A DNA stretch of 64,000 nucleotides from Globodera rostochiensis (Eukaryota; Nematoda; Chromadorea; Rhabditida; Heteroderidae): the NCBI GenBank assembly GCA_018350325.1, contig JAEVLN010000006.1, positions 1,263,193-1,327,192 of the forward strand, written 5' to 3'. How positions within the stretch are numbered: the stretch's first letter is position 1; each line of letters begins with the position of its first letter. Under the pieces are notes generated by a model, which was not told the DNA's origin, did not search any database, and worked only from the letters and a program-made list of their open reading frames with translations. Positions 1-64,000 of this stretch are shown one piece after another. A program made the translations under genes and the position numbers.

Positions 1-888
1 GGGGGGGTTACTATTTTTCAAACCCCCCTCGAGGGGGGGGGTTACAATTAGAAGGGGGTTTCAAATAGGGGATGGGTTACTAATAGAGGAAATACGGTAA
101 AAGATGAAAAAGCCGGAAATTCCCTATCTAAAATCCAATTGCTTTTTAAGAACAAACTAAAGAGTGAAAAGAAATTAAATAAATTTAACTTTAACCAAGT
201 TTATTAGATGAAAATTGATTTAAAAAAGGAAATTAAGAATTCCGCCGTTTTTTTCAATCGAGAATGCCACCAAAGCTAAAGAAGGCAAAAATGAATTGTG
301 AAGTTTCTAAAAAGATAATTTTATTCTGTGTAATTTTTTTTGTGAAATTTATGTCTTAATGCATCGATTGTTCTTTGTTATTCTCGACAACATTAGCTAG
401 CATGAAGCCTTTTAATCTTAATAATGTAAACTAAATTTGTTAATAAAAATTTGAAATGCTCTGTTTCAAAAAATAAAAATAAAGAACCATAAAAAAAGTG
501 AATTTTCAAATTTTACTTTCGAATATCCTATATTTTGTGATTTCTGAAGATTTTGAGGCCGAAAATTGGGTAATGCCCTTAATAAGCGTTTGCCATATTC
601 CAAGTCAAATATGGGAGAGGTAGCAAAACTATGAATTTATTTAGGAATGGCATGCAAATACGAGTTTGTTTACAACCAATAAAAATAATGCCATTTTGTG
701 ACTAATTAAGAACATCTCTTTCATCATAAATTTATTGAATTATGTATATTTGAATAGGTCAGTTGTGTTGTTGTTCTTTGGACTCTCTTTGATTAACACA
801 GTGTGGGGATGAAGATGAACATCCCCGAGTCCAACCGCACCCATTCTCCAGCACCAATTGCCATTTTTTCGGTCAGCGTTTTGCACCT
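1..888. other. AT-rich non-coding stretch, no gene seen
   Basis: This stretch starts with a short G-rich/C-rich low-complexity patch (1-60). The sequence around 240-320 (containing gaatgccacc and aaagctaaag) resembles 42370-42420, so part of it is a dispersed repeat. I see no credible exon and no RNA gene. Confidence 0.5.
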
Positions 889-896
889 AACACATT

Positions 897-1730
897 GGGG
901 CGCCGACATTTCATACATCGACATTTCATACATGCGACATTTCATACTTTAAGCAAAAAAACGACACTTCATACTTTAACCCAAAATACGACACTTCATA
1001 CACACGACATTTCATACACTAAATAATCGTTAGTCATCTTATTAGTTAGCGAATTTTTTCCTTAATGCGTTTGGTAAAAAGACGATTCGTTCCCGGCCGA
1101 TTCGTTCACCCCCGATTCGTTCTCTTTTCAAAAGTTTTTTCGTTATAACTTCTTTCAAGTCTAACCAAATCAAACATTTTCGATATCATTCGAAAGCTTA
1201 CAACTAGTAGAAGCTTACAAAAGCAAAAGCTAAGCGATTGGCCAAATCTCAAAAAAGTTATGGCCAATTGTGGCCAAAAAAACGGTTTCTGGCCATAACT
1301 TTTTTGAGATTTGGCCAATCGCTTAGCTTTTGCTTTTGAAAGCTTCTACTAGTTGTAAGCTTTCGAATGATATCGAAAATGTTTGATTTGGTTAGACTTG
1401 AAAGAAGTTATAACGAAAAAACTTTTGAAAAGAGAACGAATCGGGGGTGAACGAATCGGCCGGGAACGAATCGTCTTTTTACCAAACGCATTAAGGAAAA
1501 AATTCGCTAACTAATAAGATGACTAACGATTATTTAGTGTATGAAATGTCGTGTGTATGAAGTGTCGTATTTTGGGTTAAAGTATGAAGTGTCGTTTTTT
1601 TGCTTAAAGTATGAAATGTCGCGTGTATGAAATGTCGCATGTATGAAGTGTCGTATTTTGGGTTAAAGTATGAAATGTCGTTTTTTTGCTTAAAGTATGA
1701 AATGTCGCGTGTATGAAATGTCATCCTGCC
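897..1730. mobile_element. Mutator-like foldback MITE
   Basis: The element is almost one long inverted repeat. Arms of roughly 350 bp face each other around a short centre near 1260-1290 (ggccaattgtggcc). The outer parts of both arms are built from short direct repeats of tatgaaatgtcg, and the right arm carries extra copies (about 1560-1722). The ends read GGGGCGCC...GACATTTCATAC on the left and GTATGAAATGTC...CTGCC on the right. The octamer AACACATT sits on both sides, at 889-896 and 1731-1738, as a target duplication. Long terminal inverted repeats with an 8-9 bp duplication are typical of Mutator-like elements. There is no transposase ORF, so it is non-autonomous. A truncated relative lies at 47763-47860. 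Confidence 0.75.
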
Positions 1731-1738
1731 AACACATT

Positions 1739-2885
1739 CAAATGAATGCAAAAAGGCATTTTCTGAATGTTCGGCGAGCTTTTTTTGTGTGCAAAAGTCA
1801 CAAAAAGCTAACAAATCAAGCGCGGCGAGCGGAGTCGATCGACCGTTTTTGTTTTGGGCCCATATTAAGTAGAAATTCCAAATTTCCCGCTCATTTTTTT
1901 ATTTAAACGCGCGTTTTCCTTAATTTTCAAAAATTTCAACCAATTTAAAACCGCTTCAATTTATTTTCTATCGACAAATACTTCTCGTCGCACTATTGCG
2001 GGCCGCAGCGCTTTGATCTTTCCCCGCATTTGATGATTTTGTCACAATCATTTGAACAGAAATATTGTTTTATGATTTATATGTATTAAGAATTAAAGGT
2101 TCATTTTGGCCACATTTAATCGTTATTATTCATTATTTGGATTTCAACAACAATCAATAAATGTCGGACAATCCGAGAGAAGCGCAGAAACAATTGAAAA
2201 AAATATGAGTTTTCTTTTATTTCTAAGGAAGATTTTTTTCACAAGCGAAAAGTAAAAAATGCGTTCAAACAGCTTTTAAAAAAATGATTTGAAGCCCTAA
2301 AATTGGATAAACGCTAATTACGAAATGTAAGACAACTTTTTGCCGATTTTTTTTTAGTGTATTGAAAGTAATGCTATGGGACTTGATTATGTGATTTTTG
2401 AGTAATTTTAATGCTTTTTAGGTAAATTTGAACCAATTTTTGCTTAAAACTTACAGATTTCTACACTGAAAACAAACCAAAAAGAATTCGAATTTTTCGA
2501 AAAATCGATTTTATAAATTTTACAATAAATTAAAGGTCGTTTCCGGGTGTTTCTGATGATCCAAAAAGGCGACTTAATTCGTTTGATTGTTTGTTGAAAA
2601 AAGTTTTTGGAAATGGGGGAGGGGTACCAGCTTTGCTTTACCAAAAATCGAGTACTTGATAAAAAATCGTAGACAAAAATCAATGTGTTGACAAAATCTG
2701 ATGTCAGATTCGCGATCAGCACCCCCGAACAACCACCCCCGGGTACCCTTTTTTCTTACAGTGAAAGTAAAATTTTCCGAAATTTGCCCAGCAAAAGTTG
2801 AGTTGGATCCCCTCTACCTAACGAAGAATTTGGCAAAATTTGCCCGGCTATTACCAACTACCTAATGCTTTAATCGAACTTTCAG
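1739..2885. other. Non-coding flank of the F-box-family gene
   Basis: The stretch is AT-rich with many stops in all frames. Long minus-strand frames near 2444-2722 have no protein-like composition. A splice acceptor (ttcag) at 2881-2885 opens the gene that follows. I found no first exon or promoter for it here. Confidence 0.4.
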
Positions 2886-4145
2886 TTTTGTTTGTGCCGA
2901 CCTTCTGTTTTAAGCCTTCGAATTCTGTGGCCCATTTGTGCTCGGACTGAAAGTTGCGTTGATCAGCGATCGATTTGATCGTTTGGTGGACGCGCAGTTC
3001 AAATCGAGGGAATGGTCGTTGGGCGATTTGGACATTCGTCGCGCAAAGAAAGGAAAAGGCGCTAAAATTACCAAACGCTTTGACAAAGGCCATAAAGTCG
3101 AGCGTCGGCTGCCAATTCCGCAAGAGCCGCTTCCAGACAATCTTATCGGATTTGAATGCCTTCGAATACGGTTATTGTCTCGGTTTAAACTGTTTGACTT
3201 ATCCTTAAATGTAGAGACCGGAATTTGAAAAATCCGAGATCGAGATTTGGAGATGGGCCGAGACCTCGAGATTTGTCTCGAAATCCCGAGAGTCCAGGTC
3301 TCGGAGATTTCGACAAATTTTCGAGATTCGAGACCTGGACTCTCGGAAAATCTCGGTCGGGATCTCGATTTCGCCGATCTCTACTTAAATGTTTTGTTTA
3401 ATTTCTGCATATTTTTAGTTACATCGATCGAAGTGTCATCGAATTTCTCGAACTCATTCGCCCGCTTTTCGACTCCAAAGGGACAGCTCTTTGCATCGGA
3501 ACATACTTCGACCAAACCCGAAGTTGGCAAATCATTTGGCGCCGGATTTGGCCGTTGATCGTTGGCAACATTTTCCGCTTTTTTTTGTCTTCCTTCGATC
3601 TCGACCATTTGCGCCTTCTCTCTCCGACCATTCTGCGCGATTGTCCAGAGCTCCGAATGATCGAGTACGACGATGGTTTTGCCAATTTTCCGGCCGATGA
3701 CAGTGCCGACGCTTCTTCTGACCAGGCAATGGCCAAATGGTTGCACACGCCCCGCGGGGATGGCCATCCGAAAGTGTTGGAATGCGACTGTAGCTCGGAA
3801 AAAGTGGGAAAAATCCAAAATGTGATTTTATTGGATTTTTTCCGTTTACTATATATTCCATTATAATCTCTTTAGGCATTTGTCAATTCGTTCGAACCGG
3901 TCAATTTCATCATCTGTTTTTGGTTTTGGTGGCGGACACCATTTGAACTGCAAAACAATTTGACGGGTGAGCGATTGGTGCTTCGACGCTTGGAGTACAA
4001 ATGGGTGTTGGTTCGTTGTCCAATTGAGCGCGACGAAGCAAAATGGGCCAAGTGGGAGCAGGAGGCGGCTGAATGGAATCCGGAGAGTCGCATCTGCATT
4101 GCCTTCGGGGGCAGTGACATCGGCGATGGGTCAGACAAAATTTAA
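2886..4145 (+). pseudogene. F-box-family protein gene with an in-frame stop
   Basis: Three exon blocks form one reading frame: 2886-3170, 3419-3821 and 3876-4145. The first carries an F-box-like start (FVCADLLF, stop, [20 protein letters not shown]). The second contains SVIEFLELIRPLFDSKGTAL, then AKWLHTP. The third contains [25 protein letters not shown] and [17 protein letters not shown] remember this order of motifs from a large F-box-associated family in cyst nematodes, whose members would recruit substrates to SCF ubiquitin ligases; that assignment is not verified. A TAA at 2911-2913 interrupts the F-box where relatives seem to have an acidic residue. The first intron holds a hAT-like MITE (3212-3383). 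A further C-terminal exon beginning near 4192 (after ttttcag) is possible. It could also be a live gene starting downstream of the stop. Confidence 0.65.
3212..3383. mobile_element. hAT-like MITE in intron 1 of the F-box-family gene
   Basis: The element starts TAGAGACCGG and ends CCGATCTCTA. It is flanked by the perfect 8-bp duplication CTTAAATG at 3204-3211 and 3384-3391. Ends of TAGAG type with 8-bp duplications are the hAT signature. The interior consists of gagac/ctcgag-rich repeats and codes for nothing. Confidence 0.8.
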
Positions 4146-4445
4146 AAAAAAATATATTTTTGTTTTATTTCTAATTTTCAGACGACGCAAGCGAAGGCAC
4201 CGAAAGAGCAAAAAAGGCAAAAAGTGAAGGGGCCGAACGGAATTTGGATGGAAATTCAAACACAGAAATTGACGAAATATTGAAACTTTTGCTTTCCTAC
4301 ACATTGTAAAGCTTTTGTTGGTCAGAAAATTTGACAAAAAAATTTAAACCAGGTTAAGATTTGTCCTTTTTGATAAAAATTTGAATTTTCTCTCGTAAAT
4401 TTGGTTTTTAATTTGTCTGAATCGGTGGCTCTACTGCATTTTATG

Positions 4446-5408
4446 TAGAGCCCGGACTTGAGCTTCGAGCGAGACTCGAGACGAGATTCTCGAAAAAATC
4501 TCGGATCTCGAAAAATCTCGAAAATTCAGATTTATTCGAGACGAGATGTCGAGACGAGATTTTTCGAGAATCTCGGATCTCGAAAAATCTCGAGCCGGAA
4601 CAGTCGAGATTCGAGATTTTTGATGAAAATATAATTTTTTTCCAAAATTCTCAGAAACTCCACCAAATTTTGTACGGGTAAGAAGGGAGCACTAAAAGCA
4701 TGTCTGCAAAATTTGGTTACGAAATATAAATGTTAGCCTGTGTTCCAAGGTTTTGAAAATCAAAAGAAAATTCAATGGTGAGGGTCTATAGTGTCTGACC
4801 ATATGCTCAGGGTGCGTAACTAAAATTTTTCAAGGACATCAAGGGTAAAAAAAAACGATTTTGGGGTCCGAAAAAAGGACATTTTACAAAATGTTCAAAA
4901 ATGCAGTAAAAATCTTTATTTTTTCGCATGAAAGTGGGGTATGAAAGAGCCGGTGAGAAAATTGTTAGCTTTTTTATACATTTTTTAAGAAATTCTTCAA
5001 ATTGAGAATTTTTATTCACTTTTGGGAGTGAGAGAAGGGTCGGCGGTGCCGATAGGCGCCGACAAGAACATTTTGAATTTTTAACTCAATTTGTTAAGAG
5101 ATTTGCAGCCAAAATGGAGTATGTCCGGCGGTGCCGACAGGCGCCACCGGGGGAATTTTTTTTACAAAAACTGGCAATCTTTGTTAAGAAAAGCACTGTT
5201 TTCATGAAAAATTTTTGGAGTCGAGATCGAGAATCTCGAGCTTCTTTCGAGCGAGACTCGAGACGAGATTCTCGAAAAAATCTCGGATCTCGAAAAATCT
5301 CGAAAATTAAGTTTTATTCGAGACGAGATGTCGAGACGAGATTTTTCGAGAATCTCGTCGAGATTTTTCGAGATCTCGAGACGAGATTCTCGTCTCGACC
5401 GGGCTCTA
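4446..5408. mobile_element. hAT-like non-autonomous element, 963 bp
   Basis: The ends read TAGAGCCCGG and CCGGGCTCTA, perfect inverted repeats over 10 bp. They are bracketed by the 8-bp duplication ATTTTATG at 4438-4445 and 5409-5416. Both flanks inside the element carry dense ctcgagacgagattctcg-type inverted repeats (4460-4620 and 5220-5400). The middle (4630-5210) is ordinary AT-rich DNA containing two copies of a GC-rich ggcggtgcc hairpin motif. There is no transposase. Confidence 0.75.
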
Positions 5409-5638
5409 ATTTTATGAGTCCAGTCGATGTTTATGAGTCCAATCGACTTTTTTATGAAATTTTGATTTGACTCATAATCTGCATTCGGTCCGCAATGCGG
5501 ATGGGCGTAATTCCACTATTTTTCGTTATTTTTGGGCTGTTTTTCCGTTTTCCATTAAAATGCCCTTTTAACGGGAAAAAAACGGGAAAAATATGCACCC
5601 TTAAGAATGGGATTTTGGACGAGCAGAATACGGTTTGG

Positions 5639-5800
5639 TTGTAGTGTAATGGTGAGTGGTGGGTACATACTAGAGACCGGAAAGTTGGACCCAAAACCAA
5701 AACATTTTTTTGGGATTTTTTGGGTTTTGGTTTTGGGTCCGGTCTCTAGTACATACATATAAGTGTGGGTGGGGCGGTTTTCAATCCATGACTGTATTTT
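5639..5800 (+). repeat. tRNA-derived SINE-like sequence, split by a MITE
   Basis: A box A-like start (gtagtgtaatggtgagt) at 5641 and a box B-like segment (cggttttcaatcc) near 5775 suggest a tRNA-derived SINE. Similar box A starts occur at 45603 and on the minus strand at 6905. The sequence is interrupted by the 78-bp MITE at 5671-5748. No full cloverleaf can be folded by eye. Confidence 0.4.
5671..5748. mobile_element. Minimal hAT-like foldback MITE, 78 bp
   Basis: The element runs from TAGAGACCGG to CCGGTCTCTA and is almost all inverted repeat (gacccaaaacc against ggttttgggtc). The 8-bp target duplication GTACATAC lies at 5663-5670 and 5749-5756. It is inserted inside the SINE-like sequence. 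Confidence 0.8.
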
Positions 5801-6259
5801 TAAAAATTTGGATGCAAATTTCTTAACAAATTAAGATAAAAATTCAAAATTTTCTCCGGCGGCGTCTATCGGCAGTGCCGATTCGGCACCGCCACCCACC
5901 TCGCCCCCCTAAAAGCTTAAAATAGACAGAAGGCCGCTGAAAAAAGAAATCCTTCAAAATTTTTAAAAATAAATACAATTCAAAAATATTTATTAAAATT
6001 AATTTTTTATTTCAAAGTTAGGCAATTTCACCATAAATTTAATTTAAATCAAACAAATGTTAACACGTAAAAAATGAAAGTAAAAATCATGGCATTAAAT
6101 CATTTTTCATAATATTTAATAAAAATTAATACAAACAGAAAAAACTGCACGGATTGGACGGTATCGAAGCCAAACTGAAAGTTTGCCACCTGCAACCATT
6201 TAACAATTAAAATATGGGATTATTCATTAAATATTTGTCATTTAGGTTGAAAATGGCAG
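5801..6259. other. Non-coding AT-rich stretch
   Basis: It holds one copy of the dispersed GC-rich hairpin (5858-5893, ggcaccgcc type). Otherwise it is low-complexity AT-rich DNA with no exon that I can support. Confidence 0.45.
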
Positions 6260-6690
6260 CATTTGCACCCTTCCGTTCATCTCTTCCTTCCCTACTCCTC
6301 CCTTCTCCCTCTTCCTCCATTCCGTTTATCTCTTCCTCCCCTCCCCCTCTCTTCCTTTCCTCTTTTCCGTTCTTCTCTTCTCTTCCGTTCATCTCTTCCT
6401 TCCCCCCCCCCCCTCCCTCTCTTCCTTCCCTCTTTTCGTCCCTTCCGTTCATCTCTTCCTTCCCCCCCCCCCCTCCCTCTCTTCCTCCCCTCTTTTCGTC
6501 CCTTCCGTTCATCTCTTCCTTCCCCACTCCTTCCTTCTCCTTCTTCCTCCTTTCTTCATCTCTTCCTCTCCCCCCCACTCCCCTCCCCTCTCCCTTCCGC
6601 TCTTCTTTTCCTTAACCCCTCCCTCCCTCCCCTCTCCCTCATTCTGTCCGTCACCCCCCACCCCCCCCCCCCCCTCCTCTTCTTTTTCTT
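6260..6690. repeat. Pyrimidine-rich low-complexity tract with ~72-bp tandem units
   Basis: The plus strand is nearly pure C/T. A unit containing ccgttcatctcttccttccc recurs at about 6274, 6384, 6448 and 6506, and the tract ends in a C run near 6655-6675. The long open frames here on both strands (Ser/Pro-rich and Gly/Arg/Glu-rich) are by-products of composition. Confidence 0.8.
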
Positions 6691-7263
6691 GTTAAAATTT
6701 TTATAGTTTTTAATAAAAATTCTGCTTATAAAAGTTTTAAATTTTTTTATTAAAAATATTTTAATTAAAAAACTTGTATTTAAAAACATTTTTATTTTCA
6801 AATATAAATTTTTAAAAAAAAAGATTTTTGGAATTCGGGAATCGATCCCACACAATCAACAATGTAAGCCAAAGTGCAAACCACTACACCACACACAACA
6901 CTGTCGACTTACCTTATTTTTCCCTCACCAACCCCAACCCGTTTTCCTTTTTCGAACATTTTTCGATTTTTGTGTCCAAACAGTGCTGGTTTGCCCTCCA
7001 AAACATTCCATCAACGGTTAGGTTACTCCCCGCCGAGTTGGGAGCCAAACAGTGGGGGGTGGTCAAAAAATTTGGTCATTTTTCGACATTTTTAGGGCTT
7101 TGCACGAAAATGCCTGAACCTACCTAACTTTGATTCTATATTTTTCCCATATCGGGCGCCCCAAAAAATGGGGGGTGTTGTGAAAACCGTTTTTTGATCT
7201 GACGCCTGGTTCGAAAGTTATTTCTTTTTTTTTAAACTCAGGGGGTAGAATCCTCTTATATAG
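6691..7263. other. Non-coding stretch with a tRNA-like remnant
   Basis: On the minus strand, 6905-6835 reads like a decayed tRNA or SINE head: gtgtagtggtttgcac as box A and ggatcgattcc as box B. The rest (6910-7260) is unremarkable; its frames are not convincing genes. Confidence 0.4.
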
Positions 7264-8325
7264 GGAATGAAGTGCAAAGCTCATCAGCTACTGGCCTTAT
7301 CCAAGTGTTCTGTGGTCAAATACTGCCTGATAGTTGGAATATTTTAGAATACCAAACGAAACCAGCTTTATCGAATATAACTCGGCCAATATTGAAGATA
7401 GGAAATCGAAAAACATATCTTAGATGCAGCTAAGAAGTGGTAATACAATGACGACAAATGGCTAACAAACCAAGCACGCATTTTCAAGTTATGATTTTTC
7501 AAGTTACCAAGATTGCCTAATGAACAGTTTGTTAATGAAGTGAAAAGCTCATCTGCTACTGGCCTTATCCAAGTGTTCTGTGGTCAAATACTGCCTGATA
7601 GTTGGAATATTTTAGAATACCAAACGCAACCTGCTTTATCGAATATAACTCGGCCAATATTGAAGATAGGAAATCGAAAAACATATCTTAGATGCAGCTA
7701 AGAAGTGGTAATACAATGACGACAAATGGCTAACAAACCAAGCACGCATTTTCAAGTTATGAATTTTCAAGTTACCAAGAATGCCTAATGAACAGTTTGT
7801 TAATTAAGTGAAAAGCTCATCAGCTACTGGCCTTATCCAAGTGTTCTGTGGTCAAATACTGCCTGATAGTTGGAATATTTTAGAATACCAAACGCAACCA
7901 GCTTTATCGAATATAAGACGACCAATATTGAAGATAGGAAATCGAAAAACATATCTTAGATGCAGCTAAGAAGTGGTAATACAATGACGACAAATAGCCA
8001 ACAAACCAAGCACGCATTCTCAAGTTATGAATTTTCAAGTTACCAAGATTGCCTAATGAACAGTTTGTTAATGAAGTGAAAAGCTCATCTTCTACTGGCC
8101 TTATCCAAGTGTTCTGTGGTCAAATACTGCCTGATAGTTGGAATATTTTAGAATACCAAACGAAACCAGCTTTATCGAATAACTCGGCCAATATTGAAGA
8201 TAGGAAATCGAAAAACATATCTTAGATGCAGCTAAGAAGTGGTAATACAATGACGACAAATGGCTAACAAACCAAGCACGCATTTTCAAGTTATGAATTT
8301 TCAAGTTACCAAGATTGCCTGGGGT
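7264..8325. repeat. 268-bp satellite, four tandem copies
   Basis: The segment cttatccaagtgttctg recurs at 7295, 7563, 7831 and 8100, giving spacings of 268, 268 and 269 bp. Copies differ by a few substitutions and small indels (for example cgaatataactcgg, cgaatataagacg and cgaataactcgg). Scattered open frames do not persist from copy to copy, so this is a non-coding satellite. Confidence 0.9.
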
Positions 8326-8588
8326 GGATCGAAACCTTTCGATTTCGATAATTTCGAGGTTTTTCTTTCGGTTTTCAACGAAAATCGAAAAAAAAATTCT
8401 TCGAAATTTCGTCGAAAGAAAAATGCTTTTTTGGAAATGTCGCTTTCAACCTTTATTTATCTCATTTTGTTATTTATTTATTTTTATTAAAATTTATGTT
8501 CATTACATTAGCCTTTTGTTTGTCATAAATCATCAGGGATGTCTTCCGTTCCGTATTCCATGTTTCTGTATCTTTTTTGTTTAACATG
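8326..8588. other. Left flank of the large retrotransposon
   Basis: Bases 8326-8372 match a segment at 36346-36390 (gtggatcgaaacctttcgat type), a dispersed repeat. Bases 8535-8547 (agggatgtcttcc) are the inverse of 21036-21048 beyond the other end of the retrotransposon, so the element landed beside a short palindrome. Target duplication CATG lies at 8585-8588. Confidence 0.6.
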
Positions 8589-8886
8589 TGACATAAGCTC
8601 ACTCTGGACTGCTCTCCTGGTCCCACATTTGTACACGGTTCGGGATAATACCGTCTTTATCCGGGAGATATATGTGGGGCACAAAAGGGAGGTACAGCTT
8701 CCCCGATTCGAGCGGGGAAGTAAGGTTCACATATTGGCCAATGTGTGTGTAGAATGAATTGGGTCGGGAACAGAGGTGAGAGTTGAGAGGAGGGAGGGAC
8801 CGCCCCTTTGGGATTAACGAGATGGGCGACAATGATCGATGGGCGCCCCAGGGCAAAGAATGAGTGTGATTAGATTGTGTGTGTCA
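8589..8886 (-). repeat. 3' LTR of the gypsy-type element
   Basis: It is 298 bp long, from TGACATAAGC to TGTGTGTCA on the plus strand, and appears identical to 20735-21032. It contains a perfect 8-bp-stem hairpin at 8698-8720 (cttccccg, loop attcgag, cggggaag). The 85-codon minus-strand frame in it occurs in both LTRs and is probably chance. Confidence 0.95.
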
Positions 8887-8899
8887 TCCCACTCCCCAG
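8887..8899 (-). other. Polypurine tract of the gypsy-type element
   Basis: On the minus strand the bases just before the 3' LTR read CTGGGGAGTGGGA, a purine run at the position expected for plus-strand priming. Confidence 0.7.
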
Positions 8900-9075
8900 A
8901 AAATTGTCGTCCTCGACATTATTTACAATGCATAATGAAAAAAAAGGGAAAATAGGGTAATATGTTGCATTTTTTGTTTGTTTTGTGTTTTATATTTTTT
9001 ATTTTATTTATTTTAATTTTTTGTTATAAAAAGTTGAATAAAAAGGAAAAAAAAATTGCAACATTTCACATCTAA

Positions 9076-12000
9076 TTATGCCCAACCAGCCATCTTAGAA
9101 TAATCTTCCGCTGATTGTGACGTTCCTGGCCCCCATTCATCGATCTGATCGCGCCAATTTCCGCGTCCTCCTCTTCCTGCTCCATTTCCGCGCCATTGTC
9201 CGCGTCCTCTCAGTCCGCCTCGCGTCTTCCAACGACTATCGTGTCCGAACCACGAATAGCCAAATGACTCATTTGCATTTCGCAAATAATTTTCCCCGTG
9301 AATTGCTCCTCTCTTCTCTCTCTTTTCCTTCAATCCGAAAAGTTTCTCTATCGATCGCATAGCCAATTGTGCTTCGTCCGCCGCCTGCGAGGCCTTTTCT
9401 CTAACATTTAGCAAACGATCAATTATTTCCTTCACTTCATTTGGATTTTGTTCGTGCTCGCTCTTCAAAAAGAGTTTCCTCTCTTCCCCTGGCGAATTTC
9501 CGAGTGCCGTCGGAAATGTCGGCGGTGTTCTGCCCAAAAACATTAACCGGTTTCTTTCTTCCATTTCATATTTCGGGATGTCCAATTCACTTTTGACTGT
9601 TTGCCATTTTCGTTTTTTTCCTTCTGGGGGTATGGAGTCCGCTTCTTTTTCCTTTATATCACTTTCGGCAGAGCGTATTTCATTCTTGATCAGTCGAGCG
9701 GCGTCCGTTGGTTTTTCTCCTTTTTTCGTGTGTTGCATTCTTTCGAATTCTGTTCTTGACTTTGATTTATTAAGCGTGGATTCCCAAAAACTTTTCGCTT
9801 CCACCTCAGCTCCCTTTGGTGGTGAATTAAAAAGCAATTCTTCATATTCAATATCCAAAATCACTTCATCCTCAATATTTTGGCTTCTTTTTTCAACTTC
9901 CTTTTGTGCAGCTGTCGTCATTCTCGTTTCATTTTCGGTCTCTTTCCGATCTTCTTTCTGTTCTGCTTTCTTTACTTCGTCGTTTTTGGCTCTCTTTTCG
10001 TTTTCCTTTTTCATTTTGGTCAGTTCACGTCGTAGTGCGTCGACTTCGTCAATCAATTTTTGCTGTGATGGATTGATTTCTTCTTTTTTCTCAATTATTG
10101 GCTGATTTTCGACCGATATTGTCTCTTCTCCGGCCTTCTTTTCCATCTTTTGGCGATCGGATGTGCTCATTCTGGAATCATTTTGATTTTTATTGCCATT
10201 AATTCGATTTTTAAGACCACTTTTCTTTATTTTATGTTTATTTGCACTTTGTTTCTTTTTGCTTTTCTCTGCACTTTCGTCATTTTCACTGTTCTTTTCC
10301 TCCGCTTTTTCCAGATTATCACACTTAATGAAATCCATATTATTTTGACCAGATATAACTACGCTTATGAATATGTGAGCACTATTTCCATTGTCCTCAA
10401 GACTTTCTTCCTGTTCTTTTTCTGACTCCATTTCCTTTTGTGTGATGGAGATTTCAGGGATTTGGTGTATTGAATAGTTTTGTTCTGTATTACCCCTCAA
10501 TGGCTCCCAGTAAGTTTCTTCAAATTCTTCCGTTCTGATTTCCCATCTTTCTCCTAATAATAACTGTGGGACAACTCCCAGGATAATTCGGTTTGACTCA
10601 TTAGATATAAAGATTTCAAAACTTTCGCCAAATAACCAAGCAGTAATATAACTCTCGCCATCAACATTTTCAGAAATTTCCCAATGTTCTTTGATAATAT
10701 TTTCCGGAATTAACGAAATTATGGGGATTGTCACCGTATTCGGCCAACTTGTATATACTAACACAATTTGTTCGTCGAGTAAAATTCGAGTTGTGGTACA
10801 TAAATTTTCAACTTCATTATTATTAAATGGTGGTATTATATATTCAAGTAAGTGTTCCTTTTCACTTTCTATGTTATTCCGTACAAATGCGACCATTGCT
10901 CCTTTTTTTTCTTCAGTGTTATTTTTAATTTCGAATTCTGTTACTGAATTTCTTTCCTTATTGTAATTTGTTGTATTTATTTGTTCATTTTTATCATTTA
11001 TTTCAGAGCTTTCGCTTAATTCTTCTGCTTCTTCTTGTTCCAAATTTATGTCTTCCACATATTTTTCGTAGCTCAAAGGTTCGTCTGATGGTCTTAAAGG
11101 TAATACGGCCGAGCCGTGGAAGGTTTTTACTTTTTCTTGGTGAACTTTTTTCAATTTTCCTTTGCCGTCTAACGACTGTAGGATAAGATTTCTTTTTTCT
11201 TTTTCAATGCCTACACATCGGAATGGTCCTGTCCAGCGCTGGTCGAATTTGTGCTTTAAAACTTCTTTCTTTAAGAGCACCAAATCCCCCACTTCAAATT
11301 CACGTTCCACAGCGTTCCTTTTTTGATCATTCATTTCTCTGTCTTTTTCTTGGGCACGGAGTATTTCCTCCTTTACCAATTTCCATGCCTTAGTGGCTTT
11401 TTCCGAGTGTTTTTTTGTATATACTGAAATGTCAGTACTGAAATCTTCTATTGATGGGAGCTTAAGTAATCTATCGGTTGGCATACGTGGATGGCGCAAA
11501 TGTAAAATGAAAAATGGTGATTGTTTTGTGGCCGTGTGGATAGATGAATTATATGCGAAAAGCGCGTGTGACAAAATTTCGTCCCAGTTATTGCCCTTTT
11601 CGTTTACTAGCTGGGATATTATGTTTGCCATTGTTCGCATTGAGCCTTCGGCCATGCCGTTTGCTTGTTGGTGGTAAGCGGTTGATGTTTGGTGCTCAAA
11701 TCCATATATTTTTGATAAATTATTGAATATTTCCGATGTGAACTGACGTCCTTGATCAGTTACTACGATTTCTGGTATTGAGTGTTGGTGAATGACAATT
11801 TCAACAAATGTTTCCGATACCATTTCTGCTCTTTGATTTGGAATTGCCTTAGCCATTACCCATTTTGAAAAACTGTCAATTGCCAAAAAAATGTAAACAT
11901 TTCCCCGATCAGTTTCTTTGAGTGGTCCCATCAAGTCACAGTGCACTCTCTGAAACGGTTCTTCCGTTGGTTTAATTGGTAAGCTTGGTGCGGATTTCGA

Positions 12001-15000
12001 TTGCCCAGGTTGAATTTTTCTCAACTGGCATGATTCACATGCTTCTACTAATAATCGCACATCTTCCTTCATTCCCGTCCAAAAGAATCGGTTTCTGATT
12101 TCCGGCCATGTTTTTTCAAATCCGAAATGGCCCTGGTTGTGAATCATGTCGAAAATTTCCTTCCTTATTTGGTACGGAATGATTAATTTTGGTTTTTCTG
12201 TATTTTCCTTTCCTTTTTGGTAATAAATTGCCCCATTAATTAGAATGTAGTCCTGGGACACATTTTTCCATTTTAGTACATTTTCCGGGTATTTACCGGT
12301 TTTTAAGATATAAAATATTTTAGCCAATTCTTTTACTTTCTTTTGGGCTTGGATTATATCTATGAGTATAATTTTCACTTTTGGTGTTTGAGTTTCGGTT
12401 GGATTTGATTCGTTGTCACTCGCATTATTTTTGGCACTCGAAATTTTATTGTGAAGTCCAATTTTGCATTTTGATTCCTTTTTTGCTTTCATAATTCGTT
12501 CGGATAAGTCTTCTACCTCGTCTTCATTCTCAATGCCTGGTATGTTGTACCTGGACAAAAAATCTGCGGCCACATTCTTTTTCCCGGGGCGATAAATTAT
12601 TTCCAAATCGAAGCTTTGCAACGTCATTTGATATTTTTCAAGCCTTCCCTTCAATTCTTTGGCTTTCATCATTCCGGTTAGGGCGCTACAATCGGTGATA
12701 ACTTTTGTGAGGCCTGAGCCTACAATATAAGGGGAGAATTCTTTTACGGCATATACCAATGCCAATGCTTCCCTTTCAATCGATGGGTAATTGGATTCGT
12801 GTCGGTTCAATGCTCTAGAGGCAAAGGCCACTGGGCCATCCTGCAACAATATTGCACCGATTGCACGTTTTGATGCATCACATTCAATCGTAAACGGTTT
12901 GCCAAACCGGGGGGATCTTAAAACCGGGGCTGATGTAAGCATTTTCTTGAGAGTTTGGAATGCCTCTTCCTGTTCTTTTCCCCAATTTTCTTTGATTTTC
13001 CCTTCGAATTTATCTTGAGTTAGGGTCTGTAATGGCCTTGCAATGTGCGCAAATCCTTTTATAAAGCGTCGAAAGTATGTGAGGGCGCCAAGGAGAGATT
13101 TTAATTCCGTTAATGATTTAGGGGCACTAAAATTTTGTACTACTTCAATTTGTTTCGGGTCCATTCGGACTCCTTTTTCGCTCAGTAAAAATCCCAGATA
13201 GCGGATTTCCGCCATTCCCCAATGGCATTTTTCAATTTTTAGCTTAAGTCCAACTTCTTTAAGCAGTCTCAAAAAATTTTCGATGTCTTTAAGATGGCTT
13301 TCCTCTGTTTCACTGCCAATAATTATGTCGTCCAAGTAAATTAACATAGCGGCTGTCAGCCTTCTTCGGATTGAGTTCATCACCCGTTGAAAGGTGTCCG
13401 GGGCCGCTGTCAAGCCAAATGGCATTGTTATAAATTCGAAAATGCCCAAATGTGAAATAAATGCCGTCTTTTCAATGTCTTCGATTGCCATGGGGATTTG
13501 CATGAATCCCTGTTGTAAGTCCATACAGGTATAGTACTTTTTTGAGCCCATTAGGTCCAAAAGTTCCTGTATGTTTGGTAGGTGGAAAACTCGTTTTTTT
13601 GTTATTTTATTTAGTGCCCGGTAATCAATGGCAAAACGCCATGATTTTTTGTCTGCTTTTGGGACCATTACAATTGGCGAGGCAAATTCAGACTCCGATT
13701 CTCTTATTATTTCTTGATCGAGCATTAGTTTTACCTGCTTCTCAATTTCTTTCTGTATTTCGGGCGGATACCGATATGGCCGTAAATGGAATGGTAAGGA
13801 ATCTGGGATCAGATCAATTTTGTGTACAATCGGACCATTATATTTTCCAATTTTTTCGTCATCGCCAACAAATGCGTCTGAGAATTCGTCTACCATTCTT
13901 TTGAGTTTTTGCTGGGTTGTTGACGTTAATTTAGTTCCTTCAAGATTTATTCTCTCCGATGGTTTTCTATTTTGTTTTTTTGTTGTTGGCAGTGCCGGCA
14001 AATTTTCATTCCAACGGGTTTCAGGTGGGATATAATCTTTTCCTGGTATTTCGTCGCCTGGTAGTGCATTTATTCTGACCTGCTCCAAGTCGGCCAAATG
14101 TGATTTTGCGTAAATTTTAATGGGCGCATTTCCGGCATTCATAATTTGCATCGTAACGCCTTTACTAGCACCTGGTGCTACCAACGTACGAGCGATAATG
14201 ACTCCTGGGTACTGATGTTTAGTCCCGTTAACAAGAAAATTTTGATTTTCCGGAAAGCTTTCTTCAATCTCTGCCATAACAACTGTTTCACTTCTTGGCT
14301 CAAGGATTTCGGTTTTGCTCATCATTACCCTTGGGGTTTTTGGACCCTCCGTTCCTATTACGGATACGATGTTTGTCCAAATTTTACCAATTCGCACTTT
14401 TCTTTCTCCCAAAGCAATGACGCCTTCCAGTTCCGTTAGTAATGGCAACCCAAAAAGTAATGGTCCGGGACAGTGTTTGTCCGGTGAAACTAATAATATG
14501 GCCTCCCATTCTCCGAAGTTTCTCGTTGTAGTCTCTTCAATTCGTATTTTTGCGTTTACTTTTCCCAAAATACGAATAGTTGAATCATTGGCTGCCGTTA
14601 AATTTGCGTTTTCTCCCAGTTCTATAATTTTTAATCCGGCTTTTCTCGCGGTGCTTTCTCGACAGTAAGATACGCTTGCGCATGAATCTACAAGTGCCGA
14701 AGTTAATAGTCCATTTAGGTGAACACGAATTATTGGCAGCCTTCTGGGGTCATTAGTAATTGTAGCAATTCTTCGCGGCGGGAGATAATCCAAAATATAG
14801 GCTTCTTGATCCAATGGGTCGGGTTCTGGTGCAGAAGGGACTGCTGCCACTCTGGTTTTTTGTCTTTTCATTCCGATAATTCCTCTAATCACTCGTGCTG
14901 CCACGGAACCTGCTCGAAAACCTGCAAAAATGATCACCCGGTATTTGATTCCAATGTAAACAATCAGCATCGTTAGTAGAATAATCGGGATTAATATTAA

Positions 15001-18000
15001 ACTCCAAGCGAGCCCTTTCAAACTATTCATTGCTTCCTTTGCTTTCTCGGGGATGCTCTTCATCATTTCCATCCAATCTCCGGTTTTTCCAAATACTACT
15101 CCGAGTGTTTCATTTGCTTCTTCTCGTATTAAACTAATAACATTGCTAATATTCGGTTTCTGCACGACTCTTAAAATCGCAGATGGTAAGATATTTATTT
15201 TGGAACGATATTCTATCATCGTTTCCTCCATTCTTATATTGTCGGATTTAAAAATTGCGCCTGCCTTTAGTACCAGTGGGTTTTGAACGTTTCGGTATTC
15301 GGTCCGAATTTTGTTAACATCTTCATTTAGTTTTTGGATTATTTCCTTTTGAGTTTCATTCCCGAACTTTTGCGATGTCTCCATTTCTGCACATTCTATC
15401 TTTTTCCCCAATATGCTTAAATCTCTCGTTCCAGGGCGAATAAAAAAAGTTGAATTTTCGACAAAAATAGGTGTCTCCTCATAACAATCCTCATCCATTC
15501 TTTTGTCCCAGAAAATTTTTTCCGGGGTGACTGGTACACAAAATCCAACTTCCAGGCCATTCCCTACCCATTTTGCAACTAAATCGTCACGGTTGAAAAT
15601 TTTCCGAATTCCCTCGTTTGGGTTGATTTGCAGAATTGCTTTGGCCAATTTCAGCTGAAAATTTGTATTCTCGCATGATTGTTTAAAAATTTGATCGTAT
15701 TCTCTTTTCCTAGCTTCGTTTAAACGATAAAGCGCATAATTCACACGGGTATTTAAATTTTTATTCTCTTGTCCCCCATCATTTCTCACTTTACTTTTTT
15801 CAACTTTTTCTAACCATCTCGCGTCAGGTGTAGTGACAGTCGTTCTCTTTGGTCTTTCCATTTCCAAAATGTCAACCTCTTCCTCCTCAACGTAAAGTAT
15901 TTCCTCCTCCTCATTAATCTCGTCGGATTCGGCTTCATTTTCTTCAAACTCTTGCTCCTCCTGTTCACTTTTTATTGCTTCTGAGTTGTTGATTAATTCT
16001 TTCTCTGTATTCTCAACATTGAATTTAAATGATTTTTGGACTTCCAGTATCGGGTGGACTTTTGGTTTAATCACGGAAATTTTAGCGGCTACCATTGGTT
16101 TTGTGCTTATAAATTTGGTTAAGTTTTGTGTATGTGGTTTGGCTGTTGTTGCCAGTTTAGGTGTTAAAATCGGATTTGTTTTTGGTGTGCTGATGTTTTC
16201 TGATTTGCTTGTTGTGGTCACTTTAGGTATTGTTGTCGGCATTTTTGGTTTTCGGGTGCTGGTGGCTATTTTTTGGGTTGGTTTGATTACTTTAGGTTCA
16301 GGAGTAGTCTGAATTTTTGTTGTTTTGGTTGCCATGACTTTTGTTGGGCTGGTGCTTGTGATCACTTTTGGAAATTGAGTGGTAGGTGGCGTACTCTTAG
16401 CCGGTGGCTTCCCTTCCGAAATGCCCTTTGACTTGTACAGTTGTTCTGTTCTGTCGGGTTTTAATTGGATTTGAGTGAAATGGGTTGGTTGTGCTTTTGT
16501 TTGTGGTGTTGTTACTTTAATTGTGTTTGTTGGCTCAATTTTTAAAATCGGCGATGGGGTTGTTGAAATTTTTGTGGTTGGCTTGGTTTGTGTGATGGTT
16601 TGAATAGTGGTGGAAATTTTTGTGGTTGGTTTCATTTGTGTGATGGGTTGCATAGTGGTAGACAGAATTGTCACCTTTGCAGGTGTTGGTGGTGTACTCC
16701 TTATTGCCGGTGGTATCGTGGTCGTTATGTTAACAATATTTTGTTTTTGAGTAGGGACCGTTTTTACCAAAGGAAATTTTTGTCCGGGTTTCTTTTTGGT
16801 CTGCCTTTCCTTTTTTGTCGGTTCCATTTTCACTATCACATCTCTTTTCGTTTTTTTCAAGGCGTTAATTACGATAAAAACGTCATTTGACATTTTATAT
16901 GCCTCTTCAGGGACCCCGATAATTCCTTCCCTGTCTTCGGGTTTATCTTTCTCAAAATAAAAAACACTCTGCTCACTTTCGACAATTATGGCATTTTCCG
17001 TGATTTCAGCCAAAAATTCTCCTACTGGCGAATGGGTTGCCCAATATATATCGTTGGGTTCGGGGATTTCCCAAATAAATGTTCTGCGTTGCCCTTCTTC
17101 CCATCCTTTGTAAGGATTTATTTTGTGACCGAACGAGGTAATTAAATAAAAATCAAGAATTCCTCCTTTGCCGACCTCAATAAAGTCGTTGACTGTGGTT
17201 TTACACAATTCGCCGGCCCAAGCATACGAAATTTTTTCCGGTTTTTCCGTTCCCCACAATTCTTCTCCCAATCTTTTCATTGACAAATCCATTTTTTCTT
17301 TGAATTTCCAGCATTCTTTATGACCTGTTCCTCGTACAATGCTTTCCTGGCTTTTCACCTCTTTCCATAGGAGAAGAAAACTTGTTGTGCATATTTTTGT
17401 TAATTTTTGGTAACAAACGTACACTGGAAACTGTTTTGGCAATCTTACTGGCAAAAATAGTGTCACTTTTCTTTCTGTTGCCTTTTGTTGTTTTTGAATG
17501 GTACATTCGGTAATGTTAGGCAAATTAATTGGGGTAGTGGGGACGCGGTTCGAGCATAATTGGTATTGTGCCTGAGCGTTTTCAAAGAAGAGACAAAAAA
17601 TCGTCGTAATTGTCAGAAATGTTAGGGTCGGAGTTGGCGAGCTTGATTTTCGGGTGGTATTTGTTCCTTCATTACCTACCATATTTATTCGATATCTTTG
17701 TCTCTCACTTCCTCTCCCTCTTTGGGGTGTCCGATTATACGGAATATTTCCTTGTTGTGGCCGAAATTCTCCATACCTCGGTGGGTGAGGTTGATGGAAA
17801 TGTCCATTAAAATTTCGTCTATGCCCAAGTGGGCAATTGTTTGAGTTTACCGGTCCAAATCCTCCAAAGTTCCTTTCTCTGTAATTTTGGTTACCTCTCC
17901 AGTAATTTCCTCGGCCATTTCCTCTGAAATTGCCTCTTCCTCGGTAATTTGAATTTCCTCTCCACACAGAATTTTCACTCTCTCGATTATTTATTTCATT

Positions 18001-18609
18001 TTTTGTTTTATTTTGCAATGAAATTGCGTTTATTTGGGCTTGCAGTTCAGCAATTTGGCTTTTCACTTCATCTCCCTTTTCCTCATTTTCCAGTTCTTCT
18101 TTTATCTGTAGGACTTTTTTTGTTTGTGCTATTGCTTCCGCAAGTGTTTTAGGTTTGTCCATGAAAAATAATTTCCGTTTCAGGTTCGTTGGCATCCCGT
18201 TTAAAAAGTAATGAATACTTTCATCTTCCCTTGCTTCTTTGGTATAATTTGGCGTCGGGGACGCTTGTTCCACCAATTCTCTGATCTTGTTGGCAAATTC
18301 CGTTACCGTTCCCCTGCCTAACGTTGCCTTTGCCAACATTTTCCGTGCCCAAACAGGGCCTTCTAGTTTCTTAGTCCTTTCCGTCATTTCGTCTGTTAGT
18401 TCTCGCCAAGTTTTCCGTTGGGCGTTTGGGATGTTTAAAAATATTTCTTTTGCTTCTCCTTCCAAAAATAATGGAAGAAAACGTACACAATCGGTAGGCA
18501 ACCAATTGGACGCTGTTGCAAGTATATTGAATTCCCTTAAAAAGGTGTGAAAATCACCTATCGCATCAAATTTCGGAATTTTTATTCCATGAGTAAATTT
18601 GTTGCGCCT
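9076..18609 (-). CDS. Gag / glycoprotein-like / Pol polyprotein
   Basis: The frame stays open for over 3,140 codons. Residues are counted from the first TTG at 18501, because no ATG begins the frame. 1-260: Gag, ending in an RGG-rich nucleic-acid-binding stretch with no CCHC knuckle. 290-310: hydrophobic signal-like segment (LTFLTITTIFCLFF, then AQAQ). 310-1160: cysteine-containing ectodomain-like region with a Thr/Pro/Lys mucin-like stretch (about 560-860) and a furin-type RPKR near 883. 1163-1186: membrane anchor. About 1255-1370: aspartic protease with LVDSCAS at its active site. 1520-1770: reverse transcriptase (YLDD near 1723). 1865-1990: RNase H. 2105-2300: integrase zinc finger and DDE core. 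2470-3141: extension with coiled coil, acidic/basic stretches and a second RGG box. Entry into the frame probably needs a -1 shift from ORF1. Confidence 0.9.
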   Translation of the reverse strand, partial: RRNKFTHGIKIPKFDAIGDFHTFLREFNILATASNWLPTDCVRFLPLFLEGEAKEIFLNIPNAQRKTWRELTDEMTERTKKLEGPVWARKMLAKATLGRGTVTEFANKIRELVEQASPTPNYTKEAREDESIHYFLNGMPTNLKRKLFFMDKPKTLAEAIAQTKKVLQIKEELENEEKGDEVKSQIAELQAQINAISLQNKTKNEINNRESENSVWRGNSNYRGRGNFRGNGRGNYWRGNQNYRERNFGGFGPVNSNNCPLGHRRNFNGHFHQPHPPRYGEFRPQQGNIPYNRTPQRGRGSERQRYRINMVGNEGTNTTRKSSSPTPTLTFLTITTIFCLFFENAQAQYQLCSNRVPTTPINLPNITECTIQKQQKATERKVTLFLPVRLPKQFPVYVCYQKLTKICTTSFLLLWKEVKSQESIVRGTGHKECWKFKEKMDLSMKRLGEELWGTEKPEKISYAWAGELCKTTVNDFIEVGKGGILDFYLITSFGHKINPYKGWEEGQRRTFIWEIPEPNDIYWATHSPVGEFLAEITENAIIVESEQSVFYFEKDKPEDREGIIGVPEEAYKMSNDVFIVINALKKTKRDVIVKMEPTKKERQTKKKPGQKFPLVKTVPTQKQNIVNITTTIPPAIRSTPPTPAKVTILSTTMQPITQMKPTTKISTTIQTITQTKPTTKISTTPSPILKIEPTNTIKVTTPQTKAQPTHFTQIQLKPDRTEQLYKSKGISEGKPPAKSTPPTTQFPKVITSTSPTKVMATKTTKIQTTPEPKVIKPTQKIATSTRKPKMPTTIPKVTTTSKSENISTPKTNPILTPKLATTAKPHTQNLTKFISTKPMVAAKISVIKPKVHPILEVQKSFKFNVENTEKELINNSEAIKSEQEEQEFEENEAESDEINEEEEILYVEEEEVDILEMERPKRTTVTTPDARWLEKVEKSKVRNDGGQENKNLNTRVNYALYRLNEARKREYDQIFKQSCENTNFQLKLAKAILQINPNEGIRKIFNRDDLVAKWVGNGLEVGFCVPVTPEKIFWDKRMDEDCYEETPIFVENSTFFIRPGTRDLSILGKKIECAEMETSQKFGNETQKEIIQKLNEDVNKIRTEYRNVQNPLVLKAGAIFKSDNIRMEETMIEYRSKINILPSAILRVVQKPNISNVISLIREEANETLGVVFGKTGDWMEMMKSIPEKAKEAMNSLKGLAWSLILIPIILLTMLIVYIGIKYRVIIFAGFRAGSVAARVIRGIIGMKRQKTRVAAVPSAPEPDPLDQEAYILDYLPPRRIATITNDPRRLPIIRVHLNGLLTSALVDSCASVSYCRESTARKAGLKIIELGENANLTAANDSTIRILGKVNAKIRIEETTTRNFGEWEAILLVSPDKHCPGPLLFGLPLLTELEGVIALGERKVRIGKIWTNIVSVIGTEGPKTPRVMMSKTEILEPRSETVVMAEIEESFPENQNFLVNGTKHQYPGVIIARTLVAPGASKGVTMQIMNAGNAPIKIYAKSHLADLEQVRINALPGDEIPGKDYIPPETRWNENLPALPTTKKQNRKPSERINLEGTKLTSTTQQKLKRMVDEFSDAFVGDDEKIGKYNGPIVHKIDLIPDSLPFHLRPYRYPPEIQKEIEKQVKLMLDQEIIRESESEFASPIVMVPKADKKSWRFAIDYRALNKITKKRVFHLPNIQELLDLMGSKKYYTCMDLQQGFMQIPMAIEDIEKTAFISHLGIFEFITMPFGLTAAPDTFQRVMNSIRRRLTAAMLIYLDDIIIGSETEESHLKDIENFLRLLKEVGLKLKIEKCHWGMAEIRYLGFLLSEKGVRMDPKQIEVVQNFSAPKSLTELKSLLGALTYFRRFIKGFAHIARPLQTLTQDKFEGKIKENWGKEQEEAFQTLKKMLTSAPVLRSPRFGKPFTIECDASKRAIGAILLQDGPVAFASRALNRHESNYPSIEREALALVYAVKEFSPYIVGSGLTKVITDCSALTGMMKAKELKGRLEKYQMTLQSFDLEIIYRPGKKNVAADFLSRYNIPGIENEDEVEDLSERIMKAKKESKCKIGLHNKISSAKNNASDNESNPTETQTPKVKIILIDIIQAQKKVKELAKIFYILKTGKYPENVLKWKNVSQDYILINGAIYYQKGKENTEKPKLIIPYQIRKEIFDMIHNQGHFGFEKTWPEIRNRFFWTGMKEDVRLLVEACESCQLRKIQPGQSKSAPSLPIKPTEEPFQRVHCDLMGPLKETDRGNVYIFLAIDSFSKWVMAKAIPNQRAEMVSETFVEIVIHQHSIPEIVVTDQGRQFTSEIFNNLSKIYGFEHQTSTAYHQQANGMAEGSMRTMANIISQLVNEKGNNWDEILSHALFAYNSSIHTATKQSPFFILHLRHPRMPTDRLLKLPSIEDFSTDISVYTKKHSEKATKAWKLVKEEILRAQEKDREMNDQKRNAVEREFEVGDLVLLKKEVLKHKFDQRWTGPFRCVGIEKEKRNLILQSLDGKGKLKKVHQEKVKTFHGSAVLPLRPSDEPLSYEKYVEDINLEQEEAEELSESSEINDKNEQINTTNYNKERNSVTEFEIKNNTEEKKGAMVAFVRNNIESEKEHLLEYIIPPFNNNEVENLCTTTRILLDEQIVLVYTSWPNTVTIPIISLIPENIIKEHWEISENVDGESYITAWLFGESFEIFISNESNRIILGVVPQLLLGERWEIRTEEFEETYWEPLRGNTEQNYSIHQIPEISITQKEMESEKEQEESLEDNGNSAHIFISVVISGQNNMDFIKCDNLEKAEEKNSENDESAEKSKKKQSANKHKIKKSGLKNRINGNKNQNDSRMSTSDRQKMEKKAGEETISVENQPIIEKKEEINPSQQKLIDEVDALRRELTKMKKENEKRAKNDEVKKAEQKEDRKETENETRMTTAAQKEVEKRSQNIEDEVILDIEYEELLFNSPPKGAEVEAKSFWESTLNKSKSRTEFERMQHTKKGEKPTDAARLIKNEIRSAESDIKEKEADSIPPEGKKRKWQTVKSELDIPKYEMEERNRLMFLGRTPPTFPTALGNSPGEERKLFLKSEHEQNPNEVKEIIDRLLNVREKASQAADEAQLAMRSIEKLFGLKEKREKRGAIHGENYLRNANESFGYSWFGHDSRWKTRGGLRGRGQWRGNGAGRGGRGNWRDQIDEWGPGTSQSAEDYSKMAGWA

Positions 18610-18692
18610 TTATTGGCCCATTTATCCTCTAAATCTTTCACTTTTTCTCGGAGCGCTGTGAATTTCGTTTCCAAATCCTCTGGGTCCGGCAT
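18582..18692 (-). CDS. ORF1, short Gag N-terminus ahead of a -1 frameshift
   Basis: This frame is open from about 18865. The first ATG is at 18692 (MPDPEDLETKFTALREKVKD) and the stop is at 18582-18584. The peptide is charged and probably a coiled coil. The frame carries the slippery heptamer A AAT TTA 12 bases before its stop. The -1 frame continues directly into the conserved Gag motif IPKFDAIGDFHTFLREF. The upstream open region has no ATG, so the true N-terminus may start here or come from a spliced leader exon that I cannot identify. Confidence 0.6.
   Translation of the reverse strand: MPDPEDLETKFTALREKVKDLEDKWANKGATNLLME
18594..18600 (-). promoter_or_regulatory. Candidate -1 ribosomal frameshift site (A AAT TTA)
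   Basis: Read in the ORF1 frame, the minus strand gives ACA AAT TTA, so the heptamer A AAT TTA matches X XXY YYZ. It is the slippery sequence known from the avian retrovirus gag-pol junction. Five bases downstream a small hairpin can form (GGAAT, loop AAAA, ATTCC). It lies within the short overlap of ORF1 and the long ORF (18582-18609). Confidence 0.65.
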
Positions 18693-18865
18693 TTTATTTG
18701 CCTGTGGTTTTTGTTTTTCTTTAATTAACTTTTTCCTTTCTCTTTCTGTGTTCCTTTCTTCCCTTTTTCGTTTACTTTCTTCTTTGCCCTCAAATCTTCT
18801 TGCCAAATATTCGGGGGTATGAGTCTGGTCAATTTTCTTTACTTTTGTTTGACCGTAATTTTAAT

Positions 18866-19912
18866 TCTTCTTTTTAGCCCAAATTATTCTTTTAACTTAA
18901 TTCACCTCCAAAAATGCGACAATTTCCTTCCCCGAGTACGTCCGTTACCGGCTCAACTGGTCTCGATGGATGTTGTAGGGTGTTGGTGTGTTTGGTAGAT
19001 CAAGCCTTTCGTTGGATGTCAATTGATTTTTAGAATTTATTTATTTGTTTGTTGTTTTTTTTTTGTTGCTGAATTTATTTATTTATATTAATTACGACTA
19101 ATATGGATTAGAATTATCAAGTTTTTGTTATTTAACTTAATAACACATTTTCAGGTTGGATCTGAAGTTTTAAGTGACAGATTTTGAGAAAGCTTATAGC
19201 GTTCGAAGTTTTCTGAGGTAGTCTGTTGATGGTCCGTTGGTGCGAAAAATGAAACAAAATGCCTAGGGCGTCATCGAATTGCCTTTAACCTTTATTCTCT
19301 CGCCGTTCGTTTTCACTGATAACTCCTGATTTAATTAATTGCTTTATTCGCGGCTCTTTACGTCGGAGCTCTCGAAACTTATTTGATTAATACTTCTTTT
19401 TCGTAATTGTTGGCCCTCGGGATCGGATCCTTTTTTCCTCGCAGTTGGGGCCTGATCATTAGATTTATTGCTCTTAATCTTTACTCCTTTTTCTCAACAT
19501 TCCTTCATTCGACGTTTGCCCACCATCGCCCCTCAGACTAACATCGGCGCCTGATTTCAGTCATCGGCGAAATATTCGGCATTTGTTGCTTGTTTCTCAA
19601 CACTTTGGACGAAAGGTTTTGCTGTCAGAGCAGCCATTCCAAAATAAATTGGTCTTTAGTTGAACGATCACAGGTTAATTCAAAATTTGTCTTCTCCAAA
19701 AGAAAATGATGTCAAAGAAAGTAAATTCATAATATCCGATTAGCATTACAATAGAGAGGAGGAGGGGGTGGGAAGGGTGTGGAGACGATGAAAGAAATTT
19801 GACCAGCCATTTGAAGGTTTATTCTTACACCAAGTCATTCATTCTCAGTTGTTACCACTTTTCCTTTTGTCCATTAAATTAAATTTCGTCCGTTCTCAGT
19901 TTTTCAAAAAGA
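18866..19912. other. Leader of the gypsy-type element, proximal part
   Basis: This is untranslated in the retroelement sense: both minus-strand frames leading to Gag are closed upstream. Near 19800-19905 the plus strand has a T-rich run with two acceptor-like sites (ttctcag) just ahead of the antisense ORF, suggesting a 5' UTR on the opposite strand. Confidence 0.5.
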
Positions 19913-20308
19913 ATGAGCGTGTGGGAAATCCAAGAAGCTTGTCGGATTGTCTGCCGTTCCCCAAATATTTGCTGGGAACCTACTTCCTACACTGATCCGC
20001 AAATTTGTTTGCCTCCGGGCACCAATCCGAACAACTTTAAAAATTTTGTCTCATTGACGGACTACTCCTTCATGTTTGTTCTTCTCATGGTTTTCGTTGG
20101 AGGGCTTGCAATTGGCGTAATCATCTCGGCGTTATTTCTTGTTGTCAAGAAGAATTGCAACTGTTACTTTCGTCACAACTCGCGTTGTCAGCGAAAGAAC
20201 AACCGTTCCACCAATTCTCAAACTTTGGCACACTTGGCCGGCCGATCTCGCCAGCCTCCGCCTGTTCATACTCCGTTAATTGTCCGTTTGCCTCAAGATG
20301 TTTGTTAA
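19913..20308 (+). CDS. Antisense single-pass membrane protein, 131 aa
   Basis: The ORF runs opposite to the retrotransposon inside its leader. It starts with ATG at 19913 and ends with TAA at 20306-20308. Residues 1-50 form a short N-terminal domain with four cysteines (C10, C14, C20, C32) and no signal peptide. About 55-78 is a strong membrane segment (VLLMVFVGGLAIGVIISALF). A KKNCNC juxtamembrane motif follows, then a basic tail of about 50 residues ending QPPPVHTPLIVRLPQDVC. The layout suggests an N-out/C-in protein, and the juxtamembrane cysteines could be palmitoylated. I recognise no family. Downstream, 20376-20432 encodes an 18-residue peptide starting MGNSVGHSRR, and a good splice donor (gtaagttt) lies at 20438. 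It may be an accessory gene of the element or a captured host gene. Confidence 0.6.
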   Translation: MSVWEIQEACRIVCRSPNICWEPTSYTDPQICLPPGTNPNNFKNFVSLTDYSFMFVLLMVFVGGLAIGVIISALFLVVKKNCNCYFRHNSRCQRKNNRSTNSQTLAHLAGRSRQPPPVHTPLIVRLPQDVC

Positions 20309-20715
20309 TCACTACATTTTCTTTTTAACGAAACTCTTGCCTTTTGGGACTTCGACTTTTTTTTCCGGCTCTGTTATGGGCAATTCCGTCGGCCATTCTC
20401 GTCGCATCGAGCCCAATCATTCCTTTGTTTGAATGTGGTAAGTTTCGTTTCGGTCTTTTCTTTGACTTCAACAACACTTTACCGCTTAAGCCTTTCTTTG
20501 CCATCATTCAACGAAAGTGCGTCATTGTTATTTTTCTTTACCGGGCGATGTTATGATAATTTAATTAACTTTTTTGGATTATTTTTGTTCATTTATTTTA
20601 TTATTACTTTTTGATGGGTCTTTTATGATTTCGATCATTTCAAATATTACGTTAATTAATTTATTTATTTTTTTTAATAAAATAATGATTATGATAATTT
20701 TTACAAGTTGAAATT
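20309..20715. other. Leader of the gypsy-type element, distal part
   Basis: This stretch holds the short MGNSVGHSRR peptide frame (20376-20432, plus strand) and the donor-like gtaagt at 20438. An AT-rich region follows (20560-20700). I see no other coding support. Confidence 0.4.
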
Positions 20716-20734
20716 CCCCGTGGTAGGACCTCCA
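20716..20734 (-). other. Primer-binding site, tRNA-Gln type
   Basis: Directly inside the 5' LTR the minus strand reads TGGAGGTCCTACCACGGGG. TGGAGGTCC is complementary to the 3' end of eukaryotic tRNA-Gln (GGACCT-CCA). The match weakens after about 12 bases when compared with the tRNA sequence as I remember it. Confidence 0.65.
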
Positions 20735-21032
20735 TGACATAAGCTCACTCTGGACTGCTCTCCTGGTCCCACATTTGTACACGGTTCGGGATAATACCGT
20801 CTTTATCCGGGAGATATATGTGGGGCACAAAAGGGAGGTACAGCTTCCCCGATTCGAGCGGGGAAGTAAGGTTCACATATTGGCCAATGTGTGTGTAGAA
20901 TGAATTGGGTCGGGAACAGAGGTGAGAGTTGAGAGGAGGGAGGGACCGCCCCTTTGGGATTAACGAGATGGGCGACAATGATCGATGGGCGCCCCAGGGC
21001 AAAGAATGAGTGTGATTAGATTGTGTGTGTCA
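20735..21032 (-). repeat. 5' LTR of the gypsy-type element
   Basis: It is 298 bp long and appears identical to 8589-8886. It holds the promoter of the element in the minus-strand direction. Confidence 0.95.
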
Positions 21033-21681
21033 CATGGAAGACATCCCTCCAAGGTACAATATTAATCATTTTCTGTGTATATTCTTCTGACAACATTAAC
21101 AATAGTGCAAAAACGCTTAGTTTCCAAATAATATGAATGCATTTAATCATAATTAGGGCCAAGCCAATATAGCAATTATCAGCAGCCTCTAATTAACATG
21201 TTGAACGAACGCAATTCATAAAATTTTGGTTGATAACAAACACTTCATCTATTCATTGGTTGGATTGGCCTCTACTTTCAAATAACGGAAGGAAGTTAGA
21301 TTTTTTTCAAATTTGAAAATGTTTAAAAATTAATATTTCTTCGATAATGCTTTTTAAACTCGGTTTTCAATTAACTAAACAAAAACGTATTCCTTATTAA
21401 AATTAATTTTACAATTGTTGAACGGCCGCCCAACGGCGGTTTGATCCGACGACATTGGCGTTAATGTTCCGTATTTGTGTGCTGAGGCCAGCGTCGATGG
21501 CTGCAACTTTTGTAGTTGTAAAGGGCCAAACTTTACCGATCATCTGTCGACAGTTTGTGCGCATCTCTTTGCATAACAACAATAAAAAGAGCTAAAAAAT
21601 TAAAATTTTCGCAAAAATATTGATTTTGATTCACACTATCAGTATTCTGAAATTGGGAAACAATTCGACGATGCTTTTCAG

Positions 21682-21806
21682 TAGGGTTGGTCCCCGATTC
21701 CTCGGGGGCGGGCGGCCGACTAAAAAAGCCGGGGTTCGGGGTTTTTCCCATAAAAAACCCCCCTAAAATTCAAAGGGTCGGGGTTCGGGGTCAAGGACCA
21801 ACCCTA
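21682..21806. mobile_element. MITE with tagggttggtcc ends
   Basis: The ends TAGGGTTGGTCC and GGACCAACCCTA are inverted repeats, and the inside is ccccga/tcgggg-rich. Flanks cttttcag and gttttcag look like an imperfect 8-bp duplication. The same insertion exists at 27782-27906, so it predates the block duplication. Confidence 0.6.
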
Positions 21807-21935
21807 CGTTTTCAGCGCCGCCGAAAGTATTAAAATTGTATTAAAATTTGTAAAAATGGTTATGAAACAAAGTTAATTCATTTCATACCTTCACCCACCC
21901 AATACATTTTTTATAAGAAAATTTAATATTCAAAT

Positions 21936-24257
21936 TTATTTGCTTGCCTCGTCTGCAACATAATTCAAATTAATAAAGAGTTGAACTGGGAAAAACAGCA
22001 TTTTTCCAATAGGGTCGCAGAGCATAAAGTCATCGAACCATTTGAAATTACTTGCAGAAATATACGACAACTGGCACATCGCCAAAATTTGAATTCCGAC
22101 GCAAGTCCAAGTGAGCCTCACACTGTCTTTGTCCGATGCCGAAGCCGCCACTTCGGTGCTCCAACTCCGATTATGAGCTATAACAAGTGGACATTATTAA
22201 TCATTTTTAAGCTAAAAAATTTCTAGAATTTCAACTAGGGCAAGGACACGGAGCCAGGGGGGGCGTGGGGCCTGCCCCCCCCTCTCTCCCGAAAATTTTG
22301 AAAAGATTTTGACAAATTACACGCTAACAATCGCCTTTCTAAATTGCCTCCTCCTCGAAACGCAAGGTTTCACGGGGATAGGGGCGATATGTCGGGGTTC
22401 TTCGGGGGGCATCCGGAAAAAGTAGCAGTGATTATTAAAAGTCGAAAAAAAAGTTTTTTTGTTGATAGGGGTATTCGGGTAATATCCATTCCGACCAATT
22501 TCAACCCCGAACCCCCGTATTCAAACAATTTTCAAAAATTCCAAATTTTTTTAAAATTCAATTTTAGCCTCAAAACCAAAAAGCACAAAATACAACGAAA
22601 AGGCAAGTAATGATCGAATTCATATTTTGTGAAGAGTTTGAGGCCAACACTGATTTTTGATAAATTTTAAATTTTCGAAAAATGTTCGAATTTTGGTTGA
22701 GTCGGCTTTCCTTCTACGCCCCCCGAATACCCGTAGAAAAACTTTTTTCTCGACTTTTAATAATCACTGACGCATTTTCTGGACACCCTCCGTGGGCGTC
22801 GGGAACTTTTGCTATTTCTACCTTTGATCCATGCAAACTTTGTCACAATTGCAGCATAAAAAAACGATGAAACAATGACATATGCCCCGGTATAGTAAGC
22901 GGGAGTATTGAAGTAGTCTATTTAAAATTAAAAAGTTATTGAATTGTTTTATTATATATTAACTTACAAAAGTAAAAAGTGACAGGAATGGACAATAAAT
23001 GCATACATACACATTGAACAAAAATAAGCCTTAATTATTATTATTATTTTATTATTACGGAAGTTATTTAATTTTTTGTCATTTTTTGTTTGTAATGAAA
23101 TGGAAAAAACACTGCATGCGCTCGATTTGCAGCCAGCGCAATTATGTGCAAGCGATTGCTGATCGAACTGCAGATGGCGCAAGACGTGACGATGTAATTG
23201 AAGAAGAAGATGGTTATTTTTGTTAAGGGTACATAAGCCGTCGTGTGTTGAGTTATGATTGCAAGTAATAACAACATTTCAGGGAATAGCTAAATAATTT
23301 ATTTGCATAAAATAAATCAAAAAATCAGAACAATTTTGTTTAAAATAGGGTAGGACATGAATGGGGGACTTTGGGAAAAACCGGTGAATTTTTTTGAAAA
23401 TTTGCAAAAGTCGATTTTTATGGGTGCATTTTTTAAGGAATTTTCCAAAAAGGCCAATTAGGTGAATAGGACCCTATTTTAGGTGCTAAAAAATAAAACC
23501 TAAAAAATAGGTGCTAAAAACTCCATGAAAAACGATCGCTGTGAGCTAAAAAATATAATTTTCGTGCTTTTCAGAGCGAGGAGCGTTTAGGGAAAAATAC
23601 GTAAAACCATAAAAACCCGTTTCAGTTCTGGTCACGGTCCCGTCATACCCTAGTTTAAAATCGCGTAGCACGGGGACGGAAAGAATTTTGGAAAAAACAG
23701 GGACTAAATTTCAATGCCAGAAAAGGCAGATTAAGAATTTAGGGATAAAATATTTAGGCTTAGTTTTTTAATTTTAAAAGGCAACCCCAGCGCCTCGGGG
23801 TGCCACCCAGGGATGCTAACCGGATTCCGGACATTTTTTTGTTGGCATCCGGTTACATCCCAGGTGCCAACCAGGGATGGGCGCCGATGACCTCAAGAAA
23901 TTTCGTAACTCGGAATTCCGGTTTTCAAAAAATTTCGGACAGAAATCGGAATTCCGAGGCCTTAAAATTTTTCGGAAATCGGAATTCTAAAACCCAAAAA
24001 TGTCGGAAAATCGGAATTCCGCCCATCCCTGGTGCCAACCTGTATCAACATATTTCTTTTGCAATTAGCTACAAAATTAACACACTCACTTTGCTGACCA
24101 AAATGTACAAAGCGAAGCGTTCTCGAGCCAATTTGAATACCGGATATGCACAAAACAGTTGGAAGACCATCAAAATAGTTAAAACTGTGACTATTGTTAA
24201 ATCCCACGGGGCCACGCCATGGCTGCTGGCGGCTATTCGAATTGCGGTGCAGTTCAT
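21936..24257 (-). pseudogene. Seven-transmembrane chemoreceptor-like gene, copy 1, splice donor lost
   Basis: Five exons on the minus strand: A 24090-24257, B 23072-23289, C 22968-23029, D 22822-22917, E 21936-22177. Phases agree (0, 2, 1, 1), giving about 261 residues. Exon A holds TM1, exon B TM2 and TM3 with NRLHIIALAANRAHAVFFPF, where nematode serpentine receptors carry a DRY-like motif. Exon C holds TM4, D TM5, and E TM6 and TM7. The closest type is an Srx/Srt-like chemosensory GPCR; I cannot place the subfamily. After exon B, copy 2 has the donor GTAAAT, but here it is TTAAAT (first base at 23071). The frame would run into TAA at once. Copy 1 is therefore probably non-functional unless another donor is used. 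Confidence 0.65.
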
Positions 24258-24966
24258 TTGTACAAATAAAAAGTCAAATTAGCACAATCTACATAACAAA
24301 ATGGTTTAATAAATTTAGAGATTAAATCAAAAGCGCAGAAATTGGCCACAATTTTCTAAACATTTGCCTTACAGGCCGGACGAAATCGGGACCCGGAACC
24401 GAGATTCTTCGGGATCTCAGGAAATTGGCATGTGACAGCGACACGGGGACTTACTTGCCTGGCAACTTTGGGTTAGAGCTAACAAATGCTTTTTAATTTA
24501 AAAAAATTTAAAATATTTTTGTGGAAAAATCAATGTTTAAAATTTTGACCAGCAGCACTATTTTAATTCCAATAATTTTTTAAACTTATTTTTGAATGTA
24601 TACTTTTGTTTTGTCACTTTTCATAAATGGGCATAGAATGAGTTGTGGAACTTTTATGCCGAACATTTGGCGATATAAAGTGCCAGATTTGAATTCGAAC
24701 TGAAATAGGCCAATCGACAAAACCCATTTTAGCAAAATTATGATAAATTTATTTAAAATGTTTTGGATTTATGCGATTCAAAATTGTGATAAATAATTGA
24801 ACATTTAATCAACAAACACTGGATATGGCAAAATAGAATAATTAATTTGGCTAGACTTCAATAAACAAATTGAATCTAGTTAAAAGAAATGGACTTTTTA
24901 AATAAAAATTTGATTTGTGTGGTCTCAATAAATAAATTAGACCCAGGTGTTAATTTGCATATGCCA

Positions 24967-25406
24967 CATTTAAAGATTTGGTGCCCAAAGGCAAAAGGTC
25001 CGGTAGGCAAACATTGGACAAAAAATGCCCGATGGGACTGCAAAAATGTTTGATTCTAAAAAGCCATAATTCCATGGCTCCCCTCAAAAACTCCCAAAAT
25101 AAGCACATCGAAGACAAAAAATAAGAAATTTTTACCGGGCACTAGGGGACGAGAGTGTGTATGCGGTCTTTGGAAGATTATTCCAGCAGAAAAGAATAGG
25201 GGTAGGGGTCGTCTGAGTCTGGCCATCTGAGTCTGGGAAATTTTTAACACGTCATAACTCTTTTTACAGCGAACCAATCTTAACAATCTTTATATCATTT
25301 AAAAGCTCTAGGTGATTTGAAGATAAAGGTAATTCAAAGTGAAAGAGTCAATTCGATGCAATACTAAAAAGTTATAAATGAAAATGTGTGTAAAAATCAG
25401 TATTTT
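24967..25406. other. Non-coding spacer between duplicated blocks
   Basis: I see no exon here. A short direct repeat (ctgagtctgg twice near 25213-25236) is the only visible pattern. Confidence 0.4.
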
Positions 25407-26124
25407 TCATGTTTTTTGGCAATATCTTTGTTGATTTTCATTCAAACTTTTCATTAAGCATTCAATACAAGCAGTGGAGGAAACGAGGGAAGAGAAAAGG
25501 CAGGTTTGGAGGGAAGCCGATTGTCGAGAGCGGTGACTCAACGCCGGCAAAAGGGCTCTTTGGGAATCGGCTTCTTCTTCTCCATTGCCTGAATCGCAAT
25601 TATCGACCCTTCCTTCACAATTGCACCAGTCTTTGAGATCACGACCAACTGGCCGCTTATTTGTTAGCTCATAGTCTGATTTACAGGATTTTTTTTGTAC
25701 AATTTCAACAACTATCAGACCAATTTTTCGTTCTTTACGATTTATTAAACGCTTATTTTGCAACTGAAAATGCTTATTAATAGAGAATAGATTTGAATGT
25801 CGAATAAAAGAAATACCATTAAATCTCAAACAAAAGCTCGAAGTCGATACGAACAACCTATTATAATTTTTTTCAATTGCCAAAATAAGCTTTTATTAGT
25901 CATACAATGCCTAAAAAATCAAATATACAGAAATGTGGGCAATTTGCTTTTATTCACAACTGAAGCTTTTGAATTTTACATTAATTGTTTGATTAATAAA
26001 TTAATTTGTTTTGGGAAATTAATGTAATAAACCTAGGGATCCCAAATTCGCAATTTAATTAACTGCATCTTTTCAGAAAACTTACCGCACGTTTCGGAAG
26101 GTCTGATTCGCTGAGGTCCGACAT
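25407..26124 (-). CDS. Possible two-exon gene of unknown function
   Basis: Exon 1 (26086-26124) starts ATG and reads MSDLSESDLPKRA before a perfect donor GTAAGT. Exon 2 (25407-25763) follows an acceptor TTTTCAG and stays open in the matching phase for 118 codons. It contains RKERKIGLIVVEIVQKK and later a cysteine-containing stretch (KDWCNCEGRVDNCDS). The total is about 131 residues. I recognise no domain. Part of exon 2 also reads well in another frame (KTGAIVKEGSIIAIQAMEKK), so a frameshift or a different splice pattern is possible. Confidence 0.35.
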
Positions 26125-27291
26125 TTAAATATAACATCAAAAAAATAAATCTAATTATTTTTTAAAAAATAATGCAAATTTATAAATAATATACTGCATT
26201 TGGAGTTGGAGGTCTCTTTACTGAAACACGCCGTCGTAGAAGGAGCAGCACCTATTTCAAGTAAGATTAATTTGCGCTTTTTTACTTTTCCCCTCACCTT
26301 TTGACCTAACTATTTCTCTAGGACAGACAGTCTTATAAAGTTAAAACGGGATAAAACTGAATTTTCCGCCTTTCAAATATTAAAATATAAAAAAATTTAT
26401 TAAGTTCTAAACCAACCTTCGATGGTTTTTCGAATACTTTTTCATTCATTCTAAAACATGTTGTAGATTTTTTAAAATTTAAATCCTCTAGGCATTAATT
26501 CCTTGTCCATAAGGATTCTAATATAACACGTTTTTCATTAGATGCTTTTTGAAAACGATCGCAACGCGATTTGAGATGCGAAGAGAACCTTTGATTGACA
26601 TCAGTAACATAATTATAACAGACGTCATAAGAGTTGTAGGTTTAAAACGCCTACAATTGCTTTTTGTTAAATGCAAAATTTTGCAATACATTTACGGCAA
26701 ACAGATAATTATGAACTTTTATTGTTAAAAATGACTGACGAGAAAAAACTGTGTGTTTTAAACAAAATGAAAAATTTCTTAAACCAAATTTCTTTCTCAA
26801 ATTTTCATATCAGCAAATGTTAAATAAGGTGTGCAATATACGAATTAGAAAAGCAAATATTCTATGTGATTTTACATCTGTAAATGAAATTTGCTAGAAA
26901 AATTTTAAATTGGTTGATACCAGCCTCGCAAAAATTGTTTGACGGTAGAAATGCATTCAAAAACACCAATTTTTAGAATCTTACGGACCAAAAGAGAATA
27001 AATAATTTGAATGCTCATAACTTGGCGCTCTGCTTAGCTACGAACAAGTTTTATACATCATCAGATGCAGAATCTCAACCACTACTCAGCAACAACAAAA
27101 AAGCGACAATTGCTGTAGGTTAGGCTGAGATATAAGCTTTCAAAAATTTGTGGTGTTGTGGGTTTTTTTCAAAAAGTGAATATAACTCCGATACCTGGTA
27201 ACCTCTAAGGTCGCCAATTATTTATTGGAACGACAAGAACCGTTTGTACCCAATGATAACTAAATTCTGAAATTGGCAACCGCTTTTCGTC
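26125..27291. other. AT-rich intergenic stretch
   Basis: I see no supported exon on either strand. The sequence is AT-rich with scattered acceptor-like tttcag motifs but no open frames of coding composition. Confidence 0.45.
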
Positions 27292-27781
27292 TAATTGACG
27301 TGTTGAAGGAACGCAATTCACAAAATTTTGATTGATAACAAACGCTTCATTTATTCATTGGTTGGGCTGGCTGACATCTGTTTCAAATAACGGAAGAAAG
27401 TCGGATTTTTTTTTTCAAATTTGAAAATGTTCAAAAAAAAATATTTCTTATTGTAACGCTTTTAAACTCGGCCTTTCAATTAACTTAAACAAATTAATAA
27501 AGTTAATCTAATGTTTACAATCGTTGAACCGCCAGATGGTTTGATCCGACGACATTGGCGTTAATGTTCCGTATTTGTGTGCTGAGGCCAGCGTCGATGG
27601 CTGCAACTTTTGTAGTCGTAAAGGGCCAAACTTTACCGATCATCTGACGACAGTTTGTGCGCATCTCTTTGCATAACAACAATAAAAAGAGCTAAAAAAT
27701 TAAAATTTTCGCAAAAATATTGATTTTGATTCACACTATCAGTATTCTGAAATTGGGAAACAATTCGACGATGCTTTTCAG

Positions 27782-27906
27782 TAGGGTTGGTCCCCGATTC
27801 CTCGGGGGCGGGCGGCCGACTAAAAAAGCCGGGGTTCGGGGTTTTTCCCATAAAAAACCCCCCTAAAATTCAAAGGGTCGGGGTTCGGGGTCAAGGACCA
27901 ACCCTA
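27782..27906. mobile_element. MITE with tagggttggtcc ends, second copy
   Basis: This is the counterpart of 21682-21806 in the other duplicated block, with the same ends and flanks. Confidence 0.6.
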
Positions 27907-28035
27907 CGTTTTCAGCGCCGCCGAAAGTATTAAAATTGTATTAAAATTTGTAAAAATGGTTATGAAACAAAGTTAATTCATTTCATACCTTCACCCACCC
28001 AATACATTTTTTATAAGAAAATTTAATATTCAAAT

Positions 28036-30111
28036 TTATTTGCTTGCCTCGTCTGCAACATAATTCAAATTAATAAAGAGTTGAACTGGGAAAAACAGCA
28101 TTTTTCCAATAGGGTCGCAGAGCATAAAGTCATCGAACCATTTGAAATTACTTGCAGAAATATACGACAACTGGCACATCGCCAAAATTTGAATTCCGAC
28201 GCAAGTCCAAGTGAGCCTCACACTGTCTTTGTCCGATGCCGAAGCCGCCACTTCGGTGCTCCAACTCCGATTATGAGCTATAACAAGTGGACATTTTTAA
28301 TTATTTTTTAAGCTAAAAGTTTTTCTAAAAGAAAATTTCAACGAGGTGTATAGGCGGGGGGGGGGGGAGGCCCTGCCCCCCTCCCCCGAAATCATCCAAA
28401 AATTTTAAAGATTTTGTGACAAATTACACCCTAAAAATCGACTTTCCGGATGGAAACGCAAAGTTTTTTTGGGGATCGGAACCTTAGGTTCGATCCATTT
28501 CGAACTCCGAACCAAAAATCTTTTCGAATATTTAAAAATTTTCAAAGATTAATTTTAACCTCAAAAGCATCCAAAACGCACAAAATAGATCGAATTCATG
28601 CTTGCTTTTTGAAAAATTTTGAGTTTTCGAAAAAATGTTTGAATTTGGGTTTGAAGCTCAAAATGGAAGTCACGCCCCCAAATACCCCAAAAAAAAAGCT
28701 TTTTTGTCGATTTTAATAATCACTGACGAATTTACCGGACACCCCCCGGGGGCGTCGGGGAGCAATTCTAATTTAAATTTTTGTTATTTCTACCTTTGAT
28801 CCATGCAAACTTTGCCACAATTGCAGCATAAAATAACGATGGAATAATGACGTATGACCAGGTATAGTAAGCGGGAGTATAGAAATTATCTATTTGAAAA
28901 TTAAAAAGCTATTGAATTGATTTTTTATTATATATTAACTTACAAAGGTAAACACTGATCGGGGTGGATAATAAATGCATAAACACACATTGAACAAAAA
29001 TAAGCCTTAATTATTATTATTATTATTATTATATTAAATTAGGGATGGATAATAAATGCATAAACACACATTGAACAAAAATAAGCCTTATTATTATTAT
29101 TATTATTATTATATTAAATTAGGGATGGATAATAAATGCATAAACACACATTGAACAAAAATAAGCCTTATTATTATTATTATTATTATTATTATATTAA
29201 ATTAGGGATGGATAATAAATGCATAAGCACACATTGAACAAAAATAAGCCTTATTATTATTATTATTATTATATTAAATTAGGGATGGATAATAAATGCA
29301 TAAGCACACATTGAACAAAAATAAACCTTAATTATTATTATTATTATATTAAATTAGGGATGGATAATAAATGCATAAACACACATTGAACAAAATAAGT
29401 CTTACTTCATTAATTATTGTTATTAATATTAATTAAGGAAGTTATTTACTTTTTTGTCATTTTTTGGTTGTAATGAAATGGAAAAAACACTGCATGCGCT
29501 CGATTTGCAGCCAGCGCAATTATGTGCAAGCGATTGCTGATCGAACTGCAGATGGCGCAAGGCGTGACGATGTAATTGAAGAAGAAATTGGCTACACTTG
29601 ATGGGGGCACATAAGCCGTCGCGTATTGTGTTATACTTGCAAGTATAAACAAAATTTCAGGGAATAGCTTAAATGAATTTAATTGCATAAAATGTGTAAA
29701 TCAAAAAATTCAGAACAATTGTTTTATAAAATTTAATCCACGGTTGGCACTCCGAACTCGCTGGGTTTGGACCAATTTTTTAAAATAAATTCCATAAAAA
29801 TTTCTCGACAGCGCCTATCGGCACCGTCGACCCCCCCCCCCCCGCTCCCGCCCCCGCCGCCGCAAATGCCGGATTTTTGCCAAAAGTCCGGAATCCGTCA
29901 TCCGGCCCGCCGGATCTTAAAATGTCCGGCTAATTAACACACTCACTTTGCTGACCAAAATGTACAAAGCGAAGCGTTCTCGAGCCAATTTGAATACCGG
30001 ATATGCACAAAACAGTTGGAACAACATTGAAAGAGTTAAAACTGTGACTATTGTTAAATTCCACGGGTCCACGCCTTGGACGGCGGCTCTTCGAATTGCG
30101 GTGCAGTTCAT
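28036..30111 (-). CDS. Seven-transmembrane chemoreceptor-like gene, copy 2
   Basis: Exons on the minus strand: A 29947-30111 (starts MNCTAIRRAAVQGVDPWNL), B 29450-29667, C 28944-29005, D 28794-28889, E 28036-28277. They give about 260 residues with seven hydrophobic segments. All donors start GT and all phases fit. Exon B ends at GTAAAT, the donor that copy 1 has lost. The TM3 end carries NRLHIIALAANRAHAVFFPF, the position of the G-protein-coupling motif in nematode serpentine receptors. Exon E is almost identical to that of copy 1, while exons A-D differ at many sites. The likely role is chemosensation at the cell surface; the ligand is unknown. Between exons B and C the intron contains about five further copies of exon C without its donor. 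Confidence 0.65.
28975..29400. repeat. Tandem array of an exon-derived 72-75 bp unit
   Basis: The unit gataataaatgcataaacac...gaacaaaaataagcctta, followed by a (tta)n run, repeats about six times. The copy nearest exon D is the functional TM4 exon (28944-29005, minus). The others keep the TM4-coding part and the acceptor but carry ctaatttaatat where the donor should be. Confidence 0.8.
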
Positions 30112-30827
30112 TTGTACGAATAAAAAGTCAAATTAACACAATCTAAAGACGATGGTTTAATATATTATGAATAAATCAAAAGTGCAGAATTTTGCAAATT
30201 TTGAAACATTTGCCTTAAGACCGGACGAAATCGAGCGCTCCGGGATCGAGTTTGACTCTGAATCTCACGGAATTGGCCTGAGACAGCGACACGGGGACTT
30301 TTGTCTGACAACTTTGGGTTAGGGCTGATCAAATGCTTTTTAATTTAAAAAAAAAAATTAAAAAAAGAAGAACTCAGTGTTTAAAAATTTAAAATTCAAT
30401 TTTGACCAGACTATTTCAATTCGAATTTTATTCACTATACTTTTGTTTTCTTTCTCTTTAAAAAGTAACGTAGAAGAATGAGTTGTGGAACTTTTTGCCG
30501 AACAATGGTAACAAAATTTGGCCATATAAAGTGCCAGATTTGAATTCGGATTGAGATAGACCAATCGACAAAACTCATTTTAGCAAAATTATGATAAACT
30601 TATTTAAAATTTTTGGGTTTTATGCATTCAAAATTGTTTTGCTCAATAATAAATAATTGAACCTTTAATCAACAGATACTGGCATGGCAAAATAGAATAA
30701 TTAATGTGGCCAGACTTCAACAAACAAATTGAATCTAGTTAAAAGAAATGGACTTTTTAAATAAAAAAAATTTGCTTTGGGTGGTCTCAATAAATAAATT
30801 AGGCCCAGGTGTTAATTTGCATATGCC

Positions 30828-31608
30828 ATTAAAGGGGTTCTTAATTACATATTATTGCCGACGGACAAACATCGTACAATAAGGAAGTTTTACCGGGCTC
30901 TAATAAAATGTACCTAAACTCGGAGACCGAAAAAGACTCCAAAAACCCAAGACTTTCAAAACCAGAGACCTTCATAAATTAAAGTTGGTCGGGGTCGGGA
31001 TTTCTGGTAAAAACCGGGACCGGTGAGATCGTGAAGGCCGGACCGGGATTACGACTTTTAAAAAACCGGAACCGGGAGCGGGGTTCCAAAACCCGGGATA
31101 ATTCCGACCGGTCCCAACCGCCCGATCCCGACCAACTCTAGCATAAATTAACTGGATTTAGTCAGTTTCAGCACATTTTTTAAATTTTGAGGGTTTTAGT
31201 CCATATTTTAAGTTTAATTTTTTAATCCATAAAGATCCCTAGTTGGAATTTGTCTTTGATAAAAGGTCAGTCTGGTACTCTATGGACCCGCCCAGAGTTG
31301 ACGCAATTAATTTTGGCTCGGACAATTAGCCGCCAAATTTTTGTGCATTCGAATTTTTTGAATGGAATATTCAAATATGTATTTATTTTTTGATCAAAAA
31401 TTTTATGCAAGGGCGGCCAGAAAGGAATCAATCGTTTGAAAATCGGGCATTTTTTCATGTCCGTCTCGGCATCTCTTTCCGCAGCTACAAATCATTATGC
31501 CCATAAAACAGCGCGGATGACGGCAGCTCATTTTACTATAAAAAAGATTTTAAGAATGGCATTAATTTAAAAAATGCTGGCACATTTAATTAAAAAATTT
31601 TTTTTTGT
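30828..31608. other. Spacer with a degenerate MITE (about 30983-31140)
   Basis: Bases 30983-31140 are bounded by agttggtcgggg and cccgaccaactcta, with cataaatt near both sides. This is an aged relative of the hAT-like MITEs. Nothing else here looks coding. Confidence 0.5.
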
Positions 31609-33447
31609 TTAAACCATCAAAAGCAACAGCGGTAGCAGCAGAACGACGATGCCGAAGGTGAAGCTGAGAGGCGTTGTGGGTCTGGCAGCACCAGTCTTTA
31701 TGTCAATTGGCGAAATGTGCAAGAATAAATATAAAAGTGTGACATATTGTGAAAGTCCTACATTTGGTCTGTCGAAGGGCAGAGGCGGGGGTGGTGGCGG
31801 AGGCGGGGACGACGGCGGGGACGGCGGCGGGGACGGCGGCGGGGGAGGCGGCGGGGGAGGCGGCGGGGACGGCGGCGGGGGAGGCGGCGGGGGAGGCGGC
31901 GGGGGCGGCGGCGGGGGAGGCGGCGGGGGCGGCGGCGGGGGAGGCGGCGGGGGCGGCGGCGGGGGAGGCGGCGGGGGCGGAGGCCACACTTTGTTCAATG
32001 CCGCTGGGATAGGCGTTTGCAGGTCGGTGTTGCGCGAGTTACAGTAATCATTGCCCGAGCAAACATCGTTGGCAGAATTGCATTGCATTGTGCCGTCCTT
32101 GCAATACAGTCTCAGCAAATCGTATCCGCATTTTGGTTGCCCAACTTCTCCACACCCACTGACAACAAAAATATCGTTTCCGGCATCTGAGAAGCAAGGG
32201 ATTTCAGACAAAATTGATACATATTTAGCTAGATTGAATAATCAAATCGAATTTTTTTTTTGGAATTATTGCCCGGGGGACTTTATGTCGTTCTACTAGT
32301 GGACCGTTTGTCCGGGGGACCTTTTGTCGTTCTCCTAGGGGATCGTTTGCCCGGGGGACTTTTTGTCGTTCTACTAGTAGACCGTTTGTCCGGGGGACCT
32401 TTTGTCGTTCTCCTAGGGGATCGTTTGCCTGGGGGACTTTTTGTCGTTCTACTAGTAGACCGTTTGTCCGGGGGACCTTTTGTCGTTCTCCTAGGGGATC
32501 GTTTGCCTGGGGGACTTTTTGTCGTTCTACTAGTGGACCGTTTGTCCGGGGGACCTTTTGTCCTTCTCCTAGGGGACCGTTTGTCCAGGGGACCTTTTGT
32601 CCTTCTCCTAGGGGACCGTTTGTCCGGGAGGCCTTTTGTCGTTCTCCAAGGGGAGAGTTTGCCCGGGGGACTTTTTGTCCTTCTCCTAGTGGACCGTTTG
32701 TCCGGGGGACCTTTTGTCGTTCTCTTAGGGGGCCGCGGTGTTTTCTGACTATTGTAGTTTAACTAAAAATTATGGAACAAATTTATCTCACTATCCGTGC
32801 AGCGGTGTGTGGTACAGTAAGCGTTGTTACACGAACGTTTCTCCGTATCTGACCCGTCGGGGCTAGAAACTTGTGCCCATAACGCTTGAACGTCTTGCCA
32901 AAGGCCTGCTGGTAGCATGCCACGGTAACGGATTCTACTGATGCACTTCATAGTCTGAGTCTGAGTCTTAGGACATCCACTTCCCGATTCAACGATAACT
33001 TAAAAACACAATTAATTGTTAAGTTTTATGCAGGGTGACCAGATTAAAAATGCAAAAAAATAGGTCAGCAACTGAAAATCAGTAAAATTTAGAATCAGCC
33101 TAGCAAAATCGGGCATAATTTTTGGGCGTAATGCCAAAACTTTATTAATCGTATTCTCGACATAAGAAAATTGGAATTTTTGAGAATTCTGCTTCACTTT
33201 TGAAGAGAAGGGCCGGCGGTCCCGGTAGGCCGCGGCCGAGAAATTTTTTGAATTTTTGACTCATTTTATAAGAGATCCAACCAAAATTTCAAAAATACGG
33301 TAAATATTTCCTTTTTGGAAGTTTTGTGAAAATTTCTAAATACACCCAAAAATCAGGATTCTTACTTCCAGGGCCACGAATGCAATATCCGGCTGCCAGT
33401 GCACAGAAATGCATAATAACGACGAAAGCGATCAGCAGAACGTTCAT
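31609..33447 (-). CDS. Secreted cysteine-rich protein with poly-proline stalk and GPI-type tail
   Basis: Three exons: 33366-33447, 32792-32998, 31609-32186. Phase-1 junctions match at both introns (A|TT and A|AT), giving about 288 residues. It begins with a signal peptide (MNVLLIAFVVIMHFCALAAG). Two cysteine-rich modules follow: SGSGCPK...MKC...CNNAYC in exon 2 and VSGCGEVGQPKC...MQCNSANDVCSGNDYC in exon 3. Next come a run of more than 50 prolines broken by serines, and a hydrophobic C-terminus (FGIVVLLLPLLLLMV) after small residues, as in GPI-anchored proteins. The two modules look like an exon duplication. It is probably exported and displayed on a surface; I recognise no named family. A MITE sits 12 bp upstream of the ATG, and intron 2 is mostly a 39-bp minisatellite. 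Confidence 0.65.
31783..31985. repeat. GGC/GGG trinucleotide-type tract coding for poly-proline
   Basis: The plus strand is an almost pure run of ggcggcgggggcggcgggggagg units; read on the minus strand it gives consecutive CCN proline codons. It is inside exon 3 of the gene above. Ala/Gly-rich frames on the other strand are by-products. Confidence 0.9.
32255..32748. repeat. 39-bp minisatellite, about 12 units
   Basis: The unit is roughly gaccgtttgtccgggggac plus cttttgtcgttctcctaggg. It alternates between two variants (ctactagtagacc and ctcctaggggatc), which gives a 78-bp higher-order period. Because 39 is a multiple of three, the plus strand stays open for 162 codons (RLSGGPFVVLLGDRLPGG type). 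It lies within intron 2 of the minus-strand gene 31609-33447. Confidence 0.9.
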
Positions 33448-33459
33448 TGAACTTTAAAT

Positions 33460-33625
33460 TAGAGTTCAGCCTCGACCCCTCGGGGCGCGAAAGTCAGAGG
33501 TCGGGGACAAAAACCCCGACTAGGGGTTTGAGGTTTATCCCAGCAAAAAGCACAAAAAATTCAAAAAAGTCAGGGTCGGGGACGAAAACCACGACTAAAA
33601 AGGTCGGGGTCGGGGCTGAACCCTA
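33460..33625. mobile_element. hAT-like MITE upstream of the proline-rich protein gene
   Basis: The ends TAGAGTTCAGCC and GGCTGAACCCTA form inverted repeats. Flanks ctttaaat (33452-33459) and ctttaaaa (33626-33633) match at 7 of 8 bases. It lies 12 bp before the start codon at 33447, so it now provides most of the proximal promoter or 5' UTR. Confidence 0.65.
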
Positions 33626-33633
33626 CTTTAAAA

Positions 33634-35005
33634 ACACAATTAAATCGACGAAACTAAAATTAAAATTGTTGATCTTGGCATTGGCACTTGCATTTCGTTT
33701 TTGAAATATTGGCATTGGTGACCATTTCAAAAAGACCCCAACGAAAACTCCCAGACATTGTTAATAAACGTTTATTTTTGTTCTTCATTTGTTTGAGCAA
33801 AGTTAGCTGAGATTTGGCAAAATGTCCAACACAAAACCTAAAATATTGAAAATGCCAAAGGCAACTTCAAAAATTCGACATGGACACCCAAACCCGGCAA
33901 ATATGCCCGGGTTACAGAGGTTAAAATGGCATCACTGGGGTCAAAAGCCTAACTGATTTGTGGTGTGTGGGGTAAAATCGAATTTTGCAATTCCAATCAA
34001 AAATTGTAAATTTCAACACACTTTCCCAGGGCCGCCTATCGAAAATGGATGACAAATTGTCCCCGGAATTTCACTATTCCAAAACTAAAAGCGATGACTA
34101 ACTCTCTGTGTCCTTTTTTCCCATTCACACTGATCGCCCCAATGCAATTGGCCGGCACATAACATTGAAAATATGCGAACGGATGACAAAGAAAACAAAA
34201 ATTTAAATTAACAAAAAATTGAAAAAAAACAAATTAAATTAACAAAAAATTGAAAAAAAAATTTAAAGTATACAAAATTTTTTCGGAAGCTTGGGGGCTC
34301 AGTTGTTATACACCAGGGTTGCCGCGGGTTGAGAAAAATGTCGGGTCGGGCTTCGGGTTGAAAATTTTTTTTTCAAAATATTAAGCCATCAAAATCAATA
34401 ATGTAAAATCATAAATTGGTAATTATGGTGCAAGAACAACAATTTGTCCATATGCTGTTAAAGCAGAGTTCCCAAATTAAAAGTTTCAAAAAAAGCCTCA
34501 ATCTAAATCTTTAAATTTAATAAATTTTGTTACGAAAATTTGTGCAAACTTTGCAAAAAACGACGAAAAAATGTAAGCAAAATTTTTAATATGCTCGAAA
34601 TATGCAAAATATGCCAAAATATGCAAAAAATATGCCCGAATCTCCAAAATATGCAAAAAATGCACTTTTAAACTTGACCAAGTCAATTTTTAGGAGTGCA
34701 TTTTTCAGAGTTTATTGCATTTTTCTTAAGGAATTTTCAAAAAAGGCCTAAATAGTTTTTTAACAACTATTTCGTTTAGGGTGACCAAATGAAAACCTCA
34801 AAAATAAGGATTAGTAGTTGAAAAATCAGGATCACCCTATGCAAAAATCAGGAATATTGTTTTTGTTAAGAAAATTGTGCAAAAATTTAGTTTTTCGAGT
34901 GGGGGATTTTTTTTCCAAATTTCAACCGCTTCAAAAACCGCATTTCTTTTGGGTTTTTATTAGCAAAATATGTATATGAATATTAAAAGTAGAGTCTAAA
35001 ATGTG
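33634..35005. other. AT-rich intergenic stretch
   Basis: I see no supported gene. The region is very AT-rich around 34190-34900, with many atgcaaaa-type words. Confidence 0.45.
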
Positions 35006-35010
35006 TCTGG

Positions 35011-35020
35011 TATATAAAAA
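35011..35020 (+). promoter_or_regulatory. TATA-box-like element (tatataaaaa)
   Basis: It lies 73 bp ahead of the ATG at 35093, with a pyrimidine-rich run (35036-35070) between the two. Confidence 0.45.
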
Positions 35021-35092
35021 GCGAATCATTTTTCATTCCATCTCCATTTTTGCTTTACTTTCTGTGCCCCCTTGAATAGAGCAACCAAAGCC

Positions 35093-35679
35093 ATGATGTT
35101 GTTCACCGCCGTTTTCATTCCACTTCAACTGATGTCAATTGTTGTTGGTGCCGTGTTCGTGATTATCACGCAATGCTGCGGTTGTAAGAAGAAGGTACAT
35201 AGAGCTTGTTTAACATTTTTTATTTTGACACTTGCTGATTTGGGTGGGTAATAGTTTAGTTGTTCCCCCCCCCCCATTTTTGAAAATATTTTTTGTTTAT
35301 TTTAAAGTCGACAAAAAAAGTGTTTCTAGGGGTATTCGGTGGCGTAGAGCCCAAATCTGACCTCAGATTTGAACCTATAACGATTCCACACCCGAATTCA
35401 AACATTTGGTAGAAAAATTCTCAAAATTCACATTTATGGCTCAAAATCATGCTAGTACAGTATTAGAGTGAGTGTGTCAACATGCCTATTCGACCAAGCT
35501 TAACTCTTCGGAGAGAAGTCGGAAAGCTTAGAGTCAGATTCTGTAGAGAATTTTGTGGGCTATTCATCCCTCAAGAAGTTTTGAGAAATTTCATCCAATT
35601 CTCCGGAATATTTACTCGAAATTACCCCCATTTTCAGTGTATTTTGATGTCTTCGAATCTCTATGAAGGAGGTGTTTAA
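35093..35679 (+). CDS. Small two-exon membrane peptide
   Basis: Exon 1 (35093-35194) begins MMLFTAVFIPLQLMSIVVGA and ends with a hydrophobic segment followed by TQCCGCKKK before the donor GTACAT. After a 443-bp intron, the acceptor ccattttcag at 35637 leads in phase 0 to a 13-residue tail (CILMSSNLYEGGV) ending with TAA at 35677-35679. The result is 47 residues, almost all one membrane segment plus a cysteine-rich cytosolic start. A TATA-like box precedes it. I do not recognise it. Exon 2 is short, so the model is tentative. Confidence 0.4.
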
Positions 35680-36010
35680 TCAACGTAGTGCAGTTATCTT
35701 TTTTGATCAGCATCAAGTTATTTCTGAATGAATTTTTGGATCTTTATTTAGTTCAACACCCGTGTAAGACGGGTAAGTAGCAAGGTGGCTCTTTGGTAAG
35801 GTTGTTAAGTACAGCCAAATAACTAATACACTTTTAAATGTTCTTTTGATTAGCATTTTGTTTTCTTTAATTTTTATTTCGATGATATCATTTTTAGTTT
35901 TGCTAATAATGTTTGGGAAGAGCCACTCAGAATTAATTATTTCAATCTTCTCAGGCACCTTTTTCATCTGACATCATTTGGCCTTGGAATGTGCAAATAA
36001 AAATGAACTC

Positions 36011-36020
36011 TATAAAAGGA
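36011..36020 (+). promoter_or_regulatory. TATA box (tataaaagga)
   Basis: It is a good consensus 147 bp ahead of the ATG at 36167. A splice-acceptor-like aacacag (36147-36153) lies just before the ATG and could serve trans-splicing of a leader. Confidence 0.5.
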
Positions 36021-36166
36021 AGGAATTGGACGACTAAAAAGCGCAAATTAGATGTCAATTAATCTCTTTTAATTTTTATAAATTTCTGAATAAATAGCCA
36101 ATTAAATCATTTAATTTTGTATTTTAAATTTTAATCCTAATTTTATAACACAGAAAATTTGCAAAA

Positions 36167-37227
36167 ATGAATGCACAAAAGACAATGATTGTCGCATTGG
36201 TCATTGCCGTTGCCATGCTGTCCATGGAAGTGCCGTTGGTGGACGCCCAAGCCTGCATTGATGAAGAAGGCTTGGCCTGTGTTCCGAACGGTTGTCCTGG
36301 CACCTGCATGCGGGATGGCTCTCAATGCTCCTGCATGGTACGGGTGGGTCGAAACCTTTCGATTTTGATAATTTCGAGGTTTTTCTTACGAAATCGAAAG
36401 AGAAATTGTATCAAAGAAATTTTGTATTTTTTAAGACACTTACCATATTTTTCGTATGTAAGGCAACTGTTTTGTTGCTTGTTGGTCTGTGTTCCCGAAA
36501 CCAAAAATTTGTTGGAGGTTCAAACCTTCCCATCCCGTGTTCATTGACATTTTTTTTACCCTTACAACAATTTTGCCAAAAATCATTGGAAAAGAGCCCG
36601 GCGATAAACAATAAACGTGGGCAAGAAAGGGGAAAAATTAAGAAATTTTAACTTTTAAGAACATTGCTTAGAAATTTCACAGAAATTTATTTTGGTTCAA
36701 TCTTTTGAAAAATTGAATTTTAATTCAAATACTTTAAAAATCAGCAAAAAATTTTTGGCTTTCTCATTCCTAGAAAGCTTCAAAGAGTTATCATATATTT
36801 TAAATTTTGGTTACAAATCTCTTAACAAATTGAGTCAAAGATTCAAAAAAATTTCTCGGCGGCGCCTATCGGCTATCGGCACCGCCGACCCCCACCTCCT
36901 CCCTCCTAATCGAAAAATCATCTAAGATTTATAAGAGATTGTCTTAATACTTTCTGCGCGAATTTTTTTTAAAATTGACCTGTTTTTGGTTAGGAAAATT
37001 GATCCAAAAATTCATTTTTTCTTGAAAAGGACTGAAAATCTTCAAAAAATTTGCAAAAATTCTGTCAAGGCAGGGTTTAAGGAAATTGGGCCTTTTATCG
37101 CCAAAAAGGCCTCGATCCAATTTAATTTAATATTAATTTACATTTAGTACAAAATCTTTAGAGGCTACCAATTGACGGCAATCCGGTGAAAGCCGCCGCA
37201 AACGACGGCACAGCTGGTTCAAAATGA
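36167..37227 (+). CDS. Secreted six-cysteine peptide, 78 aa, effector-like
   Basis: Exon 1 (36167-36337) encodes a signal peptide (MNAQKTMIVALVIAVAMLSM, cleavage likely after VDA) and the whole cysteine domain. Cysteines are at 30, 38, 43, 47, 54 and 56, spaced C-x7-C-x4-C-x3-C-x6-C-x-C. The donor is GTACGG. After an 824-bp intron the acceptor ctttag at 37161 leads in phase 0 to exon 2 (37162-37227), which adds 21 residues (RLPIDGNPVKAAANDGTAGS) and a TGA. The mature peptide would be about 50 residues with three disulfides, a size common for secreted parasite peptides. I recognise no family. The intron starts with a dispersed repeat also seen at 8326 and contains a GC-rich hairpin repeat. A TATA box lies upstream. 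Confidence 0.65.
36856..36893. repeat. Dispersed GC-rich hairpin repeat (representative copy)
   Basis: The core cggcggcgcctatcggc...caccgccgac can fold on itself. Related copies lie at 5040-5068, 5127-5146, 5858-5893, 29812-29836, 33208-33240, 45903-45935, 47560-47580 and 59038-59067. Several share flanks: a cttaacaaattgag-like run on one side and ccccacc on the other. Confidence 0.75.
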
Positions 37228-38701
37228 GATGACAAAATTCGAAACGCGGATTATATAATGAATAAATTCATATGATAATAAACACAACCCAAGAAATTGA
37301 TAGGCATTAAAATCCCAAAAAGTCCAACATATACACAAAAAAGTATAAATACGTACAAAAAAGGTACTAAAAATAAGCCAAATTATACTTAAGTATTTGT
37401 AAAATTTATAAAATAATTGACTTTTTTGCGCTTTTCGCAATTGCAAAATCCGCGGTCAGAATTGGGTTGGGCAAAATTTTGGGGGTTTTGCTTAAAAAAA
37501 TCAAAATTGAGGCAAAATCTAAATTGATCAAAAAAAAACAAAATAAAAATTTCATTTTCAGTTTTAAAATCGAATATTTTTAAATAAAGTGTATTTTGAT
37601 TGGAAGTCGCTGTTGCCAAACCGTTACTAACTGTAATAATAAATACTAAAGATGGTGCCACCCCATTTTCCAAAAAAATAAAAATAAAATTAGTTTCTAA
37701 GTCGATTAAAAGATTTTTCTAGGGGTATTCGAGGGCGTAGAGTCCGACCTCCATTTCGACCAGTTTCGAACCCAGGACCCGAATTCGAACAATTTTTGAA
37801 AATTCAAAAATCAATTTTGGCCTGGAAATTGTTCAAAAAGCACAACTACATCGAATAGACAAGTAATGATCGAATTCTTGTTTTCTGAATGATTTTGTGG
37901 TGGCTAAAATTGCTTTTAGAAAAATTTTTAATTACAAAAAAAATCGTTCGAATTCGGGTCCGGGATTCGAATTAATCAAAATGGATCTTGGATTTGGATA
38001 CACCTACGAATACCCCTTTAAAAATCTTTTAATCGACTTTGAAAGCTAATTTTATTTTTTTGAAAAATGGGGGGGGCACCATCTTTAGTTATTACCAGTT
38101 TATGATTAAAGCCAAAGAAGAAGACCATCAACCAGAGGCGTGCTCACCGTTACGATTTTTTTTAACCGTACCCGCACGTGCTCAAAATTATTCCATAACC
38201 GAATTGAGCATAACAAGAGATTTTGTTCAATAAACAAAACAATTTTGATTTATAATCTCTTTCATACAATCTTTCAATGACCAAAATTAGGGTTGGTCCT
38301 CGACCCCCCCCCCCCCGGGGGACGGGAAAGTCGGGGAGGTCGGGATTGGCAGGCTTTATTCGATGTGGAATTTTGCAATCCAATGGAAATCCAAATATAA
38401 TATTTATTTATTATTGTCTGCTGGAACAAAAACGAAAAGTATATATAAACATTGCATTGTCCCGTAAACATTTGGCCTATTTTGGGTTTTTATCCCTTTT
38501 TTCCGAATTTCTTGATCATTTTTTCGCCCATCCGCGATGCATTTTTTGGACAAAATTTCCTTAACAAATTCCATCAATAATTCGAAATTTTTCTCGGCTC
38601 CCCCAAAAAGTCCGGAGAATACGCTTGGTGCAAGGCTATTTGAAACTAACATCCGCGATCACCACATTAATCACTTTCCCTTTTCCCCCCTCTCGTCCAC
38701 T
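37228..38701. other. Intergenic stretch with possible minus-strand exon remnants
   Basis: Most of it is AT-rich. Two minus-strand stretches look protein-like: 38652-38480 (SVFSGLFGGAEKNFELLMEF) and 38985-38900, beyond the C-tract (EKQLAAIGAGLSLVLSHSGA). They may be remnants of one gene split by the poly-C tract. No splice model could be built. A MITE-like end (agggttggtcctcg) is at 38287. Confidence 0.35.
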
Positions 38702-38897
38702 CACTCTCCCCCCCCCCCTACCCCCCCCCCCTCCCCCCCCCCCCTCCCCCCCCCCTCCCTCCCCCTTCCCCCCCCCTCCCCTCCCCCTTCCCCTCCCCTC
38801 CCCCTTCCCTCCCTCCCCCTTCCCCCCCCCCCTCCCCCCCCCCCTCCCCCTTCCCCCCCCCCTCCCTCCCCCCCCCCCCTCCCCCCCCCCTCCCCCC
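38702..38897. repeat. Poly-C / CCCCCT tract
   Basis: About 195 bp of nearly pure C interrupted by single T or TT. The minus strand is therefore a run of G-tracts able to form quadruplexes. Long Pro- and Gly-rich frames here are compositional artefacts. Confidence 0.9.
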
Positions 38898-39429
38898 ACA
38901 GTGCTCCCGAATGACTCAAGACCAAAGACAGGCCAGCGCCGATTGCTGCCAACTGTTTCTCCAATTTGTGTTGGTGTTCCCATTGCTCAATCTGTGCAAT
39001 AGCCCACCCCCTCCATTCCCCCCCCCCCTCCCCCCCCCCTCCACCGGTCCGAGGCCTGAAATAAATAAATAAAAAAGGGGGACATATCGGGGATCAGTGG
39101 GTCAGAAGATCGAAGAATTAATTACTAATTGGCCTCCATTTTTTGTCTAATTTTAAATTTGCCCGGAATCTCGGGCCGGTATCTCGTTAAAAATCACGGT
39201 CCCGGGCTGGCATTATTTGAAACCCCCAAACCTTGTACATTGTTGGGCAAAAAGTCTGGTACTTTTGTGTCCTATAATTTCCTGTCAATAATTTTTTATT
39301 TAAATTTTGTGTTTAAGATTTTGCTTAATTTTAAAGTTTTGATTAGAATAAAAAGTTTTGATTTTATTTCTAAAGAAATATTTTCTCAAATTTTCATTTT
39401 AGATAATCCAACTGCGAATCCGACAACAA

Positions 39430-42400
39430 ATGGACTCCAAATTTGTCGTGCTCGCCTTTGCCATTCTCATCGCGCTTGTGCTTTCCGGCGGCGGCCTTGT
39501 CTGGTGGTACAACTCCTCCTCAGTGAGCTTTTAATTGATCTTTTAATTAATTAATTCATCATTTACCTAATTAGGCTGCATGCAATAAAATGTCGAAAAA
39601 ATGCCAAGACAATTGGGGGGATTGTTTTCCAAGCGCCGGATACAACGGATACAACGGGGACGCATGTTGCTCTGAAGGGTCAGCTTTCAAATGTGTTGAT
39701 GATGTAAGCATTTTGTTGTATTTTAAAATTTAAATTGAAATCAAAACAGCTAAAAATCAAAATATCTACCTATTTTGTCTTATTCTGATCGATTTGATCG
39801 AATAAAATGTTTTTTCAAATCCTTTAGATGACCCCATACGAAATAATCTCAAAAGACGCCGCCTACGTAAGTACAACTTTATTCATATAAATGTAAAAGT
39901 TTTAATGAAACATTAAAAATATATTAAATAATTAATTAAGGCAAAAATGGTGAATTGCGTGCTTGCAGAACACCCGGATTTGGTAAAAAGGGGCGCGGGT
40001 GCAATGTCCGTGTGCGAATACCTAAGTCCATTTTGGCGCCAATTTGCGAAAGATCATTTTGGACGGAATTTTTCAAAAGAAAATATATTTAATACATACA
40101 TTTGCTACTTTTATTTTAAATTAGAATAGGACGGGATCAGGATTTTTGGGAAAATCCGAAACCGGGATTGACCTGGATCGTGAGAGCCGGGATCTGGATC
40201 GTGATGAATGGGGCTCGAAATTGGCCCTGGGGAAATTTTTAAAAAGAATTTTTTAAAATTTTTTCCCAAATTTAAAAAAAGAATTGTTCCCCTTATTCAT
40301 TTTTAAAATAAAATAAAAATTTCCGGATCAGAAAGTAAATGTCCCGGTTAATCCCGGTCTGTTACGGGATTAGGATCCGATCCCGCTCTACTCTATTGTA
40401 AATTTAGCATTTTTTTATTTTTAAAATTTGTCCAAAATTGTCTTTTCGAGAAATGCCAGGGCACGGACGGGAGTTCCTAATCCAAAAGTGCCCAAAAAAG
40501 TTAGCTTCAAACCAAAAATGCACCCTTAAACAAAAACTTTTTCGTTGACCAAAATGCACCACCAAAGATCGATATTTTCTTTAAAATTTTTTATTTCTTA
40601 TAAAATTTTCCAAAAAAATGTGTGAAAAATATTATATTTACAATTGTGAGAGGAAAATTAATAAAGATTGCCGAATTTTGAAGGGTTTTACGTATAAATT
40701 TGCTGGGTTTTGTCAGTGTTCTCACATTTTTAATCAATATTTTGGCACTTTTTTGGGTTTTTGGTCAATATTTTCGGAGCCGGTCATTTGGGCACGAGTC
40801 ATTTGGGCACCGAGTCTTTAGGGCACCGAGTCATTTGGGCACGAGTCATTTGGGCACCGAGTCTTTAGGGCACCGAGTCATTTGGGCACTAATTCCGGAT
40901 TTTTTAAAAAATAATACATTACGAAATAGGGTAATACTGTGGTTTGTGGGCTCCCTGTTTTGAAAAAATAATTTTTTGTTTCATAAAAAAGTATTTCTAG
41001 GGGTATTCAGGTGGTGTAGAGTCAGAATCTGACTTCCGTTTCGACCAAATGGAACCCGAACCCGAATTCGAACAAATTTGGAAAGTTTAGAACTTTCGGG
41101 TTCAGGGTTCGCAATTGGTCAAAACGGAAGCCACAAAATATTTAAATCTTTAATGATTCATTTGAAGAAGCAAGATCAGAACTTATTATAATTACCTATT
41201 AATATTTAGGAAAGCATTGAAAAGTGTCTGCCGAAACCAACGGACTGTGTAATTGTTTTTATTAGTATTAATTATACCATATTAAGTTTGAATTTAACTT
41301 TTTTTCATTATTTAGAAAAGCCCTCGATGGTGCTCGATCGCCTCTGATGAGTCCAGGGCAAAAGCAGAAAATTGTGTAAGTGGCTACAAAATTTTGTCTT
41401 AAAATGAATTTAAAAACGAAAAATTTTTTTTATGCAAAATGTAAAAAAATATTAAAACAAATTTAGCCAAAGTTGCGCAACTGCTGGCTGCGAAAGCACT
41501 CGACCATTGTAAAAGAGTTTTTCATTATTTATGAGATTTGAAAATTCAAAATCTTAAATTTCAATACTTTCTAAGAACACTTTGTAAAGCGACTACGGAA
41601 ATCCCATTCAATCACGGGCCCGCTCATTTTCGATGTGCTTTTAAGTACAGTTGGAGCCGAGAGGGGGGGGGGGGGATCCCCGGCTAAACCAGGGCATTTT
41701 TGGGTCCGGAATTTCGGACTTTTTTGCAAAAAAAACCAAAAAAAAATCCGGTAATTTACACAGGATTTTTCATTCATTCGCTTCTGGTCTGAATCCCCCC
41801 CCCGCGCCCGAATCCCCCCACATCCGACACTTCCCGAATCCCCACAACGTCTTAGGCTAAGCCTAAGCTTGGTCTAAGCTAGGCTTAGGCTTAGGCCTAC
41901 GCCTAAGAACACAACCCAGGGTGGTTTAGGCCAAGTTAGGCTTAATATTAGCTTCATACGGGACTAAATCAGCCATCGTGGGGGGATTCAGACCGGTAGC
42001 CAATTCATTAAATCTTTTATGCCCGTTACATCATCTCACTGGGTTGGTAATAAATAACCCAGCACCTTTTAGCTACATAAAGAAATGTGACCAAACAAAA
42101 ATTAAATAAATTAAAAAAACAAATTTAGGAAGCATTTATGAAATGCTGGCCCAAGGACCTCAGCGAAAAGGAATGCGTAAGTTTTGCAATTAATCAAAAA
42201 TTATATTTATGCATCCAATTTCACCTTCGATATTTTCCCCCACATTCTCTGCTAAAAGGTACACGAAATAATAAAAAATGACTTCAAACAAGTTTATTCA
42301 ATAAAAATTTATTTAAAAAAGAAATTAACAAATTAACTAAAATGACAAATTTATTTAAGAATGCGCCGTAGCCCCCAATCGAGAACGCTACCGAAGCCGT

Positions 42401-43823
42401 AAAAGCAAGCAAAAATGAACGTTGATGAAAAATCAAAAAGAATTTTGTTTTTTGCCGATAATTTAATAAAAAATTGTGCTGTTTTCGGCCTTCAGCAAGC
42501 CTATTTAACGCAAAATAACCATTTATTTATTTATTAAATTTTGCTTTTTTTACTTTTTGTTATTTTTTGCGGCGTAAATGTCACGAGATTTCAAAATATT
42601 CTGACCACCCCCCCCCCAGGGTGCACCAGGGTGGCTTTACATGGCATTTGCCATATTTTGGGGTCCGTGCCATTTTTTTACGTTTTGCCATATTTTGTGA
42701 TTTTTAAAAAAAATTTGATTAATTTTTGAAGATTTGGTCAAATTTCTGAACAAAAATTGTTAAATCGCTGTTCTAAAAAATTAACCAAAAACAAACTTTT
42801 TGTTTTTTGGAAAAAATTGCTTAACAAAGTGCTATCCTTTTCTTTCTCGCAAGACTTGCTCAAAAAGGTGAAAACGATGCAAAAATATGAAGAAAATTGC
42901 ATTTTTCTTAAGGATTTTTTTTGAAAAGTGTCGAAAGTAAAAATTGAAATAATTGTAAATTGATGTAAAACTAATAAAAAAAATTTGCGTGGAAGCGGGT
43001 TCGAACCTGAGAAGAAGCAACGAGTGTGGGCGCTTTTTTCAACTGCGCCATTCGCAACCAAAGCAAAACCTTAGTCAAACATTATTTATATTGTGAAAAA
43101 AGTACAAAATTTAAGCCTTTCAACTTTTTCCAACAAACTTAATTATTCATTTATAAAAAATGTATCGCGCGGCTCCTAAAAATATATTGGGCACCGATCA
43201 ATTTTTTAATATTTTTTATTTTTCAAAAACGTGGCCATTTTTGACGTGAGAATTTGGCAGCGATCAAAAAAGTATTTGTGCCGGTGCCGTTGGATAAATT
43301 TGATGACAACTAATTTGTGCTTAAATTATAGGGTAGGTCAGTACCGGTTACGAAAACTGGTACCCCCGGTTTTCGTAACCGGTTTAGAACTTATGGCCGG
43401 TAACCGAACAGTTTTTTCGGTTTATGACCAGTGTTTTTCTGTTCCAACTTTTTTGGATGTGGCTTTTTACTGTTAATTTGCGTGTTGTTCACATATTCTA
43501 ATTGGCTTCAAAATTGATTTTTTTTTCTTATCGAAGTGCCCTTCAATCAGACCACCTTGCCCGTTGTCGACAACGCGCCGAATTATGTATGTTTCATTTT
43601 GAACGGTTTAATTATAATTTTCTACAATTTTTTAAGACAACATTTCCGAAATTCATAATTTTAGGTAAACGAAGTTATGAACAAAACAATTCAATTGGTC
43701 CAAATCTGCAGCAACTGCGAAGGAGCGACGATCAAGGAATTGGACTGGCTTGGAAAATGCAAGCACCCCAAAGATTTTCAATTTAAATCATTTGCTTTCA
43801 GTTCTTCAAATCCGTGGACTTGA
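39430..43823 (+). CDS. Micro-exon gene for a secreted or anchored cysteine-rich protein
   Basis: Ten exons fit one model: 39430-39522, 39575-39703, 39828-39866, 39941-39982, 41210-41248, 41316-41375, 41467-41508, 42129-42176, 43551-43586, 43665-43823. Every exon is a multiple of three and every intron is phase 0. Eight are 36-60 bp or just above 90 bp. Acceptors are mostly tttag; donors are gtaagt, gtgagc or weaker gtaaaa. Exon 1 encodes a hydrophobic leader (MDSKFVVLAFAILIALVLSG). Exon 2 carries six cysteines (CQDNWGDCFPSAG, then GDACCSEGSAFKC). Exons 4-8 each add one or two cysteines, often next to W, L or P (IEKCLPKPTDC; FMKCWPKDLSEKEC). The last exon has ICSNCEGATIKELDWLGKC. The total is about 228 residues. 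I recognise no family. Donors at exons 4 and 7 are weak, and other small exons may hide in the long introns. Confidence 0.65.
40122..40395. mobile_element. hAT-like MITE in intron 4 of the micro-exon gene
   Basis: The ends TAGAATAGGACGGGATC and GATCCCGCTCTACTCTA are imperfect inverted repeats. Flanks ttttaaat (40114-40121) and ttgtaaat (40396-40403) match at 7 of 8 bases. Confidence 0.6.
40783..40890. repeat. Short tandem repeat (gtcatttgggcaccgagtc type)
   Basis: Six or seven copies of an 18-20 bp unit ending gggcac alternate between catttgggcac and ctttagggcac. They lie within intron 4 of the micro-exon gene. Confidence 0.8.
41851..41944. repeat. Interstitial TTAGGC telomere-like repeats
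   Basis: TTAGGC, the nematode telomere unit, occurs at least five times in this stretch, and its complement GCCTAA at least three times, mostly as head-to-head clusters (cttaggctaagcctaagctt; ggcttaggcttaggcctacg). It lies in intron 7 of the micro-exon gene. Confidence 0.7.
42984..43060 (-). repeat. tRNA-like pseudogene or SINE head
   Basis: On the minus strand the segment has a plausible D-arm (ggcgcagttgaaaaaagcgcc), a perfect box B (ggttcgaaccc), and ends ttgcg/cgcaa that can pair. The T-stem is mismatched and no standard anticodon loop is clear, so a tRNA-derived repeat is more likely than a working tRNA. Confidence 0.4.
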
Positions 43824-44691
43824 GTTAAGAACCGCGTATCCATATCTAACAAATATATTTGTTGAAAATTCTTTTTTGACAAAACAAGCTTTGTAATGAG
43901 TTTTTATCCTTTTAACCAAAAATAACTAATTTAAATGATTTAATACAATTAAGCGGCTTAGGCTTTCAATCAAAAAATGCGTTATTTTTGTTCTGAAGAC
44001 ACCATTTTTTATTTTATTACTCTTCCTCCATTTTGCTTAAGTTTTTAACGCATTTGACAAAACAAAGAATTTTTGTCTGATGTCATTTAAATTTCTTTGT
44101 CAGAAAAGCACTCATTTATTTAAATAATTACATAATACACATTTGCTGCTCTACCAAAAATTAAAAATAAAAAGTTTCAAATGCCAAATCAAGTTGAAGG
44201 AAGCTAATGCGCAAACCAAAAGAAAAAATGTCTCTAATCGGTCGCGCTTCGTTAAATTTTAATCGTGTTTAAAAGAGATAATAAATTAAAAAATGTATTC
44301 ATTGAACAAATCTGAAATTTCTTGTTAAGCTCAATAGCAAAATATTTTAATCAGACGATACAACATGATCGGAATTTGCTGGCCAAGGCCAGGGTTTTTC
44401 CAAAATCACTCGGGAAAGGCCGAACCCGAACAACGAACGCCGCTGTTGAACATCGATTGTTGTGGTGTTTGGACCTCTTGAGACAATTTTATGGCTTTTC
44501 ATGGAAAATTTGACAATTTCCAGGCGTTTTCTTCGGGTTTGATCAGGAGGAAATTAGAGATTGAGTTTTGAATCGAATTACCCCGCTGCAGGGAGGCGGA
44601 AAGTGGTAGCGGCAAGCGTGGAGTAGGGATTAAAAACGCGAAAATGGCGAAATAGGGGATTTATTCCCAAAAAGCCCAAAATTGGGATTTA
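43824..44691. other. AT-rich downstream flank
   Basis: I see no supported gene. A frame at 44322-44513 has no splice or composition support. Confidence 0.45.
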
Positions 44692-45448
44692 CAGTGTGCG
44701 TAAAAAGTTTCCGCACTTTTTTTCATTTTAATTTTAGGGTCTAAACATCTTTATGTCAAAAAAGCTGAGTTCAGAATTGGATTCTTCAGAGTTTTTTGGC
44801 TAGAAAACAAATAGAAAAAGTTAGTTTCTCGCAGAAAAAGAGCCATTTAACAAATTACAAGCCCTCAAAAATGCCCAAAAATTATTAGAATTTAGTCGCG
44901 ACTTTTTTTTGGCCATTTTGTTCACTACATACTCAAGCAGTGGTTTCAGTGCCCCAATTGCTCTAAATCTGATAGTTTGAAGCCTTTGCTCTTAAAATAA
45001 CCACAATAGACATCCATAGAATTCATACCCTTCAAGTGACTTGGCCAAATGTCGTTATATTAAAATCCGTCAAACCAAATCGTAAAAAATGCTAATTTTA
45101 TTTTTGAGCTATGAGCGGGAAAATTGATAAAAATCTCAAGATTAGCTGCAAGGGGTCGCTATTTGAGTAAAAGAAGCCGATTTAAAGTGTTTGAATGCTT
45201 TATACAGAAGCAGAGCTGGATTTTGTAGTGGCCTCAAGGCCGAAAAAGAGGCGCGACCAACGCAATAATTTTCGGACGCGTTAGGACGCCTGTATCGCAG
45301 CCGAGGGAACTCATTTCGAACATTTGTTGTATTAAGTTTTAGCCCTGATTCTGATGAACATTTTATGTATAATATTTAGTTTTTTTTTTTCTTTTATTCA
45401 TAAAACAAAAATTGATTTAAAAAGTGCGGGAACTTTTTACGCACCCTG
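44692..45448. mobile_element. Tc1/mariner-type MITE, 757 bp
   Basis: The left end CAGTGTGCGTAAAAAGTTTC and the right end (read inward) CAGGGTGCGTAAAAAGTTCC are inverted repeats of about 30 bp with few differences. Both ends abut TA (44690-44691 and 45449-45450), the Tc1/mariner target duplication. No transposase frame is left inside. Confidence 0.85.
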
Positions 45449-45450
45449 TA

Positions 45451-47762
45451 TATTGACTAAAAAGTCGCTCTAATTCAAAAATTTTTTTTGGGCTTCTCTT
45501 ATATTCCCCTCTATTCGCAAAAAAATAAAGGTTAAAACACAAAAATCCCATCTCTAAAGAGTATTTAAAAATTCAATGTGTTGGCAAAAAAGCAGGGAAA
45601 ATGTGTAGTGGTGAGTGCTGTATGTAGTTTAAGTGTGCGTGGATTGGGTTCAGTTCCCCGACTATGTAAATAATTTTTCTGACTTTTTCTGAACATTTAC
45701 GGTAGTGTAAACAATTCTAAAAATTCTTTTAACTTTTTCCAATTTTAAAATAAATATTTCAAGATGACAATCCACAATTTTCATTTTATTTTGTTGCTTG
45801 GACAAAATTACAAAACCATAGGGGGGGGGGGCTTTGTTTTGCAACACGTAATTTTTGGACCAATTTTCTTAGCAAATCTTATTCAATCTTAAAGAAAATT
45901 TTCCGGTGGCACCTATCAGCGCCGCCGACCCCCACCCCCCTTCCTCAAAAGTTAATCAGAATCTCAAAAAAATTTGTGATGGATGAGGCAACAGAAGTTG
46001 AAGAAAATGAGAAAAATATTTTTAATAATAATAAAAAAAAATTTGTCTTACTATCGACCATAACAAAAAAAAAATCGTTGTTGTCAATCCCGATTAACCC
46101 CGATACCGATCCCGGTTTTTGAAAAGTCGAAATCCCGATCCCGATCCAGGACCCGGTTCGAGATGCTGATCCCGATCCCGGTTTTCACGATCACGGTCAA
46201 TCCCGATCCCGGCCAACTCTAATTTAAAGATATAAAAATGCTGATCTTCCTTAACAAAGCATTACCGGGCATTGAACTATAAATATTGATTGTATTATTA
46301 ATTTTTTTAAACGTAAAGGGAAACAAAAGATTTCTTCGACGCGATAATCGAACTTTTTTTCAATATTTTTGATTAACGATAATTATCGAAATATCGTATC
46401 GTTTATCGATCAAAGCCATTTGCCGAACACTAGTGCATACCTGACTGATAATTTCTCATGTAAAAAAAAGAAGTTTTAAGCTATAATTGTTATTTCCGTT
46501 TTTTAGCCCCAATTTTTGTTATGAACCACCCGGGGTTTTGGAGCAATTTTGGCCTTTTTCTAACCTATTTTGGTGTTTATTTTGAGCTGATAAATAGTAC
46601 CACAAATTATATGGAAATCCATATTTTTTTTGCGCACTCGGAACAGCGTATAAATACCATAAATAGTGTTTTTAACTTTGGTTGGAGCTTCTAGAACCCA
46701 TTTTATAATCCATATTTTCCATATTTCGCGTTTTTTATCCATATTTCGCCATTTTTCAAAAATTCCTTAACAAAAATGTAATAAAAACGAAAAATAAACC
46801 CCTGAGGATCGAATTTTTAAAAAAAAAAATTTCAAAAAATGCACCCCTAAAAATTGACTTTTTCGCGACTAAAAATTCTTACAAAAAAATTTTTTTTTTA
46901 ATTCTGCTTAATTGTTTTTGTTTTTGGTCATCTTCTTGCTTCATTTTGTCGGACTCTTTTAGAGCAAAGATCGGGCAGGCTCGGTTAGGTCAATCCGAGT
47001 TTGGCACAATTGAGCTGTTGGGTCGATCTGAATTCAGCACAATTAGTAGGTGGGTCGATCCGAGTTTGGCACAATTGAATTTGTCGGACGGACCCATTGG
47101 GTCGGCCTATTTCTGTTGCAACTTTCTGCTGAAGCCTCCGCGCCTCGGCGCTTCACAACAATGCCAGGGATGGGTGGAATTCCGCTTCAATTGTTTTGGC
47201 TTTTTTCCGTTTTCCGTTACAAAAATCTGAAAAGCCGCTTTCCTTGGCTAAACCCCAATTTTAGCGGCAATCGGCAAATTTTAGGAAAAGTGCCAAAAAT
47301 CGGATTTTTCTTAAGAAATTTTGGACAAAAGTGCCGAAATATGGACTAAAAACGCAAAAATGTCGCATTAGGTAAATGTTGAACATAGCTCACATTAACG
47401 AAATGGCCCAAATCATATACCAACCGACTCCACTCTAAGCATTTTTTGATGGTCAGTGTGAACCAATTTTTTTTTATTATTCAATTTTCAACTTCTATTG
47501 CCTCATCCATCATCAATTTTTTTTTGATATAACTGCTTCACTTTAGGGGGGGGGGGGCTGGCGGTGCCAACAGGCGCAGCCCGAAATTTTTGAATTTTTC
47601 GATACAATTTGTTTTGAAAAGGGTCAAAAATTAGGAATGTTGCAAAACAAAGGGTCCCCTCTATGGTTTTGTAATTCGTCCAACCAAAAAATGAAATTAA
47701 CAATTTATGAATTGTCATCTAAAATATTAAAAAATTTAAATAATATTTAGAATCAAAAATTT
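45451..47762. other. Repeat-rich intergenic region
   Basis: It contains a SINE-like box A/B pair (45603-45665, plus), a GC-rich hairpin copy (45903-45935), and a gatcccgatcccgg-rich MITE remnant (46080-46222). It also has a short tandem repeat with cgagtttggcacaattga (46990-47090) and a second hairpin copy (47560-47580). No gene could be supported. Confidence 0.5.
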
Positions 47763-47860
47763 TCGATTTGGTTAGATTTGAAAGACGTTATAATGAAAAA
47801 ACTTCCAAAAGGGGAACGAATAGGGGTGAACGAATCCGCCGGGAACGAATCCTCCTCCGT
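47763..47860. repeat. Truncated arm of the Mutator-like foldback element
   Basis: The sequence tttggttagatttgaaagac...gaacgaataggggtgaacga matches bases 1384-1475 of the element at 897-1730 with scattered substitutions. The rest of the element is missing. Confidence 0.75.
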
Positions 47861-47880
47861 CCCTGAACCCAAACCCCACG

Positions 47881-48827
47881 TGAAGTGACGGCGGATGCTG
47901 GGCGCCGTCAAAACAAAAAACTCGCAGCTCACGGTAGAGTGCGAGGGGGTGGGGCGGGCGAGAGTTGGAGGTGGGAGTTGGAGAGGCAGCGGAAGGAGGA
48001 AAAATCACGCACAAGAATAAAATCAAATTTATTTGCGATCTCAAACTTGGGTAATTAAACCCACATTTACATGAAATGTGGAAAAGAAAATGATCACCGG
48101 GGATTGAGGTGATCACACTGAGTAATGGGGGCAATGGGTAATTGATGAACCGGGCAATTGGATAAAATGATAAAACCGAATGATTTGATGACCGGGGGGT
48201 CCCAGAAATGGATGAAACCGGGATGATTGGGTTGGACTAGAGGTGTCAGATGAGAAAGACTAGAACATGATTGAAATGAATAATTGATTTGGGTGAGGTG
48301 GCCAAAAAAGGGTAATGGATTTTATGGGGGTGACGGACTGTAATTGGTGAATATGTAAAGGATCTGGTGAAATGTGGGCAAAGGAATGTTGAGAGGGAAA
48401 TTGTCGATGGGCGGCAAAATGCCTCGAACGTGGTCCAAATGAATGACTGATTGTGGTGAAGAATGGGGGCTTATAAAGAGGACAGAATTGTTGGCCAGAC
48501 GGTGGGGTGAGAAGAAATTGATTGACAATTAGTTAGTTACTGTGGTGATGTTGGCATTCACGTGCGTCAATGTGGAGGGGACAATGTTTGGTGGGGAGGA
48601 TTGGGCCAAACATATTGAATGTGGGCATTCGTAAAGGTGAAAAATGGGCTGATAATTGGCGGCGGGGGATTAGGACGTTCGTACGTCAATGTGCAAAGAG
48701 AGACCTGTTAGTCGTTGGCCGCGAAGATTAGTTAGATAAGTTAAGAATTTGGTTGGTACGGCCAACGACCAACATTTGGTTAATTCCAAATTCAAACTAT
48801 TTGAATTTTCGAAATGGTGTTTCGACA
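47881..48827 (-). repeat. 3' LTR of the BEL/Pao element
   Basis: It is 947 bp long and collinear with 52612-53558. It starts tgaagtgacggcggatgctg and ends gtttcgaca on the plus strand. Confidence 0.95.
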
Positions 48828-48910
48828 TTCCTAAACGAGGAAGGGAAAGGGAGGGAAGGAGATTGATCGATTCGGCGGAAATCATCTGATCTCAATCCGT
48901 CTGTTCCTGG

Positions 48911-51900
48911 TTATGCCTCCGATAGTCGGAGGGGCCTTGAACGTCCGAACGGCGACTCCCAGGTGTTGCTCACGTTAGCGCGTCCTCTTGGCCGTTGCAC
49001 CGATTCCCGTCGAGGTGATCGATCTGTGGCTGATGGTGAAGTGATCGTTTGTCGAGGATTGGTATGAGCATTTCGAGGCCGAAGAAAAAGTTGAGTGAGC
49101 GCAGGCCAAGTACTGAAGATGTTGGCCACGGTCTCGCAGGGTTCGTAGGTCGCACTTGTGTTGTTGAATTCGGCCAAGGAATTTGTTGTGTCCATCGCAA
49201 TTGGATGAATGGCCATCAGTCCGATCAGGCTGATGATCAGGAGTAAACCAAGAGTCTGTTTAACCTTTGGGTTGCGTTGTCTTGTTGGCTGCGATGCTGA
49301 AGGCTTCCGAGCCGGTGATATTGGTTCGGTTTTCTCGGGATCAATGAGTTCCCCGTCTGATGAATTTGATTTATATTCCATTTTGCTGTTGCTGATGTCC
49401 GACGTCAGATCGATGAGTGGTGGATTTGTTGCCTGAGCTGCTGCTAAGTGAGTAACGGTTGTGCGCAGCCGAGCTGTGTTTGAGAACAGCTTGTTCCGTT
49501 GATGCTGTCTGAGAAGTGCTTTCTCCATCTCTTTTCGGCGTTGTTCGTCGCCTGAAACCGTTGCGTTTGGTGCAACGTTGGTGGTTGAATTCGAGTTCAG
49601 TCGGATAGGGTGCTGTTTCTTCTGAACCGATTTGCGAGTTGTTTTTTCTTTGTTGGAATGTTTTTTGGTCGGTTGGTTGCAGGTTGGCTTTTTTCGTGCG
49701 GCTTGGGCATGCACTGGCCCAACAAAGGTGATGTTGGAGGCTTCGGTCATTTCGATGCGTCCTGATCCGCTGAGGATTTTGCCAATTGTCGAGTCACAAA
49801 GCATGAACCCGCTGGGTAGGCGTTCGATCGGTCGAACTTGGAGCTCGTGCCAGACATCCATGCCAAGCATGATGTCTGGTTGTTTTTCCAGATGTGGTGG
49901 CGCTAGCGTGGTGCGTTGAAGCTGTGCTTTGTCCAATTTATTTAACTGGATTACGGGCATGTCGTTCACTAGAAACTCTAATGCGTTGAGGTTGAAGATG
50001 TGTCGTTGTCCACCTCCGCCTTGAAATCCGAGTTTAACCAGATCGCTGACGTACTTTTTCGACTTTCGAGCGCCAAAGCTGGTAAGGTGGCATTCTTCCG
50101 TAATTACCACTGGGAGATTAAGTTGCTTTGCCGCCCTTTTTGTGATGAATGATCGATGACTTCCAGGGTCGATAAACACTGTTGCATTCATGTTACGATG
50201 TGGTTGCGCTGGGTTGAAGACCGTTGACGTTGTGGTCATGAGAACGGCTTTTATTTCGTTGTCACTGGTCGCATTGCATTGTTGTGACAAGCCTTCCGTT
50301 CTGATGCCGTTGAGTGGCATGACATCTGCTCGGGTGTCGTTTGCGGATTCAGATCCTCGTCTTGAGTTGATTGGATCAATTGCTGTTGTACTTTTAGTTG
50401 ATCCATGGCCGCCGTTGCGGCAGAGTGCTGTCGGGTGGAGCTGTCGACATTTGAAGCAGTTCTTCGGACTTGGACAGTCGCTTGCTCGGTGGTTGGCTTT
50501 GAGGCATTTGAAGCATAGCCGTTTCTCCCAGACAACGGCGTTGCGTTGCTCGAACGTACTGAATTTGCGGCATTCTTCGTGCCAGTGATTGTTGCCACAA
50601 AATGCGCAGGATGATGGCGGTTTTGACTGATTGTACTCTTGAGGTTGCCTGAACGGGGGCCTGTTGTGTTGTTGGGTTGTTGGTGGTACTGCGCGTGCCA
50701 GTTGCGGAATGGGTTGATTGGGGTAGTTCGTGTGTGGACTTGTTAGGAGACGTTTGTGAATGTTATCGACTGACGATTGGATAAAGGTGTGGTCCTTAGG
50801 GTGAGCGAGTTGATTATTGTGCCGTAATTCCGATCCGGCGGTGATTGGTGGGAGAGGTCGAGTTTGCGGTTGATGGTGCCCATATTCGCCCATGACTTCT
50901 TGAATTTGAGACTCCCTTCGGACGGCGTCGTTCAGGACTTCTCGGAGTTTTGTAGTGGTCCAGTGAGTTGGATTTTCGCCTTTCTTCGTCAGTATTGTGC
51001 GCAGGAAACTAGGCGGTAGCTTCTTCTCAAGCATGAGGAAGGTTGGCGGGCCTTCAATGTCTTCTCCCGCATTGTTGAGTTCTCGTGTCAATCGTTCGAG
51101 TTGTAGAAGGAATTCCTTTGTGTCGCGCAGGTTTTTGCAGGATTTGAGGTTGGCCAGTTCAAAATGTAGAGCCCTGATGTGCTCTTCCGGGGCTCCATAC
51201 GTGTCTTTGAGAAGCTGCAGGGCCACGTCGTAATTCTGGTCTTCGAGCCTGAAGCCGGCGACCAGATCCCTTGCTTCACCGCTGAGCAAGTTGCGCAAAA
51301 TGTTAAACTTTTCAGCTTTGCCGATCGGATGTCCTGCAACTGCCGATTTGTAGGACTCGTAGAATTCGGGCCACCGCCTTTTGGTGCCCGAAAACTTTTC
51401 CAACTGCAGTGGTTGGAATTGGTAAAACGGCGTTGCGTATTGTTGCGTCTGGACTGCTTGGTGAGCTGCCACGTTTGGTTGCATGGCTTGCTGCAGGGCT
51501 CGTTGATGGTTTGCTTGAGCTTCGCGCTCTTCTTTGTCCGCTCTGTTGCGATAAAGCCGGGCTTGGACTGTAAGCGTGCTGATGAGATCGCGCAAGTTGC
51601 GGAGTTTGACGGAAGCTTCATCGGCCTTGTCGTTTATTTTCTCCTTCGTGTTGAACGCGCTGAATTTGTCTTCCGCCGCGTCCCGCTCTGCAGCTGTCAG
51701 TTTGCGGAGAAGGTCGGCCCATGCGCTGGACGCCTCGCGTATGTCGTCCAAGAATATCTCCAACGTCCTGGCCTCCTTTTGCACTTTTTCGAGCTGTGTC
51801 TCGAAGTTAAGCGCATTCTCGAGGTGCTCTGCGTTGTTGTCGGCCAGGAGGTTCAGTTCCGCAGCTGTGCGTGTGCGGGCCAGAATTCTGAGTGCTGCTC

Positions 51901-51928
51901 CCAATTTTTGCTGGATTGGAGCCGACAT
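48911..51928 (-). CDS. BEL/Pao Gag-protease polyprotein fused to a membrane-segment tail
   Basis: It has 1005 residues from ATG at 51928. 1-160: coiled-coil-rich Gag head. About 175-330: DUF1759 core ([36 protein letters not shown]). About 440-500: three zinc knuckles ([40 protein letters not shown]). About 580-720: DUF1758 aspartic protease, with FIDPGSH where D-S/T-G-S is usual. 720-880: Lys/Ser/Thr-rich linker. About 890-912: a hydrophobic segment ([20 protein letters not shown]) followed by NNTSA, possibly the remnant of an Env start, then a basic end. RT, RNase H and integrase are absent, so pol was deleted in frame between protease and the tail. Zinc knuckles and LTRs suggest it can still be packaged. 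Confidence 0.85.
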
Positions 51929-52049
51929 TGTTGCTGCTTTGAGTGAAAAACGGCTTGGTTGTTGACTGTCGTGAAGTTCAAGCAGTACAACGACTGCTCT
52001 GCTTTGATTTGAACACTCAACTATCCCTTATGAATTGCTGCCGGTGTTC

Positions 52050-52330
52050 GACCGCTGTCACAGAAAGGAAGCAGTACACTGCTGATTGGGTTGTCTTTGA
52101 TCCCAGAGACCAAGCTGCACTTGATGAATGAGTAGTCTGCTGTCACGGAGAGGAAGCAGTACGCCGCTGAATGGATTGACTGCTGTCACGGAGAGGAAGC
52201 AGTACGCCGCTGAATGGGTTGACTGCTGTCCCGGAGAGGAAGCAGTACGCTGACTGCTGTCACGGAGAGGAAGCAGTACGCCGATGACTGGATTTACTGT
52301 GGTCACGGAGACCGAGCAGTTCACTGATGT
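52050..52330. repeat. ~45-bp tandem repeats in the BEL/Pao leader
   Basis: The unit ctgctgtcacggagaggaag plus cagtacgccgctgaatgggttga recurs five to six times with variation. It lies just upstream of the Gag ORF on the minus strand. Confidence 0.85.
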
Positions 52331-52568
52331 TGATGATGGCCGGTGCCCCCTTAGGAATTTTGGTCGCGAAGGACCGAAACTCCCTTACTCCCTCAGATTT
52401 TGAGTTGAACAGCTTCGGCACAAAGACCAAAAACTGTTCACTCTTTCCCACTTTTGCCCGACCCCTTTTTGTTCGATATCAAGTTCGGTCACGAAGGACT
52501 CGAACTTGAACCGTTCTTGTTGAGTTTTCCCGAATGGCAAAACTACCACAGTTGATGGAGTCCTGCGG

Positions 52569-52609
52569 AGATCAGAAGGTTGCGTGTTCAAGTCACGTCG
52601 GGGTCACCA
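52569..52609 (-). other. Primer-binding site extended to a tRNA-Trp 3' half
   Basis: The plus strand, ending two bases before the 5' LTR, contains agatcagaaggttgcgtg, then ttcaagtcacgtcggggtca, then cca. This matches the 3' half of eukaryotic tRNA-Trp including the T-arm and CCA. A usual primer site covers about 18 bases; here about 41 bases match the tRNA as I remember it. Confidence 0.75.
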
Positions 52610-52611
52610 CT

Positions 52612-53558
52612 TGAAGTGACGGCGGATGCTGGGCGCCGTCAAAACAAAAAACTCGCAGCTCACGGTAGAGTGCGAGGGGGTGGGGCGGGCGAGAGTTGGA
52701 GGTGGGAGTTGGAGAGGCAGCGGAAGGAGGAAAAATCACGCACAAGAATAAAATCAAATTTATTTGCGATCTCAAACTTGGGTAATTAAACCCACATTTA
52801 CATGAAATGTGGAAAAGAAAATGATCACCGGGGATTGAGGTGATCACACTGAGTAATGGGGGCAATGGGTAATTGATGAACCGGGCAATTGGATAAAATG
52901 ATAAAACCGAATGATTTGATGACCGGGGGGTCCCAGAAATGGATGAAACCGGGATGATTGGGTTGGACTAGAGGTGTCAGATGAGAAAGACTAGAACATG
53001 ATTGAAATGAATAATTGATTTGGGTGAGGTGGCCAAAAAAGGGTAATGGATTTTATGGGGGTGACGGACTGTAATTGGTGAATATGTAAAGGATCTGGTG
53101 AAATGTGGGCAAAGGAATGTTGAGAGTGAAATTGTCGATGGGCGGCAAAATGCCTCGAACGTGGTCCAAATGAATGACTGATTGTGGTGAAGAATGGGGG
53201 CTTATAAAGAGGACAGAATTGTTGGCCAGACGGTGGGGTGAGAAGAAATTGATTGACAATTAGTTAGTTACTGTGGTGATGTTGGCATTCACGTGCGTCA
53301 ATGTGGAGGGGACAATGTTTGGTGGGGAGGATTGGGCCAAACATATTGAATGTGGGCATTCGTAAAGGTGAAAAATGGGCTGATAATTGGCGGCGGGGGA
53401 TTAGGACGTTCGTACGTCAATGTGCAAAGAGAGACCTGTTAGTCGTTGGCCGCGAAGATTAGTTAGATAAGTTAAGAATTTGGTTGGTACGGCCAACGAC
53501 CAACATTTGGTTAATTCCAAATTCAAACTATTTGAATTTTCGAAATGGTGTTTCGACA
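52612..53558 (-). repeat. 5' LTR of the BEL/Pao element
   Basis: It is 947 bp long and collinear with 47881-48827, with one visible substitution. Confidence 0.95.
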
Positions 53559-53947
53559 CACGCACACTTCAACTGCCCCCAACCTCACCACTAAACCATA
53601 ACGGAATCGTTTTCTCACTAACCATCCCATTCTTAGGGGCACATTTTTATCCTGGTTTTTTGGTTTTTTGGGATTTTGATATTTTAATAATATTATTGTA
53701 AGCAAATCCTTACATTCATTTTTAATTCCTGGTGGCGCATACCTTTAGGGCTTGCCATTTTTGTTGTATTTACAGGCATATTTTTGCTCGGTACCTTGCC
53801 ATTTTCAGTCGTTTCAGCCAATTTTATTCAGAAATCGTTTTAAATTCTCAACTTTTATTTTTTTGATGAATTCGTCGTAATCAATGCATCAAATAACATA
53901 TTTCAGACTATTTTTAGAATAAAATATTTTTTGACAAAAGAATTAAG
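53559..53947. other. Upstream flank of F-box-like copy 1
   Basis: Bases 53568-53660 resemble 61500-61575 (caactgccccc and ccactaaaccataac). From 53680 the sequence follows the intron of copies 2 and 3 (ttaataatattattgtaagc; ggtggcgcatacc). The F-box exon present upstream in the other copies is missing. Confidence 0.7.
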
Positions 53948-54199
53948 GAAAAGGAGGAAATGTACTTGGGCCATAATCTGGTCGGTTTTGGCAAGTGGCC
54001 GCTTCTCCCGCACACATTCACAAACTATGAACTGGGGCCTTTCACGGTTGAGGATTTCAACCAGTACAGCGTGGCGACGACCGATGGGGCAGGAACTTGC
54101 GCCAACAAATTTGCAGTGTTACTTTTCCTCGATCCGAGCCTGTTGCCGGGGCACATCTCAATTGACCAAGGGGTGGGATTATTTGAGGACCAGTATTAA
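53948..54199 (+). pseudogene. F-box-like tandem family, copy 1: last exon only
   Basis: After the acceptor aattaag the exon reads EKEEMYLGHNLVGFGKWPLL onward for 83 residues to TAA. It is nearly identical to 58082-58333 and 63747-63998. The first exon (F-box-like) is absent here, replaced by unrelated sequence and the BEL/Pao insertion region. The copy is truncated but its remaining exon is intact. Confidence 0.6.
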
Positions 54200-54344
54200 T
54201 GGGGTTGGCATTACAAAAAAACATTTTAGCGACTAAAATTTGCCTGGAGGGTGTGCTAATCGATTAAAATTCAACTAATGGATTATTTTATTTGGACTTT
54301 GTCATGTCATCAAAACTCATCATACCACCTTGCTGGGTTGTGGA

Positions 54345-56085
54345 AGAATACAAAAAAAGTCATATTTCAACAGAAAATTGGAGTATGCAAATGCGATTCT
54401 TAAAAACAATGTCATATTTTAATTTAATTAGCAAACAAAAAATTCTAAATGAAGCCGATAAATTTATTGTTCGCTAAAAAAATTAAAAATATGACATATT
54501 TTTTAAAATGTCCCATTTGCATTAACCAGTTTTGTGTTGAAAATTGATAATGTTTTCAGTTTGGTTGCGGATTTTGAAATGAAGCCTATAGATTTTTTGT
54601 TTGCTAATTAAATTAAAATATGACATTGTTTTTAAGAAGTCGCATTTGCATACTCCAATTTTGTGTTGAAATATGACTTTTTTTTGTATTCTCAGAAATG
54701 TCGCTTGAGCATTCTAAATGAAGCGGACAAATTTATTGTTCGCTAATATAATTAAAAATATGACATATTTTTTAAGATGTCCCATTTGCATTAACCAGTT
54801 TTGTGTTGAAAATTGATAATGTTTTCAGTTTTCTCAGAAAATTGGTTGCGGATTTTGAAATGAAGCCTATAGATTTTTTGTTTGCTAATTAAATTAAAAT
54901 ATGACATTGTTTTTAAGAAGTCGCATTTGCATACTCCAATTTTGTGTTGAAATATGACTTTTTTTTGTATTCTCAGAAATGTCGCTTGAGCATTCTAAAT
55001 GAAGCGGACAAATTTATTGTTCGCTAATATAATTAAAATATGACATATTTTTTAAGATGTCCCATTTGCATTAACCAGTTTTGTGTTGAAAATTGATAAT
55101 GTTTTCAGTTTTCTCAGAAAATTGGTTGCGGATTTTGTAATGAAGCCTATAGATTTTTTGTTTGCTAATTAAATTAAAATATGACATTGTTTTTAAGAAG
55201 TCGCATTTGCATACTCCAATTTTGTGTTGAAATATGACTTTTTTTGTATTCTCAGAAATGTCGCTTGAGCATTCTAAATGAAGCGGACAAATTTATTGTT
55301 CGCTAATATAATTAAAAATATGACATATTTTTTAAGATGTCCCATTTGCATTAACCAGTTTTGTGTTGAAAATTGATAATGTTTTCAGTTTTCTCAGAAA
55401 ATTGGTTGCGGATTTTGAAATGAAGCCTATAGATTTTTTGTTTGCTAATTAAATTAAAATATGACATTGTTTTTAAGAAGTCGCATTTGCATACTCCAAT
55501 TTTGTGTTGAAATATGACTTTTTTTTGTATTCTCAGAAATGTCGCTTGAGCATTCTAAATGAAGCGGACAAATTTATTGTTCGCTAATATAATTAAAATA
55601 TGACATATTTATTAAGATGTCCCATTTGCATTAACCAGTTTTGTGTTGAAAATTGATAATGTTTTCAGTTTTCTCAGAAAATTGGTTGCGGATTTTGTAA
55701 TGAAGCCTATAGATTTTTTGTTTGCTAATTAAATTAAAATATGACATTGTTTTTAAGAAGTCGCATTTGCATACTCCAATTTTGTGTTGAAATATGACTT
55801 TTTTTGTATTCTCAGAAATGTCGCTTGAGCATTCTAAATGAAGCGGACAAATTTATTGTTCGCTAATATAATTAAAAATATGACATATTTTTTAAGATGT
55901 CCCATTTGCATTAACCAGTTTTGTGTTGAAAATTGATAATGTTTTCAGTTTGGTTGCGGATTTTGAAATGAAGCCTATAGATTTTTTGTTTGCTAATTAA
56001 ATTAAAATATGACATTGTTTTTAAGAAGTCGCATTTGCATACTCCAATTTTGTGTTGAAATATGACTTTTTTTTGTATTCTCTTT
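54345..56085. repeat. 280-bp satellite with 560-bp higher-order period
   Basis: The marker gaagcggacaaatttattgt recurs at 54720, 55001, 55280, 55561 and 55840, with spacings of 281, 279, 281 and 279 bp. Alternating variants (tttgaaatgaagcc and tttgtaatgaagcc) give the doubled period. Each unit contains four similar sub-repeats built on tatgac and catttgcat with ttttgtgttgaaa. The array begins within a copy of the minus-strand exon seen intact at 58427-58559. Confidence 0.9.
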
Positions 56086-57488
56086 CGACATTTTACGGGG
56101 CTTGATCGAATGTTTTCAAATTTATTTCGAACTTAATCCCGGCCCTACCGGGATTAATCGGGATTTCGACTATTCAAAAACCAGGAACCCGGATCGGATT
56201 ACGATTTTTTGAAAACCGAGACCGAGATAAAGATTCCAAAAACCGAGATAATCCCGACCGATCCCGGTCGGGATCCCGATCCCGACCTACTCTACTTTCT
56301 TCCCTCCTCTCATTCATTCATTCTCCTCCCTCCCTCCACTGTTAACAATTCATATTTTTTACTTTACACGAACTCCTTTTCCTCTCTAATTCAACCGTTG
56401 CCTGTTGGACGTTACAAACAAATTCCCTTTAATGTAATGGAGGTAGGTAGGGATAACGAATAAAGCGAAATTGACTTAAATTGACACAAATGGCAAAATC
56501 ATAACGATTGACTTTTGCCCCCCCCCTCCCTACCCATTATTTATTCATTTGAAATGTTGCACTTGCCCACAGCATTTTTTTATTTCACCTTTTGTTGGTC
56601 GTTCAAATATTTTTTTGATTGATTGTCAAACATAGAGTCCGTGCATTAAAACCGCAATTTTAGTCGGAAATTTTGTTGTTTTACTGACCTATCCAGACTT
56701 AGAAAACCCTTATTGGGATTTTCACATCTAAAATAGAGTCGTCGAATCTAATTTATCGATCTGGTAAGTCTAGAATACCTCTGACGGTTCCGGTCTTTTA
56801 TTTATTATTCGACTCCTCTCAAAAACCCCGGGATTTAGAGCCCAAATTGCTGTCGTATTATGTTCCTCATATCAATATGTGTTTATATGTAATATAAAAT
56901 TCCTTAATTTTCAGCCAGCCGTAAGATATATTCAAGCTTTGCAAGCCATTTGACTTACCAGAAATAACGCAAAATTCGATGCAGGTATGGTGGAAATTAA
57001 TGATGTAAATTTGGAAAAACTCATTCACTAATTTGTAAGCCCGCCCAGTTAAACGTTAAATGCAGCGGCAACTTGTTCTCAAACAACTTTACCTCCGTTC
57101 GCGCGCACACAAACAATTCTTTAGTTTGCCAGCACATTTGCCGGCTCCAGGCCATATTCCAATTTCAAATCTTTTGTTCTCACCTTGTCTATCACTGTAC
57201 TTCTTTCTATTCACAACCACCATTAATTGACGGCAAAGCGTTGGTAACACGCACAGAAGAAGCGCACCCATCTTCCCATTGCCGAGTTAATTAACCGCGC
57301 ACGCTAAAAATTAGGCTTTTTCTTAACCACCAGCAAAAAATGCATTGTTTTGGTGCCATAGGGACGCATTTAAGTTTTAAATTTGTAGACGCCGATATGC
57401 CCCTTTGCGTAAGCGTAGAATCCAAACCGGATTGCCTTTGAAGACAAGTCAGCGAGTGCGCACAGCTCAAATTTGCTGACCATTAGCA
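56086..57488. other. Upstream part of duplicated block, copy 2
   Basis: Bases 56136-57488 match 61590-63130, with an extra insertion in the latter (about 62470-62670). The block opens with a MITE-like run (cccggccctaccggg...cccgacctactctac). The remainder is non-coding as far as I can see; open frames at 57073-57294 are shared by both copies but lack start or splice support. Confidence 0.5.
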
Positions 57489-58333
57489 ATGGCATTAAGC
57501 GGAGCGCGGCAACGACAAAAACTACTTCACCTCCCGCGAGAACTCATTTTTGAAATGATTTTTTTCGTTCCAAGCGCTGTTTGGGGAGCAAGGCGCGTGT
57601 TGACAAGTTGCTTTTTTGTTTATCGAACAATCATCGATAGCAAAAATATTAGCAACTGGCTGCAACGTGTGCACGTTCGGGTAATGGCTAATTAAGCGGG
57701 CAAATCTAAGCGCCCTTTTTAGGGATTTTGTTATATTTTAATAATATTTTTGTAAGCAAATCCCTACATTCATTTTTAATTCACTGGTGGCGCATACCTC
57801 TAGGGCTTGCCATTTTTGTTGTATTTACTGGCTCGGTACCTTGCCATTTTTAGTCGTTTCAGCCAATTTTATTCAGAAATCGTTTTAAATTCTTAACTTT
57901 TTTTTTTTGATGAATTCTTAATCAATGCATCAAATAACATATTTCAGACTATTTTTAGAATAAAATATTTTTTGACAAAAGAATCACTTTGCGCTAGAAA
58001 ATTTGAACCGGTACAACCAAAGTTCGATCAATTTTTAGGGTTTTCTTCCTCTTTTCAATAAATTTATCAATTTTATTTAAGGAAAAGGAGGAATTGTACT
58101 TGGGCCATAATCTGGTCGGTTTTGGCAAGTGGCCTCTTCTCCCGCACACATTCACAAACTATGAACTGGGGCCTTTCACGGTTGAGGATTTCAACCAGTA
58201 CAGCGTGGCGACGACCGATGGGGCAGGAACTTGCGCCAACAAATTTGCAGTGTTACTTTTCCTCGATTCGAGCCGATTGCCGGGGCACATCTCAATTGAC
58301 CAAGGGGTGGGCTTATTTGGGAGCCAGTATTAA
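57489..58333 (+). CDS. F-box-like tandem family, copy 2
   Basis: Exon 1 (57489-57680) begins MALSGARQRQKLLHLPRELI and continues FEMIFFVPS, then a cysteine-aromatic stretch (TSCFFVYRTIIDSKNISNWL), which resembles an F-box. The donor is GTAATG. After 401 bp, the acceptor ttatttaag leads in phase 0 to exon 2 (58082-58333): GHNLVGFGKWPLLPHTFTNY, then a domain ending DQGVGLFGSQY. The total is about 147 residues. If the F-box is real, the protein would dock to Skp1 and exon 2 would be the substrate side. I do not recognise the second domain. Copy 3 (63131-63998) has the same structure. Confidence 0.6.
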
Positions 58334-58426
58334 TGGGGTTGGCATTACAAAAAAACATTTTAGCGACTAAAATTTGCCGGGAGGGAGTACTAATCGATTA
58401 AAATTCAAAATAAAGGATTATTTTAA

Positions 58427-58559
58427 TTAGAATCCTTTTTTCAGCGCAATATTCTTTGCCATGTCATCGAAACTCATCATACCATCTTGCTGGGTTGTGG
58501 CGCAAAAAGTTGGGAAGTCATCCGAAACGACAATGAGGTGGTATGTGCCAATTCCTTTT
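58427..58559 (-). CDS. Last exon of an unrecognised minus-strand gene
   Basis: After an acceptor (TAATTTCAG) the exon reads KGIGTYHLIVVSDDFPTFC and then ATTQQDGMMSFDDMAKNIAL before TAA, 43 residues with protein-like composition. It faces the F-box-like gene tail to tail with a gap of about 90 bp. A damaged copy lies at 54285-54345, cut by the 280-bp satellite. Upstream exons would lie at higher coordinates; none was found before 59300. Confidence 0.5.
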
Positions 58560-58562
58560 CTG

Positions 58563-59346
58563 AAATTATAATCTCCAAAGTTCAATAAACTTTTTTAGCT
58601 TATTTTTTCTTTTAATCGCCCAATAACGAGGAAAATAGTGATTCAGACGTCAGAGTGAATCTTTAAGAAATTTCGGAGGGGGGGGGGGGGTGTGGGGTGT
58701 GGGAGGTTCTAAAAAAAATATTTTTAGGGCTTTTCGTTATTGTTGCATTTTTCATTTGGAAATGAAAAGGCTATAACTATTCAGTACTTCTCATTTGGCC
58801 CGCAAATTCAAATTTTAAAAAATGTTAAGGTTCTCATCAGGGAGGCCAAAATGCCCTCATTTGATGGCAAATGCCATAATTTTGGAAATTTGCCATATTT
58901 CCAAACTTGCCATAATTTTGCCATATTTTAGAACTTTGTGAAATTTTCATTTTTTAATGGAAAAATGAGAATTCCCGAAAAAGTGCTCTTTGATTCTTAC
59001 AATTTGAACTTTTTTCGTTGAAAAAAAATCAAAATTTTCTCGGCGGCGCCTATCGGCACCGCCGACAGAAATGAAGCAGAATTTTCAAAAAAAACCATTG
59101 GTTTATTGAAAATTCATCAAGGAAATTGCCATAAAAATGCCATATTTTTGACCTCTCAATGCCATAAAAATGCCATATTTTTGGAGCTGGTTGCCATATT
59201 TTACCGCAGTTGAGTTGGCCTCCCTGTTTCTCATACACATGGATTAACGGTTGCAATGTTGCCCCGCCTGCTTTTCCTTCAAAAAAGCGCGCTATTTTGT
59301 TATCATTTTTCAAATTTGAATTTGCGGCCTCAGAAAAGATAAGTAT
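58563..59346. other. Non-coding stretch with gccatattt repeats
   Basis: Words of the type tgccatattttg recur between 58860 and 59210, partly inverted (tgccataaaaatgccatatt). A G-run lies at 58678-58690 and a GC-rich hairpin copy at 59038-59067. No exon was found. Confidence 0.5.
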
Positions 59347-59500
59347 TAGAGTCCGGACCCAAAACCCAAAGCCAAAAAATTTTTAAGGGTTTTTTGTACA
59401 ATTGGACCAATTTTGGTTTTGGGTTTTGAGTCAACTTGGAGCAAACCCCAAAAAATTACCAAAAAATTTTTGAGTTTCGGGTCCAAGCTTCCGGTCTCTA
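59347..59500. mobile_element. hAT-like MITE, 154 bp
   Basis: The ends TAGAGTCCGGACCC and ...CCGGTCTCTA are inverted. Flanks ataagtat (59339-59346) and ataagtac (59501-59508) match at 7 of 8 bases. The interior aaaacccaaa and ttttgggttt is shared with the MITE at 5671. Confidence 0.75.
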
Positions 59501-59703
59501 ATAAGTACGAATAATGCTTTAAATAATTCTGAGAATCAAACTCTGCCTTTTGCTTTTTTGTTACATTGAATTAGTTATGAAAATTGGTAGGGATTCGAGA
59601 ATCACACTTCCCACTAAATATGGCCCTGTTGGGCGGACAGAAGGTTCCGGATCCGACAAAAGTCATAAAAAGTTTTTGGGCGATTAATCATTTGTTTTTT
59701 TAG

Positions 59704-60251
59704 GATTATAACGTCGTTTTTATCTTCTTTGCAAGTCCAGTCGGCATAACAAAAATCGGCAATGGCTTGAGCGCAGTTTTGCGTGAGCTAAAGATGGTTT
59801 TGGACAATGTGAGTTTTCCGTTGTGGGTCCGAGTTAATTTCGTTGTTTTTCACATTAAAATTTCACAACTTCGTGGACAGATTGCAATGTACTGTCGTCG
59901 ATGAGTTGGTTGTGGACGAATGGTGTGATCAATGGAATTTGTTGTTGTTTTGATCAAAAGATTATGTACGAAGAATGGCATGGGCGAGCACAATTTAGCC
60001 GTTATCCACAAAATATTGAATTTTTAATTTCTTGTTAAGACCCATAAATGAGAATTCGAACTTTTTTTTGTCAAGATCCACTATTTAGTTAACAAAGTGC
60101 GTGAGAGAGGGATAATCAGTTTGAGACAAAAGAAAATGCCAAAAAAGTTTATTGGAAGAGCATTTTTGCGGCTGTAGATGCCGCCGATGGAGGTGTTTTG
60201 CGATGCCAAAAAATAGAAAAATTTTACTCAGAAAATGTCAACAACCGCTTA
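59704..60251 (+). CDS. Partial gene: two phase-0 exons, unrecognised
   Basis: Exon 59704-59808 (after tttttag, before GTGAGT) reads DYNVVFIFFASPVGITKIGN and then GLSAVLRELKMVLDN. Exon 60120-60251 (after taatcag, before GTGAGT) reads FETKENAKKVYWKSIFAAVD and continues to VNNRL. Both are multiples of three in phase 0, so they can join. Start and end exons were not found. A decayed copy of the second exon lies at 60690-60850 with its acceptor lost. Confidence 0.45.
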
Positions 60252-60338
60252 GTGAGTGATTCAAAAAAATCAAATAAATTTTTCGAGTGACCCGGTTATA
60301 TTTGGGCCAGAACTCGATTGGCTTTCTGAATTTGTTGC

Positions 60339-60535
60339 TTAAAATGTGCGAGTCGTAATTGTGAACACACTGAACTTCTGCTGGTTTTGATCCAAATAAT
60401 CAACCCCGCGAAACACTTGCGCGAAACGTCCGCATAACTCCATGAATTTCTCCGAGAAGGCCTGCTCCATGCCCAATTTTTTCGGGTCGTACGGTTGCGC
60501 GTGCCTCAAGGGCATGCCGTGCCGAAGACATGCAC
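60339..60535 (-). CDS. Last exon of an unrecognised minus-strand gene
   Basis: After the acceptor TTTACAG the exon codes for 64 residues to TAA: ACLRHGMPLRHAQPYDPKKL, then GMEQAFSEKFMELCGRF and a tail ending FTITTRTF. The composition and GC content (higher than the flanks) support coding. Upstream exons were not identified, and 60600-61000 is repeat-derived. Confidence 0.5.
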
Positions 60536-60687
60536 CTGTAAATGGCGTAAAATTTTGAAATTTTTTTTAACTAAAAAGAATTTTCTGATTTATTTTTTCG
60601 TTTTATCTAGAGTAGGTCTGGATTGTTGAAAAGCCCATGCCATTTTTGAGACACAAATAAACGAAAATTGTAATCATTTTATGAAAG

Positions 60688-60930
60688 TAAAGTGCGTGAG
60701 AGAGGGATTATCAATTTGAAACAAAGGAAAATGCCAAAAAAGTGAATAGTTTTTATTTTAATCTAAATTGCTGTAAAAAATTCAAAAATTTTACTCAGAA
60801 AAGGTCAACAACCGCTTAGTGAGTGACTCAAAAAAATCAAAAAATTTTTCGAGTGATCCAGTTATATTTTTGGGCCAGAATTCGATGGGCTCTCTGAATT
60901 TGTTGGTTAAAATTTGCGAGTTGTAATTTA
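60688..60930. repeat. Decayed partial duplicate of 60095-60365
   Basis: Both stretches share gtgcgtgagagaggga, caaccgcttagtgagtga and the segment around gccagaa-tcgat-ggct-tctgaatttgtt. The duplicate has lost the acceptor and most of the exon. Confidence 0.75.
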
Positions 60931-61589
60931 TTTTGAAGAATTAGAACGAGTTTTTAGTCAATATAAATCAATATTTTGGCTTTTTAAGATTAAACCAATA
61001 TTTCGCCATTGTTTAATATAAATCAATATTTTAGGCATTTTTCCTTGAGATAAATGCAATTTCTGTGCATTTTACCGAAAATTCTTGAAGAAATTCAATA
61101 TTTCACGCACTTTTTCCCGGAACTTCCTGGGAGGTAGTGCAACTCGAGAACATTTCACACAGCTTCCGTGCCAATTCCGAATTGTTGTCATTTTTACGGG
61201 GCGTGATCGAATGTTTTCAAATTTATTTCGAACCTCGGAAACGAATGAGTAAATACTATTTTAAGTTTGAAGTTAAATTTTTTAATCTCAGCCCTGATAT
61301 AGGATAATCGGTTAGAAGCAAGAGGCAGACATACCTTCCCAGTTTCGCGCCACATGGCAAATTTGGGAAGAGTGCCAAAAAAAAAATGAATTTTTTAATG
61401 AAATTTTGGGCAAAAGTGCCGAAATAGGATTTAGGTAAATGTTGATCATAGCTCACATTAACAAAATGGCCCAAATCATGAACCAAACCCCACCGACATT
61501 TCAACTGCCCCCACCAATCACCACTAAACCATAACCAAACTGATTTTCTCACTCAACGATCCCATTTTTAGGGGTAAATTTTTATCTTG
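60931..61589. other. Non-coding stretch, includes the pre-insertion relative of the BEL/Pao site
   Basis: Bases 61471-61575 align with the two outer flanks of the BEL/Pao element joined together. Bases 61193-61235 repeat 56094-56135. No gene was found. Confidence 0.55.
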
Positions 61590-63130
61590 ATTAATCCCGG
61601 CCCTACGGGATCGGGATTTCGACTTTTCAAAAATCGGGATCGGGACCGTGATTACGATTTTTCGAAAACCGAGAACCGAGATAGGGATTCCAAAAACCGA
61701 GATAATCCCGACCGATCCCGGTCGGCATCCCGATCCCGACCTACTCTACATTCTTCCCTCCTCTCATTCATTCATTCTCCTCCCTCCCTCCACTGTTAAC
61801 AATTCATATTTTTTCCTTTACACGAACTCCTTTTTCCTCTCTAATTCAACCGTTGCCTGCTAGCTGGGCGTTACAAACAAATTCCCTCTAATGTAATGGA
61901 GGTAGGTAGGGATAACGAATAAAGCGAAATTGACTTAAATTGACACAAACGGCAAAATCATAACGATTGACCTTTGTCCCCCCCCCTCCCTACCCATTAT
62001 TTATTCATTTGAAATGTTGCACTTGCCCACAGCATTTTTTCATTTCACCTTTTGTTGGTCGTTCAAATATTTTTTTGATTGATTGTCAAACATAGAGTCC
62101 GTGCATTAAAACCGCAAATTTAGTCGGAAATTTTGTTGTTTTACTGACCTATCCAGACTTAGAAAACCCTTATTGGGATTTTCACATCTAAAATAGAGTC
62201 GTCGAATCTAATTTATCGATCTGGTAAGTCTAGAATACCTCTGACGGTTCCGGTCTTTTATTTATTATTCGACTCCTCTCAAAAACCCCGGGATTTAGAG
62301 CCCAAATTGCTGTCGTATTATGTTCCTCATATCAATATGTGTTTATATGTAATATAAAAATTCCTTAATTTTCAGCCGTACGATATATTCAAACTTTGCA
62401 AGCCATTTTGACTTACCAAAAATGACGCAAAATTCGATGCAGGTATGGTGGCAATTAATGATGTAAATTTGGAAATTCGACACAAATTGAGAAGGCTTAT
62501 TTATTTGATTTTCCTCCATCCCGCGCGCACAGAAACGTCCTTTAGTTTGCCAGCACATGTGCCGGCTCCAGGCCATATTCCAATTTCAAATGTGTGCACC
62601 CTGCAGCCTTCTCCCCGTCCTAATTTAAAATCTAATCCCCAAACGGATGCATTTTGCGTTAACTCATTCACTAATTTGTAAGCCCGCCCAGTTAAACGTT
62701 AAATGCAGCGGCAACTTGTTCTCAAACAACTTTACCTCCGTTCGCGCGCACACAAACAATTCTTTAGTTTGCCAGCACATTTGCCGGCTCCAGGCCATAT
62801 TCCAATTTCAAATCTTTTGTTCTCACCTTGTCTATCACTGTACTTCTTTCTATTCACAACCACCATTAATTGACGGCAAAGCGTTGGTAACACGCACAGA
62901 AGAAGCGCACCCATCTTCCCATTGCCGAGTTAATTAACCGCGCACGCTAAAAATTAGGCTTTTTCTTAACCACCAGCAAAAAATGCATTGTTTTGGTGCC
63001 ATAGGGACGCATTAAGTTTTAAATTTGTAGACGCCGATATGCCCCTTTGCGTAAGCGTAGAATCCAAACCGGATTGCCTTTGAAGACAAGTCAGCGAGTG
63101 CGCACAGCTCAAATTTGCTGACCATTAGCA
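61590..63130. repeat. Upstream part of duplicated block, copy 3
   Basis: It is the counterpart of 56136-57488, nearly identical over long stretches. Bases 62470-62670 are an internal partial duplication: the tttagtttgccagcacat segment appears twice, at 62541 and 62764. No independent gene was found. Confidence 0.8.
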
Positions 63131-63998
63131 ATGGCATTAAGCGGAGCGCGGCAACGACAAAAACTACTTCACCTCCCGCGAGAACTCATTTTTGAAATGA
63201 TTTTTTTCGTTCCAAGCGCTGTTTGGGGAGCAAGGCGCGTGTTGACAAGTTGCTTTTTTGTTTATCGAACAATCATCGATAGCAAAAATATTAGCAACTG
63301 GCTGCAACGTGTGCCCGTTCGGGTAATAGCTAATTAAGCGTGAAAATCTAAGTGCCCTTTTTGGGATTTTGTTATATTTTAATAATATTTTTGTAAGCAA
63401 ATCCCTACATTCATTTTTAATTCACTGGTGGCGCATACCTTTAGGGCTTGCCATTTTTGTTGTATTTACGGGCATATTTTGGCTCGGTACCTTACCATTT
63501 TCAGTTGTTTCAGCCAATTTTTATTCAGAAATCGTTTTAAATTCTCAACTTTTTTATTTTTTTGATGAATTCGTAATCAATGCATCAAATAATATATTTC
63601 AGACAATTTTTAGAATTAAATATTTTTTGACAAAAGGATCCCTTTGAGCTAGAAAAATTGAACCTATAGCCCAAAGTTCGATCGATTTATAGGGTTTTCT
63701 TCCTCTTTTTTTCAACAAATTTGTTTACATCTCAATTTTATTTAAGGAAAATGAAGAAATGTACTTGGGCCATAATCTGGTCGGTTTTGGCAAGTGGCCG
63801 CTTCTCCCGCACACTTTCACAAATTATGAACTTGGGCCTTTCACCGTGGAGAATTTCAACCAGTACAGCGTGGCGACGACCGATGGGGCAGGAGCTTGCG
63901 CCAACAAATTTGCAGTGTTACTTTTCCTCGATTCGAGCCGATTGCCGGGGCACATCTCAATTGACCAAGGGGTGGGCTTATTTGGGAGCCAGTATTAA
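63131..63998 (+). CDS. F-box-like tandem family, copy 3
   Basis: Exon 1 is 63131-63322 and exon 2 is 63747-63998, with the same phase-0 junction as copy 2 and an intron of 424 bp. The protein differs from copy 2 at few sites (VPVR for VHVR before the junction; VENFNQ for VEDFNQ and GACANK for GTCANK in exon 2). Function is as uncertain as for copy 2. The window ends 2 bp after the stop codon, so any downstream convergent exon lies outside. Confidence 0.6.
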
Positions 63999-64000
63999 TG

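What the first reader, a model, noticed from the sequence alone, without database searches (positions are those of the whole stretch)
14900..17660. Glycoprotein-like region placed between Gag and protease in a gypsy-type element
In one open frame, Gag is followed by a signal-like hydrophobic segment (near 17570-17630). Then come about 850 residues of cysteine-containing, mucin-like sequence with a furin-type RPKR (15845-15856), and a membrane anchor (near 14945-15012), before protease-RT-RNaseH-IN begin. In the gypsy, errantivirus and Cer1-type elements I know, Env-like sequence follows integrase. The topology is self-consistent: an internal signal would send the middle into the ER lumen and the anchor would return Pol to the cytosol. 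It could be a Gag-Env-Pol polyprotein of an undescribed lineage.
Basis: partly seen in the sequence, partly recalled or inferred. Interest (0 to 1): 0.9.

Follow-up and report, generated by a model that had tools for sequence, protein, structure and literature searches.

The report
Virus-like jumping gene, envelope inside polyprotein
A retrovirus-like jumping gene in what is probably a plant-parasitic roundworm carries its envelope (cell-entry) protein in the middle of one giant protein, between the shell protein and the copying enzymes; several of its relatives keep that unusual order, so it looks like a working design and not an accident.

Summary
Window 8589-21032 (minus strand) is a recent LTR element: two identical 298-bp LTRs, 4-bp target duplication, one 3177-codon open frame. 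Between Gag and protease lie a signal-like segment, a Cys-bearing N domain, a Thr-rich stalk, RPKR, a fusion domain and a membrane anchor. The fusion domain matches Pfam PF24664 (Monjiviricetes fusion glycoprotein) at E=1.3e-13, above its cut-off. It is not a one-copy accident: Meloidogyne hapla and M. enterolobii polyproteins have the same domain before protease-RT-IN. In the window's own genome, 17 of 35 Env loci have a gypsy RT nearby, always downstream; 8 have DUF5641 (a BEL/Pao marker) nearby, always upstream; 10 have neither. One copy read in each of three further groups has an unbroken Gag-Env-Pol frame. Best reading: a Gag-Env-Pol polyprotein with flavivirus-like topology (inferred). 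A splicing model failed: its acceptor is absent in both relatives that hold the site. The order has one published precedent (planarian Burro, 2019), so this is a new variant of a known kind; ten paper searches showed no nematode case, but the most relevant survey was not held. Extra: a conserved antisense membrane-protein frame in the 5' leader.

The parts
20735..21032 (-). 5' LTR, 298 bp, begins TGACAC, ends TGTCA
   Evidence: 298/298 identical to the 3' LTR; flanked by CATG target duplication
8589..8886 (-). 3' LTR, 298 bp
   Evidence: 30 LTR matches listed in the genome including this pair, next best 93% and 91%
20722..20734 (-). primer binding site TGGAGGTCCTACC directly after the 5' LTR
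   Evidence: sequence; tRNA not identified
8887..8897 (-). polypurine tract GGGGAGTGGGA before the 3' LTR
   Evidence: sequence
9076..18609 (-). Gag-Env-Pol open frame, stop to stop, 3177 codons
17680..18609 (-). Gag (PF03732 at about 18480-18193) with RG-rich C-terminal part; the first about 36 codons with the ATG lie in another frame in this copy
17569..17631 (-). signal-like hydrophobic segment ending AQA before QYQLC
   Evidence: hydropathy; counterpart segments in Meloidogyne hapla and other groups
16852..17568 (-). Env N-terminal domain with six Cys
   Evidence: 67% identical in L009 and 73% in L010
15892..16854 (-). Thr/Pro/Lys-rich stalk (mucin-like), poorly conserved
   Evidence: composition; alignment; 24-base repeat array in the corresponding stretch of L009
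15844..15855 (-). furin-type RPKR (RRKR in Heterodera trifolii P0004 and in L009)
15382..15756 (-). class III type fusion domain, PF24664
   Evidence: E=1.3e-13, 50.3 bits against cut-off 27
14947..15015 (-). membrane anchor followed by a basic tail
   Evidence: hydropathy 2.73; the only confident helix in the model
14449..14727 (-). aspartic protease; active-site motif reads DSCA in 3 of 3 group A copies looked at
   Evidence: PF13650 E=2.7e-5
13189..13665 (-). reverse transcriptase PF00078
   Evidence: E=4.1e-32
12610..12906 (-). RNase H PF17917
   Evidence: E=1.1e-28
11671..12180 (-). integrase: PF17921 zinc-binding domain and PF00665 core
   Evidence: E=2.6e-18 and 1.3e-15
9076..11502 (-). 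long C-terminal extension after integrase ending in an RG-rich tail, no Pfam family over cut-off
   Evidence: 41-47% identical in the longer matches elsewhere in the genome
19883..20308 (+). antisense open frame in the 5' leader (ATG at 19913, 131 aa): Cys-bearing N half and one membrane segment
   Evidence: 13 protein-level matches in the genome, 7 of 13 with a stop inside; 8 of 13 beside element parts, all 8 antisense and 5' of them

Best explanation
It is the envelope gene of a Ty3/gypsy-type, retrovirus-like element, fused in frame between Gag and protease so that one translation product reads Gag-Env-Pol. Shown: the domain order, the open frame, the class III type fusion domain, the constraint on Env and the recurrence of the order. 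Inferred: the Env signal emerges after Gag is made, directs the ribosome to the ER, and the ectodomain is threaded into the lumen. Signal peptidase cuts after the AQA motif, leaving the signal as a C-terminal membrane anchor on Gag. The Env anchor stops transfer, so protease-RT-IN return to the cytosol and the protease later frees Gag and Pol. Furin cuts at RPKR and the Env trimer drives membrane fusion. The plan (capsid, signal, glycoprotein, anchor, protease and polymerase) works like a flavivirus polyprotein (recalled) and would put Gag, Env and Pol on one membrane in equal amounts.
For: Open frame through Gag-Env-Pol in the window and in L029, L030 and L032, each with Gag-like, PF24664, PR, RT, RH and IN matches in that order (below cut-off are PF24664, the Gag-like PNMA and PR in L029, PNMA and the rve core in L030). 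M. hapla P0006 begins with Gag (28% identity to the window's, E=1e-17) and then has Env, PR, RT, RH, IN; M. enterolobii P0007 begins inside Env and has the rest. 17 of 17 gypsy-linked Env loci have the RT downstream at 1.1-1.9 kb. A hydrophobic segment before and one after the Env ectodomain in six of six sequences at threshold 1.5, and none upstream of PR in the env-less relatives L034 and L035. At threshold 1.7 the number of such segments before PR is even (2 or 4) in five of six, as return to the cytosol needs. By eye four of the six signals end in AxA, VxG or AxG. No conserved splice acceptor; no NPGP motif in five sequences scanned. pN well below pS in Env, Gag, PR and RT.
Against: No RNA, protein or topology data. 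The window signal is weak (hydropathy 1.36; not counted at threshold 1.7), and at threshold 1.5 the even-number pattern fails in two of six. Equal amounts of Gag, Env and Pol would be unusual for a retroelement. The window copy has its Gag start in another frame and a DSCA protease motif. Structure models were too poor to test the fold (mean pLDDT 31 and 40), and a profile of the other groups' Envs matched no solved structure at E<=1. PF00606 (herpes gB) is below its cut-off. Synonymous sites are near saturation, so dN/dS cannot be given exactly for most pairs.
Confidence: 0.72

Rival explanations
1. Env lies in a regulated intron: unspliced RNA gives Gag-Env(-Pol), spliced RNA gives Gag-Pol.
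For: With a recalled nematode splice matrix, the best donor (17679) and best acceptor (14921) of the whole 12.4-kb element bracket Env; a weaker donor 4 bases downstream gives an in-frame join. In 5000 synonymous shuffles both scores were reached 43 times and the in-frame pair 85 times. L009 keeps a similar donor, GTAGGA.
Against: The acceptor AG is absent in both relatives that hold the site (L009, L011), and the donor is altered in L010. The acceptor alone arises in 1095 of 5000 shuffles. The best donor is out of frame with the acceptor. One copy in each of three further groups keeps one frame through Env; their splice sites were not examined.
Confidence: 0.1
2. Env is made separately by internal initiation or from a shorter mRNA (for example by spliced-leader addition) although it shares the frame with Gag and Pol.
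For: An in-frame ATG lies about 50 bases before the signal core (near 17682); Cer1 of C. elegans makes CERV from a spliced mRNA although part of it shares the polyprotein frame (PMC10309623, passages).
Against: No acceptor of good score just upstream of that ATG. Separate expression alone would not explain why no stop separates Gag, Env and Pol in the window, L029, L030 and L032.
Confidence: 0.2
3. The Env part is a captured, non-functional passenger.
For: Several copies have lost Pol or parts of Env (L010, L011, L012) and 10 of 35 Env loci have no Pol nearby.
Against: pN 0.12-0.21 against pS 0.73-0.84 in Env N and C pieces between the window and other copies; ten Cys columns invariant in 11 Envs of the other groups; the order kept in Meloidogyne and in this genome.
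Confidence: 0.04
4. A programmed -1 frameshift joins a short leader ORF to Gag in the window copy.
For: A canonical-looking slippery heptamer lies in the overlap of the two frames (motif recalled).
Against: In L009 and L011 the ATG and the rest of Gag are one frame, without the heptamer, so the window copy more likely carries a small lesion or an assembly error.
Confidence: 0.03

Closest known systems
Burro giant gypsy-like elements of planarians (PMC6431247, section 7 read)
   Same: Env homology in frame between Gag and protease inside one polyprotein; the authors call it the first such case; env hits fusion glycoproteins of arthropod and fish mononegaviruses.
   Different: Burro exceeds 30 kb and has BCL2, BIR, ankyrin and other domains; here 12.4 kb (8.9 kb for L032) and no such Pfam match; their env was linked by HHpred to gypsy Env, here Env matches PF24664. 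Whether the two Envs are homologous was not tested.
Anakin and other BEL/Pao elements with Jingchuvirales glycoprotein (PMC7642597, PMC10084718, passages)
   Same: Captured glycoprotein that appears to be of the same type; group D in this genome looks like this kind.
   Different: BEL/Pao backbone; by DUF5641 position group D has Env after Pol. Here a gypsy-type backbone with Env before Pol.
Atlas virus of hookworm (PMC9094657, passages)
   Same: Nematode element, single 2828-residue polyprotein with Env, no stops or introns.
   Different: BEL/Pao, order Gag-Pol-Env, class II phlebovirus-like Env.
Cer1 of C. elegans (PMC10309623, passages)
   Same: Nematode Ty3/gypsy element with Gag and Pol in one frame and a further ORF region after integrase.
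   Different: The 3' region belongs to CERV, no Env there or between Gag and Pol is described; PBS TGGGGGCCG (tRNA-Pro), not TGGAGGTCC.
Errantiviruses / insect gypsy
   Same: Ty3/gypsy-type Pol with an Env.
   Different: Env after integrase (recalled); PMC6431247 states that in other gypsy-like elements env is a separate ORF.

Membership tests
Ty3/gypsy (Metaviridae-type) LTR retrotransposon | Identical or near-identical LTRs with TG..CA and a 4-6 bp target duplication | tested here: met
   298/298, TG..CA, CATG
Ty3/gypsy (Metaviridae-type) LTR retrotransposon | Pol order PR-RT-RH-IN with rve after RNase H | tested here: met
Ty3/gypsy (Metaviridae-type) LTR retrotransposon | RT falls among Ty3/gypsy RTs | tested here: inconclusive
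   Tree of 34 RTs incl. plant Ty3/gypsy proteins, but no BEL or Copia outgroup was included
Monjiviricetes/Jingchuvirales-type fusion glycoprotein | PF24664 above gathering cut-off | tested here: met
   Window 50.3 bits vs 27. Of 11 Envs of other groups all 11 match at E<=1, best 4.1e-10; some, such as L029 (16.3) and L014 (17.7), are below the cut-off
Monjiviricetes/Jingchuvirales-type fusion glycoprotein | Class III fold | tested here: inconclusive
   Models of mean pLDDT 31 and 40; no fold search run on them; no PDB profile match at E<=1
Herpesvirus glycoprotein B | PF00606 above gathering cut-off | tested here: not met
   18.4 bits vs 43, 22.3 on the isolated fusion piece; the 6+4 Cys pattern is like gB (recalled), not a test
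Burro-type element (in-frame Env between Gag and Pol) | Env in frame between Gag and protease | tested here: met
Burro-type element (in-frame Env between Gag and Pol) | Giant size with BCL2/BIR/ankyrin modules | tested here: not met
   12.4 kb; no such Pfam match
Errantivirus | Env downstream of integrase | tested here: not met
   Env is upstream of PR; no glycoprotein family matched after IN
BEL/Pao with captured glycoprotein (Anakin, group D here) | BEL-type Pol with DUF5641 (marker recalled) | tested here: not met
   No DUF5641 match in the window element; 8 other Env loci have it, upstream of Env
Active retrovirus | Infectious particles | not testable with these tools
   -

The most novel reading that the evidence does not exclude
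A nematode branch of gypsy retroviruses has adopted a flavivirus-like polyprotein: the Env signal anchors Gag to the membrane in which Env folds, so capsid, fusogen and enzymes are delivered one-to-one. This plan arose or was kept in two RT lineages with related class III type fusogens, one of them with an added mucin-like stalk, while BEL elements of the same genome carry related fusogens behind Pol. The mucin-bearing group also has a conserved antisense gene for a small Cys-bearing membrane protein that works with, or regulates, Env.
Probability: 0.35. Interest if true: 0.85.

Novelty: new variant of a known kind. Interest (0 to 1): 0.7.

Why it matters
Retroviruses and most env-bearing retrotransposons place Env last and make it apart from Gag-Pol, usually from a spliced message (recalled). 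A repeatedly conserved Gag-Env-Pol frame suggests that another way of making cytosolic capsid and enzymes and a secreted fusogen from one RNA is evolutionarily stable, and it gives a direct test of how topology, stoichiometry and assembly can be solved without splicing. The contrast within one genome (gypsy-linked Env before RT at 17 of 17 loci; DUF5641-linked Env after Pol at 8 of 8) is a natural experiment on fusogen capture.

Tried and rejected
Alternative splicing around Env: attractive in the window but the acceptor is not conserved. Programmed -1 frameshift at the Gag start: not conserved. 2A-type separation: no NPGP in the five sequences scanned. Structure prediction of the window Env with four sequences and of its C-terminal part alone gave unusable models, so no fold search was run. 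Solved-structure searches: the window Env gave only chance-level hits at E>=1.4, nearly all DPP4 and one gB chain; the profile of other groups' Envs gave none at E<=1. IMG/VR scans found no relative of Env or of the PR-RT piece; tblastn of that piece against phages found none. A protein search restricted to the fusion-to-anchor part in polyprotein-sized proteins gave none of 1620 candidates at E<=0.001. Monophyly of the two Gag-Env-Pol RT lineages: not in the best tree but not rejected (p=0.098; the 14 rows include P0005, of which only a membrane segment before PR is seen), so one or two origins is open. An Env tree is not used: its BEL row was badly trimmed and the script ended in an error at its last test.

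Counting notes: the 35 Env loci were merged by hand from the 16 and 34 matches; the group letters A to G are mine, by identity and linkage. The rows were not typed in. No BEL reverse transcriptase was searched for: the BEL label rests on DUF5641 (recalled marker). The search tool scores only its best candidates, so counts are lower bounds. The splice matrix, slippery motif, signal-peptidase rule, gB cysteine pattern, flavivirus plan and errantivirus order are recalled.


Full report
What is there. The element lies on the minus strand at 8589-21032: two 298-bp LTRs that agree at 298 of 298 positions, TG..CA ends, a CATG target duplication, a primer binding site directly after the 5' LTR and a polypurine tract before the 3' LTR. 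One frame is open from 18609 to 9076 (3177 codons). In order it holds Gag (PF03732), the Env region, aspartic protease, RT, RNase H, integrase (zinc-binding and core domains) and a C-terminal extension of about 800 residues that ends in an RG-rich tail and has no Pfam match over cut-off.

The Env region. Residues 636-760 of the piece P0002 match PF24664, Monjiviricetes fusion glycoprotein, at E=1.3e-13 and 50.3 bits (cut-off 27); herpes gB PF00606 is seen weakly, at 18.4 bits of 43 (22.3 bits on the isolated fusion piece). Ten Cys fall six before and four after a Thr-rich stalk, a spacing that resembles gB (recalled). A gene model of Heterodera trifolii (P0004), the only hit among 7938 candidates, covers the part from within the N domain to just past the furin site at 41% identity in the search, 48% in the alignment, and keeps R(P/R)KR followed by TTVTTPDA. 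Profile comparison joins the window's C-terminal domain to the Envs of other groups with probability 96% and E=2.2e-9; the N domain aligns colinearly but only weakly (probability 4.5%, E=0.009).

The order recurs. A search with the anchor-to-protease region in polyprotein-sized proteins gave 12 of 7447 candidates at E<=0.001. The three best (E<1e-50) are P0006 (M. hapla, 2743 aa), P0007 (M. enterolobii, 2206 aa) and P0005 (unnamed source); the other nine are Pol proteins with weak scores (E 4e-6 to 8e-4), most of them from plants where named. P0006 begins with a relative of the window's Gag (28% identity, E=1e-17; no Pfam Gag match), then has a signal-like segment (265-281), Env with PF24664 (784-886; 24.3 bits, just below the cut-off 27), an anchor (1027-1043), PR, RT, RH and IN. 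P0007 begins inside Env and has PF24664 above cut-off before PR. P0005 has a membrane segment just before PR. In the window's own genome (92.6 Mb, 80 contigs) Env searches listed 16 and 34 matches, merged by hand into 35 loci. Of these, 17 have a gypsy RT on the same strand within 8 kb, always downstream at 1.1-1.9 kb; 8 have DUF5641 (a BEL/Pao marker, recalled), always upstream; 10 have neither. One locus of each of three other groups was read whole: single frames of 2727 (L029), 2550 (L030) and 2235 aa (L032), with Gag-like, Env, PR, RT, RH and IN matches in that order. PF24664 is above cut-off in L030 and L032 and below it in L029 (16.3 bits); the Gag-like PNMA match is below cut-off in L029 and L030, PR in L029, the rve core in L030. 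L032 is flanked by 487-bp terminal repeats that differ at one position; no LTR pair was found in the stretches held for L029 and L030. L031 has DUF5641 followed by the same type of Env (24.0 bits on that piece, over cut-off in the genome scan). Three gypsy loci with RT but no Env match (L033-L035) run from the N terminus to RT without a signal/anchor pair; one segment just over threshold lies inside the protease region of L035, and L033 has no Pfam-recognised Gag or PR. L009, another group A copy, is colinear with the window over Gag, Env N, Env C, PR and RT at 58, 67, 66, 72 and 94% identity, but its frame is broken in the stalk and again downstream.

Constraint. Between the window and L009, L010 and L011, pN is 0.12-0.21 in Env pieces and pS 0.73-0.84, close to saturation, so Env has been kept as a protein while the family diverged. 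Ten Cys columns are invariant in 11 Envs of the other groups.

How it may work. The frame, the lack of a conserved splice acceptor and the paired hydrophobic segments favour one polyprotein. An internal signal would open translocation after Gag, the Env anchor would close it, and Pol would be cytosolic. L014 and L029 (group B) have two further hydrophobic segments between the Env anchor and PR, 4 in all at threshold 1.7, which keeps the number even; the window's weak signal drops out at 1.7 (one segment left), and at threshold 1.5 two of the six sequences have odd numbers. The plan recalls flavivirus polyproteins (recalled). ER targeting, cleavage and fusion are inference.

What was tested against it. 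The window has its best-scoring donor and acceptor around Env, and 43 of 5000 synonymous shuffles do as well, but the acceptor is missing in L009 and L011, the two copies that hold the site; a similar donor is kept in L009 and altered in L010. The window's Gag start lies in another frame; in L009 and L011 it is one frame, so this copy has a small lesion or an assembly error there and not a conserved frameshift device. The protease motif reads DSCA in three of three group A copies read, against DTGA in M. hapla and DSGS in P0005; what this means for activity is unknown.

History. In a tree of 34 RT sequences group A (window, two more copies, both Meloidogyne proteins and P0005) is one clade (100/99), groups B, C and E another (100/100), and env-less group F joins B-C-E with modest support (82/86). 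Holding the 14 Gag-Env-Pol rows together costs 6.3 log units, p=0.098, so one origin with loss and two origins remain open.

Literature. The order is known once: Burro elements of planarians (PMC6431247; passages, section 7 read). Captured chuvirus glycoproteins in BEL/Pao elements of mosquitoes, and Jingchuvirales glycoprotein sequences in Nematoda flanked by simple repeats, are in PMC7642597 and PMC10084718 (passages). Atlas virus (PMC9094657, passages) and Cer1 (PMC10309623, passages) show single-frame nematode elements without this order. PMC12440569 was seen as outline, abstract and passages, PMC13172572 as passages. I found no report of Gag-Env-Pol in nematodes in the listings. Chary and Hayashi 2025, known only from a reference list and citations, could not be read and may bear on this.

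A second feature. In the 5' leader, on the other strand, lies an open frame of 131 aa (from 19913) with conserved Cys, a PPG.(N/D)PN motif and one membrane segment. It has 13 protein-level matches in the genome, 7 of them with a stop inside. Eight of the 13 lie beside element parts, 7 beside group A Env or C-terminal extension and 1 (C16) beside an RT of unassigned group; all 8 are antisense and 5' of those parts. For the other 5 no listed part lies within 14 kb. In pairs that differ, pN is 0.13-0.45 and pS 0.33-0.86. It looks like an antisense accessory membrane-protein gene; its function is unknown.

Host. The nearest named relatives are Heterodera and Meloidogyne proteins, so a tylenchid plant-parasitic nematode is likely (inference).

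Noticed in passing
window 19883-20308 (+): Antisense open frame in the element's 5' leader: small membrane protein with conserved Cys; 13 matches in the genome, 8 beside element parts, all 8 antisense and 5' of them; Pfam best hit Commissureless below cut-off.
   Followed up: partly
window 9076-11502 (-): About 800-residue extension after integrase, without Pfam family over cut-off, ending in an RG-rich tail like that of Gag; 41-47% identical in the longer matches elsewhere. Cer1 has its CERV part at the same place.
   Followed up: partly
window 14449-14727 (-): Protease active-site motif reads DSCA, shared by three group A copies, where Meloidogyne has DTGA.
   Followed up: partly
G000 loci C3:496203, C9:1354878, C12:6073020, C56:1438031, C14:405789, C66:45605, C17:587148, C16:507773: Env relatives preceded by DUF5641, so probably BEL/Pao elements with Env after Pol; frames up to 3520 aa.
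   Followed up: partly
L013 and L014 (G000 C67:2721500-2731000, C8:1797500-1807000): Gag-Env frames (1271 and 1365 aa), 92% identical in Env, without RT nearby; L014 ends in the start of PR. Possibly Pol-less derivatives.
   Followed up: partly
window 48911-51928 (-): Gag/protease-like frame with DUF1759 and DUF1758, probably of a BEL/Pao element (recalled markers).
   Followed up: no
window 7266-8320: About four tandem copies of a 268-bp unit close to the 3' LTR; a C/T-rich low-complexity tract lies further out at 6259-6642.
   Followed up: no
window 31609-32211 (-): Open frame with a long polyproline run and Cys-containing N part, no Pfam family.
   Followed up: no
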